Assembly: GCA_003584625.1 (NCBI GenBank) | Contig: AP017647.1 | Span: forward strand, 1,040,603-1,104,602 | Origin: Methanothermobacter sp. MT-2 | GTDB lineage: Archaea > Methanobacteriota > Methanobacteria > Methanobacteriales > DSM-23052 | Direction of reading: 5' to 3' | Length of the DNA stretch: 64,000 nt | Shown: one piece after another, positions 1-64,000 of the stretch | Numbering within the stretch: position 1 is the first letter of the stretch | Layout: each line of letters opens with the position of its first letter | Notes under the pieces: generated by a model | What the model saw: the letters and a program-made list of their open reading frames with translations, nothing else | The model's database searches: none | What the model was told of the DNA's origin: nothing | Made by a program: the position numbers and the translations under genes

Positions 1-420
1 ACTAACACTTTTCTCAAACCTTACACATTTAGCAGCTACCCTCCCAGAATCCCTAAAATCCTTGGATGTATAATGCCAACGCCCAGCCTCCACACAACTT
101 ACAGGAATAATTGTTTTGCTCTTCTCACGAAGAAGTATACTCGTATTAACTATCCTATTTTGTTTCGCCCCTTCAAGCTCCTCACCATCCACGATTAACA
201 CAGGCAATGTAGCCTTGTTAACAACAAGAACTTCAGGAACTGAACCAGATTCGTCAATTTCTTCAACTTTTAAGAATCCGGATCTCATAGCCTCCCCTAA
301 AGTAAGATATTCAAAACTACCATCAAATTGTGCCTTTACAGGGATGACCTCCATAGACCCAGAAACTTGACCATCCAAAAAATTAAGACCCTCAAGGTAT
401 TCCAATACAATCTCATCCAA
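1..420 (-). CDS. ARPP-1-like protein, N-terminal part (runs off left edge)
   Basis: The reading frame starts at TTG (420-418) behind an AGGTGGTGG ribosome binding site and stays open for 140 codons to the left edge, so the C-terminus is missing. The translation contains LIVDGEELEGAKQNRIV and IIPVSCVEAGRW, which I recognise as typical of the ARPP-1 domain (ARG and rhodanese-phosphatase-superfamily-associated protein, DUF6569). That family has no established biochemical role and is proposed to be a stress or ADP-ribose-linked partner of macro- and phosphatase-like proteins. No signal peptide is visible. A 227-bp A/T-rich spacer separates it from the next gene. The identification is from memory of family motifs. 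Confidence 0.72.
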   Translation of the reverse strand, partial: MDEIVLEYLEGLNFLDGQVSGSMEVIPVKAQFDGSFEYLTLGEAMRSGFLKVEEIDESGSVPEVLVVNKATLPVLIVDGEELEGAKQNRIVNTSILLREKSKTIIPVSCVEAGRWHYTSKDFRDSGRVAAKCVRFEKSVS

Positions 421-647
421 TAAAACCACCACCTAAAAAAATATACTACCACACACATTCTATACCAATCATATAATATAAACATTACTATATCACATTT
501 TAAGTATATATATAAATAAAAGTATAAGATTTTATTATTTTAGTGTTTTAAATTATAGAATATTATTATACTTCTAAAAATCCGGGTTTAATAATAGAAA
601 AATCTAGAACTACTCGAAAAAACCTTCTAACACATATTTTTACGTTT

Positions 648-1220
648 TCAAGGTCTTTTAGCCCTTGCAAGATCTTCAAGGGTCCTCTCTAATATATATC
701 TTGCATTATCCTGCTTATGCCTTATATTCACAAGACCCTTAGGATACTCCAATATCGACAACTCATCATACAACCTTCTAATCGACCTACAAATCTCCTC
801 AGCCTTCTTTAAATCACCCTTAACCAAAACCTCCAAAAAATACCTCCTAAGCTCCCCCACCAAATCGCCAAGACCAAGCAAATAATGAGACTCAGGCACC
901 CCAATATCACAGGGCAACGGAAACTCCCTACCATCCACATAATAATAAAACAACAAAGCCTCAACATACTCCTGATGAGCACTCCCCACATACCCACTAT
1001 AATACAAATCAGGATGCCCCTTAAGCATCATACCCAATTCATCAACCAATTCACCGGCCCTATCAAGCTTTTCAGCAGCCATATCAGAATCCCCACGATG
1101 CAAAGCCCTAACACAATCACCACACAACCTTATTATCTCCTTCGTTATCTTAAGGGCCTTCTCTCTCAACTCATCCTTCTCATCAAGCACCCTTTTTATC
1201 TCTGAGATTATCTTCTCCAT
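648..1220 (-). CDS. Translin-family protein (predicted RNA/ssDNA-binding)
   Basis: A 190-residue, almost entirely helical protein. I start it at ATG 1220 because GGTGGTG lies 7 nt upstream; an in-frame ATG at 1262 lacks a site. Family-like segments are the helix MAAEKLDRAGELVDEL, the GSAHQEYVEALLFY motif around residue 80, and a C-terminal RYILERTLEDL helix. Archaeal translin homologues (COG2178) form oligomers that bind RNA or ssDNA; the eukaryotic relatives form the C3PO nuclease with TRAX. It stands alone, with no operon partner. The + strand here is strongly A/C-rich although the gene is on the minus strand. Confidence 0.82.
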   Translation of the reverse strand: MEKIISEIKRVLDEKDELREKALKITKEIIRLCGDCVRALHRGDSDMAAEKLDRAGELVDELGMMLKGHPDLYYSGYVGSAHQEYVEALLFYYYVDGREFPLPCDIGVPESHYLLGLGDLVGELRRYFLEVLVKGDLKKAEEICRSIRRLYDELSILEYPKGLVNIRHKQDNARYILERTLEDLARAKRP

Positions 1221-1540
1221 AAATACACCACCATCTAATTGTTTTAACAACATACTCCCCAAGTGTTCTTAACATTTATTCAGTTAAGTAAATATTTTTC
1301 AAAAATTCCTAAAGGTACTTGCAAAATTACCCATCCGTTTTGACTAAAATAAAGCAACAAGGAACTATTGGTCAAATTCATCCCCAATGCACAATTCAAC
1401 TTGATGGGCTTAAAGGACACTCACCCATAAGCTAAATAGGAGGATTATCTAAAAAATTTTAATATTTATTGAATAAAAATCATAAACAAAAAGCCTTTCC
1501 TAATGATCATACCAAGCTTAATGAGATGGGGGTGGAGTGA
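1221..1540. other. Intergenic region, divergent promoters
   Basis: A/T-rich spacer between the divergent translin and radical SAM genes. A TATA-like stretch (ttaatatttattgaat, about 1459-1474) could serve the rightward gene. An aggagg at about 1439-1444 is not followed by a usable start codon. I see no convincing RNA gene. Confidence 0.4.
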
Positions 1541-2638
1541 ATCCACTGCAAAATTTGTGACAGGACCGCCACTAGCATCCTAGACAACATTTGCGGAAAT
1601 TGCCTGAAAAAGGCGCCTGAAAAGATTGTCAAAAACCTGATAAAAACCTCACACCAAAAAAGCCGCATCATCCCACCATTTTCACCCCCAAGTGATCCCC
1701 AAGGCATCACCTGTAACGATTGCGGGAACCTTTGCAAAATAAAAGAAGGAGAATACGGTTTCTGCCGCTTGCGCAAAACAGAAAAGGCTAAGATACATTC
1801 CAAGTTAGATACAAACTATGAAGCAGTGGGCATTTTCTATTTCGACCCATTACCCACCAATTGCGTGGCAGACTGGGTATGCCCCGCTAGTACAGGGGCT
1901 GGTTACCCAAAATACGCCTATTCACCAAAAACAGAATACGGATACAGAAACCTCGCCGTATTCTTCGGAACCTGCTCATTCGATTGCCTATACTGTCAAA
2001 ACAGCTCATACAGGGAAATGGCCCTTACAGGGAAACCCTTGTTCAATGTTAAGGACATAACCCAAATCCTAGATGATAAAAGTGCCTGTATATGTTTCTT
2101 TGGGGGTGATCCATCACCACAGATGTCATTTGCCCTATCAGCAGCCCGGAGCGCAATCAAAGAAAAAAAGAATAGGATCCTGAGGATCTGTTGGGAGACC
2201 AATGGTAACATTCACCCCCGATACATAAATGAAATGGCTAAGATAAGCTTATCCTCTGGGGGCATAATAAAATTCGACCTAAAAGCATGGGACGAAAAAC
2301 TCCACAGGATATTAACCAGTGTAAGTAACCGGCAAACCCTCAAAAATTTCAAATACATCTATGAACATTACTTTGATAAGAGGAGTGAACCACCCTTACT
2401 TGTTGCAAGCACACTCATGGTACCAGGGTACGTGGAAAAAGACGAAGTGGAAAAGATAGCCAACTTCCTATCGAAACTCAGCCCAGACATACCCTATGTT
2501 TTACTCGCCTTTTCACCACAACACATGATGACAGATCTTCCATTATTAACATGGGAAGAAGCAGAAAAATGTTTGAAGGCGGCTGAAGGGGCAGGATTAA
2601 AAAAAGTGTACTTAGGGAACCCCCACCTATTAAGATGA
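1541..2638 (+). CDS. Radical SAM protein with N-terminal Cys-rich domain (AUC start or start-codon mutation)
   Basis: A radical SAM enzyme of the pyruvate-formate-lyase-activase-like/AmmeMemoRadiSam group; its substrate is unknown. The [4Fe-4S]-SAM motif CSFDCLYC lies about 70 residues after the TTG at 1769, followed by GGDPSP and WETNG. A frame starting at that TTG is open and would give 289 residues. Upstream in the same frame there is a clearly coding Cys-rich segment: HCKICDR, NICGNC, CNDCGNLC and EYGFCRLR, so the full protein is about 365 residues. The only place the N-terminus can begin is codon ATC at 1541, immediately after an in-frame TGA (1538-1540) and 6 nt after a good GGTGG site. 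No ATG or GTG is available in frame. The gene therefore either uses AUC or carries an ATG-to-ATC change. Confidence 0.8.
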   Translation: MHCKICDRTATSILDNICGNCLKKAPEKIVKNLIKTSHQKSRIIPPFSPPSDPQGITCNDCGNLCKIKEGEYGFCRLRKTEKAKIHSKLDTNYEAVGIFYFDPLPTNCVADWVCPASTGAGYPKYAYSPKTEYGYRNLAVFFGTCSFDCLYCQNSSYREMALTGKPLFNVKDITQILDDKSACICFFGGDPSPQMSFALSAARSAIKEKKNRILRICWETNGNIHPRYINEMAKISLSSGGIIKFDLKAWDEKLHRILTSVSNRQTLKNFKYIYEHYFDKRSEPPLLVASTLMVPGYVEKDEVEKIANFLSKLSPDIPYVLLAFSPQHMMTDLPLLTWEEAEKCLKAAEGAGLKKVYLGNPHLLR

Positions 2639-2867
2639 ACCATACCCCCCTGCTATCCCAGGAGGCTCCCCAGCATTTAATTGATGTTTCACGTCACTGG
2701 CTCATTTGCCAGTCCACAGTTCCACCAGCCCACAGAATCCATTACCCTTGCCATATATTTTTCTACAATTCGAATTTAAACCCTCCTCTATATGGGAACA
2801 TCCTCACAAAAAGAGTATTTAAAAGCTGGAAATACTAAATTTTTGGCTCTTATTCTCCTTCGGAAAG
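2639..2867. other. Spacer between radical SAM gene and CRISPR locus
   Basis: 229 bp with no convincing gene. An open frame starting within the preceding stop (ATG 2635) encodes 67 residues of low-complexity, Pro/His-rich sequence without family features and is probably chance. A small hairpin, ACTGGC-tcattt-GCCAGT, is at about 2695-2712 and could be part of a transcript end. Confidence 0.4.
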
Positions 2868-2897
2868 ATTTCAATCCCATTTTGGTCTGATTTTAAC
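2868..2897 (-). repeat. Solitary CRISPR repeat of a different family
   Basis: A single 30-bp sequence, in the same orientation as the adjacent array, which on the minus strand reads GTTAAAATCAG...GGGATTGAAAT. It is not a variant of the array repeat. From memory it matches the repeat of the Methanothermobacter thermautotrophicus CRISPR loci, including the ATTGAAAT 5' handle. A 33-bp spacer-sized segment (2898-2930) separates it from the first decayed repeat of the main array. Confidence 0.85.
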
Positions 2898-2930
2898 AAT
2901 CTGTCGAGATGAATGTACCTTGTTTCTGTA

Positions 2931-5900
2931 ATTTCCATATTATTTAGTTTATTTTAAAGCACGGATCTGGAACGGACGTTTCCCATTTTTATTTGTTTCC
3001 ATACTATTTAGTCTATTTCAAAGCAATCACTTTATAAATCAGATTCTCCTTTTCTGAAACAGATTTCCATACTATTTAGTCTATTTCAAAGCTCAAACCA
3101 TAGAGGGGGGTTTTATTTTGGAAGAGAATTTCCATACTATTTAGTCTATTTCAAAGCTCGTCAATGGTGGTGTAATACTTTTGGGGTGGGTTGGATTTCC
3201 ATACTATTTAGTCTATTTCAAAGCTTGGATTGTGACAGTATCCCCATCCGCGGGGACGCCGCTATTTCCATACTATTTAGTCTATTTCAAAGCGAGAGGG
3301 GATGCAAAAAAAGAAAAGGATTTGGGTGTATTTCCATACTATTTAGTCTATTTCAAAGCTATTTTTCGTTTTTTTGATGATTCTCAGGGAGGGGATATTT
3401 CCATACTATTTAGTCTATTTCAAAGCATAGTATAGAAAAAAAATTCAGCGAATACAGCGACTTATTTCCATACTATTTAGTCTATTTCAAAGCTTTGAGT
3501 TCATCTCATTCAAGTATGCTTTTAATTCCTATTTCCATACTATTTAGTCTATTTCAAAGCCTAGGCCCCAAAAAAAAACACCCCCCAAAAAAAACATATT
3601 TCCATACTATTTAGTCTATTTCAAAGCGAGAGAGGCCTGGCCCCAAAAAAACACCCATGAAAAAATTTCCATACTATTTAGTCTATTTCAAAGCTCAGTC
3701 TTGAGACTGAGGTCGAGTTCAGAGTAGACGAAATTTCCATACTATTTAGTCTATTTCAAAGCCCCTTCCCTTCTCTCCTGAATGATGATTTCGAGAAAAC
3801 ATTTCCATACTATTTAGTCTATTTCAAAGCCCACAAAACCCCCCAACAACACCACCAAAAAAACCCACATTTCCATACTATTTAGTCTATTTCAAAGCAG
3901 AAGAAATATCAGAACTCGAAAAAACAATCGGAAAAACATTTCCATACTATTTAGTCTATTTCAAAGCCCTGAATCATCCAAAAAACGAAAAATATATATA
4001 TGATATTTCCATACTATTTAGTCTATTTCAAAGCAGTCCTCGGAAACTACGAGAGCGAGGATGATGAGCTATTTCCATACTATTTAGTCTATTTCAAAGC
4101 TTTCGTTCATGTTCTTTTTTGACTTTTTGCCTATATAATTTCCATACTATTTAGTCTATTTCAAAGCTAGCAAAATATAAAAGAAAACCAAAAATAGTAG
4201 CCAATTTCCATACTATTTAGTCTATTTCAAAGCTCTTTACATACTCTATTTTTAGTTCAGTTTTTTCTTTTATTTCCATACTATTTAGTCTATTTCAAAG
4301 CCTCTCTTTGTCGCATATGTGAATGAATCGGTTGAGGAATATTTCCATACTATTTAGTCTATTTCAAAGCAGTATTTTTCGGCCTGTTTAATCCTCTCAC
4401 TAAGACATTTCCATACTATTTAGTCTATTTCAAAGCCATATTGCTCAGCTGTCATTTCCCCAGCATAAATACAAATTTCCATACTATTTAGTCTATTTCA
4501 AAGCAACTTAAAGTCTATTGTAAGGCAATGGAGGGGTCTTATTTCCATACTATTTAGTCTATTTCAAAGCGCAGCTATGGCGAATATAAGCCAGCCAAGC
4601 ATATTATATTTCCATACTATTTAGTCTATTTCAAAGCTCATCATCGAATCGCAAACTATATATATTCGGAGTACATTTCCATACTATTTAGTCTATTTCA
4701 AAGCCAGCTGAGGCCAGACAATATCTGAAGGGTTATTTCAACTATTTCCATACTATTTAGTCTATTTCAAAGCTTAAAAATGTTGCAAGGGAAATAAAAG
4801 AGAAAGATATATTTCCATACTATTTAGTCTATTTCAAAGCCTTCACGGTCTTGTTCAACCTTAATCTCTTGGAATAGGCATTTCCATACTATTTAGTCTA
4901 TTTCAAAGCGCGGATATGTCCCACAAACCCCTGGAAACTTCTATAATTTCCATACTATTTAGTCTATTTCAAAGCAGTGCACAGGATTGTTCTATTGTGA
5001 AACCTTGTTCTAATTTCCATACTATTTAGTCTATTTCAAAGCAGAGACCTTCGAATTGGAAACGGATGAAGAATTAGAATTTCCATACTATTTAGTCTAT
5101 TTCAAAGCAGTGCACAGGATTGTTCTATTGTGAAACCTTGTTCTAATTTCCATACTATTTAGTCTATTTCAAAGCGCCCATACTTGAATAACATGATACA
5201 AATGCAGCCAAATTTCCATACTATTTAGTCTATTTCAAAGCGTGCTTTGATCCGCTCTTCAACTGTAGCCTGATTTTATTTCCATACTATTTAGTCTATT
5301 TCAAAGCCTTATATGTGCAGGCTAATCTGAAAGGCCTCCAAAATTTCCATACTATTTAGTCTATTTCAAAGCTCTTTGACCGCTCTGTCTACGATTTCAG
5401 GAGTTATCAATTTCCATACTATTTAGTCTATTTCAAAGCAAGGAGAATGTGTACTTTGAGAGTGTCACAAAATAATTTCCATACTATTTAGTCTATTTCA
5501 AAGCCAGTTGAAGAGACCCGTGAGATTGGGAAACCAAGGCAGATTTCCATACTATTTAGTCTATTTCAAAGCACAATCTTATCAATCCACTGCGACAAGC
5601 CCTCAAAAATTTCCATACTATTTAGTCTATTTCAAAGCACAAGATGATCGATGCTGTTCCTGAGGAGTACTTCATATTTCCATACTATTTAGTCTATTTC
5701 AAAGCTATACCGCTTATTTCCCTCACAGTCTCAAATATTTCATATTTCCATACTATTTAGTCTATTTCAAAGCGTTAGGCCAACGCACCGTAGAAATCAC
5801 CTGCAGATCAATTTCCATACTATTTAGTCTATTTCAAAGCTATCGTTCTTCACGGCTTATAGCATCCCCAATAACCTTATTTCCATACTATTTAGTCTAT

Positions 5901-8900
5901 TTCAAAGCTTGAATTGGCGTGTGGCCTCGCCTTCAAATGTTAATAATTTCCATACTATTTAGTCTATTTCAAAGCACGCCATCTCTTTTTATCCCCATGC
6001 TTTTTATCGATATTTCCATACTATTTAGTCTATTTCAAAGCGTGAGGCCTTCCCCTCCATTCTCGATAGATTCAATGATTTCCATACTATTTAGTCTATT
6101 TCAAAGCCGGAATATTAATATGTATTCGTGTTCATGGGTTACAATTTCCATACTATTTAGTCTATTTCAAAGCAGTAACCCCATCCACCATATTTCGAAA
6201 CCACCACCATCATTTCCATACTATTTAGTCTATTTCAAAGCATACCCAGTATTTTTGTTCAATTTTCCGGTTGTTTACATTTCCATACTATTTAGTCTAT
6301 TTCAAAGCTGTGATGGTCTTGGAGATCGCTATGATCTCATCATTATTTCCATACTATTTAGTCTATTTCAAAGCGGTTTCAGTGGTTTGATAGTAACAAG
6401 ACCCTTATCCTCATTTCCATACTATTTAGTCTATTTCAAAGCCAATACTCTGCTTAGAGCAAAGTAGAGCGGATACCGGATTTCCATACTATTTAGTCTA
6501 TTTCAAAGCCGCGGGGATTTCGCAAATACACTTGTTGACTTACTTGTGATTTCCATACTATTTAGTCTATTTCAAAGCTTCATTATATAATTTCTTCTTC
6601 CCATTCCTATAGAGTATTTCCATACTATTTAGTCTATTTCAAAGCTGCCGATATTCGCCGCTAAAGCAGCAACACCAATATAAATTTCCATACTATTTAG
6701 TCTATTTCAAAGCATTCATCCCCTCAACATGGAGGGAAAACCCTTATCTATTTCCATACTATTTAGTCTATTTCAAAGCCAACACCTAGAATCATGGAAG
6801 CATGTGAAAAAGGGAGATTTCCATACTATTTAGTCTATTTCAAAGCGACTTTATGTATATCAACGTACACTCCTCTTTTTTTATTTCCATACTATTTAGT
6901 CTATTTCAAAGCAGCCCGTGAAGGCACATTCTTGAGCGTTGTTTTCAAATTTCCATACTATTTAGTCTATTTCAAAGCAATTGAATCCCTTCATCATACC
7001 CAGGGATCCTTAGAAATTTCCATACTATTTAGTCTATTTCAAAGCCATCTGAAAGAGTTGTATGGGTATGGTGTGATCTATATTTCCATACTATTTAGTC
7101 TATTTCAAAGCACAATCGACGCTTACAGGGTTAGCATAGTCCCCGGACATTTCCATACTATTTAGTCTATTTCAAAGCTGTGCCGATGATAATGTCATGG
7201 CCACCTAGATTCACAATTTCCATACTATTTAGTCTATTTCAAAGCACGGATGTTATTGACTTGAAATTCAAGATGACAGGCCTTATTTCCATACTATTTA
7301 GTCTATTTCAAAGCAAGCAAAAAATGCAAAAAGAACATACAAGCACAGTTATTTCCATACTATTTAGTCTATTTCAAAGCTAGACCCGGACAAACCGCGC
7401 ATATTTTGAATTCGTAGATTTCCATACTATTTAGTCTATTTCAAAGCACAGTCATTGTACCAGCATCTCCAGCATCGAAGGTTGATTTCCATACTATTTA
7501 GTCTATTTCAAAGCACTCCCTAATTATGTGAACATAGCAACCACAACCCTATTTCCATACTATTTAGTCTATTTCAAAGCGCTACTGGGAAGATCGCAGA
7601 ACTTGTTAAAGAGTTATATTTCCATACTATTTAGTCTATTTCAAAGCAATAACGTGTCAGCACCGAGCATTTTAATGTTAAACGTATTTCCATACTATTT
7701 AGTCTATTTCAAAGCTAGATGTATCCTTCATTTTCACCGGTTGGCATTGAATATTTCCATACTATTTAGTCTATTTCAAAGCCGTTCTAAAAATGCTTTT
7801 TTGTACCTATAACCTTCACCATTTCCATACTATTTAGTCTATTTCAAAGCGTAGGCCCTCCAATGGCATTAGTTTCATGTAACAGTATTTCCATACTATT
7901 TAGTCTATTTCAAAGCTGTGACTTGCTCGAAGATTCCCCGTTACTATGGGTGCAATTTCCATACTATTTAGTCTATTTCAAAGCCATCCACCAGTTTTCT
8001 GGTCCAACCAATTGAATTTATATTTCCATACTATTTAGTCTATTTCAAAGCACAACAAACAGAAGAAGTAAAATGGCTAATACAAAGAAATTTCCATACT
8101 ATTTAGTCTATTTCAAAGCAGTGAAAAGGGACTTAGAAGAACTCCCATCACCTGATATATTTCCATACTATTTAGTCTATTTCAAAGCCTGGATATCCAC
8201 CCCAGTACTTCATAAAATGGCCTGATTTCCATACTATTTAGTCTATTTCAAAGCGGGGGATGGTTGGGATTATAAAGCTGTTAGGTTTGGATTTCCATAC
8301 TATTTAGTCTATTTCAAAGCGTTGAGAAGAAGAAAAAGAATATGGGTGGGGATCCCTATTTCCATACTATTTAGTCTATTTCAAAGCCCGTGTGAATGCC
8401 GTGGTTGAGGAGTTGACACAACTTAATTTCCATACTATTTAGTCTATTTCAAAGCATTGCAGCGCATTCCCTGAGGATTGGCTGGATTTTGTATTTCCAT
8501 ACTATTTAGTCTATTTCAAAGCGGTGCTGCCCTGTCACCGGGGAATTTCTGCCCGTTTCATTTCCATACTATTTAGTCTATTTCAAAGCGTAGTCAATTG
8601 CAGGGTCTTTCATATATTCTTTCCATTATTTCCATACTATTTAGTCTATTTCAAAGCAAGCCAGTTATACCATCACCAGAGATTATCAAACCATATTTCC
8701 ATACTATTTAGTCTATTTCAAAGCTCTTGGATTAGCTGCTACTGCATTACAACCATTTTTATTTCCATACTATTTAGTCTATTTCAAAGCTTTAGATCTG
8801 CTATTTTTTCTTGTATGTCCTCTATCGATTTCCATACTATTTAGTCTATTTCAAAGCCCTTCGCAACGAGTGATGCTCCTTCCATTGGGTTTTATTTCCA

Positions 8901-10458
8901 TACTATTTAGTCTATTTCAAAGCTCGCAGGATACGATCATGAAATGGAATTACTATGGGATTTCCATACTATTTAGTCTATTTCAAAGCACCCGCACTTC
9001 TTTCAGTTTTTCCCTAATAATCATCTGATTTCCATACTATTTAGTCTATTTCAAAGCAGATTGACCACAATACGTACCATTAGCCATCATCCTCAATTTC
9101 CATACTATTTAGTCTATTTCAAAGCACGCCAAGTAGAGGAAATAAAACGCTTATCCCCAATTTCCATACTATTTAGTCTATTTCAAAGCCATAAAAATAC
9201 ACCATTCAACCTACCCTAAACACAAATTTCCATACTATTTAGTCTATTTCAAAGCAAGCTTCTAACGCTGCACAAAGCAAAGGATTGCTCTATTTCCATA
9301 CTATTTAGTCTATTTCAAAGCACGCCCCAGGAAGGCCCCACATTCGAAATAGAGACCAGATTTCCATACTATTTAGTCTATTTCAAAGCTCTTGTGAAAG
9401 CCGTGACAGACCTTGAAACTCAGGATGATTTCCATACTATTTAGTCTATTTCAAAGCAATATCTTGACAAAGGGACAGGAATTCACGGACCTAAATTTCC
9501 ATACTATTTAGTCTATTTCAAAGCTTTGAACCCTATTTCCACACAACCAACGAGAACATAATTTCCATACTATTTAGTCTATTTCAAAGCGGTATTTGTC
9601 CAGCCATCGGCAGCTTCTCATACCTTTATTTCCATACTATTTAGTCTATTTCAAAGCAGAACATGCAACAATACAAAACATAAAAAGATCCAAATTTCCA
9701 TACTATTTAGTCTATTTCAAAGCAAATTCATCCTTTTGATGCTCTACGCTACCTTAGATCGATTTCCATACTATTTAGTCTATTTCAAAGCTATCAGCTT
9801 AACAAACAGGCCATGCGTCTATGATGCATTTCCATACTATTTAGTCTATTTCAAAGCTTTCATTGCTTTCAGATACACTTGATGATACCTATTAATTTCC
9901 ATACTATTTAGTCTATTTCAAAGCACCCGTTCTTGGTTTTGTACTTCACAATTTCGTCTTATTTCCATACTATTTAGTCTATTTCAAAGCCATACAAAGG
10001 CAACTACCATGCGAATAGCACATGGATATTTCCATACTATTTAGTCTATTTCAAAGCTCTTTCTTGGCTTTCTCACATTCCTTGATAAATGCTTTATTTC
10101 CATACTATTTAGTCTATTTCAAAGCCATAGATCTATCAGAGGATCTTAAAGAAATCGATGAATTTCCATACTATTTAGTCTATTTCAAAGCTGGAAGTGT
10201 TACGGTTGTGGGGCCCATGGTAGTACGCATTTCCATACTATTTAGTCTATTTCAAAGCAGCGTGTGGGCTGGGATTATAGCAAGTGGAAGGATGTATTTC
10301 CATACTATTTAGTCTATTTCAAAGCTAAACCGGTTTATTTCATCCATTTCATCTACCATCCCATTTCCATACTATTTAGTCTATTTCAAAGCCCACGTCT
10401 ACGCAGGCCATATGGATGCTATTCACCTATTTCCATACTATTTAGTCTATTTCAAAGC
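2931..10458 (-). CRISPR. CRISPR array, 113 repeats of 30 bp and 112 spacers
   Basis: Direct 30-bp repeats occur with a period of about 66-68 bp; I counted 113 starts from 2931 to 10429, with spacers of about 35-38 bp. On the transcribed (minus) strand the repeat reads GCTTTGAAATAG...AGTATGGAAAT, giving an ATGGAAAT 5' handle. Orientation is inferred from three facts: the decayed repeats are at the left end (2931 has three C-to-T changes, 2995 has a changed first base), the A/T-rich leader and cas2 lie at the right end, and the 3' end of the repeat resembles the usual ATTGAAA(C/T) handle. All other repeats look identical by eye. Open frames inside the array translate the repeat over and over and are not genes. 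Confidence 0.98.
4976..5145. repeat. Duplicated spacer within the array
   Basis: The 37-bp spacer at 4976-5012 (beginning agtgcacagg, ending accttgttcta) is repeated exactly at 5109-5145. One different spacer (5043-5078) lies between them, giving an A-B-A order. Confidence 0.95.
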
Positions 10459-10624
10459 CGAGGTGTTTTTTCGGTTATATTAATTCTATTTGTTTTAGAA
10501 CGCTTCTTTTTTAATTTTGTATAAGTCAAGATATAATAACGTTTTTATTTTATAAATGTTGACTAGGTGAGATTTGAATTTTGTTTGAATTATGTATAAG
10601 ATAGTGTAGTATTACTTTTTGTAT
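10459..10624 (-). promoter_or_regulatory. CRISPR leader
   Basis: A 166-bp, highly A/T-rich segment lies between the last intact repeat and the cas2 stop codon. Read on the minus strand it contains a TATA-like element AACATTTATAAAA (about 10547-10559) about 90 nt before the first repeat, and it joins the array through accgaaaaaacacctcg. Its position at the intact-repeat end next to cas2 fits a leader that directs transcription leftward and receives new spacers. Confidence 0.8.
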
Positions 10625-10888
10625 TTATAATATTAAATCTATTGGGTTTTTATCTTGTCCAATTACATGAAGAGTAATATATTTTTTGTTTGGAAATTTG
10701 TAAATTAGTACGGAGTCTGTTTTTTCATTTATTAACTTTTTTAATTCATTTTTTATATTAGTAAATTGTGATCTGCTTACTTCCCCTTCAAAAACAGAGT
10801 TTTGTCTCCAATGTAGGAACATTTTAAGAAATTTATTGACTTTATTAACTTTACGCGCATCAACATCATATACAATTAAGAGATACAT
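10625..10888 (-). CDS. cas2: CRISPR-associated endonuclease Cas2
   Basis: 87 residues with the Cas2 ferredoxin-like fold signature: N-terminal MYLLIVYDVDARKVNKV with the conserved Asp at the end of strand 1, followed by LHWRQNSVFEGEVS. Start ATG 10888 is chosen over an upstream ATG at 10951 because AGGTGT lies just before it and it gives the standard Cas2 N-terminus. Cas2 dimers bridge Cas1 dimers to form the spacer integrase. Unusually, it does not follow cas1 directly: 390 bp lie between them, and a TATA-like aaatatatag at about 10950 suggests its own promoter. Confidence 0.95.
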   Translation of the reverse strand: MYLLIVYDVDARKVNKVNKFLKMFLHWRQNSVFEGEVSRSQFTNIKNELKKLINEKTDSVLIYKFPNKKYITLHVIGQDKNPIDLIL

Positions 10889-11278
10889 ATTATACACCTT
10901 TTCATGTAAAATTAGTGATTGTGATCTCACAATGTATTTTTTGTTATGCAACTATATATTTTTGATTGTTTTATATGGAAAATATCAAAATTGTATCTAC
11001 ATCATTCAAAGAGATTTAAAAAATAGGCTTCATAGAAAGCATATAGATCTGTGCACTGGTGGAGGGGGAGGATATGGAGGGGTCTCATAGAGTAAAAGGG
11101 TACCTCTTGAAGATAACTGTATTCAAGGTGCTGAAACATCTATAAGCACATATTCAGAATTAGTCTGTTTTATCACTACTCGATGATTTTTACAAATCCA
11201 AAAAATAATTTTAGAATATCTTGAAATTCTGACAGAGTTATTAATATTAAGTTTAATCATGAATGTTTTAATCTATTT
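10889..11278 (-). other. 390-bp gap between cas1 and cas2; possible 45-residue ORF
   Basis: These genes normally abut or overlap, but here there is mostly A/T-rich sequence with a purine-rich patch (ggtggagggggaggatatgg, about 11056-11075). A short minus-strand frame (ATG 11260 to stop 11123-11125, 45 residues, Lys/Ile-rich, ending YVLIDVSAP) has no good ribosome binding site and no family I recognise. The segment could be a promoter/5' leader for cas2, a decayed gene, or an insertion scar. Confidence 0.45.
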
Positions 11279-12253
11279 CTACCACCATGATTTGAAGCTT
11301 TCATATTTTTTGTCTCCTAGTAGATGTTTTATCAATTTGTAACATTCTAAGCGCAATAAATACTTATAGGAAACTCTTCTATTAAGTTTTGGGTGTTTAA
11401 TAGTGGTTTCCATTCTATTTTGGTATTCTTTTAATAAAATCTGTTTACCTCGAGCATTTAAGAATACGCCAATATCATAATTAAAGTCTTTTTGTGTGAT
11501 TGCTCTTGTGTTAACTAATTTGAAAATTATTCTCCCTGTGATTATTGGTTTATAAATGTCGGCGATGTCGAGTGCAAGTGAAAATCTTCTTTCATGGGGT
11601 TCATGTAAAAAGCTTATTGATGGGTGTAAATATGTGTGGTAAATTTCTGAGAGGGTACTTACATATAATAAGGAATTTCCAAATGATATTAATGCGTTTA
11701 ATTCAGTTGTGGGTGGTCTGATTTCTCTTTTTTCCATTTTGAAGTTTTTGAGGATTTTATTGAAGCTTTGGTAATATAAATTCCACATGTGTCCTTCACT
11801 ACTTCTCAATTGTGGAACATCTTTATTTTTGAGTGTTTCGTTTTCAATGCCTTCAATATATTTTCCGACTTTCTTTCCCCTGCCCTTATAATATTTTAGT
11901 GACTTTAGGATGTTGTATTTTATGCCTTTAACTATTTCTTTTGCTATATATGTTCTTTTTTCTTCATTGAGGTAATGTTCTGCTTGTTTTACAACTACTA
12001 ACCCCGAATTAAGTTGGATACGTGGATACAACGAACCTTCGTAATACCCATATTTGTTGAAAAAATTTACTGGAATCCCTTCTTTCATTAAAAGAGAAGA
12101 AGCCCCTGATTTAAGAGTAACTTTACCATAACAATTTATTTCATTTATGCGATTTATGGGTATGGCTTTTTTTATATCCTTATTTATATAATATAAGGTG
12201 TTGCCTTTTCTTGATAATATCCCATTGGATGTTATATAAATGGGATCCCTCAT
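11279..12253 (-). CDS. cas1: CRISPR-associated endonuclease Cas1 (type I-B)
   Basis: 324 residues, the metal-dependent integrase for new spacers. Visible active-site regions are SSEGHMWNLYY (catalytic Glu), HEPHERRFSLALDIAD (catalytic His and Asp), and the N-terminal strand repeat ending SGILSRKGNTLYYI-like. Start ATG 12253 lies 5 nt after the cas4 stop and behind GGTGT; an upstream in-frame ATG at 12277 would overlap cas4 more. It belongs to the leftward cas operon. The following gene cas2 is separated by an atypically long gap. Confidence 0.96.
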   Translation of the reverse strand: MRDPIYITSNGILSRKGNTLYYINKDIKKAIPINRINEINCYGKVTLKSGASSLLMKEGIPVNFFNKYGYYEGSLYPRIQLNSGLVVVKQAEHYLNEEKRTYIAKEIVKGIKYNILKSLKYYKGRGKKVGKYIEGIENETLKNKDVPQLRSSEGHMWNLYYQSFNKILKNFKMEKREIRPPTTELNALISFGNSLLYVSTLSEIYHTYLHPSISFLHEPHERRFSLALDIADIYKPIITGRIIFKLVNTRAITQKDFNYDIGVFLNARGKQILLKEYQNRMETTIKHPKLNRRVSYKYLLRLECYKLIKHLLGDKKYESFKSWW

Positions 12254-12257
12254 TTTC

Positions 12258-12749
12258 CTACACCATACAAAATTCATGATAACTACAGCGCTTACAGTAA
12301 GGTTTCACTTTTATAGATGGTGGAGTTTCCATCTTAATTATTTTTTTAATCTTTACGAGTATTTTCTCGATTTCATCTTCAATTTTGGGTGTTAATTTTA
12401 TTCTTTCACGTTTTTTCTCTTTGGGGTAGACTATGACCCCATTAAGTTTTTTTCCTGTGAATTTTTTTATATACCAAAGATAATAATATAACTGATATTT
12501 TACCGGCTCTGTGAGTTTACTTGATTTTTTTATTTCAAAAACGGTCAAATTTTTATCTTTTATAAAATCAAAGGAAACATCTCCAAATTTCACATTTTTC
12601 CTTTCTCTTGAATAACTCTTTTCGTGGATTATACGTCCAATTAATATATCCTCATTGTCATAATTCATGTTTATTTGATTTGCGAAAAACCAGAGTTCTC
12701 TCTCGCAAGAAATATAATATTGAACCATCACTCCAGTTATTCGTTCCAT
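12258..12749 (-). CDS. cas4: CRISPR-associated exonuclease Cas4
   Basis: About 163 residues. Cas4 is a RecB-like nuclease with a [4Fe-4S] cluster that trims prespacers and checks the PAM during adaptation. One cluster Cys is in YYISCERELWFF near the N-terminus and three are in the C-terminal CKRCSYHEFC. The nuclease core shows the F-E-I-K-K motif (FEIKKSSK) and the QLYYYLWY helix. The start at ATG 12749 gives the standard N-terminus and overlaps the end of cas3 slightly; an ATG at 12776 in the same frame is a less likely alternative. Confidence 0.93.
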   Translation of the reverse strand: MERITGVMVQYYISCERELWFFANQINMNYDNEDILIGRIIHEKSYSRERKNVKFGDVSFDFIKDKNLTVFEIKKSSKLTEPVKYQLYYYLWYIKKFTGKKLNGVIVYPKEKKRERIKLTPKIEDEIEKILVKIKKIIKMETPPSIKVKPYCKRCSYHEFCMV

Positions 12750-12756
12750 AATACCA

Positions 12757-15159
12757 CTAAAGGAATTGCCAGTCATCCTTTTTAAGAGCTTTTAATCCAA
12801 TTTCATAATTATAATCAAACCCATCTAAAATGTAAAAATTGTTTTTATGTATTTCACCCTCCTTTAACAATTTGAAAAACAACCATTTGTATATACCAAC
12901 TGTATTCTCAAATCTTTCTGGGCTATCTTCCTCCTCAATGAACTTTTTCGGGATAACATCTATTGTTTCGAAACTTTCGTCCGTGTCACGTAATTGCAAA
13001 AGTTTTGAAATCTCTTCAAGGTTTTCTGTCTTGAATCTTATAGTGTAAGGTCCTCTCTCAATTATCTTATCATATTTTTTGAAACCATCTTCAAATTTAT
13101 TTTGGAATTCAAATAATATTTGATCTGTATTTAACAGACTTTTATATAACCTGTTCACATAAGCAGATAACTCACCAAGTGATGGACTTCCAGGTTCTAG
13201 AATTTTTTCGGAAAACTCAATTATTTCCATTCTATATGGATACGACCATCTACCACTATCTGAGACAGCTTCTATATCTGTAGATATGAATACATTCCCT
13301 TGTATTTCGTCCTTTCTTCTGTTAATTCTCCCTATTCTTTGTACTAGTGCATCAATAGGTGCCAATTCTGTAAACATCACATCAAAGTTTATGTCAAGTG
13401 ATATTTCCACGACTTGCGTCGCAACTAATACCAGACCTCTGTCTTTCCATCCATCTTTTTCTTCTATTTCGCTTTCTTTCAACTTCCTGTCCTTTTTAAC
13501 GAATTGTGAATGATATAATATCAAATTTGAATGTTTATCTGGATGATTATTAGTTTTAAACTCGTTTGTTTTCTTGAGGTTATTGTAGATTTCTTTTGAC
13601 TTTTCAATAGTATTCGTTACAACAAGTACTTTTTTTCTTTTCTGATAAAAATCGATAATTTGATTTATTTTATCTGAAATACCATCTGCTCCTATTTCTA
13701 ATTTAACGGGTGCTGGTTCAAATAGATCCTTTTGCGTGATCTTTGAATAATTTATACCTTTCAGGAGGTGTTTTTCCAATAATTCGGGGAATGTGGCGCT
13801 CATCAAAGCAAAATTACAGCCCTTTGTGTTTAATTCTAACAATATCCTCCTAAGAACCCCTATCATTTTAAAATCATAAGAATGTATTTCATCGACTATG
13901 AGTAAGGAATTTTCTAAATTTAATTGCGCCAAGGGCCATTTATTTATGTTGAAAAAACTTAATATAAATGAATCCAAAGTTGAAACAGTTATGGGTTTTG
14001 AAAATGTTTTATTTAAAATTTTTTCTCTCCACAACTTTTCTTCATCATCACCATATTCCTCCGCTAGGATTATTGAAGAAGCACCATGGAGTATACCAAC
14101 ATAATCATTACCAAAATAGTCCTTAAAGCGTTTGTACATGGAATTACTTGTAACTTGCGTTGGCATGGTATATATTACCTTTGTATGCTTGTTTTTAATA
14201 TTATTTAACGCCCATAAAAGTGCTGCTTCAGTTTTGCCTTCTCCTGTAGGTATCTTAATAATAACATTTCCTTGTTTTTTAGATGCTACTTTTTGAAATT
14301 TTTTCAAACCTTGGAAAGAAATGCCTTTTTTTCTCGCTCTCCATTTAAGTTTCTTTAATAAATCCCCCTTTGTCATCTTCGGAAAGTTTGGATTATTTAG
14401 TCCGCTGGAGAGCCAGTCACCCCGTATAAGGTTACCTGTTACAAACCCATAGATTTCCTTGATTTTCTTTTTGGAAGATTTATCGCTTCTACTGAGAATA
14501 GCATTAAGGGCGTCAATTATTCCCTTACCAGAAAATCCCCATGAAAAATCCTCTCTCAGAATATTATATGGATTTTTAGAGGGTAATTCAAATTTGAGTT
14601 TATATGGAAATTCAAATCCAAAAAAGTCCCTATAGTATTCGTCATATTTTTCTGCAAATTTGAATGTTTCTTTGAAAAAATTTGGAGCTCTTATCTGTTG
14701 GAATTTTTCTGTTCCATATATATCTTTATGGAGTAGGGTGTGATGAGTTAAAACTGAAAGTGTTACATAATCAACATCATCGATCCTTGGAATTGATAAT
14801 CCTTGTGTAAAATAAATGGAATATAAAGGATGATATGATTTCCTCTTCCTAAGTAGCTTATCTTCATAAAATTCAAGAGTACCTTTACCTATATCATGAA
14901 AGAAAACAGAAAAAAACAATATATCATAGAGTGTTTGCTCTTTGACATCATGTTTTGTTGAGAACATTTTAAAAATTTCATTGTTCTCTGTTATAAATTT
15001 TTTAAGTTCCTTTAAAGCATTTTTTGTATGTGCTTCTAAACTGTAATCAGCCGTATCTGTTTTCGCTATTAAATTAGATTCAAAGAATTTGGGATCTCTT
15101 TTGTAAATTTCTTTAAATTTGTCTTTGTAATCTTTAACAAAATCTTTTAGTGAGAGCAT
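12757..15159 (-). CDS. cas3: CRISPR-associated helicase-nuclease Cas3 (HD-helicase fusion)
   Basis: 800 residues; degrades target DNA after Cascade recognition. The HD nuclease domain is N-terminal (H44, FHDIGKG with H88-D89, HH at 139-140). The superfamily 2 helicase follows with Walker A PTGEGKT (304-310), a DEIH box (423-426), SAT (454-456) and QRIGRINRR motif VI. HD and helicase are in one chain and in the usual order. Start ATG 15159 has GGAGATG just upstream. It lies 8 nt after the cas5 stop in the operon. All catalytic motifs look intact. Confidence 0.96.
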   Translation of the reverse strand: MLSLKDFVKDYKDKFKEIYKRDPKFFESNLIAKTDTADYSLEAHTKNALKELKKFITENNEIFKMFSTKHDVKEQTLYDILFFSVFFHDIGKGTLEFYEDKLLRKRKSYHPLYSIYFTQGLSIPRIDDVDYVTLSVLTHHTLLHKDIYGTEKFQQIRAPNFFKETFKFAEKYDEYYRDFFGFEFPYKLKFELPSKNPYNILREDFSWGFSGKGIIDALNAILSRSDKSSKKKIKEIYGFVTGNLIRGDWLSSGLNNPNFPKMTKGDLLKKLKWRARKKGISFQGLKKFQKVASKKQGNVIIKIPTGEGKTEAALLWALNNIKNKHTKVIYTMPTQVTSNSMYKRFKDYFGNDYVGILHGASSIILAEEYGDDEEKLWREKILNKTFSKPITVSTLDSFILSFFNINKWPLAQLNLENSLLIVDEIHSYDFKMIGVLRRILLELNTKGCNFALMSATFPELLEKHLLKGINYSKITQKDLFEPAPVKLEIGADGISDKINQIIDFYQKRKKVLVVTNTIEKSKEIYNNLKKTNEFKTNNHPDKHSNLILYHSQFVKKDRKLKESEIEEKDGWKDRGLVLVATQVVEISLDINFDVMFTELAPIDALVQRIGRINRRKDEIQGNVFISTDIEAVSDSGRWSYPYRMEIIEFSEKILEPGSPSLGELSAYVNRLYKSLLNTDQILFEFQNKFEDGFKKYDKIIERGPYTIRFKTENLEEISKLLQLRDTDESFETIDVIPKKFIEEEDSPERFENTVGIYKWLFFKLLKEGEIHKNNFYILDGFDYNYEIGLKALKKDDWQFL

Positions 15160-15167
15160 GGCATCTC

Positions 15168-15863
15168 CTATATGAATTCTATGTTGAACCCATTTTCATT
15201 GTCATGATAAATTTTCTTCGTGACATTGGTTTCAAAATATAATCCTAAGAATTCTACAATCTGAATGAAATCTGTTGGTTTTCTTGGTAAACTACTTTTG
15301 AAATCTCTGTTAATTGTAACGATACGTGGAGGGAATATCTGGATATTCTTCTCAAGTTTGAGTACTTTGGAATTAAATTCCATGCCTTCATCGAATCTGA
15401 AAACACTGTGTACAATGTTACTATTATCTGCCTCTAGAACAGTTCTCTTTACGTTTTTGAGAATCACGAGTTCATCATCCATTCCTAAACTGGGTATTCT
15501 ACAAGGTTTTTTTAGAGAATTAAAAATTTCTTCAAGGAGGGACTTTTTTGCGGTTAAGTAGATGAGATATTTGCCATGATAAATTTTTTCTCTTTGTAGT
15601 ATGTCTCTTCCAAAACCCGCACTCTTCCATTTTTTAAAAGTCCATGCATCATTAAAAATTGAATTGATGTAAAGTGGGATTATTCCCACTTTCACTTTTT
15701 TGAGTAGTTCATAGTATTCCTGCTCATTTTTGCCCATTATATTGGTAATCATTCCTATGATTTGTGTCCTAGTAGGTGATAAGTAAGTTAGCTGGTATAT
15801 TGATGTCTGAGGCATCCTGAATGAATTTATTAGGCCTTCTACTGTGAATTTCACAGCTTCCAT
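15168..15863 (-). CDS. cas5: Cascade subunit Cas5 (type I-B)
   Basis: 231 residues, a RAMP-fold protein that caps the 5' handle of crRNA in Cascade. The N-terminus AVKFTVEGLINSFRMPQ is the usual Cas5 start (beta strand plus SFR), followed by LSPTRTQIIGMI, which matches the Cas5 motif for the first helix. Start ATG 15863 has AGGTGT upstream. It sits between cas7 and cas3 with spacings of 9 and 8 nt, indicating co-transcription and likely translational coupling. Confidence 0.92.
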   Translation of the reverse strand: MEAVKFTVEGLINSFRMPQTSIYQLTYLSPTRTQIIGMITNIMGKNEQEYYELLKKVKVGIIPLYINSIFNDAWTFKKWKSAGFGRDILQREKIYHGKYLIYLTAKKSLLEEIFNSLKKPCRIPSLGMDDELVILKNVKRTVLEADNSNIVHSVFRFDEGMEFNSKVLKLEKNIQIFPPRIVTINRDFKSSLPRKPTDFIQIVEFLGLYFETNVTKKIYHDNENGFNIEFI

Positions 15864-15872
15864 TTATTACAC

Positions 15873-16787
15873 CTAGCATAGCCATTCTTTGACATTATCT
15901 AAGGCTTTGTTAATACTTGTTACTTTGTCACTGAATGTGTCTTTTATTTCTTCTTCATTTGCAAATATTCCGGATCTTATACCCACACAGTAATCTTCGA
16001 TGATATCGTTGAATTCTGTAAGGACTTCGTTTAAAAGATCTATTTTTATGTTATTTTCGAAATCCATGTCGAGTGCATTTAAGAATATGGGGGTTCCCGC
16101 CTTTTGCTTTGTGACTATTACAAATTTGGGGGTTAGATCATCTAACAATCTTGCCCTTTTTGAGCCTCCATCGATACTTTTGAGAGAATCTAAAAAATAG
16201 CTTATTCTCATTGCTTTTTCTTCATTATCAATAACTGGTTCCATGTTATAATTTAGCTCATCTACTATGGAGCCAATTGAACTGGCGTCGATAACTATGG
16301 TTCCTCTCATGAAATTAAACGTGTTAACTTCTACTTTAACGAGATCACCGCCTTCTTGCCCCTCTTTTTTCCTTGTTAACATGTCACTATTGCCATTCCA
16401 TGGGAAAATACTTATAAGTGGCGAAACTTTAACTGGAGACCATCTTCTAAGAGCCATTTTTCCTTTACCTTTCTCTGCTTCCATGAATCCGAAAATATCG
16501 AGGTCTGGATGTCTTTTAATAATTTCTCGGTATCTTTCTTGGGGATCCTTGGAATCAGTTTCTATTATATATTCACCATTTTTATCAAGTTTTGTTAGGT
16601 CCATCCCCAGTTGGTTCATGGTCTCTTTGAGATAATATCGTAAAGCTTGTCCAGATACATAAGGGTAATAATTTCCTTGGTAATCCTGCACTTTCTTTAA
16701 GACTATTAAATTTCCAGGGTTTTCACTACTATTCAAATTGTCTATGTTTACTTTTGTGATGTATCCTATATTTGCAAATTTTCTCAT
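15873..16787 (-). CDS. cas7: Cascade backbone subunit Cas7 (Cst2/DevR family)
   Basis: 304 residues. Cas7 polymerises along the crRNA spacer. The N-terminus ANIGYITKVNIDNLNSSENPGN and YYPYVSGQALRYYLKETM match the Cst2/DevR Cas7 group used by TNEAP-type I-B systems. ATG 16787 is preceded by a near-perfect GGAGGTG site; an upstream ATG at 16844 would overlap cas8 needlessly. The start is 2 nt from the cas8 stop. Confidence 0.93.
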   Translation of the reverse strand: MRKFANIGYITKVNIDNLNSSENPGNLIVLKKVQDYQGNYYPYVSGQALRYYLKETMNQLGMDLTKLDKNGEYIIETDSKDPQERYREIIKRHPDLDIFGFMEAEKGKGKMALRRWSPVKVSPLISIFPWNGNSDMLTRKKEGQEGGDLVKVEVNTFNFMRGTIVIDASSIGSIVDELNYNMEPVIDNEEKAMRISYFLDSLKSIDGGSKRARLLDDLTPKFVIVTKQKAGTPIFLNALDMDFENNIKIDLLNEVLTEFNDIIEDYCVGIRSGIFANEEEIKDTFSDKVTSINKALDNVKEWLC

Positions 16788-16788
16788 T

Positions 16789-18468
16789 TTAAGCACCTCC
16801 TTTAGTTTTGGCGTATTTTGTTGACAGGTACTTTTGTATTGCATATATTGCCAAATAATTGCGTATCAGAGTTATATTCTTTTTGTCTTGCGACTTTTGG
16901 AGAATTCTTTTTATCAAGGAAAAATATGTTTCATCTTTCCCTTTAGGTTTCGAACTCCAAATTGCGCCTGCTTTTTCTTTTACTATCTCATATTCTAAAT
17001 CCTTGAAAAATTCTGTTAGACCTTCCATGTTTCCTATTTCCCTTATAGAATATAGTATGGATTTATTGTCTGTTTCTCCTGCGAAATATCCTATTCGGTC
17101 CCCTACTAACATGCATATTTCATGGATTTCTTTTAATTCATTCATTCCAGTTACCTCCAAATATTTTTCAAAAAATTCGAAAAGAAGTTGTGAATTGAGA
17201 GTTGAAGGATTGTTGATAGAAAGATTATTATAAGAAAGATCCATTAAAACAGGGTCAATAGGCAAACTATATAATATATTTTTGGATAGTTCCTCACGTG
17301 GTAAATTTTTGGTCTTAGAATCTTTCATGCCTTTATATGATGCATAATTAATGAGAGAATATAAAAAAGGACGTCCATTGTTTGTAATCAAGTCTTTGAG
17401 TTCATCAAAAAACTTGATTATATATGACATTCTGTTATAATTTTTCAAATCATCAACGCCCCTTGAATTTACAGTAAAATAGAATATGTTCAAGAGTTTA
17501 AGTTCGTCTCTTTCTAAAATTTCTGATTTAATTTTATAAAGAAGTAAAAGTAAAGTTGAATAAATATCAGTTGTGAAAAAGTCCTTATCCTCTATGAAAT
17601 TAGTTTTGATATTCCTTTTAATGTTCTCTTTATACTCCGAATCTATTAGGAGAACATTTTTTATTTTATATAAAAGTGGAAGTGAAGGGGCTGAAATTAT
17701 AAAGAGGTTATTGTTGAGGAAATAATTGTCCATCATTCCATATCTATATATAAGATCGCACATGAAACATATTGGCATATCCTTTTTGTTTCTATGGTCC
17801 CTGAATGATGGGAGGGTATCCCCAGTTCCAAAATCAAAGATTAGGTTTGTGGATAATATTGAAAAAGTTTTTTCCTTATTGGAATCATCAATGTATCTTG
17901 AATAGTCGAATCCACAAAGAATACACCTTTCCCCCTTGAGAAGTTTTTTTATTCTTCCAGAGATATTTTCCCCAAGCCTTTGAGGTTTTAGATAAACATT
18001 AACTTTTGACTGCTTTCCATATTGCAATTTACCGCTTACATTTTTGTCAGATTGCAATTTTAGGATCTCTTCTTCTTTTTTAAGTTCCTCCAACTTACTT
18101 TTTGGAACATCAACTCTTGGGAGTAGATCTTTTGTTCTTTCTGATCGTTGAAGAAATGGTTTAACATTTAATTTAGGTCCTATAATCACCTTATCCTTTT
18201 CAGGATCATAATATGGTTTATAATTTTTCGTTTCTTCAAATACTCTTGCATAATAGAAACTTCTCAAAATGAAATATATTTCCTCTAAATCCTTTCTATA
18301 ACCTGTAAAATTCAAATTTAAACTATTTAAACTTATTTCGGAATCTTTATACTTCAAATTGTTATCTTCTAATTTTTTAAACTCTTTGTGTCTTTCCATT
18401 TCTGAAAAAATATTAACAAGACCATTATCATATAAAAAGTCTCTTTTTTCAAAATTTAAACTTAGCAT
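16789..18468 (-). CDS. cas8: Cascade large subunit Cas8 (Cst1/CXXC-CXXC type, I-B)
   Basis: 559 residues. The large Cascade subunit recognises the PAM and recruits Cas3. It carries two paired cysteines, CILC (182-185) and CFMC (234-237), the feature that names the Cst1 (CXXC-CXXC) family and marks the TNEAP branch of type I-B. Start ATG 18468 overlaps the cas6 stop and follows GGAAGTGATG; an upstream ATG at 18531 lies inside cas6. Beyond the zinc-binding-like region the sequence is poorly conserved, as usual for Cas8. Confidence 0.92.
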   Translation of the reverse strand: MLSLNFEKRDFLYDNGLVNIFSEMERHKEFKKLEDNNLKYKDSEISLNSLNLNFTGYRKDLEEIYFILRSFYYARVFEETKNYKPYYDPEKDKVIIGPKLNVKPFLQRSERTKDLLPRVDVPKSKLEELKKEEEILKLQSDKNVSGKLQYGKQSKVNVYLKPQRLGENISGRIKKLLKGERCILCGFDYSRYIDDSNKEKTFSILSTNLIFDFGTGDTLPSFRDHRNKKDMPICFMCDLIYRYGMMDNYFLNNNLFIISAPSLPLLYKIKNVLLIDSEYKENIKRNIKTNFIEDKDFFTTDIYSTLLLLLYKIKSEILERDELKLLNIFYFTVNSRGVDDLKNYNRMSYIIKFFDELKDLITNNGRPFLYSLINYASYKGMKDSKTKNLPREELSKNILYSLPIDPVLMDLSYNNLSINNPSTLNSQLLFEFFEKYLEVTGMNELKEIHEICMLVGDRIGYFAGETDNKSILYSIREIGNMEGLTEFFKDLEYEIVKEKAGAIWSSKPKGKDETYFSLIKRILQKSQDKKNITLIRNYLAIYAIQKYLSTKYAKTKGGA

Positions 18469-19175
18469 TTCATCACTTCCCTTGTATTTAACATTCCAAA
18501 GCCTAGTGAGTTTTTTTCTCCGAGTCCACAATCTAAAATGAATCGGTAGAACTTTTTATTTTCCATGTTAAATTTCTCGAGATTCTTCCAGAGCGTGCCT
18601 ATAATTATAAACATTTTTCCTCCTTTTTTTATTCTTACAGCCACTTCACGGTTAAATTCAAATTTATCGAAAATGTTCCCATCAAAATAATAGTTTTCAT
18701 CATAGAAGGCGTTGTATTTTTTAAGAGCGTTTTCTTTTAGCCTGTCTAAAAAAAATTGAAAATCATGTGCCTTTTTGATTGAATAATAAATATTTTTTCT
18801 ATTATTTTTGTACAAGACAATGGGAGTGGTTGTTATAAAACTCCTTTTTAATCTTGGCTTAAACACTTTTACTGAGTCTATTTCTATGGGGTATTTGCCA
18901 ATGTAATATTTTTTTGGTTTTTTTAACTGTTTTTCAATTTCTCTTATGATTCTAGGATTTGGTGATGAAATTATCAAATTTTTTATTTCATCTGTTATAA
19001 AATCTGAAACAGGAAAAATATTGGAGAAGCAGAAATATTTAAACCCCCATGTATTGTGATAATGGCTATAATTGCTATTTTTCAGCAATGAATAAACGAA
19101 GCCTTGAAGTGTGTAATTGTTTATCTCATAATATTCAAAATCTTCCATGGGTTTGAACTTAAGCAATAATCGCAT
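18462..19175 (-). CDS. cas6: crRNA-processing endoribonuclease Cas6
   Basis: 237 residues, first gene of the cas operon. Cas6 cuts the pre-crRNA at the base of each repeat and leaves the 8-nt handle. The Cas6 signature is the C-terminal Gly-rich loop CGLGEKNSLGFGMLN; NYTLQGFVYSLL near the N-terminus fits the first RAMP domain. Start ATG 19175 has GAGGTAATAAA upstream. It overlaps the cas8 start by 7 bp. Confidence 0.94.
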   Translation of the reverse strand: MRLLLKFKPMEDFEYYEINNYTLQGFVYSLLKNSNYSHYHNTWGFKYFCFSNIFPVSDFITDEIKNLIISSPNPRIIREIEKQLKKPKKYYIGKYPIEIDSVKVFKPRLKRSFITTTPIVLYKNNRKNIYYSIKKAHDFQFFLDRLKENALKKYNAFYDENYYFDGNIFDKFEFNREVAVRIKKGGKMFIIIGTLWKNLEKFNMENKKFYRFILDCGLGEKNSLGFGMLNTREVMKC

Positions 19176-19518
19176 TTTATTACCTCTTCTCGATCTAAAT
19201 CCTATTTTACCTTATAACACCACCATTTGATACCTTTTTTACAGTTCAACTTCCCTTCTAATTTAGAAATCACTCCCCATTATTGATTAGTATTTCTTGT
19301 TCTAATGTAAACATTTATTATATATAAATTTTACTCTGCGGTTTACATGATGCATTTATAAGTATTGGAATAGAAAATCAATCCTTATATAAAATTATTG
19401 GGCCATTCCAAAAAATAAGAGCATAGTTCTAAAAAATGCCCTTTTAAACTCCGTCCAATTTCAATGATGTGAAAACTCCTAACGATAAACTCAAAATAAT
19501 CCAAATTAAAATCAGTAT
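19176..19518 (-). promoter_or_regulatory. cas operon promoter region with inverted repeat around the TATA box
   Basis: On the minus strand a TATA-like aaatttatatata (19319-19331) lies about 145 nt before cas6. Perfect 8-bp inverted repeats, ATGTAAAC (19305-19312) and GTTTACAT (19341-19348), flank it on both sides, the layout expected of an archaeal operator. The leftmost third (about 19380-19518) holds no gene and also contains the 3' end region of the ABC permease transcript. Confidence 0.5.
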
Positions 19519-20283
19519 CTACATTAGATTTTGTTCCTTTGTGTTGAATAAGAATGCGGCTGCAAAGACTGTGATTATTGCAAATACCGTGATCACAACC
19601 AAGTTCACTTCAAGAGGGAGCACAGATCTTCTAAGTATGGTGAATCTTAAAGCGTCAACTGCATATGTAAGTGGATTAATATATACTGCGCCTTGAAGCC
19701 AGCTTGGAAGTCCTGTAATTGGGAATAAGGCTCCGCTAAGGAGGAATATAGGCAGCACTATGAAGCTCATTATGAGGTTAAACCCTTCCATGCTATCTGT
19801 GAATGCTGCTATTACAAGTCCAAGACCTCCAAGGCCCATGGATACTATTAGGGCTATTATCATGCTAACAATGAAACATAAAGGTGACATGGTGACTCCT
19901 ACTATGAATGATAGCACTAGTAGGATGGCTGCTTGTATCATTGAGGCCGTGCTTATACCCAAAGCTTTTCCAAAGACTATTGATGGTCTTGATATCGGCG
20001 CTACCAGTATCTCTTTGAGGAAACCATACTGTCTGTCTATTATTACTGAAACTCCTGAGAATATGCTTGTAAATAGTATGGTTTGGCCTATTATCCCTGG
20101 GTAGATGAATGCTCTGTAGCCTCCCGGGACTGCTGCGAATCTTATTGAAGCTCCAAGCCCGGTTCCGAATATGATTAGCCAGAGCAGTGGAGTTACGATG
20201 GAAGTGACTATCCTGGATCTGTAGCGTAGGAATCTTTTCATCTCCCTTAACCATATGGTGTATATTCCCTCTATTTCGCCCAT
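19519..20283 (-). CDS. ABC-2 type exporter permease (DrrB-like)
   Basis: 254 residues with about six hydrophobic segments (for example TSIVTPLLWLIIFGTGLGA, MIIALIVSMGLGGLGLVIAA, NLIMSFIVLPIFLLSGALFP, LVVITVFAIITVFAAAFLF). The WLREMKRFLRYRSRIVTSIVTPLLW N-terminus and FSGVSVIIDRQYGFLKEILVAPISR are the standard ABC-2/DrrB signature. It lies 40 nt downstream of its ATPase. The cargo is unknown; daunorubicin-type family names do not imply drug transport here. Confidence 0.92.
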   Translation of the reverse strand: MGEIEGIYTIWLREMKRFLRYRSRIVTSIVTPLLWLIIFGTGLGASIRFAAVPGGYRAFIYPGIIGQTILFTSIFSGVSVIIDRQYGFLKEILVAPISRPSIVFGKALGISTASMIQAAILLVLSFIVGVTMSPLCFIVSMIIALIVSMGLGGLGLVIAAFTDSMEGFNLIMSFIVLPIFLLSGALFPITGLPSWLQGAVYINPLTYAVDALRFTILRRSVLPLEVNLVVITVFAIITVFAAAFLFNTKEQNLM

Positions 20284-20323
20284 ATTCGCTGCCCTCTAGG
20301 TTAAATTTTTCTTATCCCCCATT

Positions 20324-21262
20324 TTATGTTTCTGTTATTTTGTTTCCTGTGTATTTTATGAATACATCTTCTAGTGTTGGATGTTCCAGTTCTACTGATC
20401 TTATGTTGAAATTGTTTTGTGTTGCGAAGTTCACTATCTCCGGTATGAGGTTTTCACCCCTCTCTACTAACAATTTCACTATATCTTGTGTGTTGTAAGC
20501 TTCTTTCACCCCAGGTAATCCTTGGACTTTCTCTACAAATTCCCTGGGCCTTTCTACCTTTACTTTTATTGTGTCTGCTTTTAGTTCTCTTTTGAGTTTT
20601 GCTGGTGTGTCTGCTTTTATGATTTTTCCACGGTTCATTATGGCTACTTTGTCGCAGAGTTTGTCGGCTTCTTCCATATAGTGTGTTGTGAGTAGTACTG
20701 TTACCTTTTCTTCTCTGTTGAGTTGTTTTATGTATTTCCAGATGCTTTCGCGTGTCTGGGGATCCAAGCCTAGTGTTGGCTCATCTAGGAATAGGACCCT
20801 TGGGTGGTGTATGAGTCCTCTTCCTATTTCTAGTCTGCGTTTCATGCCGCCTGAGTATGTTTTAACGTATTCGTCGGCTTTTTCTCCGAGGGCTATCAGT
20901 TCTAGCACTTCCTCTATCCTTTTTTCCCTTATTCTCTTGGGGACTCCGTATAATGCTGCGTGCATTTCTAGGTGTTCTCTTCCTGTTAGCATGTCATCGA
21001 GTGCCCTGGATTGGAATACTATGCCTATGGATGCTCTTACCTTCTCTGGTTCCTTGATGACGTCGTGTCCGTTCACTTTCGCCGTGCCGCTTGTTGGCTT
21101 GAGTATTGTGCACAACATTGATATTAGGGTTGTTTTACCGGCCCCGTTGGGTCCTAGTATCGCGTAGATGTCCTTCTCTGGTACTTTCAAGTCTACTTTG
21201 TCCACTGCTGTGAAGTTGTCATATTTTTTGGTTATTTTTTCTGTTTCGATGATGTAATCCAT
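20324..21262 (-). CDS. ABC exporter ATP-binding protein (DrrA-like)
   Basis: 312 residues. Walker A GPNGAGKTT, signature YSGGMKRRLEIG, Walker B VLFLDEPTLGLDP and the H-loop LLTTHYMEEAD are all present, followed by a C-terminal regulatory domain typical of DrrA/NatA ATPases. Start ATG 21262 is preceded by GGGGGTGG; sequence further upstream is open but lacks coding character. It pairs with the downstream permease and is divergent from the kaiC-like gene. Confidence 0.94.
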   Translation of the reverse strand: MDYIIETEKITKKYDNFTAVDKVDLKVPEKDIYAILGPNGAGKTTLISMLCTILKPTSGTAKVNGHDVIKEPEKVRASIGIVFQSRALDDMLTGREHLEMHAALYGVPKRIREKRIEEVLELIALGEKADEYVKTYSGGMKRRLEIGRGLIHHPRVLFLDEPTLGLDPQTRESIWKYIKQLNREEKVTVLLTTHYMEEADKLCDKVAIMNRGKIIKADTPAKLKRELKADTIKVKVERPREFVEKVQGLPGVKEAYNTQDIVKLLVERGENLIPEIVNFATQNNFNIRSVELEHPTLEDVFIKYTGNKITET

Positions 21263-21395
21263 GGCCACCCCCCGGAGTGTTAAAACTATCCTCTTTTTTT
21301 TGTTCCCTATGGGGATTATTCTATCAGAAAGATTTATTATGAATTGTTGGTAATAACTTTTTTTAGTTGGTCTTTCACTTTGGGGGTGGATTTTT

Positions 21396-22790
21396 ATGAG
21401 AGAGTCTCCTAGGCTTGTTGATAAGACTCCGACTGGTATTTGGGGTGTTGATATTATTACCAGGGGTGGTTTGCCTCGTGGCCGTAATACTCTTGTTTTT
21501 GGCGGTCCTGGTACGGGTAAAACGTTTTTTGCCATGGAGTTTCTGGTTAATGGTGCTAGTGTTTATGATGAGTCTGGTGTGATGGTAAGTTTTGAAGAGA
21601 GTGAGGATAATATTATTGAAAATTTCAGATCTGATGATTTGCTCAGGGAGCTTATCAGGGAGAATAGGATTTTTATAGAGGATTTTTCTTCTACTAACGG
21701 TTTTGAGAGTGGTGATTATAGTTTAGAGGCTTTGTTCATGCGTCTTGATGATGCTATAAAGAGGGTGGGTGCTAAAAGGATAGTGCTTGACAAGGTCGAT
21801 AACCTATTTTCACACTTTGAAAAGAAAGCGATCATAAGGTCCGAGCTTTTACAACTTATAGAATGGTTGAATAGCAGGGGACTTACAAGTGTGTTTACAA
21901 CTGGTGAAAATCCTTATGGTGGGGCGGCCCATGGCCTTGAGGAGTATGTATCAGATTGTGTTATCCATCTTAAACATCGTTATAAGGATCATATTGGCAC
22001 CCGGTATATGACAATAAAAAAGTATAGGGGTTCTGAGCATGGTTTGAACGAGTATCCGATGCTCATAAATTCAAAGGGTTTGTCATTGTTCCCTATAACA
22101 TCTCTTAGACTTGATTATACTGTGAGTCGTAGGATTGTGTCAAGTGGTATCCCTGAACTTGACAATATACTTGGAGGCGGATTTTATCAGTGGTCGTCTG
22201 TGCTTATCTCAGGGACTAGTGGGACTGGTAAAACAAGTTTTGTGGCCAAATTTGCCTATGAAGCCTGTGAGAGGGGTGAAAGGTGTCTTTTATTTGCTAA
22301 TGAGGAGCCTGCGGATCAGATAATCCGTAACATGGCCTCTGTTGGGATAGATCTTGAAAAGTTTAGTAGTCACAATCTCCTGATCCATTCTGAAAGACCC
22401 ACTACATTGGGCCTAGAAGCTCATTTGACGGCTATGCAGGATCTTGTACGTGAATTCGAACCAGACCATGTTATAATAGATCCTATATCCTCGCTTACAG
22501 AGGCCGGTTTTGGTGTGAAAGACCTTTTTGTAAGGTTCACAGATTTCTTGAAGAATCGTAAGATAACCTCTATCTTAACATACCTTACAGAAGGTGGTTC
22601 GCCCTTGACAACTACAGAAATACACTTGTCCTCTCTCATAGATACTTGGGTTATACTCCAACAAGTAGAAAAAGGGGGATATTATGCTAATATTTTAAGG
22701 GTGCTTAAAAGTCGCGGCCTTAAACATTCCAAAAAACCTGTAGAATTCAAATTAACCAGTAAGGGTATAAAGATTTTGGGGGGAGAGTAA
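21396..22790 (+). CDS. Two-domain KaiC-family ATPase
   Basis: 464 residues with two RecA/KaiC domains. CI has Walker A GGPGTGKT (36-43) and the catalytic Glu pair in VSFEES (67-68). CII has GTSGTGKT (273-280), FANEEP (303-304) and IIDPISSL. The full double-domain layout is that of cyanobacterial KaiC. The CII stretch TEIHLSSLIDTWVILQ aligns with the KaiC phosphorylation loop, with Ser412-Ser413 at the place of S431/T432. ATG 21396 has gggggtgga upstream. A KaiB gene follows after 3 bp and a histidine kinase overlaps that gene. KaiA is absent, as in all non-cyanobacterial sets. Confidence 0.92.
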   Translation: MRESPRLVDKTPTGIWGVDIITRGGLPRGRNTLVFGGPGTGKTFFAMEFLVNGASVYDESGVMVSFEESEDNIIENFRSDDLLRELIRENRIFIEDFSSTNGFESGDYSLEALFMRLDDAIKRVGAKRIVLDKVDNLFSHFEKKAIIRSELLQLIEWLNSRGLTSVFTTGENPYGGAAHGLEEYVSDCVIHLKHRYKDHIGTRYMTIKKYRGSEHGLNEYPMLINSKGLSLFPITSLRLDYTVSRRIVSSGIPELDNILGGGFYQWSSVLISGTSGTGKTSFVAKFAYEACERGERCLLFANEEPADQIIRNMASVGIDLEKFSSHNLLIHSERPTTLGLEAHLTAMQDLVREFEPDHVIIDPISSLTEAGFGVKDLFVRFTDFLKNRKITSILTYLTEGGSPLTTTEIHLSSLIDTWVILQQVEKGGYYANILRVLKSRGLKHSKKPVEFKLTSKGIKILGGE

Positions 22791-22793
22791 GTT

Positions 22794-23057
22794 TTGGATG
22801 AGGTAATCCTAAGATTATATGTGACTCGAAAAAATCCTTATGCAAAGGCAGCTATCCAAACCCTCAATCAACTCCAGGATAGGGTGAATATTAAACTTGA
22901 GATTGTGGATGTTAGTGAAAATCCGGATTTGGCCCGTGAGAATCATCTTATCGCCATACCCACCCTTGAAAGGATAAAACCCGAGCCTAGAAGGAGGCCT
23001 ATAGGTGATCTTTCCGATACTAAGGCGCTCTTAAAATTTATAGGGTGTCAACTTTGA
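22794..23057 (+). CDS. KaiB-like protein
   Basis: 87 residues, full length for KaiB. Signature features are the thioredoxin-like strand LRLYVTRKNPYAKAAIQTLNQL, IVDVSENPDLARENHLIAIPTL, and the terminal RRPIGDLSDTKALLKFI, which resembles the RRIIGDLS motif of KaiB. In cyanobacteria KaiB switches fold and binds KaiC CI; here the partner is presumably the adjacent KaiC. TTG start at 22794 follows the kaiC GGGGAGAG segment, and its stop overlaps the start of the histidine kinase, so translation is probably coupled. Confidence 0.88.
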   Translation: MDEVILRLYVTRKNPYAKAAIQTLNQLQDRVNIKLEIVDVSENPDLARENHLIAIPTLERIKPEPRRRPIGDLSDTKALLKFIGCQL

Positions 23058-24997
23058 AAGGGAACGCTAGATCATTAATAAAGGACATGAAAGTCCATGA
23101 CCACATCTGTTTAATTTATGAAGATGAAAGAGAATGGGAATCCACTATCATACCATTCCTAGTAGAAGGATTAAAAGGTAATGATAAATGTATTTATATA
23201 ACTGACAGGCATAAGAGCGAGACCATAAAAAAACTTCTCAAAAAGAGAGGATTCGACCCTGAAAAGCTTAAAGGGCAATTTGAAATATTATCAGAGGATG
23301 AAGCATATACCCGTGGCGGATCCTTCGACCCTGATGCCATGATAAAACTCCTAGAAAAGGAAACAGAAAAAGCCCTAGATGAAGGTTATTCCGCCCTCCG
23401 GGTCACTGGAGAGATGACCTGGATTTTGAAGGGTAAGCCTGGGAGTGAAAAGCTGATAGAATATGAGGCTAAACTTAACAGGTTCTTTCCAAAGGCAGAG
23501 TGCTTGGCTATTTGTCAATATGAAAGGTCTGCTTTTGAACCAGAAATCCTTAAAGGGGTTATAATGACCCATCCTATCCTAATATGGAAGGGTAAAATTT
23601 ACAGGAATTTCTATTATATACCTCCCAGGATTTTTCTTGAAGGCGATCCCGGCCGTGCAGAGGTTGAAAATTGGCTTAGGAATATAAGACGTGAAAATGA
23701 GTTTATAGAATCTGTTGAAATGTTCACAAGATTATTTAAGAGTTTTATTGCTAATGTTCCGGCTATTGTGTCTGTTAAAGATTCTGATTTAAGGTATTTC
23801 CTCGTGAACGATAAATTTTGCAGGTTCGCTGGGAAAAAAGAATCCGAAATACTCGGCAAAACCGTCAATGAAATATTTAACGGGGAAACAGCAGCCATAT
23901 TTGGAGATTTGGATGAAATACCATTAAAAGGTGATGATATAGCCATTGAAAGGAAAATCAAGGGCAGATATTATCATATACGTAAGTTTCCCGTGGAGAT
24001 ACCCATCGGTAAAAAAGGTGTGGCATCCATAATAATGGATATAACTGAAAGTAAAAAATTTGAAGAAAAACTAAGTAAATTGACGAAAAATTTCATCAAC
24101 ATCGTTGATAACAGTCCAGAGAGCATATTCATCGTTAACAAAACAGGGAAAGTATACTATGCAAACCACCAAGCCCTAAAATACTTTGGATGGGAAAAAA
24201 GTGAAATCATAGGAGAAAATATAGGAATGCCAATAAAACCCAACATCACAGAAGAAATCCAAACCATAGATGCAAATGGCAACCTGAAAACCGCCGAAAT
24301 AAGAACCGCCAAAACATACTGGGAAGACGAAGAATGCACCCTAATATCCCTACGCGACATAACAAAAATCAAAGAATATGAAAAATCCCTCAAAAAAGCC
24401 CTAAAAGAAAAAGACGCACTCCTCCTAGAACTACACCACCGCGTCAAAAACAACCTCCAACTCATAATAAGCCTCATAAACCTCCAAGAAAAACAATTCC
24501 AAAAAGAAGACAGAAAACTACTCAAAGAAACAACAAACAGGATAAGAGCAATTGCACGAGTCCATGAAAAAATCTACCAATCAGAAGACCTAACCTCCAT
24601 AAACCTCAAAGATTACCTAAAAGACATCATCTCAGAACTAAAAGCAACATACAAACTCCCAAAAATAAAATTCAACTGCCAAATCCAAGACATAAAACTC
24701 AACATAAACCAGGCCATCCCCTGCGGACTTATAATAAACGAAGCCCTTACAAACTCCATGAAATACGCTTTCCCAGACAAGAAAGGGACAATCACAATAA
24801 AAGCATACAAAAGTGGAGATTCCTTAAATCTTATCATAGCCGATGATGGTGTCGGATTCCCAGAAGGATTCAAACCAGAAGAATGTGAAGGTATGGGTAT
24901 GAGAATAATCTACACCCTAACAAGACAACTTGACGGTGAAATAAAAATAAAAGGAGAAAAAGGGGTTAAAATCAAACTCAAATTTCCATACCATTGA
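23054..24997 (+). CDS. MEDS-PAS-PAS sensor histidine kinase
   Basis: 647 residues in four parts: a MEDS (methanogen/methylotroph DcmR sensory) domain to about residue 195 (HDHICLIYEDEREW), two PAS domains (about 230-335 and 345-440), a HisKA_2 dimerisation helix with LHHRVKNNLQLIISL near residue 462, and a C-terminal HATPase with NEALTNSMKYAF and DDGVGFPEGF. No membrane segment, so it is a cytosolic sensor. The TTGA overlap with the kaiB stop and AGGGTG upstream favour TTG 23054; GTG 23045 is the alternative. No response regulator is adjacent. The + strand turns strongly A/C-rich from about 24,060 to 24,780, inside the gene. Confidence 0.92.
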   Translation: MKGNARSLIKDMKVHDHICLIYEDEREWESTIIPFLVEGLKGNDKCIYITDRHKSETIKKLLKKRGFDPEKLKGQFEILSEDEAYTRGGSFDPDAMIKLLEKETEKALDEGYSALRVTGEMTWILKGKPGSEKLIEYEAKLNRFFPKAECLAICQYERSAFEPEILKGVIMTHPILIWKGKIYRNFYYIPPRIFLEGDPGRAEVENWLRNIRRENEFIESVEMFTRLFKSFIANVPAIVSVKDSDLRYFLVNDKFCRFAGKKESEILGKTVNEIFNGETAAIFGDLDEIPLKGDDIAIERKIKGRYYHIRKFPVEIPIGKKGVASIIMDITESKKFEEKLSKLTKNFINIVDNSPESIFIVNKTGKVYYANHQALKYFGWEKSEIIGENIGMPIKPNITEEIQTIDANGNLKTAEIRTAKTYWEDEECTLISLRDITKIKEYEKSLKKALKEKDALLLELHHRVKNNLQLIISLINLQEKQFQKEDRKLLKETTNRIRAIARVHEKIYQSEDLTSINLKDYLKDIISELKATYKLPKIKFNCQIQDIKLNINQAIPCGLIINEALTNSMKYAFPDKKGTITIKAYKSGDSLNLIIADDGVGFPEGFKPEECEGMGMRIIYTLTRQLDGEIKIKGEKGVKIKLKFPYH

Positions 24998-25010
24998 GGG
25001 GCTGAAAATA

Positions 25011-26357
25011 ATGATATTTGAGATAATAAAATCCGAGGGAATATCACACAACTCCTATTTTTTAGGATCAGAAGGCGAAGCCGCTATCATAGACCCTAGA
25101 AGAGACATTGACATCTACCTAAAACTTGCAAGAAAACATGATATAAGCATCCGTTACATATTCGAAACCCACAGAAACGAAGATTATACCATAGGCTCCC
25201 TAGAACTTGCAAAATATGTTGACGCCGAAATACTACACGGAAGCAAACTAAACTTCAAATACGGGACCAAAGTAATCGAAGGAGACACATTCAAACTAGG
25301 CTCCCTAGAACTTGAAGTCTTAGAGACTCCAGGGCATACATATGAGAGCATATCCATCCTCGTGAGGGATAAAACCACAGACAAACCCATGATAATATTT
25401 GTTGGTGATGTGCTCTTCCCAGGAGAAGTTGGAAGAGTCGACTTTTTTGGGAAAGAGAAAATACCTGAAACCGCAAGTCTGCTCTATGAGAGCATACATG
25501 AAAAAATCTTACCCTTAGGTGATCATGTTATACTCTGCCCTGCCCATGGCGCAGGTTCCATTTGCGGCGCCCAGATAAACGACCAAGACCTCACAACCAT
25601 AGGATATGAAAAAATAACAAATCCACTCTTAAAATTAGATAAAGAAAGCTTCATAGAACATAAAAAGAAAGAAAAACTTTACACTCCACCATACTTCAAG
25701 AGAATGGAAAAAAACAACCTCGAAGGAGCCCCACTAGAAAACCCGCACCTAGAACCCCTAAATGTCACAGAATTCAATGAGATGATAAAAGAAGGGGCCC
25801 AACTGGTGGATGTTAGGAATCCGACAAGTTTCTGCGGAGGTCACATCCCAGGTAGCTTGAATATTTGGAGTGGTGGTTTCGCCGCATTCGCAGGATACTT
25901 CCTAGACTATGATAATCCAATAATCATAGTAGATGAGGATGGATTAAATGATCCTGTGAGAAGATCCCTTATAAGACTGGGATACGATAACAAGTATGGT
26001 TATCTCCAGGGTGGTTTCCCAACATGGTATATTTCCGGGATGGAATGTGAAAGTCTAGAGGCATGGACTGTAGACCAGCTAAAATCCCAAGTCGATGATG
26101 GTGATTTCATCCTTCTCGATGTTAGAAAACATGCGGATCGTGAGAAATTTTATATAGAAGGTTCCAGGCATTGTTGGCTCGGTGACATCCCAGAAAACCT
26201 GGAAAACATACCTGATAATGTGGTTGTATATTGCGATTCAGGTTATAAGTCAACTATAGCAGCAAGCCTGCTTAAAATGGAGGGATATGATGTGAAAACT
26301 GTCCTTGGAGGGATAACCGCCTGGATAAAGAAAGGTTATCCCATCATACAAGGATAA
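25011..26357 (+). CDS. Metallo-beta-lactamase-fold/double rhodanese protein with degenerate metal site
   Basis: 448 residues. An N-terminal MBL domain (about 1-220) resembles persulfide dioxygenases, followed by two rhodanese domains. The family motif THxHxDH reads THRNEDY here, so the second and third ligand positions are not His, while ETPGHT, GDVLFPG and CPAHGAGS still provide His and Asp residues. Rhodanese 1 has VDEDG where the active Cys belongs and is probably inactive; rhodanese 2 has CDSGYKS with Cys. It starts 13 nt after the kinase, behind a GAGGGGCTG site, and may belong to the Kai operon. A role in sulfane-sulfur handling is inferred only. Confidence 0.88.
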   Translation: MIFEIIKSEGISHNSYFLGSEGEAAIIDPRRDIDIYLKLARKHDISIRYIFETHRNEDYTIGSLELAKYVDAEILHGSKLNFKYGTKVIEGDTFKLGSLELEVLETPGHTYESISILVRDKTTDKPMIIFVGDVLFPGEVGRVDFFGKEKIPETASLLYESIHEKILPLGDHVILCPAHGAGSICGAQINDQDLTTIGYEKITNPLLKLDKESFIEHKKKEKLYTPPYFKRMEKNNLEGAPLENPHLEPLNVTEFNEMIKEGAQLVDVRNPTSFCGGHIPGSLNIWSGGFAAFAGYFLDYDNPIIIVDEDGLNDPVRRSLIRLGYDNKYGYLQGGFPTWYISGMECESLEAWTVDQLKSQVDDGDFILLDVRKHADREKFYIEGSRHCWLGDIPENLENIPDNVVVYCDSGYKSTIAASLLKMEGYDVKTVLGGITAWIKKGYPIIQG

Positions 26358-26376
26358 AAAAAAGGAGGTTTAGGTT

Positions 26377-26853
26377 ATGGGGATTGTTAAAATACCTTTA
26401 ATGACAAAGGAAGAATATGATGAGTTTATAGGGGAGAAATTTATCAGTAGGATAGCCTTTAGTGGAGAATATCCATATATAGCACCATTCCTTTATGTGT
26501 TTGATGGTGAACACCTCTACTTTTTGTCAACTAAATATGGCCGTAAAATAGAACTTTTAAAGGACAATCCATATGTTGCAGTTGAAATAGAAGAGTTCGA
26601 ACCAGACCTTTCAAGTTATAAGTTTGTAACCCTTCAGGGCCAGATAGTCCAAGTTACAGATGAGGATGAAAAGAAGAGGGTAAGGGGGATGTTTGCGGAT
26701 ATGATCAAGGAAAAAAATCTTTCTAAGAATGTGCTTAAGGCTTTGGGTCATTCTCCAGAAGATCCTCTGGCATGTATTGTTAAAATGGAGAGATCCTATG
26801 TCTGGAAACTCGTAGATGTTGTTGATATAATCGGTATAAAAAGTGGAAAATAA
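26377..26853 (+). CDS. Pyridoxamine-5'-phosphate-oxidase-related flavin-binding protein
   Basis: 158 residues with a split-barrel FMN-binding fold: the N-terminal FISRIAFSGEYPYIAPFLYVFDGEHLYFLS, the ALGHSPEDPLACIVKME segment, and KIELLKDNPYVAVEIEEF are typical of this family (COG3467). GGAGGTTTAGG precedes ATG 26377. It lies 19 nt behind the MBL-rhodanese gene, so both are likely co-transcribed. The family binds FMN, F420 or heme; which one applies cannot be seen. Confidence 0.86.
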   Translation: MGIVKIPLMTKEEYDEFIGEKFISRIAFSGEYPYIAPFLYVFDGEHLYFLSTKYGRKIELLKDNPYVAVEIEEFEPDLSSYKFVTLQGQIVQVTDEDEKKRVRGMFADMIKEKNLSKNVLKALGHSPEDPLACIVKMERSYVWKLVDVVDIIGIKSGK

Positions 26854-26862
26854 TTGTGGGGG

Positions 26863-26915
26863 TTTAAGGAGTATAAAAATAAGGATTTTAGAGGGGGTGA
26901 AATAGACTCCTTAAA
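26863..26915. terminator. Inverted repeat between convergent genes
   Basis: TTTAAGGAGT (26863-26872) and ACTCCTTAAA (26906-26915) are perfect 10-bp inverted repeats separated by 33 nt. They sit between two convergent genes and could form a stem serving transcript ends in either direction. Confidence 0.45.
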
Positions 26916-26964
26916 AACCCTTACTCCATCTACTATTTTCACATATATTAATCTTTTTCCGTGG

Positions 26965-27810
26965 CTATAATCCCAATACTATTTTTGTTAATGTTTTGCT
27001 TCCCAGTGCAAATGCTATGAAGGTTATGCTCATCCCAATTTTTATCTGTTTTGAAACCTTCCCGGCGGTTTCTCTTCTGGGATCTGCTAAAATCTTGAAT
27101 GCGCCCCTAAGGAATACTATTATTGCTAATGATAAAACTGGGATGTAAAGGATGCTGAACACATCTATGATATATAGTATGGGACTTGTTAGACTAGCGA
27201 TAAACATGAAAATTGCGGCTATTATACTTGAGATTCTCTGCCCGTATCTTATTGGGAGTGTGGCGGCTCCTTGTATCTGGTCCCCTTCTATGTCCTCCAT
27301 GTCCTTGATTATTTCCCTCGCCATTGTCATGAGAAAAGCATAAAAACCTATATAAGCCCCTATAACAATTTCACCCACTACCACGCCACCGAATATGAAA
27401 CTTAGGCCTGTGAGGAATGATATTGCAAGGTTGCCAATGATACATTTCCTTTTAAGAGTGTAAGCATAATATATCATGAGAAGGGAGCTTCCAACCACTA
27501 TAATTCCAGGAAGTAAACCAAGACAAAAACCGAGTACCGATGCAAAAACAAAAAGTACAAGTGAATAGACCCCAGCAGCCCTTCTACTAACACGTCCAGA
27601 TGGTATAGGCCTCTCAGGCCTGTTTATAGCATCTATCTCATAATCAAAATAATCATTGATTGTGTTACCAGCTCCTGTGGCCATGAAAACGATTATACCC
27701 GCCATTAGAACGTCTATATTGAATTTCCATGTTATAAGGGCCATTAAAATAACTGAAACCACTGCCATAATTGCATTAACCGGCCTTAATATTTCTATAT
27801 AAGCTTTCAT
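26965..27810 (-). CDS. Digeranylgeranylglyceryl phosphate synthase (UbiA family)
   Basis: 281 residues, integral membrane prenyltransferase that adds the second geranylgeranyl chain to GGGP in archaeal lipid synthesis. The two Asp-rich motifs are NTINDYFDYEIDAINRPERP and DMEDIEGD. About eight hydrophobic helices follow. Start ATG 27810 has GGTGGAGG upstream. It is divergent from a prenol-kinase-like gene 55 bp away. A role in another polyprenyl transfer is possible, but the N-terminal sequence ILRPVNAIMA fits DGGGP synthases. Confidence 0.86.
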   Translation of the reverse strand: MKAYIEILRPVNAIMAVVSVILMALITWKFNIDVLMAGIIVFMATGAGNTINDYFDYEIDAINRPERPIPSGRVSRRAAGVYSLVLFVFASVLGFCLGLLPGIIVVGSSLLMIYYAYTLKRKCIIGNLAISFLTGLSFIFGGVVVGEIVIGAYIGFYAFLMTMAREIIKDMEDIEGDQIQGAATLPIRYGQRISSIIAAIFMFIASLTSPILYIIDVFSILYIPVLSLAIIVFLRGAFKILADPRRETAGKVSKQIKIGMSITFIAFALGSKTLTKIVLGL

Positions 27811-27864
27811 TATCCTCCACCATACCAAAAGTCAAATATACTCTAATAAGCTTCACACTTAATT

Positions 27865-28512
27865 ATGATAGGCAATGACATTCTTGGACTACTATTAGTA
27901 TATAGCTATGTTGCGATTGTATTATTTATAGGGGGGAACCTTCAAAATCCAAATGTTAGTCGGAAATTTGTACATATAATGGTCGGAAACATCATCTTTA
28001 TATTACCAGTATTTAAAACATGGTGGGTTATGACATTCCTTGCAGCAGCACCCTTCATACCCCTAACATTCCTTTTAAGTCCATATTCACCACTCAAACT
28101 AGAACATAAAGTTTCTTCTTATGGTCATGGTCTTGGACTCGTATACTATTCCATTTCATGGACTCTACTCGCCCTACTATTCTTCAACCAACCAGGGATA
28201 ATCGCAATTGGTATCGCTGCAATGTCTTATGGTGACGGTCTAGCATCACTAATAGGCGAAAAATATGGGAAAAGAAAATATAACATCCTAGGAGACCCTA
28301 AAAGTGTTGAAGGATCCCTCTCAATGCTCATCACCCTACTAGTCACTTTACCCATCATCTTCATCTACTACAATCAACCAATAAACTGGCCCCTAATAGC
28401 TGCCATAGCAGCCACAGCCACCATCATAGAAGGCGCCACACCAAAAGGACTTGACAACATAACAGCATGCATCGGCGCAGTGACAATCTACCTATTAGGG
28501 TGTGCATTATGA
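27865..28512 (+). CDS. Prenol/dolichol-kinase-like membrane protein (CTP transferase family)
   Basis: 215 residues with six or seven hydrophobic helices. SRKFVHIMVGN, SYGDGLASLIGEKYGKRK and DPKSVEGSLSM match the phytol/farnesol kinase branch (VTE5-like) of the phosphatidate cytidylyltransferase superfamily. That branch phosphorylates isoprenoid alcohols using CTP. It is next to DGGGP synthase and its last codon overlaps the next gene (ATGA). A role as geranylgeraniol kinase is inferred. The start has no strong ribosome binding site, so a leaderless transcript is possible. Confidence 0.8.
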   Translation: MIGNDILGLLLVYSYVAIVLFIGGNLQNPNVSRKFVHIMVGNIIFILPVFKTWWVMTFLAAAPFIPLTFLLSPYSPLKLEHKVSSYGHGLGLVYYSISWTLLALLFFNQPGIIAIGIAAMSYGDGLASLIGEKYGKRKYNILGDPKSVEGSLSMLITLLVTLPIIFIYYNQPINWPLIAAIAATATIIEGATPKGLDNITACIGAVTIYLLGCAL

Positions 28513-29090
28513 GATTCATAGTCATCGACGGATTAGACGGCGCCGGAAAAGACACGCACGCAAAACTCATAAAAAAAAGATATGAAAACCTGGGAGAAAA
28601 AGTCATATACCGGTCGCATCCAGAAGACGACAACCCCTATGGTCTAAAAGCTAAAAAGGCCCTGCTTAAAAAGGGTAAAATAAATCACCTAAAAGCAAGC
28701 ATATACTACGCCCTAGATGTTATAAGATCACTCCACTTATACTATCACTCAAAAGAAGCTGACACCCTAATATTCGTAAGATACCTTATGGGAGTAGCAT
28801 ACCTACCCCCAAAAATAGCCTGGATACTATACCACATCTTCTCCCTGGTATTCCCCACTACAAAATATATGTTTTTTCTTGACGTTTCACCCAAAGAATC
28901 ACTAAGACGCCTACAAGAAAGGGACGAACACGAAATGTTCGAAAACCTTGAAGACCTTAAACGCGTCCGCGAAAAAGCCCTAAAACTAGCCAAAAACTGG
29001 CACATCATAAACACCGAGGATAGTATAACAGACGTTCAAAAGAAAATCGACAAAATCCTAAACCAACTCGACAAAGGCGAAAAAATATGA
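28509..29090 (+). CDS. Thymidylate-kinase-like protein
   Basis: 193 residues. FIVIDGLDGAGKDTHAKLI is a thymidylate-kinase P-loop with D in place of the usual Thr/Ser after GK. A DRY-like region reads VRYLMGVAY, followed by a long hydrophobic stretch (LPPKIAWILYHIFSLVFP) unusual in a soluble dTMP kinase. LDVSPKESLRRLQERDEHEMFE resembles the LID. The start overlaps the preceding stop and the next gene overlaps its end, so the three genes form one operon. It might be a true dTMP kinase or a kinase of a lipid-linked phosphate. Confidence 0.8.
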   Translation: MRFIVIDGLDGAGKDTHAKLIKKRYENLGEKVIYRSHPEDDNPYGLKAKKALLKKGKINHLKASIYYALDVIRSLHLYYHSKEADTLIFVRYLMGVAYLPPKIAWILYHIFSLVFPTTKYMFFLDVSPKESLRRLQERDEHEMFENLEDLKRVREKALKLAKNWHIINTEDSITDVQKKIDKILNQLDKGEKI

Positions 29091-29854
29091 TGATAACATG
29101 CCTAATAGAAGACACCGGCCCCCTAAAAGCCGAACATGGGTTATCCCTCCACATAAACAAAAATCTACTATTTGATATGGGTCAAAGCAATTCATTCATT
29201 GAAAATGCCCAGAAGCTCAAAATAGACATATCCAAGATAAAATATGCCCTCATATCACATGGACACTATGACCATGGCGGCGGCCTCCCATACTTCCTAA
29301 AGGAGAATAAGATAGCAAAGATTTACGTGGGGGATAGTGCTTTTTCCAGACGCTATGCGAACGACAATGGATCCTGGCGTTATATTGGCCTAGATGAGAG
29401 CTTGAAAGATAACCCTCGGATAAAAAAATTGAAAAAAGACACTAAAATAACCAGAGATTGTAAAATACTAACTAATATCCAAAAGTTTTTCCCCACCCCA
29501 GAAGGAAACAACAAACTCTATAAGATGTCAGGTGACAGGCTAGTCCTTGACGATTTCAGGGATGAGATAATCCTAGTAATAGAAAGAGCTGATGGTCTGA
29601 TCGTTTTAACTGGATGCTCACATCGCGGCATCCTTAACATAATAGAGAACGTGAAGAGAAGATATAACAAACCCATAAAAGCCCTTATAGGAGGATTCCA
29701 TATAAAAGCCAAAGAAGCCAAGGGTCTGCTTGAAAAATTCGAGGAAATAGAGGAAATCTACACCGGCCATTGCACATCAAAAAAAGCCTACAAAATACTT
29801 GAAAGACTAGACAATATAAAGCCTCTACATACAGGGACCAGGATAAAAATTTAA
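29087..29854 (+). CDS. MBL-fold hydrolase (COG1237, dihydropterin-methyl-RFA-P synthase-like)
   Basis: 255 residues. ISHGHYDHGGGLPYF is an intact metallo-beta-lactamase metal motif; VLTGCSHRGILNII and YTGHCTSKKAY give the later His ligands. The family includes the enzyme proposed to make the pterin-RFA phosphate of methanopterin synthesis, but paralogues have other roles. It starts within the end of the kinase-like gene. Confidence 0.82.
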   Translation: MMITCLIEDTGPLKAEHGLSLHINKNLLFDMGQSNSFIENAQKLKIDISKIKYALISHGHYDHGGGLPYFLKENKIAKIYVGDSAFSRRYANDNGSWRYIGLDESLKDNPRIKKLKKDTKITRDCKILTNIQKFFPTPEGNNKLYKMSGDRLVLDDFRDEIILVIERADGLIVLTGCSHRGILNIIENVKRRYNKPIKALIGGFHIKAKEAKGLLEKFEEIEEIYTGHCTSKKAYKILERLDNIKPLHTGTRIKI

Positions 29855-29882
29855 TAAGAATAAAAAACAGAAAAACTATCCT

Positions 29883-30743
29883 ATGAAATCCAAGGTTTTA
29901 TTTTTTATATTAGCTATTCTCTGTCTAGTAGGTGTTGTGGTTGCTCATCAGCCACGGCTTACACCATCAAACGCACCAATAGACAATCCCATAATCATAA
30001 AAAACCCGGAGATTTCACAGGCATTCTATGGCCAGCTCCAGGGCAAACCAGTCTATTATATGATAGAATCTCCCAAAGAGTTCAGATTATATGTTAACAT
30101 CTTAGTACCGGATAATCCAGGGGAGGATAAACTCGTATCAGCCAAGATAATAGACAGTAAAGGCAAAACCATAAAAGAACTAGGCCCCGATAACTGGGAG
30201 TCCTATTTTGAAGAGTTCGGGGGCGACTATTACCTTAAAGGCCCGGAATTTAATGAAACACTACCGGCTGGAAAATATTATATAATGGTATTCAACAGGG
30301 AAAACCAGGGCAAATATGCCCTTGCAGTCGGTGACATAGAATCATTCCCAGCTGACGAGGCCCTTAAATCCATCATACTCCTACCAATATTAAAAGCAGA
30401 AATATTCAACGTACCTGTAGCTGAATTGTTCCTACAATTCCTTGGTATTATACTAGCAATGGGCACCTTCATATCCTTAAATTTCACCGAGAAAAACACT
30501 AACACAAAAAGGCTTATAATGATCAGCTGGACAGGCATAATATTAACCACGATAATGTGGGGTTTACACTACATCCAAAACCCACTCAACATACTCGCAA
30601 ACATCCAAAACATTATACTCCTAGTTATAATAATATTAACTTGGAAATTCAACAAGCAAATCCTAGAAAAACATCCAAAATGGACCAGCAGAACCCTTAT
30701 GATATTCTGGCTAATCTTCCTACTACTCAGAGTAACAATATAA
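29883..30743 (+). CDS. Conserved membrane protein with extracytoplasmic N-domain
   Basis: 286 residues. An N-terminal signal peptide or anchor (VLFFILAILCLVGVVVAHQ) is followed by about 150 residues with a beta-rich, jelly-roll-like look (LPAGKYYIMVFNRENQGKYALAVGD), then four transmembrane helices near the C-terminus. I do not recognise a family with known function. It follows the MBL gene by 28 nt and probably ends the operon. Confidence 0.75.
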   Translation: MKSKVLFFILAILCLVGVVVAHQPRLTPSNAPIDNPIIIKNPEISQAFYGQLQGKPVYYMIESPKEFRLYVNILVPDNPGEDKLVSAKIIDSKGKTIKELGPDNWESYFEEFGGDYYLKGPEFNETLPAGKYYIMVFNRENQGKYALAVGDIESFPADEALKSIILLPILKAEIFNVPVAELFLQFLGIILAMGTFISLNFTEKNTNTKRLIMISWTGIILTTIMWGLHYIQNPLNILANIQNIILLVIIILTWKFNKQILEKHPKWTSRTLMIFWLIFLLLRVTI

Positions 30744-30793
30744 ATAATAGAGAAGAATCCAAAGAAAGAATATAGACCTTCAAAGTGTTGTCC

Positions 30794-30928
30794 ATCCCCC
30801 CCAAATACAAGAATTATAAGTAGGACGCCCAAACTTGTATAGGATCTTATCACATATCCATTTGCATCCAAAGCTTGGCATTGGAATCTCAAGAAACTTC
30901 CAATATTATACATCGAAATGGGGGGGAT
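30794..30928. ncRNA. Candidate structured RNA upstream of ino1
   Basis: ATCCCCCCCA (30794-30803) pairs perfectly with TGGGGGGGAT (30919-30928) over 10 bp. Nested within are CCAA-AGC-TTGG (30869-30879), TTGGAA/TTCCAA (30881-30903) and ACAAG/CTTGT (30807-30838). Such a GC-rich, enclosed multibranch layout in an A/T-rich spacer of a thermophile is what structured RNAs look like. Strand and function are unknown. Confidence 0.45.
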
Positions 30929-30959
30929 CAGAGGCCCACATTATTTAAGCGAAAGATTT

Positions 30960-30984
30960 AATAATCGAAATACGTATGATTATT
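30960..30984 (+). promoter_or_regulatory. Inverted repeat upstream of ino1
   Basis: AATAATC (30960-30966) and GATTATT (30978-30984) form an inverted repeat around a TACGTA core, 58 nt before the ino1 start. It could be an operator or simply a promoter-region palindrome. Confidence 0.3.
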
Positions 30985-31041
30985 AGTAGTTGATCACTCT
31001 AACCAAGATAAACCTTGAACTTGTTTGAGAAGGTGTTATAA

Positions 31042-32139
31042 TTGGGTAAGATAAAAATCGCTATTATAGGCGTGGGGAATTGTACAAGCTCTTTAATCCA
31101 AGGAATATACTATTATAGTGAGAAGGATGAAAAAGATGCCATAGGATTAATGCACTGGGACATAGGCGGCTACAAACCCAGTGACATAGAAGTAGTAGCC
31201 GCATTTGACATCGACAAGAGAAAAGTGGGGAAAGATTTGAGCGAAGCAATATTCGCCCCTCCAAATTGCACAAAAATATTCTGTGAAAACATACCATGGA
31301 TGGACGTCAAGGTCTCAATGGGGCCAGTGCTCGATGGTGTGGCACCCCACATGAAAGAATATGATGAAAAATACACCTTTTCAGTTGCAGACAAGGAACC
31401 AGCAGATGTTGTGGAAGTCCTAGAAGACAGCGGAGCCGAAATACTCTTAAATTATCTTCCAGTCGGCTCTGAGGAAGCCACACGCTACTATGCTGAATGC
31501 GCGCTCAAAGCAGGGGTTGCATTCATAAATAACATGCCAGTATTCATCGCAAGCAACCCAACCTGGGCTTCACGCTTCGAAAAAGCAGGCCTTCCCATAA
31601 TCGGGGATGATATAAAAGCCCAGATAGGAGCCACCATAACACATAGGACCTTGACACAGTTGTTCAAAAACAGGGGTGTTAAGTTAGATAGAACATACCA
31701 GTTAAATACTGGTGGGAACACTGATTTCCTCAACATGCTAAATCGTAGCCGACTCGATTCAAAGAAAAAATCAAAGACAGAGGCCGTGCAATCCATCCTA
31801 GGCGATGAAAGACTAGACCCAGAAAACATACATATAGGACCAAGTGACTATGTACCATGGCAGAAAGACAACAAGGTATGTTATCTGCGCATGGAAGGCA
31901 GAATCTTTGGTGATGTTCCAATGAACCTTGAACTCCGACTCAGTGTTGAAGATTCACCCAACTCTGCCGGTTGCGTGATAGATGCTATAAGATGTTGTAA
32001 GTTAGCCCTCCAAAGAGGGATTGCAGGTCCCTTAACATCTATATCAGCTTATATGATGAAACACCCACCAATACAATATCCTGATGAGGAAGCAGCCAAG
32101 CTAGTTGATAAGTTCATCAGAGGAGAAATTGAAAGATGA
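31042..32139 (+). CDS. ino1: Inositol-1-phosphate synthase
   Basis: 365 residues. An NAD-dependent isomerase-type reaction turns glucose-6-phosphate into inositol-1-phosphate for archaetidylinositol lipids and di-inositol-phosphate solutes. [16 protein letters not shown] is the Rossmann N-terminus; [38 protein letters not shown] and [17 protein letters not shown] are the synthase motifs. The start is TTG 31042 behind AAGGTGTT. It stands alone with a 298-bp upstream region that contains the candidate structured RNA. Confidence 0.93.
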
Positions 32140-32556
32140 TCATATCTCCTCGAATAGGCAAGTTTTGTCTCCAAGACCCCAACATTTCACTTCTTTTAAA
32201 TCTATAGACTCTCCCAGGGTTGATCCGAGCAAACCTGCTAGTAAACCGCCTTCAAAATGGCAGAGTGGCCTTCCAACCTCTGGGAGCCCGGAACATGTGG
32301 CGCATTCATCCACTTTAACCTTCACAGGATCTCTGCCCAAGATTGTTACTTTACCTATCCTTTTTTCCATGAAAAATGTGACTATTTCATCTAGTGAATC
32401 TATTTTTATATTCGCAGCCTCATCCTTAGCTCCATTGTATATTAGGCCGTCAACTCGTTCACCCAGCATCTCAACTGGTAGGAAGCGGATTATGCGGAAG
32501 AATTCAACATCAACAAACCTTCCAATGTTAGGTCTTTCAATCATCCCAAATTCCAT
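32140..32556 (-). CDS. V4R (4-vinyl reductase-type) domain protein
   Basis: 138 residues. The C-terminal half (VKVDECATCSGLPEVGRPLCHFEGGLLAGLLG and CWGLGDKTCLFEE) is a V4R domain, a small-ligand-binding fold with conserved Cys and His residues, often in regulators or light-independent protochlorophyllide-type enzymes. ATG 32556 has GGGGGT upstream. It ends 1 bp from the ino1 stop on the other strand. Confidence 0.85.
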   Translation of the reverse strand: MEFGMIERPNIGRFVDVEFFRIIRFLPVEMLGERVDGLIYNGAKDEAANIKIDSLDEIVTFFMEKRIGKVTILGRDPVKVKVDECATCSGLPEVGRPLCHFEGGLLAGLLGSTLGESIDLKEVKCWGLGDKTCLFEEI

Positions 32557-32889
32557 CAAATCAACCCCCACATTTTATAAGTCCTTTAAAGAATAAAAAA
32601 TTTAACCTTCAAGCACCTCGGGAAAGAATTCGTCAAATGGGGGGGCTATGACCTCAAATCATAAAAAAAATTTAACTCTCAATGGGGGGTTTTTTGTCTT
32701 TCTGATGCTTTTAAGACCCCCCCACACCTTAAAGGGAGGTTATACAATGTGGGGGTGTGTGGAATAGTTAAATTTCAGATACTTCAAATGCCAGAAAAAC
32801 CTTAGGGATGTTCCACCCTAAGGGATTTCAGCTAACTGTAGTGAGAAAAACTAGCCCAGACTTTAATAAGAGGGTGCGGGTGGGGGCTG
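32557..32889. other. Non-coding region with G/C runs and hairpins
   Basis: No gene seen. It contains runs of six to seven G or C, a near repeat of ataaaaaaatttaac at about 32593 and 32662, and a perfect hairpin CCTTAGGG (32800-32807)/CCCTAAGG (32816-32823). The G-runs differ sharply from the surrounding A/T-rich spacers. Confidence 0.4.
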
Positions 32890-32981
32890 TACCCCCCCAG
32901 AACCCCCCCTAAAATGAAGTCCTTTGATGTAAAGTCAAGTGGGGGGGGAGAAGCTCCACCGGCTAGGTTGGAGTAGTTCAC
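32890..32981 (+). mobile_element. IS200/IS605 (TnpB) right-end relic
   Basis: The frame AATGAAGTCCTTTGA (913-927 of this kilobase) resembles the last codons (N-E-V-x-stop) of TnpB, followed by TGTAAAGTCAAGTGG, gggagaagc, a terminal hairpin CTCCA-ccggctaggt-TGGAG (32954-32973) and TAGTTCAC. The same layout recurs at 47,775-47,850 on the other strand. The rest of tnpB is gone. The end overlaps the stop codon of the neighbouring ferredoxin gene. Confidence 0.72.
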
Positions 32982-33163
32982 TCTGGTTTTATTTTAATGG
33001 CCTCGTTTGGGCATACATCCATGCACACCTCACATTCGTTACAGTCTTCTGGGTTCTGAACCTCTAATCTGTCGTTAACTATTATAAGTATTTCCATCGG
33101 GCATAAATCGGCACATTCTCCACATGCATCACATTTATCATAGTCTATAATTATCTTCGCCAT
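32978..33163 (-). CDS. 2[4Fe-4S] ferredoxin
   Basis: 61 residues with two complete cluster motifs, CDACGECADLCP and CNECEVCMDVCP. Such small ferredoxins carry low-potential electrons between hydrogenases, formylmethanofuran dehydrogenase and biosynthetic oxidoreductases. Start ATG 33163 has GAGGAGAA upstream. Its stop codon TGA coincides with the outer end of the IS605 relic, so the last residues may have been changed by the insertion. Confidence 0.93.
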   Translation of the reverse strand: MAKIIIDYDKCDACGECADLCPMEILIIVNDRLEVQNPEDCNECEVCMDVCPNEAIKIKPE

Positions 33164-33875
33164 CTTTGATTCTCCTCTCTTCCTTTTTTTGATTATCCTT
33201 TAGATTTTACTTTATGGTAAACCACCCAATGTGATTTTTCGGGACAAACCCTTGTAAAGGGTTTGTTACGGTTGGGTGGCCTTCTATTCATCTGGGGGGT
33301 GTGATTTTCCCCCTTCATTTTTTCAGGCTAACATTCCAGATTGGGGGTGTGGCGGCTTCTCTGTGAATTTCAAACCGCAATTTAATGTCCTGCACCAAAT
33401 TAGGTTTATTGCACCTCTAATTGGTGCAGAGGAAGTACAAGAGTGAAATCAACAAAAAAAACAACTTTTAACCCCTTTCAGTTTAGCCTTATATTCAGTA
33501 TGGAACAAGAATATTTAAAGTTTACGATGTGAATTACTCTCAATATTGCAAAGGGGCTTCCCCGCTTCAATGATGAGGCCGGCTATTACCAGTGAAAGTT
33601 TCATCTCAGTCAGGCTATTAAAGCTGTCACATTCTTATCCTCTGCCAGTTACTATCATTTTATAATCTTATAGGCTTTTCGGCTCCCCACACGTACTGTA
33701 GTGGTTCCCGTCGATTTAATTAAATTTTTACAATGCATATATTGTGGATGCACCCTATGATTGGTAATAATATAATGTTCTGATATTATGACGAGTCTCA
33801 TTTCCTTGTTGTTGAAGTATTTAAGTCAGTTCATCCCTATGTATATAAAGATGATCAATCGCCGTGAGGGTCAGC
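33164..33875. other. 712-bp non-coding region with strong hairpins
   Basis: No gene found on either strand. Two notable structures: a two-tier stem (CCACCCAA 33222-33229 with TTGGGTGG 33272-33279, enclosing ACAAACCCTT 33244-33253 with AAGGGTTTGT 33257-33266), and CTGCACCAA (33390-33398) with TTGGTGCAG (33421-33429). The right part holds the promoter of pycB (tatataaag at 33841-33849). Confidence 0.5.
33222..33279. ncRNA. Two-tier hairpin, candidate structured RNA
   Basis: The inner 10-bp stem with a 3-nt loop and the outer 8-bp stem are both perfect and coaxial. It lies about 60 bp upstream of the ferredoxin start on the minus strand, so it could be an untranslated RNA, a 5' leader element, or a relic of the IS605 element's other end. 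Confidence 0.4.
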
Positions 33876-35585
33876 ATGAAAAGGATAAAAATCGTTGAAA
33901 CAGCATTCAGAGATGCGCATCAATCACTCCTTGCAACCCGTATGCGTACACGGGACATGTTACCCATAGCCGAGGAAATGGATAAAGTGGGCTTTTTTTC
34001 ATTAGAAGCATGGGGTGGTGCAACCTTCGATACTTGTATAAGATACCTTAATGAAGACCCATGGGAACGCCTAAGAAAATTAGATGAAAAGGTCAAAAAA
34101 ACCCCAATACAGATGCTTTTAAGGGGTCAGAACCTTGTAGGATATAAACACTATCCCGATGATATAGTTAAAAAGTTTGTTGAGAAGGCCTATGAGAACG
34201 GTGTTGACATCTTCAGGATATTCGACGCCCTGAATGATATCAGAAACATGGAATATGCTATTAAAGTAGCTAAGGATCAGGGAACCCATGTCCAGGGCAC
34301 AATCTGTTATACAATAAGCCCATACCATACACTTGAAAAGTATGTGGAATTTGCCAAGGAACTAGAGGCTCTGGAATGCGATTCAGTAGCTATAAAAGAC
34401 ATGGCCGGTCTCATATCACCACATGACGCGTATGAACTCGTGAAGGCCCTTAAAGAGGAGACAGATTTGCTTGTGAATCTTCATTGTCATTGTACGAGTG
34501 GCATGACCCCCATGGGATACTATGCCGCTTGCGAAGCCGGTGTGGATATATTAGACACTGCCATATCTCCCCTTTCATGGGGTGCTTCACAACCCCCAAC
34601 TGAGAGTGTGGTAGCCGCCCTCAAGGGCACACCATATGACACCGGCCTTAAGCTTAAAAGATTAACTAAGATAAAGAAATATTTTGAAGAAATCCGGGAA
34701 AAATACAAGTCGATTTTGGATCCCATAGCAGAACGTATAGATACAGATGTTCTCATCTACCAGATACCAGGTGGCATGCTATCAAACCTGGTAGCCCAAC
34801 TTAAAGAACAAGACGCCCTAGACCGCTATGATGATGTTTTAAAGGAAATGCCAAAGGTCAGAAAAGACATGGGATACCCTCCCCTGGTAACCCCAACAAG
34901 TCAAATCGTCGGCATACAAGCCGTGATGAACGTGCTCGCAGGTGAAAGATACAAGATGGTGTCAAACGAGGTTAAAGATTATTTCAGGGGCCTCTATGGA
35001 AGACCACCAGCACCCTTAAACCCAAAGGTAGCTGCTAAGGTAATAGGGGATGAGGAGCCCATAGACTGCAGACCCGCGGACATACTAGAACCACAATTTG
35101 AAAAATATAAGAGAGAGGGTGAAAAACTTGGAATAATCTATAAAGAAGAGGATATTTTAACATTCGCACTTTATCCCACCGTAGCCCCAAAGTTCCTCAG
35201 GGGAGAAATCGAAGAGGAACCATTAGAACCGCCGAAAGAAGCTGCAGCGCCGGCAGAAGCTATTCCAACAGAGTACCTTGTGGAAGTTGATGGGGATGAA
35301 TTCGAAGTTAAAGTGATACCCACAGGTTACGTATCTATTGAAGAAAAGGTTAAAAAGCCAGAAGAGCCAGTTGAAGGTGCTGTGGAATCCACAATGCAGG
35401 GAATGGTCGTGAAACTAAAGGTTAAAGAGGGTGACATTGTAGAAGAAGGGGATGTTGTGGCTGTGATAGAAGCCATGAAAATGGAAAATGATATACAAGC
35501 ACCACATTCTGGGGTCGTGGAGAAAATATACATCGAGGAAGGGGAAAAAGTAGAAGCCGGAGACGTCCTCATGATAATAAAATAA
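33876..35585 (+). CDS. pycB: Pyruvate carboxylase subunit B
   Basis: 569 residues. The carboxyltransferase domain begins with ETAFRDAHQSLLATRMRT and includes EAWGGATFD, KDMAGL and NLHCHCTSGM; the C-terminal biotin carrier domain ends with VIEAMKMENDI, with the biotinylated Lys in AMKM. With a separately encoded biotin carboxylase (pycA, not in this window) it makes oxaloacetate for the incomplete reductive TCA pathway. ATG 33876 with GAGGG upstream is preferred to GTG 33864. Promoter-like tatataaag lies at about 33841. Confidence 0.95.
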   Translation: MKRIKIVETAFRDAHQSLLATRMRTRDMLPIAEEMDKVGFFSLEAWGGATFDTCIRYLNEDPWERLRKLDEKVKKTPIQMLLRGQNLVGYKHYPDDIVKKFVEKAYENGVDIFRIFDALNDIRNMEYAIKVAKDQGTHVQGTICYTISPYHTLEKYVEFAKELEALECDSVAIKDMAGLISPHDAYELVKALKEETDLLVNLHCHCTSGMTPMGYYAACEAGVDILDTAISPLSWGASQPPTESVVAALKGTPYDTGLKLKRLTKIKKYFEEIREKYKSILDPIAERIDTDVLIYQIPGGMLSNLVAQLKEQDALDRYDDVLKEMPKVRKDMGYPPLVTPTSQIVGIQAVMNVLAGERYKMVSNEVKDYFRGLYGRPPAPLNPKVAAKVIGDEEPIDCRPADILEPQFEKYKREGEKLGIIYKEEDILTFALYPTVAPKFLRGEIEEEPLEPPKEAAAPAEAIPTEYLVEVDGDEFEVKVIPTGYVSIEEKVKKPEEPVEGAVESTMQGMVVKLKVKEGDIVEEGDVVAVIEAMKMENDIQAPHSGVVEKIYIEEGEKVEAGDVLMIIK

Positions 35586-35587
35586 GA

Positions 35588-36259
35588 TCAAATCTTATAG
35601 ATTGTGGGATCTTTTATACCCGCAAGTTTAAAGGCCCTTTTCCTCCTCATACAAGATTCGCAGACGCCACAATGCAGTTTCCCGCCCTCATAACAAGAAT
35701 ATGTGGCTTCAAAGGGAACCCCAAGTCTATAACCTTCTATTATTATCTCTTTTTTTGTATAATCTATAAAAGGTGCTTTCACCTTAACATCAACCAGCGT
35801 ACCCATCTCTAGGGTCTTATTGAATGCTTCAAGGAATTTCTTGGAATTATCAAGGAATGTCGCGGCTTCCTCCTTATCCCAGCCTACTATGATGGCCCTT
35901 GCATCTAGTGCATCTGCATATGCTGCTCCAATAGAAGTGAACACGAGATTGCGGGCTGGAACCCAAACCTTCCTCGCGGTTTCCATAGCAACACTAGTGT
36001 CTAGTTCTTCCATGCTGGGTTTGGGTATTTTGGCTTCTGTTGTGAGGGCTGAACCTCCAAGTTTTCCAAGCCATGGAAGTTTAACAATATAATCTTTGAA
36101 TCCATATGATCTGCTTATAGTCTTGGCGGCTTCTATTTCCATCTTTGCACTTTTTTGCCCGTAATCAAATGTTATGCTGTGTATATCATACTTTTCTGCG
36201 AGTTTTATCGTGGCTATGGTGGAATCAAGGCCGCCTGAGAGTATGCTGATGGCTTTCAA
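35588..36259 (-). CDS. queC: 7-cyano-7-deazaguanine synthase QueC
   Basis: 223 residues. The ATP-dependent enzyme turns 7-carboxy-7-deazaguanine into preQ0, the precursor of archaeosine in tRNA. PP-loop SGGLDST is at the N-terminus and the zinc-binding region CYEGGKLHCGVCESC is near the C-terminus. The start overlaps the larC stop as ATGA, so the two genes are translationally coupled. Confidence 0.95.
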   Translation of the reverse strand: MKAISILSGGLDSTIATIKLAEKYDIHSITFDYGQKSAKMEIEAAKTISRSYGFKDYIVKLPWLGKLGGSALTTEAKIPKPSMEELDTSVAMETARKVWVPARNLVFTSIGAAYADALDARAIIVGWDKEEAATFLDNSKKFLEAFNKTLEMGTLVDVKVKAPFIDYTKKEIIIEGYRLGVPFEATYSCYEGGKLHCGVCESCMRRKRAFKLAGIKDPTIYKI

Positions 36260-37473
36260 TGGATTCCCCCGGTTTTTTTCTCCATTTTTGTTTTAAATTG
36301 TTTCTCGGCCATTTCCATAACTTTGCGAAGTGGTATTCCGGTTTGTGATGCTATTTTTTTCGCGTCTTCGTATTCTATCCGCGCAGCCACTATCTTAGAG
36401 TCTAGGAAGGCTACTTTGAATTTAGCTGTTCTTTCTCCTTTGATGTTAAGTTTAAAGGGTATTTTCTTTCTTTTGAGGATTGTTCTGTGTATTTGTGGGA
36501 ATATTCTTATGCCTAGGGTTCCTGTTTCTTTGAATATTTTCCTTAGTATAGTATCCTGGTTTTCTGGTTTTGTTATGACTTTTAGGAGGTGGCCTGGTCT
36601 GTTTTTTTTCATTATGGTGGGTGTTATTGTCACATCAAGCGCTCCTTCTTCTATGAGGCTGTCGAAGAGGTTTCCTAGTATTTCGCCTGTGAGATGGTCT
36701 AGGTTTGTTTCGAATAATATTATATTGTCCTCTTTTAGGCTTTTGCGTCCTTTTATGATTCTTAGGATGTTTGGGAAGTCTGGGTCCATTTTACCCGCGC
36801 CATAGCCGATCTCTTCGACCTCTATGGTGGGGTAGTATGTTTTGAATTCATCTGTCATGTTGACGAGTAGCGCCGCTCCTGTGGGTGTTGTAAGCTCCAT
36901 TTTAGCAGGCCCTCCATGTATTGGGGTTCCTCTTAGGATTTCTAGGGTTGCTGGAGCCGGGATTGGGATTTTCCCATGTTCTGATGTGGTTGAACCGCCG
37001 CCGATGGCTATTGGGAGTGAGTAGACTTTATCTTTGTCCATTCCAAGGCTGAAGTATCCGGATGCTGCTCCGAAGACATCTGCAACGGCGTCTGCTGCTC
37101 CTACTTCATGGAAGTGTATGTTGTTGAGTGTTTCTCCATGGACTTTTGCTTCTGCTTGTGCTATGGTGTGGAATACTGCTCTTGAAAATGAGATTATTTT
37201 ATCGTCTATGAGTGGATGTTCAATACTTTCAATTTTTTCTAGGAATTCAGGGTATGGGAGATGGGTTTTAGAGGCTTTTTCTACTTTAACATATGTGGCT
37301 CTTATACCGGCTCTTTTAACATCTGATACTTTGACCTTAGCACCTCCGAGATGGGATGCTGCGGCCTCCATCACCTCGATGATTTTGTCTGGATGGGCTC
37401 CAAGGTCTATTAGAGCCCCTATGATCATGTTACCCGCGACGCCGGCTAATTGCGGGTCTATAACCACTACCAT
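36256..37473 (-). CDS. larC: LarC-family protein (nickel-pincer cofactor synthesis, DUF111)
   Basis: 405 residues, one uninterrupted frame. The N-terminus VVIDPQLAGVAGNMIIGALIDLGA, the HFHEVGAADAVADVFGA motif and LTTPTGAALL identify LarC, the CTP-dependent nickel-insertion enzyme of the lactate racemase cofactor in bacteria. Many methanogens have LarC; what uses the cofactor there is not known. No larA/B/E is visible here. The coding strand is A/C-rich throughout. Confidence 0.9.
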   Translation of the reverse strand: MVVVIDPQLAGVAGNMIIGALIDLGAHPDKIIEVMEAAASHLGGAKVKVSDVKRAGIRATYVKVEKASKTHLPYPEFLEKIESIEHPLIDDKIISFSRAVFHTIAQAEAKVHGETLNNIHFHEVGAADAVADVFGAASGYFSLGMDKDKVYSLPIAIGGGSTTSEHGKIPIPAPATLEILRGTPIHGGPAKMELTTPTGAALLVNMTDEFKTYYPTIEVEEIGYGAGKMDPDFPNILRIIKGRKSLKEDNIILFETNLDHLTGEILGNLFDSLIEEGALDVTITPTIMKKNRPGHLLKVITKPENQDTILRKIFKETGTLGIRIFPQIHRTILKRKKIPFKLNIKGERTAKFKVAFLDSKIVAARIEYEDAKKIASQTGIPLRKVMEMAEKQFKTKMEKKTGGIH

Positions 37474-37488
37474 GGAGAATCAGCCATG

Positions 37489-37818
37489 TTATTCTGGTGA
37501 ATTCACGATTATGCGCTTCACAGGGACTTCTAGGAGTGTGTAACGTTTATCTGAAAGTTCATCTTTGAATCTTTCTATTATGGATTCTACTTGTTCCTCA
37601 TCAACAACTGAACAGAGGAGTATAGCATCCATTGCATGGTTTCTTATAAGGGTTATGGCAGATTCCGGATCCTCTCTCACAATGAATCCGCTCCATTCAC
37701 TAGGTGATATGCCTTTATATTCCACTATATAAAATCCTGTGACACCCTCCTCTGCAAGTATATTTATGGCCTTGCCAAGATTTTCAACTTCAATAAACAC
37801 CCTAAGATGCACCTTCAT
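37489..37818 (-). CDS. Conserved small protein, PII-like (function unknown)
   Basis: 109 residues with a beta-alpha-beta repeat pattern (HLRVFIEVENLGKAINILAEEGVTGFYIVEYKG ... AILLCSVVDEEQVESIIERFKDEL) that looks like a PII/ACT-type ferredoxin-like fold. I do not recognise a named family. It lies 15 bp upstream of larC on the same strand, so it is probably in the same operon as larC and queC. Confidence 0.75.
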   Translation of the reverse strand: MKVHLRVFIEVENLGKAINILAEEGVTGFYIVEYKGISPSEWSGFIVREDPESAITLIRNHAMDAILLCSVVDEEQVESIIERFKDELSDKRYTLLEVPVKRIIVNSPE

Positions 37819-37874
37819 AGTATCACCGAAGTTTAGATATGTAGAGATAACTAAATAAACTTTGGTGATCCCAA

Positions 37875-38768
37875 ATGAAAAAGGGTGAAACTATCATAAA
37901 ATACGATGAAAACAGGTTAACCATAGAAAACAATCACGGTCTGAGGATACTAGGAGTTTGCAGTGCGGGGAATGTCCTAGACGAGGCAAATAAGGTGGTG
38001 TATTCAAGAGAAGATGGAAGAAGGGAGGGTATAGTATCTGTTAGTAACTTCAAACAGCTCATAATAAAAGATTATGAGAATATAACCTGTGGCATAGGAG
38101 TTGGAGACTCACTACTAGACCTTATAATATTCATAGACGATAACATCATCCCAGAAAAACTCCTATCATACTTCAAATTAATAATAGAAACCAAAGACGA
38201 AATACTAGGACCCCTAACCAGAATCTACAAATCCAACAACATCCTCATAATAAGTAGAAAAGGCCAAAAAAGAAACCTCAAAAAACAAAAAATAAAAAAA
38301 CACATAAAAAAATCTCTAACCGAAACACTCCAAAACAATAATATAAGTATCCTAGACCAACTAAAAGAAAAAGGCATAAAACTAGAAGAACTTGCAGAAG
38401 CCGGTATCAAACTATGCGTAGGAGTTGAAATAGACGATAAACTTAGAAAAAAGCTCAAAAAACAACTAATCAAATCACTATCCGACATAAATATCATAGC
38501 ACTCATAATAGCCGCCATAAGAGCCGAAGAAGACTTCCAATATCACAGGATAAAAAACGTGAACATAGACGATGACCCAGCCCACCTCTACAGCGACGAA
38601 ATACTAGGAATGGCAGTCGCCAACCAAATCGCCGGCACAAAAGCAATATTCAACTTCAAACGCTACGATGAAGAAAAACCAGGCATAATAAACAGACTAG
38701 GCCCCATGACAGATGACGTCATCGCCGGTCTAATCGCAGGCTCCATGTCAAAAATCTTCGAAGAGTGA
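37875..38768 (+). CDS. cobZ: CobZ-like alpha-ribazole phosphatase with extra N-terminal domain
   Basis: 297 residues. The C-terminal about 150 residues ([63 protein letters not shown]) match CobZ/PgpA-type phosphatases of archaeal cobamide synthesis. The N-terminal about 125 residues ([34 protein letters not shown]) form a separate domain I cannot assign. cobS follows by 7 bp. Confidence 0.8.
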
Positions 38769-38775
38769 AAAAAAC

Positions 38776-39525
38776 ATGCTACGCGAAATAATAGGCCTCA
38801 TATCATTCCTAACAATACTACCCCTAAACATCCACTACAACATACCCAAAATCGCAAAATACACCTGGCTCTTCCCAATCATAGGAGCAATCATCGGCAC
38901 CATCGGCGGCATCATCACAATCATACTCCAACTCATAAAAACACCACCCATTATAATAGCAAGTCTAATCTACGGATTCCTAATCTGGTTTACCGGTTTC
39001 CACCATCTCGACGGACTCATAGACATGGGAGACGCCCTAATGGCCCATGGAACCCCAGAAGACAAACTAAAAATAATGAAAGATAACCGCATAGGAACCG
39101 GTGGACTCGGCCTATTCCTCATCATAGCCCTCACAACATTCACATGCATCTATTCAATACCAATAGCCAAACTCCCCACAATAATCATAATATCTGAAAT
39201 CGGCGCGAAAATGGGACTCGTAAGCTCATGTATCATATCAAAACCGCAAGAAAAAGGGATAGGACGCCACTTCATAAAAGAAATGGACAAAAAAAAGTTC
39301 ATCCTCTCATCCCTCCTATCATCTATCATAGGATTTTCACTACTCAAATACCAGGGCCTCATAGGAATACTAGCAAGCATAATCGGCGGCCTATTCATAG
39401 GAGCAGTTGCAAGGAAAAATTTCAAATACACAACCGGGGATGTTCTCGGAGCATCCAACGAATTCAATAGGATGACAACATTACTCAGCATAACAATAGC
39501 AATTAACTGGGTGAACATATGCTAA
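38776..39525 (+). CDS. cobS: Adenosylcobinamide-GDP ribazoletransferase (cobalamin-5'-phosphate synthase)
   Basis: 249 residues, polytopic membrane enzyme that attaches alpha-ribazole in the last step of the cobamide nucleotide loop. FLTILPLNIHYN, FTGFHHLDGLIDMGDALMAHG and KIMKDNRIGTGG are family motifs. It follows the CobZ-like gene and overlaps the Trm56 start by 7 bp. Confidence 0.93.
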   Translation: MLREIIGLISFLTILPLNIHYNIPKIAKYTWLFPIIGAIIGTIGGIITIILQLIKTPPIIIASLIYGFLIWFTGFHHLDGLIDMGDALMAHGTPEDKLKIMKDNRIGTGGLGLFLIIALTTFTCIYSIPIAKLPTIIIISEIGAKMGLVSSCIISKPQEKGIGRHFIKEMDKKKFILSSLLSSIIGFSLLKYQGLIGILASIIGGLFIGAVARKNFKYTTGDVLGASNEFNRMTTLLSITIAINWVNIC

Positions 39526-40046
39526 AAGTTTTAAGATTAGGCCACCGCAAAACCCGGGATGCCAGGATAACAACACACGTATGCCTAACTGCCAGGGCAT
39601 TCGGCGCCTCAGAGGTTATAATAAGCGGAGAAAAAGACAATAAGATTATAGAGAATGTTAATGATGTTACAAAGAGATGGGGCGGACCATTCAAAACATC
39701 CTATCAAAAAAATTGGAAAAAAATCATGAAAAAATGGGAAGGTGAAATAATACACCTTACAATGTACGGAATACCAATACAAAAGATCATAGAAGATATC
39801 AGGAAAAGTGAAAATGACAAGCTAATAATCGTAGGAGGCCCGAGAGTGCCTGGTGAAATCTTCAAAGTAGCTGATTTCAACGTGGCAGTCACAAACCAAC
39901 CCCATTCAGAAGTCTCTGCACTAGCAGTATTCCTCCACATGTTCTTCAACGGAAAAGAACTAGAAAAAAGATTTGAAAACGCTAAAATAAGAATAATACC
40001 CTCAAAGAATAGTAAAAAAATCAAAGAAATAAGGGATGCAGAATGA
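39519..40046 (+). CDS. trm56: tRNA (cytidine(56)-2'-O)-methyltransferase
   Basis: 175 residues, the archaeal SPOUT-fold enzyme that methylates C56 in the T-loop. LRLGHRKTRDARITTHVCLTARAFGA is its diagnostic N-terminus; IIVGGPRVPGEIFKVADFNVAVTNQPHSEVSALAVFL holds the trefoil knot. It overlaps cobS before it and upp after it (ATGA). Confidence 0.95.
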   Translation: MLKVLRLGHRKTRDARITTHVCLTARAFGASEVIISGEKDNKIIENVNDVTKRWGGPFKTSYQKNWKKIMKKWEGEIIHLTMYGIPIQKIIEDIRKSENDKLIIVGGPRVPGEIFKVADFNVAVTNQPHSEVSALAVFLHMFFNGKELEKRFENAKIRIIPSKNSKKIKEIRDAE

Positions 40047-40672
40047 TAAAAATAATTGATAACATTATAATCCAAGAAAAACTTGGGAAAATACGCCGTA
40101 AAGGGATTGACCCGGCCCACTTCAGGCATGGTCTGAAGGAAATCGGACGTTATATGGCATACGAGTTCGCTGACACCCTAAAACATGAAAAGGTAGAAGT
40201 CCAAACACCACTCGGAATCGCGGAGACCATAAAAGTATCTGAAAAAGATGATATAATAGTTATAAGCGTGCTAAGAGCCTCGCTACCATTCACCCAGGGT
40301 ATAATGAAGGTTTTCCCAGAAGCCCAACATGGTATCATCGGGGCATGGAGAGAAGACAAACCACCATTTAAAGTTTCCATCGACTACTTTAAACTACCAC
40401 CAGTCCATGACAAAATCGTGATAATAGCAGATCCAATGCTCGCAACAGGACACACCATGCAAAAAATACTAGAAAAACTAGAAAACCTCAAAATCAGAAG
40501 ACTTGTAATATTCAACATAATATCCGCAAAAAAAGGCCTTAAAAAATTGGAAAAATTTGATATAGAAGTTTACACATGCTCAATCGAAGAAAAAATAAAC
40601 AAATCAGGTTACATCGTACCTGGCCTGGGCGATGCAGGAGACCTTGCATTCGGAAAACCATCAAAACTATAA
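40043..40672 (+). CDS. upp: Uracil phosphoribosyltransferase
   Basis: 209 residues. ISVLRASLPFTQGI is the PRPP-proximal motif, ADPMLATGHTM the PRPP-binding loop, and GYIVPGLGDAGDLAFG the uracil-binding C-terminus. It salvages uracil to UMP. The stop overlaps the end of the convergent fumarase gene by 6 bp. Confidence 0.95.
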   Translation: MIKIIDNIIIQEKLGKIRRKGIDPAHFRHGLKEIGRYMAYEFADTLKHEKVEVQTPLGIAETIKVSEKDDIIVISVLRASLPFTQGIMKVFPEAQHGIIGAWREDKPPFKVSIDYFKLPPVHDKIVIIADPMLATGHTMQKILEKLENLKIRRLVIFNIISAKKGLKKLEKFDIEVYTCSIEEKINKSGYIVPGLGDAGDLAFGKPSKL

Positions 40673-41167
40673 ATTGTATACGGATTTTCCATGAGATACC
40701 CCAACTATACCTGGGAGCCCATCAACAATCAATTCATAGAGCGCCTCTACACCCTCCTCTTCATATGCGATAAGTCTCACAGATTTCACCCTGCTTGTAA
40801 GAAGCGCTGCTAATGGAGGCGTGACAACAAATATCGCCCCGGCCTCATCTAATGCATCTATAGTCTCTTTCCTGAGCGCCCCCTTACCAATATGTATAAG
40901 AACACCAGCAGACGCCAAAAATGGTATGCTCTCCTCAATTTCCTCCTTGTTGCTGCTTGTCGGCGCTATACCAGCACCACTTACAGCTGTGTGCATTATA
41001 GCCGCGCCATCCAAATTTACTGGTGGCATGCCAGATTTTATTGCTTCCACAAGCCTTGGGAGAATCGCATCCCTCCCAGTATAAACCCTACCATCTAACA
41101 ATATCCTGTCACCAACCTTCAAAGATTTTATCTTAGAAGGCGCGGATGGTATTCTTATCCTCTTCAT
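40667..41167 (-). CDS. Fumarate hydratase, beta subunit (class I)
   Basis: 166 residues. The C-terminal swivelling domain of class I fumarases/tartrate dehydratases: LKVGDRILLDGRVYTGRDAILPRL, HTAVSGAGIAPTSSNKEE and IHIGKGAL. The alpha subunit with the Fe-S cluster is not in this window. ATG 41167 overlaps the mfnA end; ATG 41173 is an alternative. Confidence 0.9.
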   Translation of the reverse strand: MKRIRIPSAPSKIKSLKVGDRILLDGRVYTGRDAILPRLVEAIKSGMPPVNLDGAAIMHTAVSGAGIAPTSSNKEEIEESIPFLASAGVLIHIGKGALRKETIDALDEAGAIFVVTPPLAALLTSRVKSVRLIAYEEEGVEALYELIVDGLPGIVGVSHGKSVYNL

Positions 41168-41169
41168 AA

Positions 41170-42312
41170 TCATATACCTGAAAGGTCATCAAGGAAAGCT
41201 TCTATGTGTTCCATTTTAATATGTGGCATTAAAACGATCCTCACAGCCCGCGGATATGACGAAATAGAAACAGACCAACCCTTCAACTCTAGTTCACGTG
41301 CAAGAGCCTCAGGGGACATGTCAGGCGAATTAAAAGCCACAATATTCAATTGGGGTTCTACTACAAGCTCAAACCCACACCTTTCAAGTTCACGAGCCAA
41401 AAACCTCGTCACCCTCATAGAATCTTCAACCGTCCTCATGTATCCTTCACGTCCCATATACTTCATTATAGCCCATGTCGCGGCTGCAGAAGCCCCGCTA
41501 CGCGTGCCCACTATAGTCGATTGTTGTTTCTCTGTAAGATATGGTGTTTCAACACTCATAGAATCAAGATAATCCCTCCCCCTGAAAAGTATGCAACCAC
41601 TTGGTATAGGAGCCAAGCCCATCTTATGAGGATCCACAGTAACTGAACTAACACCTTCCAATCTAAAATCGAAATCAGGAATATCATAACCGGCTTCCTT
41701 CAAAAATGGTATTATAAACCCTCCCAAGGCCGCGTCAACATGTAAATGTATGCCCTCTTCTCTGCACAATCTTGAAAGTTCTGGTATGGGGTCGACAACA
41801 CCAAGTTCAGTTGTCCCAGCAATACCCACAACAGCAACAGTACCAGATGAAATAAGCTCCCCTACAGAATCAACATCCACCCTATAATTTCCATCCAAAA
41901 CAGCCTCTTTCAATTCTAAACCTAGAATCTCAGCAGCCTTTTTAAAGGAGAAATGAGCCGATTTCGGGACTATAATCCCTGGTCTTTTAACATTTTTCAT
42001 ATTACGGGCTGCGCGCATCCCCATAAGATTAGCCTCTGTACCCCCAGTTACCACATGCCCTTTTACATTTGGGTTTCCGAGAAGTTCTCCTAGCATTCTT
42101 ATTACTTCTTTTTCAAGGGCCCTTGTACCCTTGAAAAGTCCAGGATCTCCGAGGTTGGATTCTAGGAATTCGCAGTATACTTCCTTTGCAATTGGATGTG
42201 GGCTAGTACACATTGAACTGAGAATCCGACCAGAAGTATAAGTTAAATCTTCCTCTCTAAATTTCCTGACAAGATCTAGCACTTTAGCTTTGGGGAGGCC
42301 TTTAAAGTTCAT
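41170..42312 (-). CDS. mfnA: L-tyrosine/L-aspartate decarboxylase MfnA
   Basis: 380 residues, a PLP enzyme that makes tyramine for methanofuran and can make beta-alanine for CoA. GGTEANLMGMRAARN, HVDAALGGF (PLP aspartate) and SVTVDPHKMGLAP (PLP lysine) are present. It overlaps the fumarase subunit gene downstream. Confidence 0.95.
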   Translation of the reverse strand: MNFKGLPKAKVLDLVRKFREEDLTYTSGRILSSMCTSPHPIAKEVYCEFLESNLGDPGLFKGTRALEKEVIRMLGELLGNPNVKGHVVTGGTEANLMGMRAARNMKNVKRPGIIVPKSAHFSFKKAAEILGLELKEAVLDGNYRVDVDSVGELISSGTVAVVGIAGTTELGVVDPIPELSRLCREEGIHLHVDAALGGFIIPFLKEAGYDIPDFDFRLEGVSSVTVDPHKMGLAPIPSGCILFRGRDYLDSMSVETPYLTEKQQSTIVGTRSGASAAATWAIMKYMGREGYMRTVEDSMRVTRFLARELERCGFELVVEPQLNIVAFNSPDMSPEALARELELKGWSVSISSYPRAVRIVLMPHIKMEHIEAFLDDLSGI

Positions 42313-42342
42313 TTTAATAACCTAAGAAAAAAGTAGGGGAGA

Positions 42343-44622
42343 CTATTTTTCGTCTAATAATTTTCTGGCCGCTTTTAACAAGATTTTTTGCTCTACCCTT
42401 GCGACTGTCTTGCGGACTTCCTTGACAGCATCTGTATTGGCTGATACGCTGTCTATTCCAAGTTCTACTAGTCTTTCAACTATCCATGGTATGCTTCCTG
42501 CCTGGCCACATATGCTTGTTTTAACACCTGCCTCGTTACATTTCCTTATAACCCTTTCTATAAGTTTTATGACTGCGGGGTGTCCTTCTGTGTAGAGGTC
42601 AGCAACTAGTTCATTGTTTCTGTCAATTGCGAGGGTGTATTGTGTGAGGTCGTTTGTGCCGAAACTTACGAAGTCTATTCCAACTTTTATAAAGTCTTCA
42701 ATTATTAGTGCGGCGGCTGGTGTTTCAACCATTATACCGAATTCAACGTCACGTTGTGGTTTGAGGCCGGCTTCTTCCGCGATTTCTTTGGCTTTTCTTA
42801 ATTCGTCTGGGTGTTGTACTAGTGGTATCATTATGCCAATGTTGGTGTATCCTTTTTCGTGCAATTTTTTGATGGCTTTGAATTCTGCTTTTAAAATTTC
42901 TGGTTCGTCTAGTTCTCTTCTGATACCTCTCCAGCCTAGCATTGGATTGTGTTCATATGGTTCGTCTTCTCCGCCTTCTAGTGTCTTGAATTCGTCTGTT
43001 GGGGCGTCTAGTGTCCTGTACCATACTGGTTTGGGGTAGAATGCATCCGCAACCTTCATGATATTTTCTACTAATATTTTAATCAGCTCTTCTTCTTTCC
43101 CGTCTTTTATGAACTTTTTGGGGTGGACTCCTGGTGTTAACATCATGTGTTCTGTTCTTAGAAGCCCCACTCCATCAGCTCCGGTGGCAGCGGCTTTCCT
43201 GGCGGCTTCTGGCATGCTAACGTTAACTTTAACCTCTGTAACGGTGAGTATTGGGGCTTCTGCTGTTACTTCCACCTTTTCCTTTTCCTCTTTTGGTGCT
43301 GCGAATTCCCCTTCATATACTAGGCCCTTTGTACCGTCCATGGTTATAATCTGGTTGTCTTCAAGTTTCCTTGTAGCATTACCGGTTCCTACTATACAAG
43401 GTATGCCTAGTTCTCTTGATACGATTGAGGCGTGGCATGTGACACCCCCCTCATCTGTTAGGATGCCGCTGGCTCTTTTCATGGCTGGTACCATGTCTGG
43501 TGTTGTCATCACGGTTACTAGTATGTCCCCTGTTTGTATCTTGTCAAGTTCATCTATGTCACGTATTATTTTAACTTTACCTGAGGCAAGACCTGGACTA
43601 GCACCCAAACCCCTTAATATGATCTTCTTCTCCTCTTTTATTTCCTCTTTTGGGACTTTTATTTCTGTTAGGGTTGTGACTGGCCTTGATTGTAACATGT
43701 ATACTTTTCCTTCTTCTATGGCCCATTCTGTATCCTGTGGGAATTTATAATGTTCATGGATTTTACGTCCGAGTTCTGCGAGTTTTGCTATTTCTTCATC
43801 TGATAGAACTCTTTTTTCTCTCATGTCCTCTGGTACTTGGATCTTCACTGTCTCGCCATTTTCTCTTTTGAACATGACATTCTTTTCACCGACTTTGAAA
43901 TCTAGGAGTTTTCCAGTGGTTTTGTCGACTGAGTAGGTGTCTGGTGTGACCGCACCCGAAACTACCGCCTCCCCCAGTCCCCATGAAGCCTCTATTAAGA
44001 GGATGTCTTCGCCTGTTGAGGGGTGGGCTGTGAACATTACACCGGCTTTTTCTGCGTCCACCATCTCCTGGACTACTACTGCTATTGAAACTTTAGCATG
44101 GTCGAAGTTGTTCTGTTCCCTGTAGAATATCGCTCTGGCCTCGAATAGGGAAGCCCAACATTCCTGAACATACTTTAGAACGTTCTCAGACCCTTTTATG
44201 TTGAGGAAGGTTTCTTGTTGGCCGGCGAAAGATGCTTCGGGCAGGTCTTCTGCGGTTGCGGATGAACGCACGGCAACATAAACGTCTTCTTTTCCTATGC
44301 GCTGGCATAGTGCATTATATGATTCTATTATGATTGTTTGTATGTCTTCTGGCACCTCGGTAGATATGATGATATTTTTTATTTTTTTGGAGACTTTTTG
44401 CAGTTCTTTTGTGTCGTTAACATCTAGGTTTTCTAGCATTCCCATGACTTCTGGAAATAATCCTGTGTCTTTCATGAATTTGTCATATGTCTTTGATGTT
44501 ACAACAAAACCTGGGGGTACTGGTATGCCTGCTTGTGTTAGTTCACCAAGGTTTGCGCCTTTACCGCCGGCTATTGGCACGTCCTCCTTGGTGAGCTCAT
44601 CAAAAAATGCCACGAACTTCAT
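42343..44622 (-). CDS. ppsA: Phosphoenolpyruvate synthase
   Basis: 759 residues, ATP-dependent conversion of pyruvate to PEP for gluconeogenesis. An ATP-grasp domain comes first (GGKGANLGELTQAGIPVPPGF, RSSATAEDLPEASFAGQQET). The phosphohistidine domain has GGVTCHASIVSRELGIPCIVGT. The C-terminal TIM barrel has GFVxFGTNDLTQ-like SFGTNDLTQYTL and ICGQAGS. Coding strand is A/C-rich. Confidence 0.96.
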   Translation of the reverse strand: MKFVAFFDELTKEDVPIAGGKGANLGELTQAGIPVPPGFVVTSKTYDKFMKDTGLFPEVMGMLENLDVNDTKELQKVSKKIKNIIISTEVPEDIQTIIIESYNALCQRIGKEDVYVAVRSSATAEDLPEASFAGQQETFLNIKGSENVLKYVQECWASLFEARAIFYREQNNFDHAKVSIAVVVQEMVDAEKAGVMFTAHPSTGEDILLIEASWGLGEAVVSGAVTPDTYSVDKTTGKLLDFKVGEKNVMFKRENGETVKIQVPEDMREKRVLSDEEIAKLAELGRKIHEHYKFPQDTEWAIEEGKVYMLQSRPVTTLTEIKVPKEEIKEEKKIILRGLGASPGLASGKVKIIRDIDELDKIQTGDILVTVMTTPDMVPAMKRASGILTDEGGVTCHASIVSRELGIPCIVGTGNATRKLEDNQIITMDGTKGLVYEGEFAAPKEEKEKVEVTAEAPILTVTEVKVNVSMPEAARKAAATGADGVGLLRTEHMMLTPGVHPKKFIKDGKEEELIKILVENIMKVADAFYPKPVWYRTLDAPTDEFKTLEGGEDEPYEHNPMLGWRGIRRELDEPEILKAEFKAIKKLHEKGYTNIGIMIPLVQHPDELRKAKEIAEEAGLKPQRDVEFGIMVETPAAALIIEDFIKVGIDFVSFGTNDLTQYTLAIDRNNELVADLYTEGHPAVIKLIERVIRKCNEAGVKTSICGQAGSIPWIVERLVELGIDSVSANTDAVKEVRKTVARVEQKILLKAARKLLDEK

Positions 44623-44647
44623 ATTATCACAAAAAAAGGATTTATGT

Positions 44648-45130
<483 letters not shown>

Positions 45131-45327
45131 AAAATAATCCTCCATCTACTTTTTTATAAAGATAAAAAAATTTTACCATATTAACTTTGACTATCTCCAC
45201 ATCCCTTAATAAACTTTTATGTAACTTCATCCTTGAAAAAAAATTTTACCAACAAACATACTCTAAAATCCTATAAAGTAGAATCTTCACATATAAAATA
45301 TTGTATCCAAAATGGGGAGTATAACTT

Positions 45328-45552
45328 TTGATAATAAAAGCAAAAATCAGACTAGATTACAAAGACCATCAAGATGCACAGGTAACATTCAAGGCTCTCG
45401 AACCAGACAATAAAGGTTTCATAGATGGTGAAATAATAGACAAGAGCATAATATTCAGGTTAAAAGGCGAATCCATAGCAAGTGTGCGTCGCACAATCGA
45501 CGATCTCATACTCTCTGAGACTATAATCGAAAAAATAATGGTGATCAGATGA
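45328..45552 (+). CDS. pcc1: KEOPS complex subunit Pcc1
   Basis: 74 residues, the dimerisation subunit of the KEOPS complex that makes t6A37 in tRNA. Sequence ending SIASVRRTIDDLILSETIIEKIM is typical. TTG start behind GGGGAG. The stop overlaps the serS start. Confidence 0.88.
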   Translation: MIIKAKIRLDYKDHQDAQVTFKALEPDNKGFIDGEIIDKSIIFRLKGESIASVRRTIDDLILSETIIEKIMVIR

Positions 45553-47078
45553 AATTCGAACTCGAAGGGAGGATAATCCTAAACAAAGAGGCATCAGCCG
45601 CAAAAAAAGAAATAAAACAATTCATAGAAAAAGCAAACAATGACCTACTATTAAGGGGCTCAAAGGATAAAAAGGAAGCCTCCAGGATAACCCAATGGGA
45701 AATCAAAGACAAAGAAATAAAATTAAAAATCATATCCGGTAGAAGGGTGAGAGCCCACGACGGACTCCTAAGACTCAAAAAGCCATTAACCCAACTCCTA
45801 GGACCAAAATATCACATAGGAGTGCGCAAAATAATCGCAGAAAACTACACCTTCAAAACAAAAACAAGCCTCCAAGAGGAAAAACTGGATGAAATCAGAA
45901 GACTGCCATTCATAGACACCCTAAAAATCGAAAAAAACACCCTAAAAATCCGTTTCAAACCATTAGAAGAAAAAGAACTCAGAAAACACATCGTAGATCG
46001 AGTAGTTAAACAAATCCAAAACCTCACAGAACCCAAAGAAGACCTAACAACAAAAGTGACAAAAGCCAAACCCGGAGAAATAATAGCAAAAAGCAAACCC
46101 CAAAAACCACTATTCACAAAAGACCCCACAGAAGAAGCCATAAAACGTGGATGGGTTAAAAAATTCCCAGGAAGAGGACAATGGTTCTACACACCACCCA
46201 TAACAAACCTCCACAGAACATTCGAAGAACTCGTAATCCAAAAAATCGTCGAACCATTAAAATTCCAAGAATGCCTATTCCCAAAACTAATACCACTACC
46301 CATAATGCAAAAAATGCGATACCTAGAAGGACTACCAGAAGGCATGTACTACTGCAACGCACCACAAAGAGACCCCGAAACATTCGAAAAATTCAAAAAC
46401 GAACTACTCATAAAAAAAGAAATACCCATAAAACTACTCAAAAAAGGCCTAAAAGACCCCGGATATGTACTCGCACCAGCACAATGCGAACCATTCTACC
46501 AATTCCTCTCCCATGAAATAATAGACAAAAAAGACCTCCCAATAAAATTCTACGACCGCAGCGGATGGACCTACCGCTGGGAAGCCGGAGGCGCTAAAGG
46601 ACTAGACAGAGTCCACGAATTCCAACGGATAGAACTAGTCTGGATAGGAACACCAGAACAAACAGAAAAAATAAGAAACAAAACCGTCGAATTATCACAA
46701 AAACTAGCCGATGAACTCGAACTAGAATGGTACACCGAAATCGGAGACGACCCATTCTACCTAGAAGGACGAAAAATAGAAGAAAGAGGCATAGAATTCC
46801 CAGACATACCAAAACACGAAATGCGAATAACACTACCCAAAGAAGAAAAAGGAGTGGCCATCGTATCAGCCAACGTACACGGAACACACTTCATAGAAGG
46901 CTTCTCAATAAAAGAAGCCCGTGGAGAAAAAATATGGACAGGATGCACCGGCATAGGCCTCACAAGATGGATATTCGGATTCCTCGCCCAAAAAGGATTC
47001 GAAACCGATAACTGGCCAAAAATAATAAAAAAACGGCTGAAAAAGGTTGAAATCCCACCAATAATAACCTGGCCATGA
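45549..47078 (+). CDS. serS: Serine-tRNA ligase, methanogen (type 2)
   Basis: 509 residues, found only in methanogens and some relatives, with zinc in the active site. N-terminal domain FELEGRIILNKEASAAKKEI; catalytic core with FPKLIPLPIM, PAQCEPFYQFLSHE, RSGWTYRWEAGGAKGLDRVHEFQRIE, and GCTGIGLTRWIFGFLAQKG. Operon with pcc1. The + strand is extremely A/C-rich over the last kilobase. Confidence 0.96.
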   Translation: MKFELEGRIILNKEASAAKKEIKQFIEKANNDLLLRGSKDKKEASRITQWEIKDKEIKLKIISGRRVRAHDGLLRLKKPLTQLLGPKYHIGVRKIIAENYTFKTKTSLQEEKLDEIRRLPFIDTLKIEKNTLKIRFKPLEEKELRKHIVDRVVKQIQNLTEPKEDLTTKVTKAKPGEIIAKSKPQKPLFTKDPTEEAIKRGWVKKFPGRGQWFYTPPITNLHRTFEELVIQKIVEPLKFQECLFPKLIPLPIMQKMRYLEGLPEGMYYCNAPQRDPETFEKFKNELLIKKEIPIKLLKKGLKDPGYVLAPAQCEPFYQFLSHEIIDKKDLPIKFYDRSGWTYRWEAGGAKGLDRVHEFQRIELVWIGTPEQTEKIRNKTVELSQKLADELELEWYTEIGDDPFYLEGRKIEERGIEFPDIPKHEMRITLPKEEKGVAIVSANVHGTHFIEGFSIKEARGEKIWTGCTGIGLTRWIFGFLAQKGFETDNWPKIIKKRLKKVEIPPIITWP

Positions 47079-47101
47079 AAACTCCCAGCATTAAATGCAA
47101 T

Positions 47102-47458
47102 TCAGTAATAGACTACACCAGAGCCACCACAAGTAGGACAGGTTACATATACATCGTACCAATCGCCTGTTTCTGGATCATATTCCATACCATAATACAC
47201 CACTCCCCAGCCATCACAAGTAGGACAGGTATACCAAGAGCCAGAAGAACTTGAAGAACCTGAAGAACTTGAAGGACGTGAGGAACCTGAGGAACCTCCA
47301 CTTTGAGAAGAAGGTGCCTTCTGTACTTGGGTAACAGTTGTATTCTGAGTTGTATTATTCTGTTGTGGCTGTTGTGTGGGCCATTGGATACAACCACTTG
47401 TTGTAATTAGAATTGCGATAATTGCAACAGCAAAACATCTTTAGATATGATCTAATAT
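47102..47458 (-). pseudogene. Secreted CxxC lipoprotein gene with frameshift near the start
   Basis: A minus-strand frame from the end region encodes a lipoprotein signal (AVAIIAILITTSGC, lipobox TSGC), a Gln/Ser-rich linker and two DnaJ-type zinc motifs, CPTCDGWG and CPTCGGSG, ending VVYY. The frame has no start: in-frame codons begin after a stop at 47442-47444. The likely N-terminus (RSYLKMF from about 47456) is one frame away, separated by a run of four T that would need to be three (47432-47435). A GGGGGTGAT site precedes it, but the first codon would be ATT. The gene is decaying or has a sequence error. Confidence 0.6.
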
Positions 47459-47774
47459 AAATCACCCCCTATCAAATTTTATAATCTTCTTCTTTTATAA
47501 TATTTTCTCTAACAATCCTAAAATATCGAAAATTTAAGGGTAATCATACACTTATAGAGATTATAAAAACACTTTTGATTTCATGATTTGCCAGCTTTTA
47601 CTTGGGATCATAAGGGAAAAAAGCTACAAGTGGCTAAATTTAGAATATTCCATTCTATTAAAGCATCCCCCTCATTTTCCTGATGAGATGTTAAATTGAT
47701 CAAGCGCATTAATCCTTTGACTCTCCATGACAGCACTTTAGGCAGAGATCTAATCCACCGACTAATAACTTCTA
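47459..47774. other. Intergenic region
   Basis: A/T-rich, no gene seen. Left part is the promoter side of the lipoprotein gene; right part borders the TnpB relic. Confidence 0.4.
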
Positions 47775-47829
47775 GTGAAGTATCCCACCCTTTCAAGTGG
47801 GGGCTTCTCCCGCTCCACTTGACTTTACG
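47775..47829 (-). mobile_element. IS200/IS605 right-end relic with terminal hairpin
   Basis: Read leftward, TGTAAAGTCAAGTGG-like sequence (CGTAAAGTCAAGTGGAGCGG) continues with GAGAAGCC, a hairpin CCCAC-ttgaaagg-GTGGG and ATACTTCAC. Sequence and order match the relic at 32,913-32,981 on the other strand. In TnpB elements this region encodes the 3' part of the omega RNA and the transposon right end. Confidence 0.72.
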
Positions 47830-48090
47830 TCAAGGGACTTCATTTGGAAGTTCGTGGGGGTAATGGTTCTTTCTCTACAAGCGTTCGGGGATCGTACCAG
47901 CCCCTAAATATTCTCTGCACGCCCTACCAGCTCTCCTAGTCTTGTAAGCTATACATGCACATCCCTGACATATAAAGGTTACCTTCCCAGGCCCTTGCCA
48001 TATCCCCCCCACTCGTTTTTGGGGGGGCTTAGCAGCAAAAGAGCTGGTTAAATCATGAAAATTTGCAGAAAAAAATCCGCCTATAGACAA
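47830..48090 (-). pseudogene. TnpB C-terminal fragment
   Basis: The reading frame continues through TAG (47875-47877) and ends at TGA 47830-47832. It reads CQGCACIAYKT, AGRACREYLGAGTIPERL, stop, RKNHYPHELPNEVP. The last part looks like the C-terminal tail of TnpB proteins. No catalytic part remains. An apparent 71-residue ORF from 48090 is this fragment cut at the TAG. Confidence 0.68.
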
Positions 48091-48208
48091 AACCCCATGG
48101 GGGGGTTGAATTCAATAATATTAGAGGGCATTACTCCAAAAAACCGCAAATTGGAGTTTAAGAGATTACCAGATGAAATATCCTCCAAAGTTTGGTATCT
48201 AGACAGTC
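48091..48208. other. Spacer left of the FKBP gene end
   Basis: No gene seen. Possibly further decayed remains of the same element. Confidence 0.3.
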
Positions 48209-48922
48209 CTAATCTTCCTTTTCTTCTTTTTTCGTGAATACATCAACAAATTCCACTTTTTTAATATCCATGTTTTCCCAGATGTCCCTTGCAATCCTAA
48301 ACTTTGAAAGTGTGACATCCATGTAAGGCCTGTTATCAAAGCGGCTTAGTTCATCCATGTAAATTTTGGCTGCGCCATCCTCAATTTCAACTTGGATTTT
48401 ATCAAGGTTGATCTTATCTAATGGATAGTAGAGTTGTATCATGCTTTTAACTTTTTCTTTGTCATCTTTGATTATCTCCTTAACCTTGAGGTCGTATTCA
48501 AGGGTTTTGCCTGCGAGTTCATGGTTAAAATCTACGCGGACGCGGCCACCATCTATACTTTGGATTCTGCCTTCATGACCTTCCATAGTTATGCTCATAC
48601 CCACCCTGGGTTTGATGCCCTGTCTTTTAAATTCTATCATTGGTATGAGTTGTATGAGTTTAGGGTCCCTTTTACCGAATGCATCTTCTGGTTCGAGTTC
48701 AACATGTTTTTCTTCTCCTTCTTCCATGCCAAGGACTGCTTCATCCAATCCTTTGATAAGATGACCTCCCCCAACGATCACGGGAACTGGACCGAAGGTT
48801 TTTTTAATTTTTAGACCGGATTCTTTCGCAACATCCTCTATAGTTGTGTCAAAGACCTCACCGGTCTCTTTGACTCGTCCTGTGAAATCTAATCTTATAA
48901 AATCTCCCTTTTTCACTGCCAT
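48209..48922 (-). CDS. FKBP-type peptidyl-prolyl isomerase (SlyD-like)
   Basis: 237 residues. The FKBP domain ([48 protein letters not shown]) carries an inserted flap domain ([44 protein letters not shown]), giving chaperone plus prolyl isomerase activity. A C-terminal extension of about 80 residues is specific to methanogens. It overlaps the next upstream gene by 10 bp. Confidence 0.93.
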
Positions 48923-50007
48923 ATCTCTAGCCTCCTATGTGGTATTCTATCCTTGAATTCCTTTAAAACTTCCTTATCCTTATAATTTAATATCCTAATT
49001 GTGGAAGGATAATTTTCTATATATTTAGAAATCAACCCCTTATGAACTTTTGCCTCTAGCACAGATAATATGCGATTCTTGTAATGTGTGCTGAAACCCC
49101 TTGGTATACAAGCTTGGATCTCCCTTATATTATTGAATGGCCTATTTTCTAGGATGGCATCTACGGTCCTTTCATTGAAAAGATTAAGATCTAGGAGTTC
49201 ATCACTTCTTAAGAGATTCGCGTTCTCTATTATCTTATCTTTAAGGCGGGTTTCGTGTAAAGGCGCCCGAACTTTTTTAATTTCATCTTTGAGAACTTTG
49301 AGGGTTTCTGGGGGTAACATGCCCTTCACTTTATCAAGCCGGCCCTCAGACGTTGCTTTCCTGATTAAGGTGCCGCTTACACCCTCCAAGCGTTCTATAA
49401 AAATGAATTTCTCCTTAAAATTGAATCCTATCTTTCCAAGGGCCCTTGAAAGAGACACGATAACATAATTATCCTCTTCAAGCTTACCCTCTAATAGTAT
49501 CTCGCCAGTTTCCAAATCAACTATTCTGTAGGGGCGTGGAACAACCCTATGCCCCTGGTTTATCCTATCTAGGATCTTCTGAAATCCCTTCATTGGCTTA
49601 TAACCCCTTGGGATATAATCAGCGTCAAGGGCTTTGAACATCCTTGCAAGACACAAAGAGTATTGTCCAGAGCCCATAACACCCATCGGCGGCCCTTCAA
49701 CAGCTACATCAGCACCTACCATTATAGCAGCTCTTGCACGCGCCTGCCTAGTCATTATATAAGGTAGGCCCCTTCCACTGCGCTCCAAGGGGCCTGGGAT
49801 CACCGCCACGAATAAGCCATCAGGTACTAGTTTCTTGGCTTCGAACATGCAATGCCTATGACCTTTATGTAGTGGGGAGTATTCTGTAAAATCAGCTATA
49901 AGTGGCCTGTCAGAAATCGGAGTATCATATAATGGTGTGTGTCTGGCATCATCCTTTATGAGTTGAAGGTCTCTTCTGATTATCTTTTCTATGAATGAAT
50001 AGTCCAT
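48913..50007 (-). CDS. TmcAL-like nucleotidyltransferase (DUF795 family)
   Basis: 364 residues. [21 protein letters not shown] is an HIGH-type nucleotidyltransferase motif; [39 protein letters not shown] resembles TmcAL (tRNA(Met) cytidine acetate ligase). [13 protein letters not shown] is the second motif. Whether the archaeal protein acetylates tRNA or has another substrate is not known to me. Confidence 0.82.
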
Positions 50008-50054
50008 GAGATAAAATATAAGAGTTCATGAAAGATATCTTTTATTGGATTTCC

Positions 50055-51332
50055 ATGTTAGATTTAGTAATTGAAAATTGCAGGATAAACCAGGATATAA
50101 TGAATATTGGTATCAAGGATGGTAAAATAGCCACTATTAGCAAATCCTCCCTTAAAGCCGATAAAACCATCAACATAAAAGGTAAAATCATATTACCGGG
50201 GCTTATAGATGCTCATGTCCACTTCCGCGAACCAGGCTATGAATACAAAGAAGATTTCAAGTCAGGTTCCATGGCAGCAGCACATGGCGGCTTCACAACA
50301 ATACTAGACATGCCAAACACAAAACCAGAAACAAACACAAGCCGAGAATTCAAAAAGAAAATCAAAAAAGCATCAAAAAAAAGCATAACAGACTTCGGAT
50401 TACACGCAGGCATAAACAACCTGAAAGAAATAGAAAAGATAATACCACTAAAACCAGCATCATTCAAAATATTCACAGAAAAAACAAAAAACCACAAAAT
50501 ATTAAAGGTATTCCAAACCCTAAAAGACTCCTCAATTCCGGTCACGTTCCACTGCGAAGACCCACAAATAATAAAACACTACAAAAAACAACTAAAAAAC
50601 GAAACCAAACCAGAAATCTACTCCCAGGCCAGGCCAAGTATAGCAGAAGAAGTCGCCACGGCAAATGCAATAGCATTCTCCCAACATTATAAACATCCAA
50701 TCCACATATGCCATATAAGCTCAAAAAAAACGCTCCAACTCATAAAATCAACCAAAGCCCCTGTAACATGTGAAATAACACCACACCACCTACTACTCAG
50801 AACAGAAGACCTGAAAAGATTAGGGGCCATTGCAAAAACCAACCCCCCACTCAGATCTCCACAAGAGGCCCTAACCTCAAATGATCTTGAAATGATAGAT
50901 ATAATAGCCACTGACCACGCGCCACACACACTCCAAGAAAAAAAGGGAAACATCTGGGACGCTTCACCAGGCATACCAAACTTGGAAGTAACCTTAAAAT
51001 TACTTCTCACATTAAATGCGAAAAAACGCCTTAACATGTCCAAGATCAAAAAGATGCTCTCAGAAAAACCGGCTAAGATATTCGGACTCGAAAATAAAGG
51101 CCGGATAAAAGTTGGGATGGACGCAGACCTCGTTATAATAGACCCTAAGAAAACTGGTAAGATAAAATCCGATGAATTTTATAGTAAGGCTCATTACACT
51201 CCATTCGAAGGCATGGAATACATTGGAGAACCTGTAATGACAATACTCCGCGGAAAACTGATAATGAAAGACGGTGAAATATTCGAAAACAAGGGCATAC
51301 ACATAAAAAGCGAATATCCCATAAAAATCTGA
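50055..51332 (+). CDS. pyrC: Dihydroorotase
   Basis: 425 residues, step three of pyrimidine synthesis. DAHVHFREPGYEYKEDF binds the metals; DMPNTKPETN, FHCEDPQ, HICHISS and ATDHAPHT complete the amidohydrolase set. Start ATG 50055 is chosen for fit with the family N-terminus; an ATG at 50028 is possible. A TATA-like ataaaatata at about 50012 suggests a short leader. Confidence 0.93.
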   Translation: MLDLVIENCRINQDIMNIGIKDGKIATISKSSLKADKTINIKGKIILPGLIDAHVHFREPGYEYKEDFKSGSMAAAHGGFTTILDMPNTKPETNTSREFKKKIKKASKKSITDFGLHAGINNLKEIEKIIPLKPASFKIFTEKTKNHKILKVFQTLKDSSIPVTFHCEDPQIIKHYKKQLKNETKPEIYSQARPSIAEEVATANAIAFSQHYKHPIHICHISSKKTLQLIKSTKAPVTCEITPHHLLLRTEDLKRLGAIAKTNPPLRSPQEALTSNDLEMIDIIATDHAPHTLQEKKGNIWDASPGIPNLEVTLKLLLTLNAKKRLNMSKIKKMLSEKPAKIFGLENKGRIKVGMDADLVIIDPKKTGKIKSDEFYSKAHYTPFEGMEYIGEPVMTILRGKLIMKDGEIFENKGIHIKSEYPIKI

Positions 51333-51388
51333 TTCTAAAAATATTAAACTTAAAAAAAAGAATTTAAAAGGAGGGGGATGTGGGGAGT

Positions 51389-52630
51389 TTATTTTAGGGA
51401 TAGTGCCTTGTTTGGGCAGACATCGATACACTGGTCACAGAGTATGCAGAATCCCTTAAGTGGCACCTTCTCTTCTGTGAGTTTGAGCATGTCATATGGG
51501 CATGCCTCTATACAAGTGCCGCACTGCTGACATTTAGTTGGATTATACACTATCCTATTCCTCTTAACAGTTTCGCCATCGATCTCCTTTTCTATTTCAT
51601 CAAGGATCAATGCTCCATTTGGACAGACCACTGTACATGCGCCGCATCGTGTGCACATGTTATATGAAGGCTCCTCATCCACCTTTATCTTCCCTGGGAT
51701 TTGGAAACCGTTCTCTGTAACGACTCTTATAGCCTCATTAGGACATTTCTTGGCGCAGGCACCGTCTAGTCTGCATTTTTCCTCATCCCATACAACGCCT
51801 TCCTCTGTTGTGGGTTTAGCAGGTCCCCATTCAACATCTAATGTTATGGCATCCACTGGACACAATTCTTCGCATAATCCGCAAGCTGCACAGATCTCTG
51901 GCAACTCAACTGATAAACTAGATGCTTTTGCTTCTATGAAATTGCCTGGACATGCCTCTACACAAGTATTGCAGCCTATGCATGTTTCCTCATCTAATTC
52001 GAATTTCTTGATTTCCTTAGTTCTCTTTTCTGGTTTTCTGCCTGATATGTAAACTGCATTCCATGGACATGTCTGGGAACATACACCACACTTGATACAA
52101 AGATCCTCATCTATTTCAATTGTACCCCCTATCTCATCAAGTGTTATGGCCTCCACTGGACATTCATCGACACATGTACCGCAACCTACACAATCTATAA
52201 TGAATATTGGCTCTGTTATTTCTAGTTCAACCTTCTCTGGTTCTTTAACGCCCTCGATTCCAATGACTCCTACTGGGCAGATGTCCACACATTTCTGGCA
52301 CATGACACAGAAACCCTTTAATGGAACCTTCTGGACTTTACCCTCCTCTAATTTAAGTATCTGTGGAGGGCAGATCTCAACGCAATCACCGCACTGCTGA
52401 CATTTTTCAGGATTATAGACTATCCTAGATTGTGTAACTTCCCCATCATCTTCGATTGTGATATCCCCAACACTTAACGCTCCATTTGGACATACTTCAA
52501 CACATTTAGGCTCGCCATCACAAAGGTCACAGTAGATCACATCCTCTGACGTGACTTCGATGGCCTCACTGGGACATGTCCCTTCACATGCCCCGCAACG
52601 TATACAGTCCTCTTTATTTACTATTATCAT
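51389..52630 (-). CDS. mvhB: Polyferredoxin MvhB
   Basis: 413 residues with twelve tandem [4Fe-4S] motifs, for example [48 protein letters not shown]. The ninth ([12 protein letters not shown]) lacks one Cys and the second has an insert. It is the electron-carrying partner of the Mvh hydrogenase. ATG 52630 has AGGTGG upstream. Last gene of the mvhDGAB operon. Confidence 0.96.
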
Positions 52631-52655
52631 CCCTACCACCTGAGGGGAAGTTTTT

Positions 52656-54074
52656 TCAGAATTTTTTCACTAGGTTACCTTCGCTGTCATAGATTTCTAG
52701 GGTGGCGAGCCTCATTTGGCTGTCTATTGTATGGGTTGCACATGATAAGCATGGGTCGTAGGCTCTGATAACCATCTCCATTAGGTTGAAGATTTTATCA
52801 TCTAACTCGACGCCTGGTTTTATATAATCCTCTGCAACCTTCTGTATACCCATTTCCATGGCTGGGTTGTTTTGTATTGTGGCAACGATAATGTTGGCTC
52901 TTGTTATTAGTCCGTTCTCGTCACATGTGTAGTGGTGTGTTAATGTCCCCCTTGGCGCTTCCACTATACCTACACCATCACCTTCTTGTCTTTCTAGTTC
53001 TCCTGGTATTTTTTCTCCTGATAAGTCTCCTTCTAGGGCGTCGACTGCACATTCTGCACATGCTAGCAATTCTATGAGTCTTGCCCAGTGGAATAATAGT
53101 GTCTGTTGTGCATATCCAAACTGGTCCCTGAATTCTTTGAAGTATTCTTGCGCTTTTGGAGCGGCGTCTGGCATTTTATCTGCAACATTTAACCTTGAAA
53201 GTGGAGCAACCCTATATACACCATCTGGATAGCCCAGGTCTTTTATGTAGGGGAATTTGAGCCATGAGTATGGTTTAACATGTTCTGCCATTGTATCAGC
53301 ATAATCTGCTGGTTTGAATTCCCTGAAGATGTTACCCTCCTTGTCTTTGATCCTTACCATACCATCATAGACATCCCACACACCATTCTTTACTAAGCCG
53401 GTGTGGTATGTTTCAATAACACCTAATGAGTTTACAAGGTCTATGTTCTCCTCAAAGATGGGCACTGCAATTTCTATTGTTTCCTCTGCAAGTTCAACAT
53501 TCCTTTTAGCTTTTTCTAGAAGGTCTTTTTGTGTTTCATCGTCGAGTTCTGTTGTTATACCCCCTGGTGTGGATGTTGTTGGGTGTATTGGCCTTGCGCC
53601 AGTGGCTGTTACGAGGTCTAGGGCGTTTTTACGGAGTTCTATTGCTTTTAATGCAAGGTCTGGTGAATCTTTCACTATCTGGAAGACGTTCCTTGTTGCT
53701 CTGTCTTTTCCTGCTATGAAGTCTGGGGCTGCGAGGAAGTAGAAGTGTAGTGCGTGTGAGTGCATGTATGAGCCCCAGTTCATTATCTCCCTCATCTTGT
53801 ATGCTGCTTCTGGTATGTCCTCTGGTTCGAATCCGAAGCATGCGTCAACTGCCTTTGCACTGGCGAGGTGGTGTTGCACGTCACATATACCACAGATTCT
53901 TGGCACTATACGTGGTGCTTCCTCGATAGGTCTTCCTTGTAAGAATTTTTCAAATCCACGGAATTCCATGACATGTAATCTTGTATCTTCAACATTACCT
54001 GCTTCGTCGAGGTGCACGGTGATCTTGGCGTGACCTTCAATACGTGTTACAGGTTCCATTGTAACTTTAACCAT
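52656..54074 (-). CDS. mvhA: F420-non-reducing hydrogenase large subunit MvhA
   Basis: 472 residues. Binds the NiFe centre through the N-terminal [11 protein letters not shown] and the C-terminal DPCLSCATH. The 26-residue tail after the final His is cut by a maturation protease. Oxidises H2 in the Mvh-Hdr electron-bifurcating complex. It starts directly after mvhG. Confidence 0.97.
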
Positions 54075-55004
54075 TTATTTCCCCTCCTTCTGGATTTTCA
54101 TGGGTATAAGGGCGGCTGGGAGCGTGTAAGTATAGAATGTCCCGACTATATCATCTAATTGCTCTGCAACTTCTTCTGGGTCTACCTTTTTATCCCTTTC
54201 AACTCCGAAGTCGGATGCTATGGCACTTATCATTTTAGCTCCCTGGTCTATTACACGGGTTGTTGGCCCGTAGCATCCTCTGCATTGTACTGCGTTGCTT
54301 GGACATTGAGCACCACAGACTGAGACTGTTGCTGGGCCCATGCATACTAGGCCTTGGGGTATGAGGCATAGGTCTTCTTCTGGTTTCCCTACCTCGAATT
54401 GTCTCTTTATGAAGTCCATTGCAAGTCCTTCTGGTGGTTTTTCTCTTGGGCATACCTCGCACAAGTTTGTGTTTGGTAGTTCGACTTCTTCTCCTTTTAG
54501 TAATGCGATGACGGCCTCTGCGACCACGTCTGATCTTGGTGGGCATCCTGGGACTGCAAGGTCCACGTCTATTACCTCTGAGAGTGGTCTTACTCTTTCT
54601 TCGAGGTGTGGTACTTCCTCTGATGGTATTACCTTGTCTGGGTTTGGTGTGCTCACTGAGTTTATGTATGCTTCTTCTATGACTTCCTCTTTTGGCCAGA
54701 GGTTTCTGAGGCCTGGTATGCCTCCGTAGACGGCGCATGTACCATATGATATGACGAAGTCTGCTCTTTCTCTTAGTATTTCGGCGAATTCTCTGTTTTC
54801 GTCGTTCACTATCCCGCCTTCTATTATTACGACATCAAGTTTTTCTGGGATTTCATCATATTTTATGTCCATTAGGACCGGGCTGAATTTAATTTCTGCC
54901 AATTCTAATAAATCTAGAATCTGTTCATGGAAGTCTACTATTGACAGGTGGCATCCGGAGCATCCTCCAAGCCACATTGTCCCTATCTGTGCCTTTTCAG
55001 CCAT
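54075..55004 (-). CDS. mvhG: F420-non-reducing hydrogenase small subunit MvhG
   Basis: 309 residues with the Fe-S ligands WLGGCSGCHLS, SYGTCAVYGGIPG, VPGCPPRSD and MGPATVSVCGAQCPSNAVQCRGCYGP. It passes electrons from MvhA to MvhD. Confidence 0.97.
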   Translation of the reverse strand: MAEKAQIGTMWLGGCSGCHLSIVDFHEQILDLLELAEIKFSPVLMDIKYDEIPEKLDVVIIEGGIVNDENREFAEILRERADFVISYGTCAVYGGIPGLRNLWPKEEVIEEAYINSVSTPNPDKVIPSEEVPHLEERVRPLSEVIDVDLAVPGCPPRSDVVAEAVIALLKGEEVELPNTNLCEVCPREKPPEGLAMDFIKRQFEVGKPEEDLCLIPQGLVCMGPATVSVCGAQCPSNAVQCRGCYGPTTRVIDQGAKMISAIASDFGVERDKKVDPEEVAEQLDDIVGTFYTYTLPAALIPMKIQKEGK

Positions 55005-55024
55005 TTTATTCTCCCTCCTCCAAT

Positions 55025-55450
55025 TTAGGTTTCGGCTAGTTGTTCTTTTATGGGTGATGGTCCGAGAGCTTTTATTCTGTCGACCATCATTTTCACTGTC
55101 TCGGCGAATTTTTCACCTTCTGAGGCTGATATGTAATCATGGTATAGTCTCTCTTTGCCTATTCCAAGTTCTTCTATTAGTCTGTAGACTAATTCCATCC
55201 TTCTTGCCATCTTATAGTTTCCTGCGTCATAGTGGCAGTCCCCGAAGTGACAGCCAGCTACCACGACACCGTCTGCGCCTTCTCTGAATGCTTTGAGTAT
55301 GAATTGTGGTTCGACTCTTCCAGAGCACATAACCCTGATTACGCGGACGTTTGGTGGATATTGCATTCTTGCGGTTCCTGCTGTGTCAGCTCCACCATAG
55401 GAACACCAGTTGCAACAGAACATAACGATCTTTATATCCTCCTCAGCCAT
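55025..55450 (-). CDS. mvhD: F420-non-reducing hydrogenase iron-sulfur subunit MvhD
   Basis: 141 residues with [15 protein letters not shown] and [12 protein letters not shown], the conserved cysteines of the [2Fe-2S] subunit that connects Mvh to heterodisulfide reductase HdrA. ATG 55450 with GGAGGAAA upstream; an ATG at 55483 lacks a site. First gene of the operon. Confidence 0.96.
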
Positions 55451-55581
55451 AGAGTTTCCTCCTTGCTCTTTTTTATTGTACAAATTGTACTTGGTATATT
55501 GGTTGAAAAGGAGTAGGTATAAAGGTTACTTATGAATCGATTTCGAAAAATTTATATACTGGATTAATAATTTCCATCTTT
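55451..55581 (-). promoter_or_regulatory. mvh promoter with palindrome
   Basis: TATA-like agtatataaattt (minus strand, 55548-55560) and a perfect 13-bp palindrome GTACAAATTGTAC (55478-55490) between it and the mvhD start. The palindrome could bind a repressor. Confidence 0.45.
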
Positions 55582-57108
55582 TTAATAACCCCTAACAAAG
55601 CTTATACTACCCTTAAAGTTCCTGGAAATCTTATTGACGATAGAGGGGATGGTTGATGATATTATGGTAGTATCTGCATACTCGTATGCAATTTTATCAT
55701 CACCATTTGCTCCTTGTAAATCAACCTTTAGTTGAGATTTTAGATTATCGAGGGTTACTTTCTCCACCCACCTGTCGGTGTCGCTTATTATGATCTCATC
55801 CACATAATCTTCTAGTTGCTTGCTCAGAACCCATGAAAGGAACCTCGCACCTAAAATCGCGACTTTATCCCCTAACAAGCCCTCTGAAGCCATCCTTTTT
55901 ATATCATTAACATTTTTCTGGATTTTAACCCTTTCATAGAGTGGTGTGTGTGGCAAGCTTGCCCAGTGGGCGTCGCCAACAAAGGTGTGACCTATACTCG
56001 CAGGATAAACATTGTCTTCGCCGGCGGCTTTAACGGCCATTGCAAGTGCTTCAAGTTCATTTTTTTGTATTGGGGCTCTTGTAAGTCCATCTGGGACTTC
56101 TTCTTTTATTATTTTGATTATTCTTGGAAGTCCGAAGTTCCCCCTCTTGGCTGTTCCGGGGGAATAGCCGCACATGTAACCGTGATGGTTCCTTGGGAAT
56201 CCTGTTATTATAGCGTTTAACCCTGCTCTGAGGCCTATTCTGCATTCGTCTTCGTAGGCTCCGTTTGTCGCCACGATCTTACCAGGGGCTAGGATTCTTG
56301 CCATGGCAACTGCTCGTGCAAATGTATCTAAGCGGTCCTTGGCTAGGTTGAATGGGCCTCCTTCAAGTACGAACACGTCCACCCCTATTTCTAGGGCTGT
56401 TTCGAAGGCTGTGATGAGGTCATCGTATCCGTCTCCGATGAACATTATTGCTTCTATGCCTTTACCATGTTTTTTCGCGAGTTTTGCAACTTTTTTCGCT
56501 TCTTTTATTGGGGCTGCGTGGGCTTCCGCGCCTTGGGTGGATGTTAGGTTTATTGCAATGGAGGTTGAGAGTTTAATCCATTGGTCTCTTTCTGGTAGAG
56601 CCTCTTTTTCTTTATTTATGAGTCTGGAGTGGATTCTGTTGCGTGGGCAGCCTTTGAATGGGGGTCCTTCTAGGTAGCATTGGCCTATGCAGTGTGTTAT
56701 TTCTTTTGGGAATCTCATGGGGCCGTATTTTCCGAAGTGGTCTAGGTCTATGGGTACTTCTGTGATTTCTCTGACCTTTTCTAGTAATTCGATTCCTTTC
56801 ATTCCATAGGATTCTGCCATGTCTGCGAATGCATATGCACAGGCATGTATGGATGCTCCTATCATGTCTGATAGTATGCAGTTGCCTAGGAAGTCTATTT
56901 TTTCAAGGTCTGAGGCGCAGGTACCTACTAGGATTTCTGTTAGGTCGCATCCTATTGGGAATCGTTTAAAATTGCATCCTAGTTTAATGGCTTCTTCCCT
57001 TGAAAGTTCAGAGATTGCATCAACTACTCTTAAGGGGCTTTTTTTGGTCTTTGCAAGTTCCCATGCCGCTTTGGGGTGTTGTATGGCTTCTTTGATGATG
57101 TCTTCCAT
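55582..57108 (-). CDS. hcgG: FeGP cofactor biosynthesis protein HcgG (HmdC)
   Basis: 508 residues, found only with Hmd. Recognisable features are FKRFPIGCDLTEILVGTCASDLEKIDFLGNCILSDMIGASIHACA, CIGQCYLEGPPFKGCPRN, and a C-terminal Rossmann-like part (DKVAILGARFLSWVL). It acts in the last steps of building the iron-guanylylpyridinol cofactor, where CO and acyl ligands are added. Divergent from hmd. ATG 57108 fits GGGAT spacing; 57120 is an alternative. Confidence 0.92.
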   Translation of the reverse strand: MEDIIKEAIQHPKAAWELAKTKKSPLRVVDAISELSREEAIKLGCNFKRFPIGCDLTEILVGTCASDLEKIDFLGNCILSDMIGASIHACAYAFADMAESYGMKGIELLEKVREITEVPIDLDHFGKYGPMRFPKEITHCIGQCYLEGPPFKGCPRNRIHSRLINKEKEALPERDQWIKLSTSIAINLTSTQGAEAHAAPIKEAKKVAKLAKKHGKGIEAIMFIGDGYDDLITAFETALEIGVDVFVLEGGPFNLAKDRLDTFARAVAMARILAPGKIVATNGAYEDECRIGLRAGLNAIITGFPRNHHGYMCGYSPGTAKRGNFGLPRIIKIIKEEVPDGLTRAPIQKNELEALAMAVKAAGEDNVYPASIGHTFVGDAHWASLPHTPLYERVKIQKNVNDIKRMASEGLLGDKVAILGARFLSWVLSKQLEDYVDEIIISDTDRWVEKVTLDNLKSQLKVDLQGANGDDKIAYEYADTTIISSTIPSIVNKISRNFKGSISFVRGY

Positions 57109-57323
57109 TATTAATCCCATCTCTCACTTGTCTCTGTATAGGGAGTATTAGATTCCTATTATGGTTATAGGCTCCAATATCATATTAGGTTGATATTATC
57201 TTCATATTTTTTTATATTATGTGAATAAATTTTTCGGTTAGAAGATTATCAAAAGTTTTATTAATAGTATCCAAAAAATTAATAATACTACTAAATATTA
57301 GAAAAGTATTATGAGGTGATGGG
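57109..57323. promoter_or_regulatory. Divergent hmd/hcgG promoter region
   Basis: A/T-rich 215 bp with TATA-like tatattatgtgaataaatt (about 57211) and actaaatatta (about 57290). The hmd ribosome binding site is gaggtgatgg. Hmd genes are known to respond to nickel limitation, but no operator is obvious. Confidence 0.45.
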
Positions 57324-58358
57324 ATGAAAATTGCAATATTAGGTGCTGGTTGTTATAGGACACATGCCGCAACTGGCATAACAAACTTCGCAAGGGCATG
57401 TGAAGTTGCAGAGGAAGTTGGCAAACCAGAAATAGCCATGACACACTCAACCATAACAATGGCAGCCGAACTAAAAGAACTAGCAGACATAAATGATATC
57501 ATAGTCTCAGACCCAGTATTTGACAAACAATTCGCAGTGATAGACGACTTCGATTATGAAGAAGTTATAGAAGCCCATAAAGAAGACCCAGAGAAGATAA
57601 TGCCAAAAATCAGAGAAAAAGTAAATGAGGTTGCCAAGGACATTCCAAAACCACCAGAAGGCGCCATACACTTCACGCACCCAGAAGACCTAGGATTAGA
57701 AGTTACAACAGATGACAGGGAAGCAGTGGCCGACGCCGACTGGATTATGACCTGGCTGCCAAAAGGTGACATCCAACCAAACATCATAGAAAAATTCATA
57801 GATGACATAAAAAAAGGTGCCATTGTAACCCACGCTTGCACAATACCCACAACAAAATTCTATGAAATATTCGCAGAAAGACATGGAGATCTCGCCACAT
57901 CACCAGAAACCCTCAACATATCATCATACCACCCAGGTGCAGTGCCAGAAATGAAAGGACAAGTCTACATAGCAGAAGGATACGCCTCCGAAGAAGCCAT
58001 AAATAAACTCCTAGAATTGGGTGAAAAAGCAAGGAGTAAAGCCTACAAACTACCAGCAGAACTACTAGGCCCAGTATGTGACATGTGCTCAGCCCTCACA
58101 GCAGTAACATATGCTGGTATACTCACCTATAGAGATGCCGTCACAAAAAATCTTGGCGCCCCAGCAGGATTCGCACAGATGATGGCCAGCGAAGCCCTCG
58201 AACAATTAACCGGATTAATGGAAAAGGTCGGAATAGACAAACTAGAAGACCACCTAGACCCTGGAACACTACTCGGAACAGCAGACTCCATGAATTTCGG
58301 TGCCTTGGCAGAAATACTCCCAGCAACATTCCAAGTCCTTGAAAAAAGGAAAAAATAG
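57324..58358 (+). CDS. hmd: H2-forming methylenetetrahydromethanopterin dehydrogenase (Hmd, [Fe]-hydrogenase)
   Basis: 344 residues. It reduces methenyl- to methylene-H4MPT with H2 using the mononuclear iron FeGP cofactor. Rossmann N-terminus IAILGAGCYRTHAATGITNFARA carries the catalytic His14. C172 in VTHACTIPTTKF corresponds to the Fe-ligand Cys176 of the family. GPVCDMCSALTAVTYAGIL is the C-terminal intertwined domain. Stands alone upstream of the hcg operon. Confidence 0.98.
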   Translation: MKIAILGAGCYRTHAATGITNFARACEVAEEVGKPEIAMTHSTITMAAELKELADINDIIVSDPVFDKQFAVIDDFDYEEVIEAHKEDPEKIMPKIREKVNEVAKDIPKPPEGAIHFTHPEDLGLEVTTDDREAVADADWIMTWLPKGDIQPNIIEKFIDDIKKGAIVTHACTIPTTKFYEIFAERHGDLATSPETLNISSYHPGAVPEMKGQVYIAEGYASEEAINKLLELGEKARSKAYKLPAELLGPVCDMCSALTAVTYAGILTYRDAVTKNLGAPAGFAQMMASEALEQLTGLMEKVGIDKLEDHLDPGTLLGTADSMNFGALAEILPATFQVLEKRKK

Positions 58359-58462
58359 CCCATAAAACACTTCCCCCTATTATTTTTTAGCAGGTTAAAA
58401 AATATTTAAACTATTATCTATCATAATATATCTACTAATTCTAACCTAAAGGTGTTAAGTTG

Positions 58463-59476
58463 ATGGACAGGATCCTAAAAAAAGCAGAAAACATGAAGCA
58501 ACTAAAGGATGATGAAATACTCCGATTATTCAAAATCAAAAACATGGAAGACTTCAAGAGACTAATGGATATCGCATGCCAACTGAGAAAAGAAAAACCT
58601 ATAAAACTCACATCAACCATCCACCTAACAAATGAATGTAAAATAACACCAAAATGTAAATATTGCGGATTCGCAGCCGGAACATCACCCGAAGGATACT
58701 ACAAAGGATTCTCCCGAAAAGACGAAGAAATATTGGAAGCAGCCAAAAAAATAGAAAAAGCAGGAATCCCAAGGGTAAGTTGCTCAGCAGCCCATGGACA
58801 CAACGGCAAACATGCCACCAGAGCAGCCCAGATAGTTAAAGAAAACACCAACCTCGAATTACTCATAAACGTGGGATCAGATCTCAAAAGAAAAAACATA
58901 AAAAAACTCTCAAAATATAAAACAGACACCATCTGCTGCAACCTAGAAACAATAAACAAAAAACTCTTCCACCAACTCAAACCAGGAGAAACACTAAAAC
59001 AACGCATAAAAGTATGCCAACTAGTATGCGAAGAAGAAATAGAACTATCATCCGGACTCCTAATAGGAATAGGAGAATCATACAAAGACAGAATAAAACA
59101 TCTAAAATTCCTTAAAAGATTCGATAAACTAGCAGAGATACCCATAATGGGCTTCAACCCATACAAAGGAACCCCAATGGAAAACCACCCACCCTGCCCA
59201 CTAGAAGATCAAATGAAAACCATAGCAATAACAAGAATCCTATACCCAAACCTAAGAATAACAGTACCAGCACCAACCATAGGCCCCGAAAACGTGAAAT
59301 ACTCCCTCATGGCCGGCGCGGACAACATAGCAACCATAATACCCGAAGAGTACCCCCTAAAGGTTAAAGGAGTTGGATCCCCACAAGTCGGGAACCTAAA
59401 TAAAATACTCAAAATCATGAAAGAAATGGGACTGAAAGCCGAATATAAAAAACAAGCACTACCCATACCATGGTGA
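58463..59476 (+). CDS. hcgA: FeGP cofactor radical SAM enzyme HcgA (HmdB)
   Basis: 337 residues. The radical SAM cluster motif is C59-x5-C65-x2-C68 (CKITPKCKYC), the unusual spacing of the HmdB family rather than CxxxCxxC. Related to biotin synthase and ThiH/HydG. It is proposed to act in formation of the pyridinol. ATG 58463 has AAAGGTG upstream. The next gene overlaps by 7 bp. Confidence 0.93.
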   Translation: MDRILKKAENMKQLKDDEILRLFKIKNMEDFKRLMDIACQLRKEKPIKLTSTIHLTNECKITPKCKYCGFAAGTSPEGYYKGFSRKDEEILEAAKKIEKAGIPRVSCSAAHGHNGKHATRAAQIVKENTNLELLINVGSDLKRKNIKKLSKYKTDTICCNLETINKKLFHQLKPGETLKQRIKVCQLVCEEEIELSSGLLIGIGESYKDRIKHLKFLKRFDKLAEIPIMGFNPYKGTPMENHPPCPLEDQMKTIAITRILYPNLRITVPAPTIGPENVKYSLMAGADNIATIIPEEYPLKVKGVGSPQVGNLNKILKIMKEMGLKAEYKKQALPIPW

Positions 59477-59949
59477 CAGAAAAAATGCTAGAAGACATCA
59501 TAAAAGAAGCATACAACGAATCATCAAAAGGAAAAAGAAAAGGAGATAAAAACATAGAAGTCGAAAAAATAAGAGAATACATCCTATCAGCAAAAAATAT
59601 AATCATCCCAAACTGGGACGGGAAAAAACTAGAAACCATAAACAAAATACTCGCAGAATTCAACCTCCCAAAAGCCCAAGGACTAAAAATCCACACCAAC
59701 GCCGCCGATCTAACCCGACTACCAACAATAACCAAAGCCCTCATGGCAGTTGATACCACAGACTGCGACCTTGTAATAGCAAGAGGCCGGCTAGGAGTGC
59801 CAGGCTCGGGTTCAATGCTAATAATAATGGACCGAAAAGGCAGAATACTCTCAGCAGCCATATCACCACCACATGTAATCCATGGCAAAAGCCTAGAAGA
59901 AGCAGTAGAAAAAGAACTAAAAACAGCCCTCAAAAGGATAGGATTATGA
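59470..59949 (+). CDS. hcgB: FeGP cofactor guanylyltransferase HcgB
   Basis: 159 residues (DUF3236). It joins GMP to the pyridinol 4-hydroxyl. ADLTRLPTITKALMAVDTTDCDLVIARGRLGVPGSGSM and ISPPHVIHGKS are the characteristic segments. Overlaps hcgA and hcgC. Confidence 0.92.
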   Translation: MVTEKMLEDIIKEAYNESSKGKRKGDKNIEVEKIREYILSAKNIIIPNWDGKKLETINKILAEFNLPKAQGLKIHTNAADLTRLPTITKALMAVDTTDCDLVIARGRLGVPGSGSMLIIMDRKGRILSAAISPPHVIHGKSLEEAVEKELKTALKRIGL

Positions 59950-60695
59950 AAATAGAAAATGGCATAACACCCACTGTTAAAAGCTACTTTTCCACATATA
60001 CCATATCAGACATAATAAAAAGTATAGGTAATATCAAAGCAACTGCCATAACAGATTGGCTGGCTGAAAAAAATATTAAACTAGAAAATATTCTTATAAT
60101 AGGCGCCTATCTCACAGGTGCCATGATAACCAACAAACTCAAAAAATACAATGTCACAGTAACCGACAAGCAACCACACCTTAAATGCCTAGTCAACCCA
60201 AAAATCACATTCAAAAATCCTAAGAGTCTCAATGACACATGGGATCTTGTAATAGACACCACAGGCATCGGAGGCATGAAACCAAAAAAACTAAAAACAA
60301 AAATTTTCATAGTCGAAAACCCATGCTCAGATGCCAGCGACCATACAATAAAAAAATTCGATGAAACACAAAAAAGGATAAAAACTGCTAAAGCCCCAAT
60401 AAACGGCATACTATACACCAGCGGGTTAAATGCAAAAACATCAGGTACAATGACCCTAACCATAGAAGTGCTTCGAAAAAGCCTCAACCAAATCCTAAAA
60501 ATGGATGGTGTGCTCTATGCCACATCACAACTAAGATTCTATGAACGCATCCTATTCCAAGAAAAAAACTGCGAAAAGTTTAAAAAATCCATCAAAGAAA
60601 ACGCACTAATCGCCTCATCCCTCAAAAAAATAGACTGCGACCATCCAATAAAAGAAAACCTCAGAAGGATAAAATCCCATATAAAAGAGATATGA
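59946..60695 (+). CDS. hcgC: FeGP cofactor pyridinol methyltransferase HcgC
   Basis: 249 residues (DUF1188), Rossmann-like SAM-binding core ILIIGAYLTGAM and VIDTTGIGGM. Methylates C3 of the pyridinol. Overlaps neighbours as ATGA. Confidence 0.91.
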   Translation: MKIENGITPTVKSYFSTYTISDIIKSIGNIKATAITDWLAEKNIKLENILIIGAYLTGAMITNKLKKYNVTVTDKQPHLKCLVNPKITFKNPKSLNDTWDLVIDTTGIGGMKPKKLKTKIFIVENPCSDASDHTIKKFDETQKRIKTAKAPINGILYTSGLNAKTSGTMTLTIEVLRKSLNQILKMDGVLYATSQLRFYERILFQEKNCEKFKKSIKENALIASSLKKIDCDHPIKENLRRIKSHIKEI

Positions 60696-61396
60696 AACTC
60701 TCAAAATTCATAAAACTCATAGAAAAAAGAATACCACCACACCTAGCCATTAAAGGAGACAAAATAGGCCTAATAACACCAACAAAGGATACCAGAGTAG
60801 AAAAGATCCTCCTACTCATGGATTACATTAACACAAAACAGATACCCTACAAAGACTATGACATGCTCATACTACACCACCCCCCACAAATAAAACCTCC
60901 ACTACCAACATACATCATACACTCAAACTGGGATATCATCAAAGGCGGGGCCTGCGACGCCCTAGCCGACAAACTAGGACTAAAAACCATAGACACAATA
61001 GACAAAGGCATAGGAAGAATATGCCAAACAAATACTAAACTCGAGATTCTCATCGAGGACATCTGCAGAAAACTCAAAACAGACAACCTAAGGATAGTTA
61101 ATTTCAAAAGAAACCTCAAAATCGACAAGATAGCTATAGTATCAGGTTTCGGTTTAAACCCGGCCATGATAAAAAAAGTCCACAAAAAAGGGGTTAAAGT
61201 TTACCTTTCAGGAGACCTCACCCACAAGGGCAGCATACTCGCAAAAAACCTCAACCTAACATTAATAGATGCCGGACACCACACAACAGAACTCCCAGGC
61301 CTATACCGGCTAGGTGAACTCCTCTCCAAGATAGGAGTTAAAGTTAAAGTAATCGACACAAAAACCCCATGGGAGACAATAAAATGGATGCCATAG
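60692..61396 (+). CDS. hcgD: Nif3-like FeGP biosynthesis protein HcgD
   Basis: 234 residues of the Nif3/YbgI fold with ILHHPPQIKP, NWDIIKGGACDALAD and the metal-binding SGDLTHKGSILAKNLNLTLIDAGHHTTE. It is thought to bring iron to the cofactor. Confidence 0.91.
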   Translation: MKLSKFIKLIEKRIPPHLAIKGDKIGLITPTKDTRVEKILLLMDYINTKQIPYKDYDMLILHHPPQIKPPLPTYIIHSNWDIIKGGACDALADKLGLKTIDTIDKGIGRICQTNTKLEILIEDICRKLKTDNLRIVNFKRNLKIDKIAIVSGFGLNPAMIKKVHKKGVKVYLSGDLTHKGSILAKNLNLTLIDAGHHTTELPGLYRLGELLSKIGVKVKVIDTKTPWETIKWMP

Positions 61397-62025
61397 AAGA
61401 ACTAGAAAAAAAGAAAACACCCCATGGTAAAGTTACAATAATCGGCCTTGGAAGATTAGGTCTTAGAATCGGCTTAAACTTGGCAGAAGTCCACAGGGGA
61501 GGGCCTGCAGAAATAAAAGTCATCGACGGGCAACGTGTAACGGCAGAAGATCTGATATTCAGGTTAAAAGGTGCTAAGATAGGTGAATACAAGGTTAAAT
61601 TCCTTGAAAGATTAGCTAAGGGACTCTCAACAAGGAAAGTTGTGGGGATCCCAGCCTATATCTCAAAAAATAATCTCCAGATAATAGATGGTGACATCAT
61701 CTGCATTTCCATTGCAGGTGGCAATACACTCCCAATCACAGCAGCAATTATAAAACATGCCCAGAATATAGGAGCCTCGACCATAAGTACAATGGGGGTC
61801 TCAGGGATTGGAGAAGAAAAAATAATAGCAGAAGACATATCCAAGATCGATGATAATCCAATAGTCAAATTCCTAAAAGAGGAAGGGATAAAAGACCATC
61901 TTCTTATAGGAACTGGGAAACTTATAAGGGACTGGGAACCCATAACAGGATACGTGCTCGATAAAATAGCGGAAACCATCACCTCACATATACTGAAAAG
62001 TTTGCATCAGAGTTGTGGAGTATGA
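61384..62025 (+). CDS. hcgE: FeGP cofactor E1-like adenylyltransferase HcgE
   Basis: 213 residues, ThiF/E1-like: KVTIIGLGRLGLRIGLNLAEVHRGG nucleotide-binding loop. It activates the carboxyl group of the guanylylpyridinol by adenylylation. ATG 61384 has GGGAGA upstream; it lies inside the end of hcgD. Confidence 0.91.
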   Translation: MDAIEELEKKKTPHGKVTIIGLGRLGLRIGLNLAEVHRGGPAEIKVIDGQRVTAEDLIFRLKGAKIGEYKVKFLERLAKGLSTRKVVGIPAYISKNNLQIIDGDIICISIAGGNTLPITAAIIKHAQNIGASTISTMGVSGIGEEKIIAEDISKIDDNPIVKFLKEEGIKDHLLIGTGKLIRDWEPITGYVLDKIAETITSHILKSLHQSCGV

Positions 62026-62513
62026 TTAGGATAGCTACCGCAGAATGTTTCACCCATGGGAAAATAGCCAGGGAAATACATGCATTCTCCCAAGGCTATC
62101 CACTATCATATAAATGGAACATCAATCCAAAGATTTACAGGCTATCACTTGTCGCCGGGGTGTTCATCCCAACAATTTTTGGAATCAAAAAGATCCTAGG
62201 ATTTGAACCATTACCACCCACTGATTTGGTAGATGATATAAAAGTCTATGATGAAGCCGCTGATAAGAAGATGGCTAAAAAGATGGCTGAAGCCATAAAA
62301 GAGATCACAAGTGCAGATATTGGTATAGGGACAACCGCCGGTATTGGGAGGGGTGGCATAGCTGTTATAAGCGATAAAAGGGAAATCGTGAGCTCTTCGG
62401 ATGTCTATGCAGATCTTAGATCTTCTCCGGCCTCTGAGATAATCAAGAGACAAGAATCTGGGATAAAAAAGACCCTTAAATTCCTAGAGGATATCCTCAC
62501 AAATATGATATAA
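62022..62513 (+). CDS. hcgF: FeGP cofactor thioester-forming protein HcgF
   Basis: 163 residues (UPF0254). IRIATAECFTHGKIAREIHAFSQGYP has the Cys that forms a thioester with the activated pyridinol; ADIGIGTTAGIGRGGIAVIS follows. Start overlaps the hcgE stop as ATGA; last gene of the operon. Confidence 0.92.
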   Translation: MIRIATAECFTHGKIAREIHAFSQGYPLSYKWNINPKIYRLSLVAGVFIPTIFGIKKILGFEPLPPTDLVDDIKVYDEAADKKMAKKMAEAIKEITSADIGIGTTAGIGRGGIAVISDKREIVSSSDVYADLRSSPASEIIKRQESGIKKTLKFLEDILTNMI

Positions 62514-62556
62514 ATATCATGAAGGAGAATCATATAAATAGTTGAGGTGGTTTAAT

Positions 62557-63312
62557 ATGCTTCTTGAAATCACGGACTTAGCAGTTGAAGTGGATGGGAA
62601 AGAAGTTCTCGAGGACATAGACCTCTACATAGACAAGGGAGAAACTCACGTTCTCTTAGGACCAAACGGATCTGGTAAGAGCACGCTTTTCATGACAATC
62701 CTAGGCTTCCCAAAATATGAGGTTAAAAGGGGTGAAATAATCTTTAAGGGTGAGGACATCACAAACCTGCCCACAACAGAAAGGGTTAGGATGGGTATAG
62801 GTGTAAGCTTCCAGAACCCCCCGCCAATACGCGGCGTTAAACTAATCGACCTTTTAAAGATAGAAAACGGACAGACAGTCGAAGAAGAATTAAACCCCAA
62901 GATAATGGATATAGCTAAGAAAATGAAATTTGATGAAAAATTCCTTGAAAGGGATGTTAACATGGGCTTTTCTGGTGGAGAAGTTAAAAGATCAGAAATA
63001 CTGCAACTACTAGCCCAGAAACCCGACTTTATAATGTTCGACGAACCAGACAGTGGAGTTGACATCGAAAACGTAGAACTACTCGCAGAAGAAATCAACA
63101 CTCTCCTAGAGAAGGATAAAAAACCAGGCCAAAGACAAAAGTCAGGGCTTCTAATCACACACTTAGGATACATATTAAACTTCGTGAAAGCTGATATAGC
63201 CCACGTCCTATTAGATGGTAAGATAGCTTGCACAGGAAACCCCACCGAGATATTAGATGATATAAGAACAGAAGGATTCAAAGGGTGTGTTAAATGTTGC
63301 CAGACGCAATAA
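62557..63312 (+). CDS. sufC: Fe-S cluster assembly ATPase SufC
   Basis: 251 residues. Walker A GPNGSGKST, FSGGEVKRSEILQLL signature, MFDEPDSGVD Walker B. Forms a complex with SufB/D. ATG 62557 has AGGTGG upstream. The adjacent sufB/D gene overlaps its end. Confidence 0.96.
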   Translation: MLLEITDLAVEVDGKEVLEDIDLYIDKGETHVLLGPNGSGKSTLFMTILGFPKYEVKRGEIIFKGEDITNLPTTERVRMGIGVSFQNPPPIRGVKLIDLLKIENGQTVEEELNPKIMDIAKKMKFDEKFLERDVNMGFSGGEVKRSEILQLLAQKPDFIMFDEPDSGVDIENVELLAEEINTLLEKDKKPGQRQKSGLLITHLGYILNFVKADIAHVLLDGKIACTGNPTEILDDIRTEGFKGCVKCCQTQ

Positions 63313-64000
63313 AGAAAGCCGAAAAGGCGAAAGAGAAGAAAGCAGCATACGGTTATGACATAGACCTTGAAAAGTTCATAAAAGAAGAAGCAGGAGAACA
63401 TGAAAGGATCAATAAGGCAACAGAAGTGCCAAAGAAGATGAGAGAAACCCTACTCAAAGTTGGTGTCGACCCAACAGAAAAAGAAAGAGCAGGCACATTC
63501 ATACAAGTAGACCAATCAGGAGTATATACAAGCCGCGTCTCAAAAGCCGTGGAGGTAATGGGCTTAAACGTGGCCCTGGAAAAATACGATTGGCTTAAAG
63601 ATTACATGTGGAAGGTTGTAGCCCCAGACACAGACAAATATACTGCACACACAGCCCTCAGGGAAGCTGAGGGAGATGTGGGCGGATACTTTATAAGGTC
63701 TAAGCCAAATTCCCGGGAAATATTCCCAATCCAAGCTTGCATGTTCATAGGCGATGAGAAGGTTATGCAAACACTACATAATATTATAATTGCTGAGGAG
63801 AACTCTGAACTACATATAATAACTGGTTGCGCCACGGGCGAAGATGTGAGTTCAGCATTACACCTTGGTATATCCGAATTTTACATAAAAGAGGGTGCCA
63901 AGGTCACTTTTACAATGGTTCATAATTGGGCTGAACAAGTAGAAGTAAGGCCAAGGACTGGTATAATATTAGGAGATAACGCCACTTATATAAACAATTA
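63294..64000 (+). CDS. sufB: SufB/SufD scaffold protein, N-terminal part (runs off right edge)
   Basis: The frame from ATG 63294 overlaps the end of sufC by 19 bp and stays open to the window edge (235 codons). The sequence has RETLLKVGVDPTEKERAGTF, HNIIIAEENSELHIITGCA and SEFYIKEGAKVTFTMVHNW, matching the SufB/SufD beta-helix family. Archaea usually have one SufB-like protein, so sufB is likely; the C-terminus is not in view. Confidence 0.88.
   Translation, partial: MLPDAIKKAEKAKEKKAAYGYDIDLEKFIKEEAGEHERINKATEVPKKMRETLLKVGVDPTEKERAGTFIQVDQSGVYTSRVSKAVEVMGLNVALEKYDWLKDYMWKVVAPDTDKYTAHTALREAEGDVGGYFIRSKPNSREIFPIQACMFIGDEKVMQTLHNIIIAEENSELHIITGCATGEDVSSALHLGISEFYIKEGAKVTFTMVHNWAEQVEVRPRTGIILGDNATYINN

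Follow-up and report, generated by a model that had tools for sequence, protein, structure and literature searches.

The 113-repeat CRISPR array near the start of the window (the whole 64,000-nucleotide stretch of DNA analysed here) is followed at its leader-distal end by a repeat that does not belong to it, which raises the question of how a single unit of another family came to stand there. A preliminary description proposed, from the sequence alone, that an older array of another family had been replaced at this place or that two loci had recombined. The most probable answer, to which a probability of roughly 0.88 is assigned, is that the repeat is a remnant of an older type I-B cassette of its own family (R2) at this site, displaced by a cassette of the resident family (R1).

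The distal end of the array

2868–2897, minus strand (crRNA sense): solitary intact R2-family repeat, probable scar of a displaced cassette; exact R2, with an R2 array at the same site in the congener G001
2898–2930, no strand: junction segment of 33 nt between repeats of two families, with the left breakpoint placed inside it
2931–10458, minus strand: R1-family CRISPR array of 113 repeats and 112 internal spacers, leader at the high-coordinate end
2931–2960, minus strand: most distal R1 repeat, with three C-to-T differences, of which the one at position 25 is shared with related R1 repeats

The foreign unit is an exact copy of the 30-bp R2 repeat (ATTTCAATCCCATTTTGGTCTGATTTTAAC), and it lies beside R1 repeats that are themselves decayed: with R1 copies counted at 0 to 3 mismatches, the most distal carries three and the second most distal (2995–3024) one. 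An intact repeat of another family at a decayed array end, set off by a spacer-like stretch of 33 bp, had been pointed out in the preliminary description; both features hold at the positions listed, and every detail of that description open to checking proved right. The gap is shorter than every spacer inside the R1 array (34–39 nt). Since decay of distal array repeats does occur, the unit might be thought an ordinary terminal R1 variant that has drifted into the likeness of R2, but 13 of its 30 positions differ from R1-family repeats, so it is not a decayed R1, and its identity to the R2 consensus of two genera already refutes this reading. Shuffles of the 292-bp stretch came no closer to R2 than 11 mismatches, which places the copy beyond chance.

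The repeat is identical over 30 bp to repeats of G002, G004, G014, G016 and G018. The genome G016, which holds 124 and 47 R2 copies, is taken by us to be M. thermautotrophicus deltaH, and R2 accordingly to be the deltaH-type repeat family; on that identification, the affiliation to M. thermautotrophicus given earlier is correct. No further R2 copies within three mismatches are found at spacer distance around the unit, which is thus single, and no similarity to an R2 leader is found near it. The junction segment is common to none of the relatives compared. It has no exact match in IMG/VR and no match in phage records, and it was ruled out as a known spacer on these grounds.

The resident cassette

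10459–10624, minus strand: R1 leader region between the first repeat and cas2, without similarity to R2 leaders
10625–10951, minus strand: cas2 of the R1 cassette (TIGR01573)
11279–12277, minus strand: cas1 (type I-B) of the R1 cassette, the only cas1 of the genome (TIGR03641)
12258–12776, minus strand: cas4 (TIGR00372)
12757–15159, minus strand: cas3 (TIGR01587)
15168–15863, minus strand: cas5b (TIGR02593/TIGR02592)
15873–16844, minus strand: cas7b (TIGR02585)
16789–18531, minus strand: cas8b (PADLOC PDLC01563, E 2e-111)
18462–19175, minus strand: cas6 of R1 type, the only Cas6 of the genome (TIGR01877)

The type I-B gene set of the R1 cassette is complete, comprising cas1, cas2, cas3, cas4, cas5, cas6, cas7b and cas8b. 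One of its spacers, near 6714–6749, matches the terminase gene of phage psiM2, a virus of a related host, at 97.6%, and on this evidence the R1 cassette has the look of a genuine immune system. No spacer of the window array recurs in eight related arrays. Two spacers within the array, at 4975–5011 and 5108–5144, are identical (they begin AGTGCACAGGATTG) and stand one spacer apart.

R2 elsewhere in the genome

The preliminary description had named frequent occurrence of the solitary 30-mer outside CRISPR loci as a finding that would refute it; the repeat is in fact rare. The assembly is a single contig of 1,522,738 bp, and a scan of the whole genome at up to three mismatches returned, besides the copy in the window, one other (C1:1348997, one mismatch). 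A degenerate copy with six mismatches, at C1:715355, has kept its R2-type leader flank, and the similarity of that flank to the leaders of G001 and G002 was equalled by none of 1000 shuffles. This is a second R2 locus, shrunk to one degenerate repeat and a leader; the fossil spans C1:715354–715559 of the window genome (G000; L011:9355–9560). No R2 arrays were found elsewhere in the genome, and its single Cas6 is of R1 type.

The copy at C1:1348997 has no R2 leader in its flank, and about 8.5 kb around it (G000:C1, about 1345126–1353630; L010:6127–14631) match G002 at 97.5% identity. These surroundings may be one recently exchanged stretch, and the copy was rejected as independent proof that R2 is conserved.

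The same site in congeners

1769–2638, plus strand: radical-SAM gene (Radical_SAM, PF04055), left anchor and last colinear gene before the cassette, with an ortholog in G001

Three congeners (G001, G002 and G003) were compared, the contig of G002 starting near the array end and leaving its left flank uncovered. G001 is colinear with the window on the left of the cassette to 2636, at 75–87% identity, and on its right from 19518 to 36880, at 77–86%. Between these flanks it carries 21 R2 repeats, which end in T instead of C, and one degenerate terminal copy, accompanied by a leader and an I-B cas set that are both of R2 type, and its radical-SAM ortholog (88.6% amino-acid identity) directly adjoins the R2 array. 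What the colinear relative shows at exactly this place is therefore an R2 array rather than a simple array end, in support of the suggestion that an older array was replaced or that two loci recombined. G002 likewise has an R2 array and an R2 cas set beside the same ABC transporter and right flank as the window.

R1 was not found within three mismatches in any of the three congeners. The R1 cas proteins are 25–48% identical to the cas proteins of the congeners and 58–77% identical to those of the other genus (g2), which belongs to a second family. At the site in the window genome there is no trace of R2 cas genes, those present being of R1 type. No convincing R1 remnants were found in the gaps of R2 genomes, where only G018 offers a weak R1-like stretch with 10 mismatches. 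When genome contigs were searched with the radical-SAM protein, the matches came mainly from distant bacteria and did not reveal the site in further species.

The approximately 230 bp from the radical-SAM stop codon to R2 (window 2639–2867) are not alignable with G001, and the left breakpoint is therefore placed by repeat identity alone; at the join in the 33-nt segment no homology came to light. Misassembly of CRISPR arrays is possible in principle and might have joined two arrays here, but the assembly is one contig with no other R2 array available to be joined and its flanks follow G001 on both sides, so that an artefact is very improbable.

A mosaic permease at the right-hand border

19519–20283, minus strand: mosaic ABC-transporter permease gene, foreign-like from 19519 to about 19967 and genus-like from about 19968 to 20283, holding the right-hand crossover

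The right-hand border is recorded in a housekeeping gene. Diagnostic sites were defined as those at which G001 and G002 agree and differ from all sampled members of g2. From 19518 to 19967 these sites are g2-like in 19 cases and own-genus-like in four, whereas beyond about 19,968, through 21,290 and including the ATPase gene, 136 are own-genus-like and two g2-like (Fisher 7.6e-19 for the switch). Trees of the two parts of the permease agree with this: in the cassette-proximal half a long branch with full support places the window genome on the g2 side, and in the other half it falls inside its own genus. The right crossover can thus be placed at about window 19,968, within tens of bases.

The foreign DNA that reaches into the permease most likely arrived together with the R1 cassette. 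The mosaic gene therefore argues that the R1 cassette, of about 17 kb, entered by recombination, displaced the R2 cassette and left one R2 repeat. Of the marks of cassette replacement, colinear flanks are present on both sides, and a phylogenetic switch within a flanking gene is present on the right side only, in the permease. The replacement covered the whole array-plus-cas cassette and not the array alone, and the two possibilities raised at the outset, that an array was replaced and that two loci recombined, turn out to be one and the same event.

A further tract right beside the cassette, window 20560–25380, is 94–100% (mostly 97–100%) identical to G002 over about 4.8 kb, with surroundings at about 80%, and appears from this to be a recent exchanged tract.

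Parallel states in a second family

Genomes of g2 show several states of the same arrangement. In G016 and G008 an R2 cassette lies beside the same ABC transporter; G014 carries an R1 cassette at the ABC-transporter site, with R2 absent there; G004 has an R1 cassette and, 55 nt past its array, a solitary exact R2. G010 has a complete R1 cassette and, on its left side, four copies of decayed R2 with a leader of that family and an intact R2-type cas6. In G018 the CRISPR cassette is gone, and a type I restriction system and two decayed R2 copies occupy the site. The left neighbour in G004, G014, G016 and G018 is a methyltransferase-like gene. G004 and G016, which hold different cassettes, are 100% identical over the last ~660 bp of the left flank (about 90% further out) and 99.6% identical over 1.7 kb of the right flank, a pattern that agrees with repeated cassette exchange through flank homology. 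R2 to R1 alternation at the same site thus appears in the second family as well. A palindrome-like element lies between gene and array in G016 and G014, and the R2 of G004 is on its outer side; it is therefore not a simple terminal-repeat leftover, and its history is not quite that of the window copy.

Several details of these loci may be recorded. The cas8b and cas1 matches of G010 (L173:16496–18185 and 10961–11969) each consist of two overlapping pieces, for which frameshifts or sequencing errors are possible. The type I restriction-modification system of G018 comprises HsdR, HsdS and HsdM (L170:9187–16310). In G008, two extra genes lie between the R2 cassette and the ABC transporter (L171:3533–7427), one for a protein of 733 aa that has a region of ATP-binding type, the other for its partner of 495 aa; the pair is McrBC-like by eye, with weak PADLOC matches. 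An R2-family array in G004:C4 (L022:1501–2290) contains several repeat versions, including the rearranged 30-mer TGATTTTAACCATTTTGGTCTGATTTTAAC. The seemingly solitary R2 of G006 was rejected as a parallel case, since it belongs to an array that is truncated where the contig stops.

The probable course of the exchange

On the displacement reading, an R2-family type I-B CRISPR-Cas cassette would first have occupied the site, and the repeat in the window would be its leader-distal remnant. A different I-B cassette, comprising the R1 array, its leader and cas2-1-4-3-5-7-8b-6, would then have taken its place, coming from a donor that does not belong to the genus. On the right side, the incoming DNA would have recombined inside the conserved ABC permease gene and so produced the mosaic gene; on the left side, the join would have fallen barely within the old array, so that one R2 repeat and the 33-nt join remained. 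R2 at the site in a sister genome, the colinear flanks, the mosaic permease and the absence of remaining R2 cas genes are observed. That there was a single event, and not first an insertion next to the old cassette (as G010 shows it) and then a deletion, is what we infer.

The R1 cas proteins are only 58–77% identical to those of g2, which suggests a donor outside the sampled genomes. The divergence of the R1 cas sets between the two families is similar to that of the R2 cas sets, and this too points to an unsampled donor. There is a small likelihood that the two cassettes coexisted long ago and were then differentially lost.

The similar divergence of the two sets would also suit a course in two steps. 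R1 would first have entered at a point flanked by the R2 cas6 and the permease, so that the two cassettes existed together for a time; a deletion reaching from the R2 array to the end of the R1 array would afterwards have left one R2. G010, in which R2 remnants, leader and cas6 adjoin the left side of a full R1 cassette, has much the appearance expected of such a stage, and the 33-nt join could be a deletion join; in the window, however, neither R2 cas genes nor an R2 leader survive beside the array, even as traces, and the permease mosaic indicates that foreign DNA came with the cassette in any case. This course is considered possible, though distinctly the less probable one. The displacement was most likely effected either in one step or by insertion alongside and later deletion, G010 resembling an intermediate of the second route.

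The exact, unmutated state of R2 needs either a recent event or constraint. A rival reading takes the solitary repeat for a functional ectopic repeat under selection, acting as a CreA-like guard RNA or regulator; its exactness over 30 bp despite the absence of an R2 array, as well as the solitary exact R2 beside the R1 array of G004, would accord with such a role. The repeats of CreTA, however, show degeneration and are specific for the Cas set to which they are linked (PMC9458426), whereas the window repeat is exact and of another family; no R2 Cas6 remains in the genome; G014 carries the R1 cassette without R2; and the best seed match of the 33-nt segment nearby is no better than those of shuffles (182 of 200 equal or better). 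A CreA-like guard was rejected, there being no seed match above shuffles in the flanks scanned, and a CreTA-like role is unlikely, as is any selected function of this kind. The solitary R2 of the displacement reading is now probably an inert scar, the sole remaining Cas6 belonging to R1.

A more far-reaching and doubtful proposal is that the ABC-transporter site is a lasting exchange point, at which two I-B cassettes, along with restriction systems, would swap by flank homology across two families, and that the leader-distal R2 would be kept as a short homology anchor for the return of an R2 cassette or would still give a hybrid crRNA.

Relation to known systems and significance

The exchange of CRISPR-Cas modules among archaeal and bacterial genomes is described in a review of the Sulfolobales (PMC4390879, citing Garrett 2011 and Almendros 2014). 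The present case shares with it the movement of complete cassettes or modules from genome to genome, one taking the place of another; it differs in having a single foreign repeat at one end and a mosaic housekeeping gene at the other, and in the alternation of one pair of cassettes at a single site in both families. A CRISPR repeat outside its normal array context is found also in CreTA and among other ectopic repeats (PMC9458426), but the CreTA repeats are degenerate versions of the resident one and neighbour a toxin, whereas the window R2 is exact, belongs to another family and has no matching target close by. The solitary repeat units of viruses and proviruses (reviewed in PMC8616872) are likewise single canonical repeats without an array; they lie, however, in viral genomes and resemble the repeat of the host, while the window R2 lies at the end of a chromosomal array and is unlike the resident repeat.

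A further counterpart is the deltaH-type R2 cassette of G016, which has the identical repeat and the same ABC transporter alongside; the window keeps one repeat of it, with an R1 cassette in its place. The event is of a known kind, with an unusually complete record.

Archaeal immune systems are thought to turn over by horizontal exchange, the steps of which are rarely visible. Here, one site is seen in several states, namely with the old system, with the new system, with both, with a single-repeat scar, and with loss to a restriction system. A solitary foreign repeat at the end of an array could serve as a marker of past swaps in other genomes.

Follow-up and report, generated by a model that had tools for sequence, protein, structure and literature searches.

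Why non-phototrophs retain KaiB and KaiC is a question raised directly by a locus in which kaiC and kaiB are followed by the gene of a sensor kinase, in the genome of a methanogen. The answer tentatively favoured here is that the three proteins form a dedicated switch, dependent on ATP/ADP and on KaiB and read by the kinase, rather than a clock. The case is small and genetically clean: the complete 1.5-Mb genome has one kaiB, one such kinase and only two receiver proteins.

Organization of the locus

The window (the whole stretch of 64,000 nucleotides that was analysed) belongs to a complete 1.52-Mb genome from the order Methanobacteriales. The initial annotation had taken the host for a methanogen, and a genome-wide check found that McrA is encoded. 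From the ORF coordinates, kaiC, kaiB and the gene for a MEDS-PAS-PAS-HisKA_2 kinase form a single tightly packed unit, with the following surroundings:

20324..21262, strand -: ABC transporter ATPase gene, divergent from kaiC, a flank kept in both genera that carry the unit
21263..21395, strand.: intergenic region between the divergent ABC ATPase gene and kaiC (window sequence)
about 21333-21340: putative TATA-like element TTTATTAT, read by eye and common to G001, a genome of the window's genus
21396..22790, strand +: kaiC, KaiC2-type, 464 aa (ORF, Pfam/NCBIfam, alignment)
22794..23057, strand +: kaiB, 87 aa, TTG start (ORF, Pfam PF07689, AF2 model)
23045..24997, strand +: cytosolic sensor kinase, 650 aa (ORF, Pfam domains, motifs)
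25011..26357, strand +: MBL-fold protein with two rhodanese domains, a conserved neighbour starting 13 bp past the kinase
26377..26853, strand +: pyridoxamine 5'-phosphate oxidase-like (flavin-type) protein, a conserved neighbour

As first described, kaiB lies 3 bp past kaiC, encodes an RRPIGDLSD motif and is overlapped by the kinase gene; the overlap is 13 bp from the GTG start at 23045, and an alternative TTG start is found at 23054. A search of the whole genome returned this single kaiB. The domain assignments of the next two genes, MBL-rhodanese and then a flavin-type protein, were also borne out. The MBL-rhodanese gene is probably co-transcribed with the kinase unit here, yet it lies outside the core unit.

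KaiC and KaiB

KaiC scored 345 bits with the Pfam KaiC/ATPase profile across two domains and 588 bits with NCBIfam NF006799 (cut-off 408 bits). In the sequence alignment, CI contains a Walker A motif (GGPGTGKT) from residue 36 and the catalytic Glu at 67/68, while CII contains its Walker A motif from residue 272, Glu at 303/304, the predicted phosphosites Ser412/Ser413 and Trp418. Both Walker A motifs, the catalytic Glu residues and the SS phosphosites are thus intact. The two serines correspond in the alignment to Ser413/Ser414 of Rhodobacter KaiC and do not vary across 18 sequences, and the nearest solved structures are those of Rhodobacter KaiC (8db3/8dba). In the phylogenetic tree, KaiC1 is set apart by a 100/98 branch and the window's KaiC clade (100/100) is nested within bacterial KaiC2; the tree left out KaiC3, and the long branch of this clade (1.21) makes its exact position unsure. 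Judged by sequence, the protein is KaiC2-type and not a cyanobacterial KaiC1.

The initial description of a full two-domain KaiC holds for CI and CII, both of which are present, but not for the C-terminus, where the A-loop and tail are absent. In all eight genomes in which the end of kaiC was assembled and could be scored (in two cases on a frameshifted gene), the core is followed by 4-8 residues, the median for 80 other KaiC2-type proteins being 103. An A-loop and extended coiled-coil tail predominate in KaiC2 (PMC10076222); the tail is typical of the class and not a requirement for membership.

KaiB was identified by Pfam PF07689 (77.4 bits, cut-off 27 bits) and keeps 11/11 invariant residues in the alignment. 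Its AF2 model has the thioredoxin-like, fold-switched topology, with KaiC-bound fold-switched KaiB (5jwr) as the top PDB match (TM 0.82). Weak KaiB matches in other Methanobacteriales genera, at ~20-25 bits over 33-39 residues within frames of 138-184 aa, fell short of the cut-off and were set aside.

The sensor kinase and its possible partners

The kinase comprises MEDS (residues 19-177; 165.7 bits), two PAS domains (~237-337 and ~352-420), HisKA_2 (462-536; 90.3 bits) and HATPase_c (561-648; 40.9 bits), the architecture named by the initial annotation. It is a HisKA_2 histidine kinase by its HRxKN H-box, its N and G boxes and its HATPase domain; motif reading places the phospho-His at about residue 465, the N box at 565 and the G boxes at 600 and 616.

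No SasA-type, KaiB-like thioredoxin domain was found at the N-terminus, which is MEDS, and the MEDS profile does not match that of KaiB (probability 0.3%). Aligned with the KaiC profile (hhalign), MEDS gave a probability of 88% and an E of 3e-6 over 57 columns only. The single-sequence structure model of the domain is poor (pLDDT 42), so the likeness to KaiC rests on this short match and on the published classification of MEDS as an inactivated KaiC (PMC5847659). At 68 of 75 other kaiCB pairs, the neighbouring kinase carries an N-terminal EAEETLxAIRxGEVDALVV segment, where the window's kinase has MEDS instead, and MEDS was absent from all 52 kaiCB-linked kinases sampled. By its sequence, the window's kinase differs in kind from those usually linked to KaiC. 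A constant pairing between loss of the tail from KaiC and loss of this segment from the kinase was also considered. This was rejected, and the coupling is not strict, because the Chromatiaceae locus L093 combines a tail of 10 residues with the usual kinase segment.

Near the locus no response regulator was found, as the initial annotation had said, and genome-wide there are only two REC proteins, one of which is a REC-PAS-MetOD1-KaiC fusion. Where loci were inspected in sister genomes, the response regulator and a KaiC are encoded by adjacent genes. Since the genome has nine HATPase_c matches and two REC proteins, naming either as the partner of this kinase is a guess.

The direction of signalling could also be the reverse of that in the favoured switch. 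The kinase would then be an input, with MEDS and PAS sensing a metabolite (a C1 or hydrocarbon derivative, or redox) and the kinase acting on, or in parallel to, a KaiC-KaiB effector. MEDS is called ligand-sensing in the title of reference 29 of PMC5847659; MEDS-PAS-HisKA_2 kinases occur in other Methanobacteriales without kaiB; and in the genome G016 kaiC-kaiB survives without the kinase. Against this, KaiC has no REC domain and there is no cognate response regulator at the locus. Moreover, the kinases beside kaiC2-kaiB in many phyla vary in their sensor make-up, and a recurrent gene order with varied sensors may be explained no less well by a shared KaiC/KaiB signal. We regard the kinase as input as unlikely.

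Conservation, exchange and loss of the module

The initial annotation had staked its proposal partly on conservation of gene order, and the kaiC-kaiB-kinase order is kept in two genera. The four genomes of the window's genus all have it (with the kinase frameshifted in G001 and the locus cut by a contig end in G003), as does the neighbouring genus Methanothermobacter; outside these two genera, none was found in a 153-genome sample of the phylum. In the window's genus the kaiB and kinase genes overlap. The G001 frameshifts were rejected as decay because adjacent genes are broken there too, which makes an assembly error likely.

A tract of ~4.8 kb that spans the three genes in full is 97-99% identical to the sister species G002, against ~80% in the flanks, which indicates that the three genes were exchanged together. 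On this sequence evidence, the cassette was exchanged recently and intact with the G002 lineage. In intact pairs, dN/dS is 0.11-0.14 for KaiC, 0.18 for the kinase and 0.20-0.44 for KaiB, values that place purifying selection on the intact module.

In six of eight Methanothermobacter genomes the module is broken by deletions, stops or frameshifts, each different, and the module is therefore dispensable. G016 has kept kaiC-kaiB and lost the kinase; G004 has lost kaiC and kept the kinase, with an in-frame stop. As the losses include kaiCB without a kinase, any role would be conditional, and the components may work independently of one another. The MBL-rhodanese and flavin genes remain where kaiC, kaiB or the kinase is lost, and the exchanged tract ends within the MBL gene. 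For these reasons they were downgraded as members of the unit, and the redox or sulfur input that the initial annotation read from them is weak.

These losses, together with the long KaiC branch, are what would be expected of a KaiC2 system that was acquired, is now being lost and has little function left, a decaying or marginal remnant. Such a remnant is hard to reconcile with dN/dS well under 1, with active-site motifs that are all intact, with retention of the three genes in 4/4 genomes of the window's genus (the G001 frameshift and the G003 contig end noted) and with the recent exchange of the whole cassette, and we consider it rather improbable. A comparably low probability is given to mere co-location, in which KaiC-KaiB and the kinase are co-transcribed and serve separate pathways. 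Losses do strike different genes in different species (kaiC in G004, the kinase in G016), and this family of kinases, native to the order, is without the N-terminal segment that KaiC-linked kinases normally carry. However, the genes overlap in the window's genus, the kaiC2-kaiB-kinase association recurs in many phyla, and the G004 kinase left without its kaiC partner is itself interrupted.

A possible energy-state switch

In the favoured three-protein switch, the KaiC2-type double-ring ATPase and autokinase would bind ATP or ADP and could phosphorylate Ser412/Ser413. KaiB in its thioredoxin-like fold would bind the CI ring in one nucleotide or phosphorylation state, and the kinase, through its own KaiC-like MEDS, would read the state of KaiC or KaiB/KaiC along with a PAS signal. 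Its phosphate may pass to one of the two REC proteins, one being fused to a further KaiC ATPase. Because it lacks the A-loop and tail, KaiC would be expected to act as a constitutive autokinase that KaiB and ADP reset, which could make the module an energy-state switch. In Rhodobacter, phosphorylation of KaiBC follows the ATP/ADP ratio, and the coil or tail speeds ADP-driven dephosphorylation, the same source covering the effect of the A-loop (PMC10076222). As the coil aids dephosphorylation there, ADP resetting could be impaired in the window's KaiC. The initial proposal of a minimal timer or energy-state switch read by a kinase is plausible by analogy to Rhodobacter KaiBC; timing is unsupported, and the Rhodobacter-type tail is absent.

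A bolder version supposes a rewired module: both the KaiC tail and the usual kinase would have been lost, and a kinase with a degenerate KaiC domain, MEDS, would have replaced them. Either by joining the KaiC ring or by competing with it for KaiB, MEDS would let the kinase sense free KaiB, and output would run to the response regulator-KaiC fusion, a KaiC-to-KaiC relay in a non-phototroph. SasA competes for KaiC through its KaiB-like domain; the rewired module, if real, would be the mirror image, with a KaiC-like MEDS competing for KaiB. We hold this to be quite improbable.

A true circadian or hourglass clock keeping about 24-h time, suggested by homology to clock KaiB/KaiC and the Rhodobacter KaiBC hourglass, was rejected as the main reading and is very improbable given the lack of KaiA, of an A-loop or tail and of a SasA-type kinase, the frequent loss in relatives and a thermophilic methanogen lineage with no evident daily input. 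Loss of the control tail and a kinase of another kind make the energy-responsive switch likelier than a clock. A KaiC with no A-loop offers a direct test of whether KaiBC switching requires the tail, and sister species provide both intact and naturally broken copies at this site. A MEDS kinase working beside KaiCB would also supply a testable partner for MEDS, a domain widespread in archaea.

Comparison with known Kai systems

The cyanobacterial KaiABC-SasA-RpaA clock shares the KaiB and KaiC homologues and a kinase as possible reader. KaiA, which the initial annotation had described as absent from the vicinity, has no match to PF07688 anywhere in the window's genome (the S. elongatus positive control was detected); the SasA sensor domain is likewise absent, no REC protein of the genome has the RpaA architecture, and KaiC1 lies on a separate branch.

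One close counterpart is KaiBC of Rhodobacter sphaeroides (PDB 8db3, 8dba, 8fwi; PMC10076222), which is similarly KaiC2-type, with SS phosphosites, an equivalent Trp, KaiB and no KaiA, and which has a histidine kinase within its operon according to PMC5520375. KaiC from Rhodobacter carries an A-loop and a dodecamer-forming coiled-coil tail, whereas the window's KaiC stops at residue 464 with neither; the MEDS-PAS-PAS-HisKA_2 kinase is a further difference.

More broadly, kaiC2-kaiB-kinase is a recurrent unit across many phyla, with the kinase downstream of kaiB in 53 of 80 related loci. These bacterial and Methanoperedens kaiC2-kaiB(-kaiB)-kinase loci share the gene order, the KaiC2 clade and the kinase past kaiB. 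They differ in often having two kaiB genes, a tail of ~100 aa and the EAEETLxAIRxGEVDALVV kinase segment, with MEDS in none of 52.

For the same lineage, Schmelling et al. 2017 had already reported kaiB in Methanothermobacter and placed its KaiB nearest KaiB1; the accessible text is silent on the absent KaiC tail, the MEDS kinase and the losses of the module (PMC5520375). The survey of archaeal KaiC/iKaiC signalling proteins covers MEDS as an inactivated KaiC and the REC and MetOD1 modules; it lists KaiC-REC fusions in Methanosarcinaceae only, and its accessible tables do not contain REC-PAS-MetOD1-KaiC (PMC5847659). Archaeal KaiB, that of Methanothermobacter included, and bacterial kaiBC-kinase operons are therefore already known, and what is new here is a KaiC that ends before the A-loop together with a MEDS kinase in place of the usual N-terminal segment.

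Identity of the module

The module consists of three consecutive genes:

21396-22790, + strand, kaiC (two-domain KaiC)
22794-23057, + strand, kaiB
23045-24997, + strand, MEDS-PAS-PAS-HisKA_2-HATPase kinase

These ORFs lie where the initial annotation placed them, and both the 3-bp gap between kaiC and kaiB and the overlap of the kinase gene that it described are real. The protein identities it proposed were upheld by domain profile scores, at which chance matches are not an issue. It had also noted that no KaiA lies nearby, and none was found in the whole genome, a single contig of 1,522,738 bases which encodes McrA. By kinship, the genome belongs to a family of Methanobacteriales separate from, and adjoining, the one presumed to be the Methanothermobacter family. 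An inositol-3-phosphate synthase-like protein (INO1-like) is encoded at 31042-32139 and scores 471 bits against the mycothiol INO1 model, below its cut-off of 638.

KaiC and KaiB

The closest PDB relatives of KaiC are the Rhodobacter KaiC structures, and its Ser412, Ser413 and Trp418 align to Ser413, Ser414 and Trp419 of that protein. Paired serines are described as a mark of KaiC2 (PMC5520375). A tree was built from the window clade, KaiC from 80 related KaiC2-type loci (L043-L122), and two sequences each of cyanobacterial KaiC1 and of other Methanoperedens KaiC. The window's own clade (support 100/100) fell among the KaiC2 sequences, apart from KaiC1, and its branch was long (1.21).

This KaiC lacks a tail. 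Only 4-8 residues extend beyond the core in the window clade, compared with a median of 103 in the 80 relatives, the shortest of which has 10 (L093, a Chromatiaceae MAG). Since kaiB starts 3 bp past kaiC, no tail is concealed in another frame. The absent part corresponds to the A-loop and the coiled coil, which joins two hexamers in Rhodobacter; Synechococcus KaiC without the A-loop becomes hyperphosphorylated, and removal of the coil alone slows dephosphorylation (PMC10076222). From these reported deletion effects, we infer that the window KaiC would be a constitutive autokinase with a weak intrinsic reset.

KaiB retains every residue invariant across 34 KaiB sequences. Its AF2 model (pLDDT 78) has a thioredoxin-like topology, and is silent on which fold dominates in solution. 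The best PDB matches of the model comprise fold-switched KaiB on KaiC CI (5jwr, TM 0.82) as well as the KaiB of Legionella and that of Rhodobacter in complex with KaiC. A Methanothermobacter KaiB was already noted in 2017 (PMC5520375).

The kinase

Among the 80 related loci, kaiB is present in 75 and a kinase ORF lies downstream in 53. MEDS was found in none of the 52 kinases scanned, whereas the window kinase carries it. The N-terminal segment RLxEAEETLxAIRxGEVDALVV...VFTLxGADxxYR occurs in a protein encoded nearby at 68 of those 75 loci, in most cases the downstream kinase, and was found in no window-clade protein. This segment, conserved across many phyla, received no family of its own in a Pfam scan of the L043-L122 kinases; it may serve KaiC-linked kinases as a docking part. 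The tail-less L093 KaiC2 is accompanied by a kinase which retains the segment.

Other Methanobacteriales encode MEDS-PAS-HisKA_2 kinases without kaiB that align to the window kinase over its full length (35-37%). The simplest history would therefore be that a kinase family already native to Methanobacteriales was paired with KaiC-KaiB. MEDS is an inactivated KaiC domain in a published classification (PMC5847659). The MEDS match to the KaiC profile had 88% probability over 57 columns only, against 0.3% for an unrelated control.

Conservation and repeated loss

Genuine KaiB was found in 10 of the 153 genomes of the phylum sample, one being a fragment, and the ten fall into two genera. The initial annotation proposed searching relatives for the gene order, which recurs across both genera: a divergent ABC transporter gene, kaiC-kaiB-kinase, MBL-rhodanese, PNPOx, and UbiA on the opposite strand. 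By eye, the MBL domain encoded at 25011-26357 has THRNEDY at the position of the metal-binding THxHxDH motif, as does its G006 counterpart, and the protein may not be a normal metallohydrolase. At 15873-19175, beside the ABC transporter gene, an unassigned 580-aa ORF lies between cas6 and a gene for type I-B Cas7/DevR; several sister genomes have a diverged cas block, or none that was detected, at this position.

Within the window's genus, each of the four genomes carries the module, which a contig end interrupts in G003. The G001 kinase is frameshifted, likely an assembly error because adjacent genes are broken too. In the second genus the module is intact in two of eight genomes (G014, G018) and broken differently in each of the other six.

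Module remnants at the same site in the second genus (loci L017, L018, L019, L021, L208, L209)
G008, G012: one-base deletions in kaiC at two different places (that of G008 falls in a G-run and could be a sequencing error)
G004: kaiC and half of kaiB gone; stop in kinase
G016: deletion fusing the first ~60 kinase residues to the rhodanese gene
G006: kaiC stump fused to the last ~30 kinase residues
G010: kinase C-terminus the sole remnant

Most likely, the whole module was present in the ancestor of both genera and was then repeatedly lost. Intact copies compared between genomes gave dN/dS of 0.11-0.14 for KaiC, 0.18 for the kinase and 0.20-0.44 for KaiB, compared with 0.04-0.15 for neighbouring genes. 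The region ~20,550-25,300 is a recent recombination tract shared with the sister species G002, with 97-99% nucleotide identity inside and ~80% outside. It includes kaiC, kaiB and the kinase gene entire and ends within the ABC and MBL genes; downstream of it, G002 and G001 are ~90% alike.

Receiver proteins

Two receiver-domain (REC) proteins, candidate targets of the kinase, are encoded in the window's genome, a REC-PAS-GAF protein and the following:

L032:5195-7201 (G000:C1 ~539.2-541.2 kb), - strand, REC-PAS-MetOD1-KaiC, 668 aa, fusion of a response regulator with a KaiC ATPase

Its Walker A motif is intact. In the sister genomes inspected, the counterparts are two separate genes side by side, one for REC-PAS-MetOD1 and one for a single-domain KaiC. 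In PMC5847659, KaiC-REC fusions are listed for Methanosarcinaceae only, and the tables consulted do not include the REC-PAS-MetOD1-KaiC architecture.

Comparison with known systems

KaiC and KaiB of the module belong to the KaiC2 and KaiB families, the module stands outside the KaiABC clock and SasA systems, and kaiBC-kinase operons are already known in bacteria. By analogy, it most likely operates in the manner of the KaiBC switch of Rhodobacter, with a kinase coupled to it. Rhodobacter KaiC has a coiled coil joining two hexamers, while the window KaiC lacks both A-loop and coil. The 52 kinases scanned at related kaiCB loci lack MEDS, and the RLxEAEETLxAIR segment occurs at 68 of the 75 loci with kaiB, while the window kinase has MEDS and lacks that segment.
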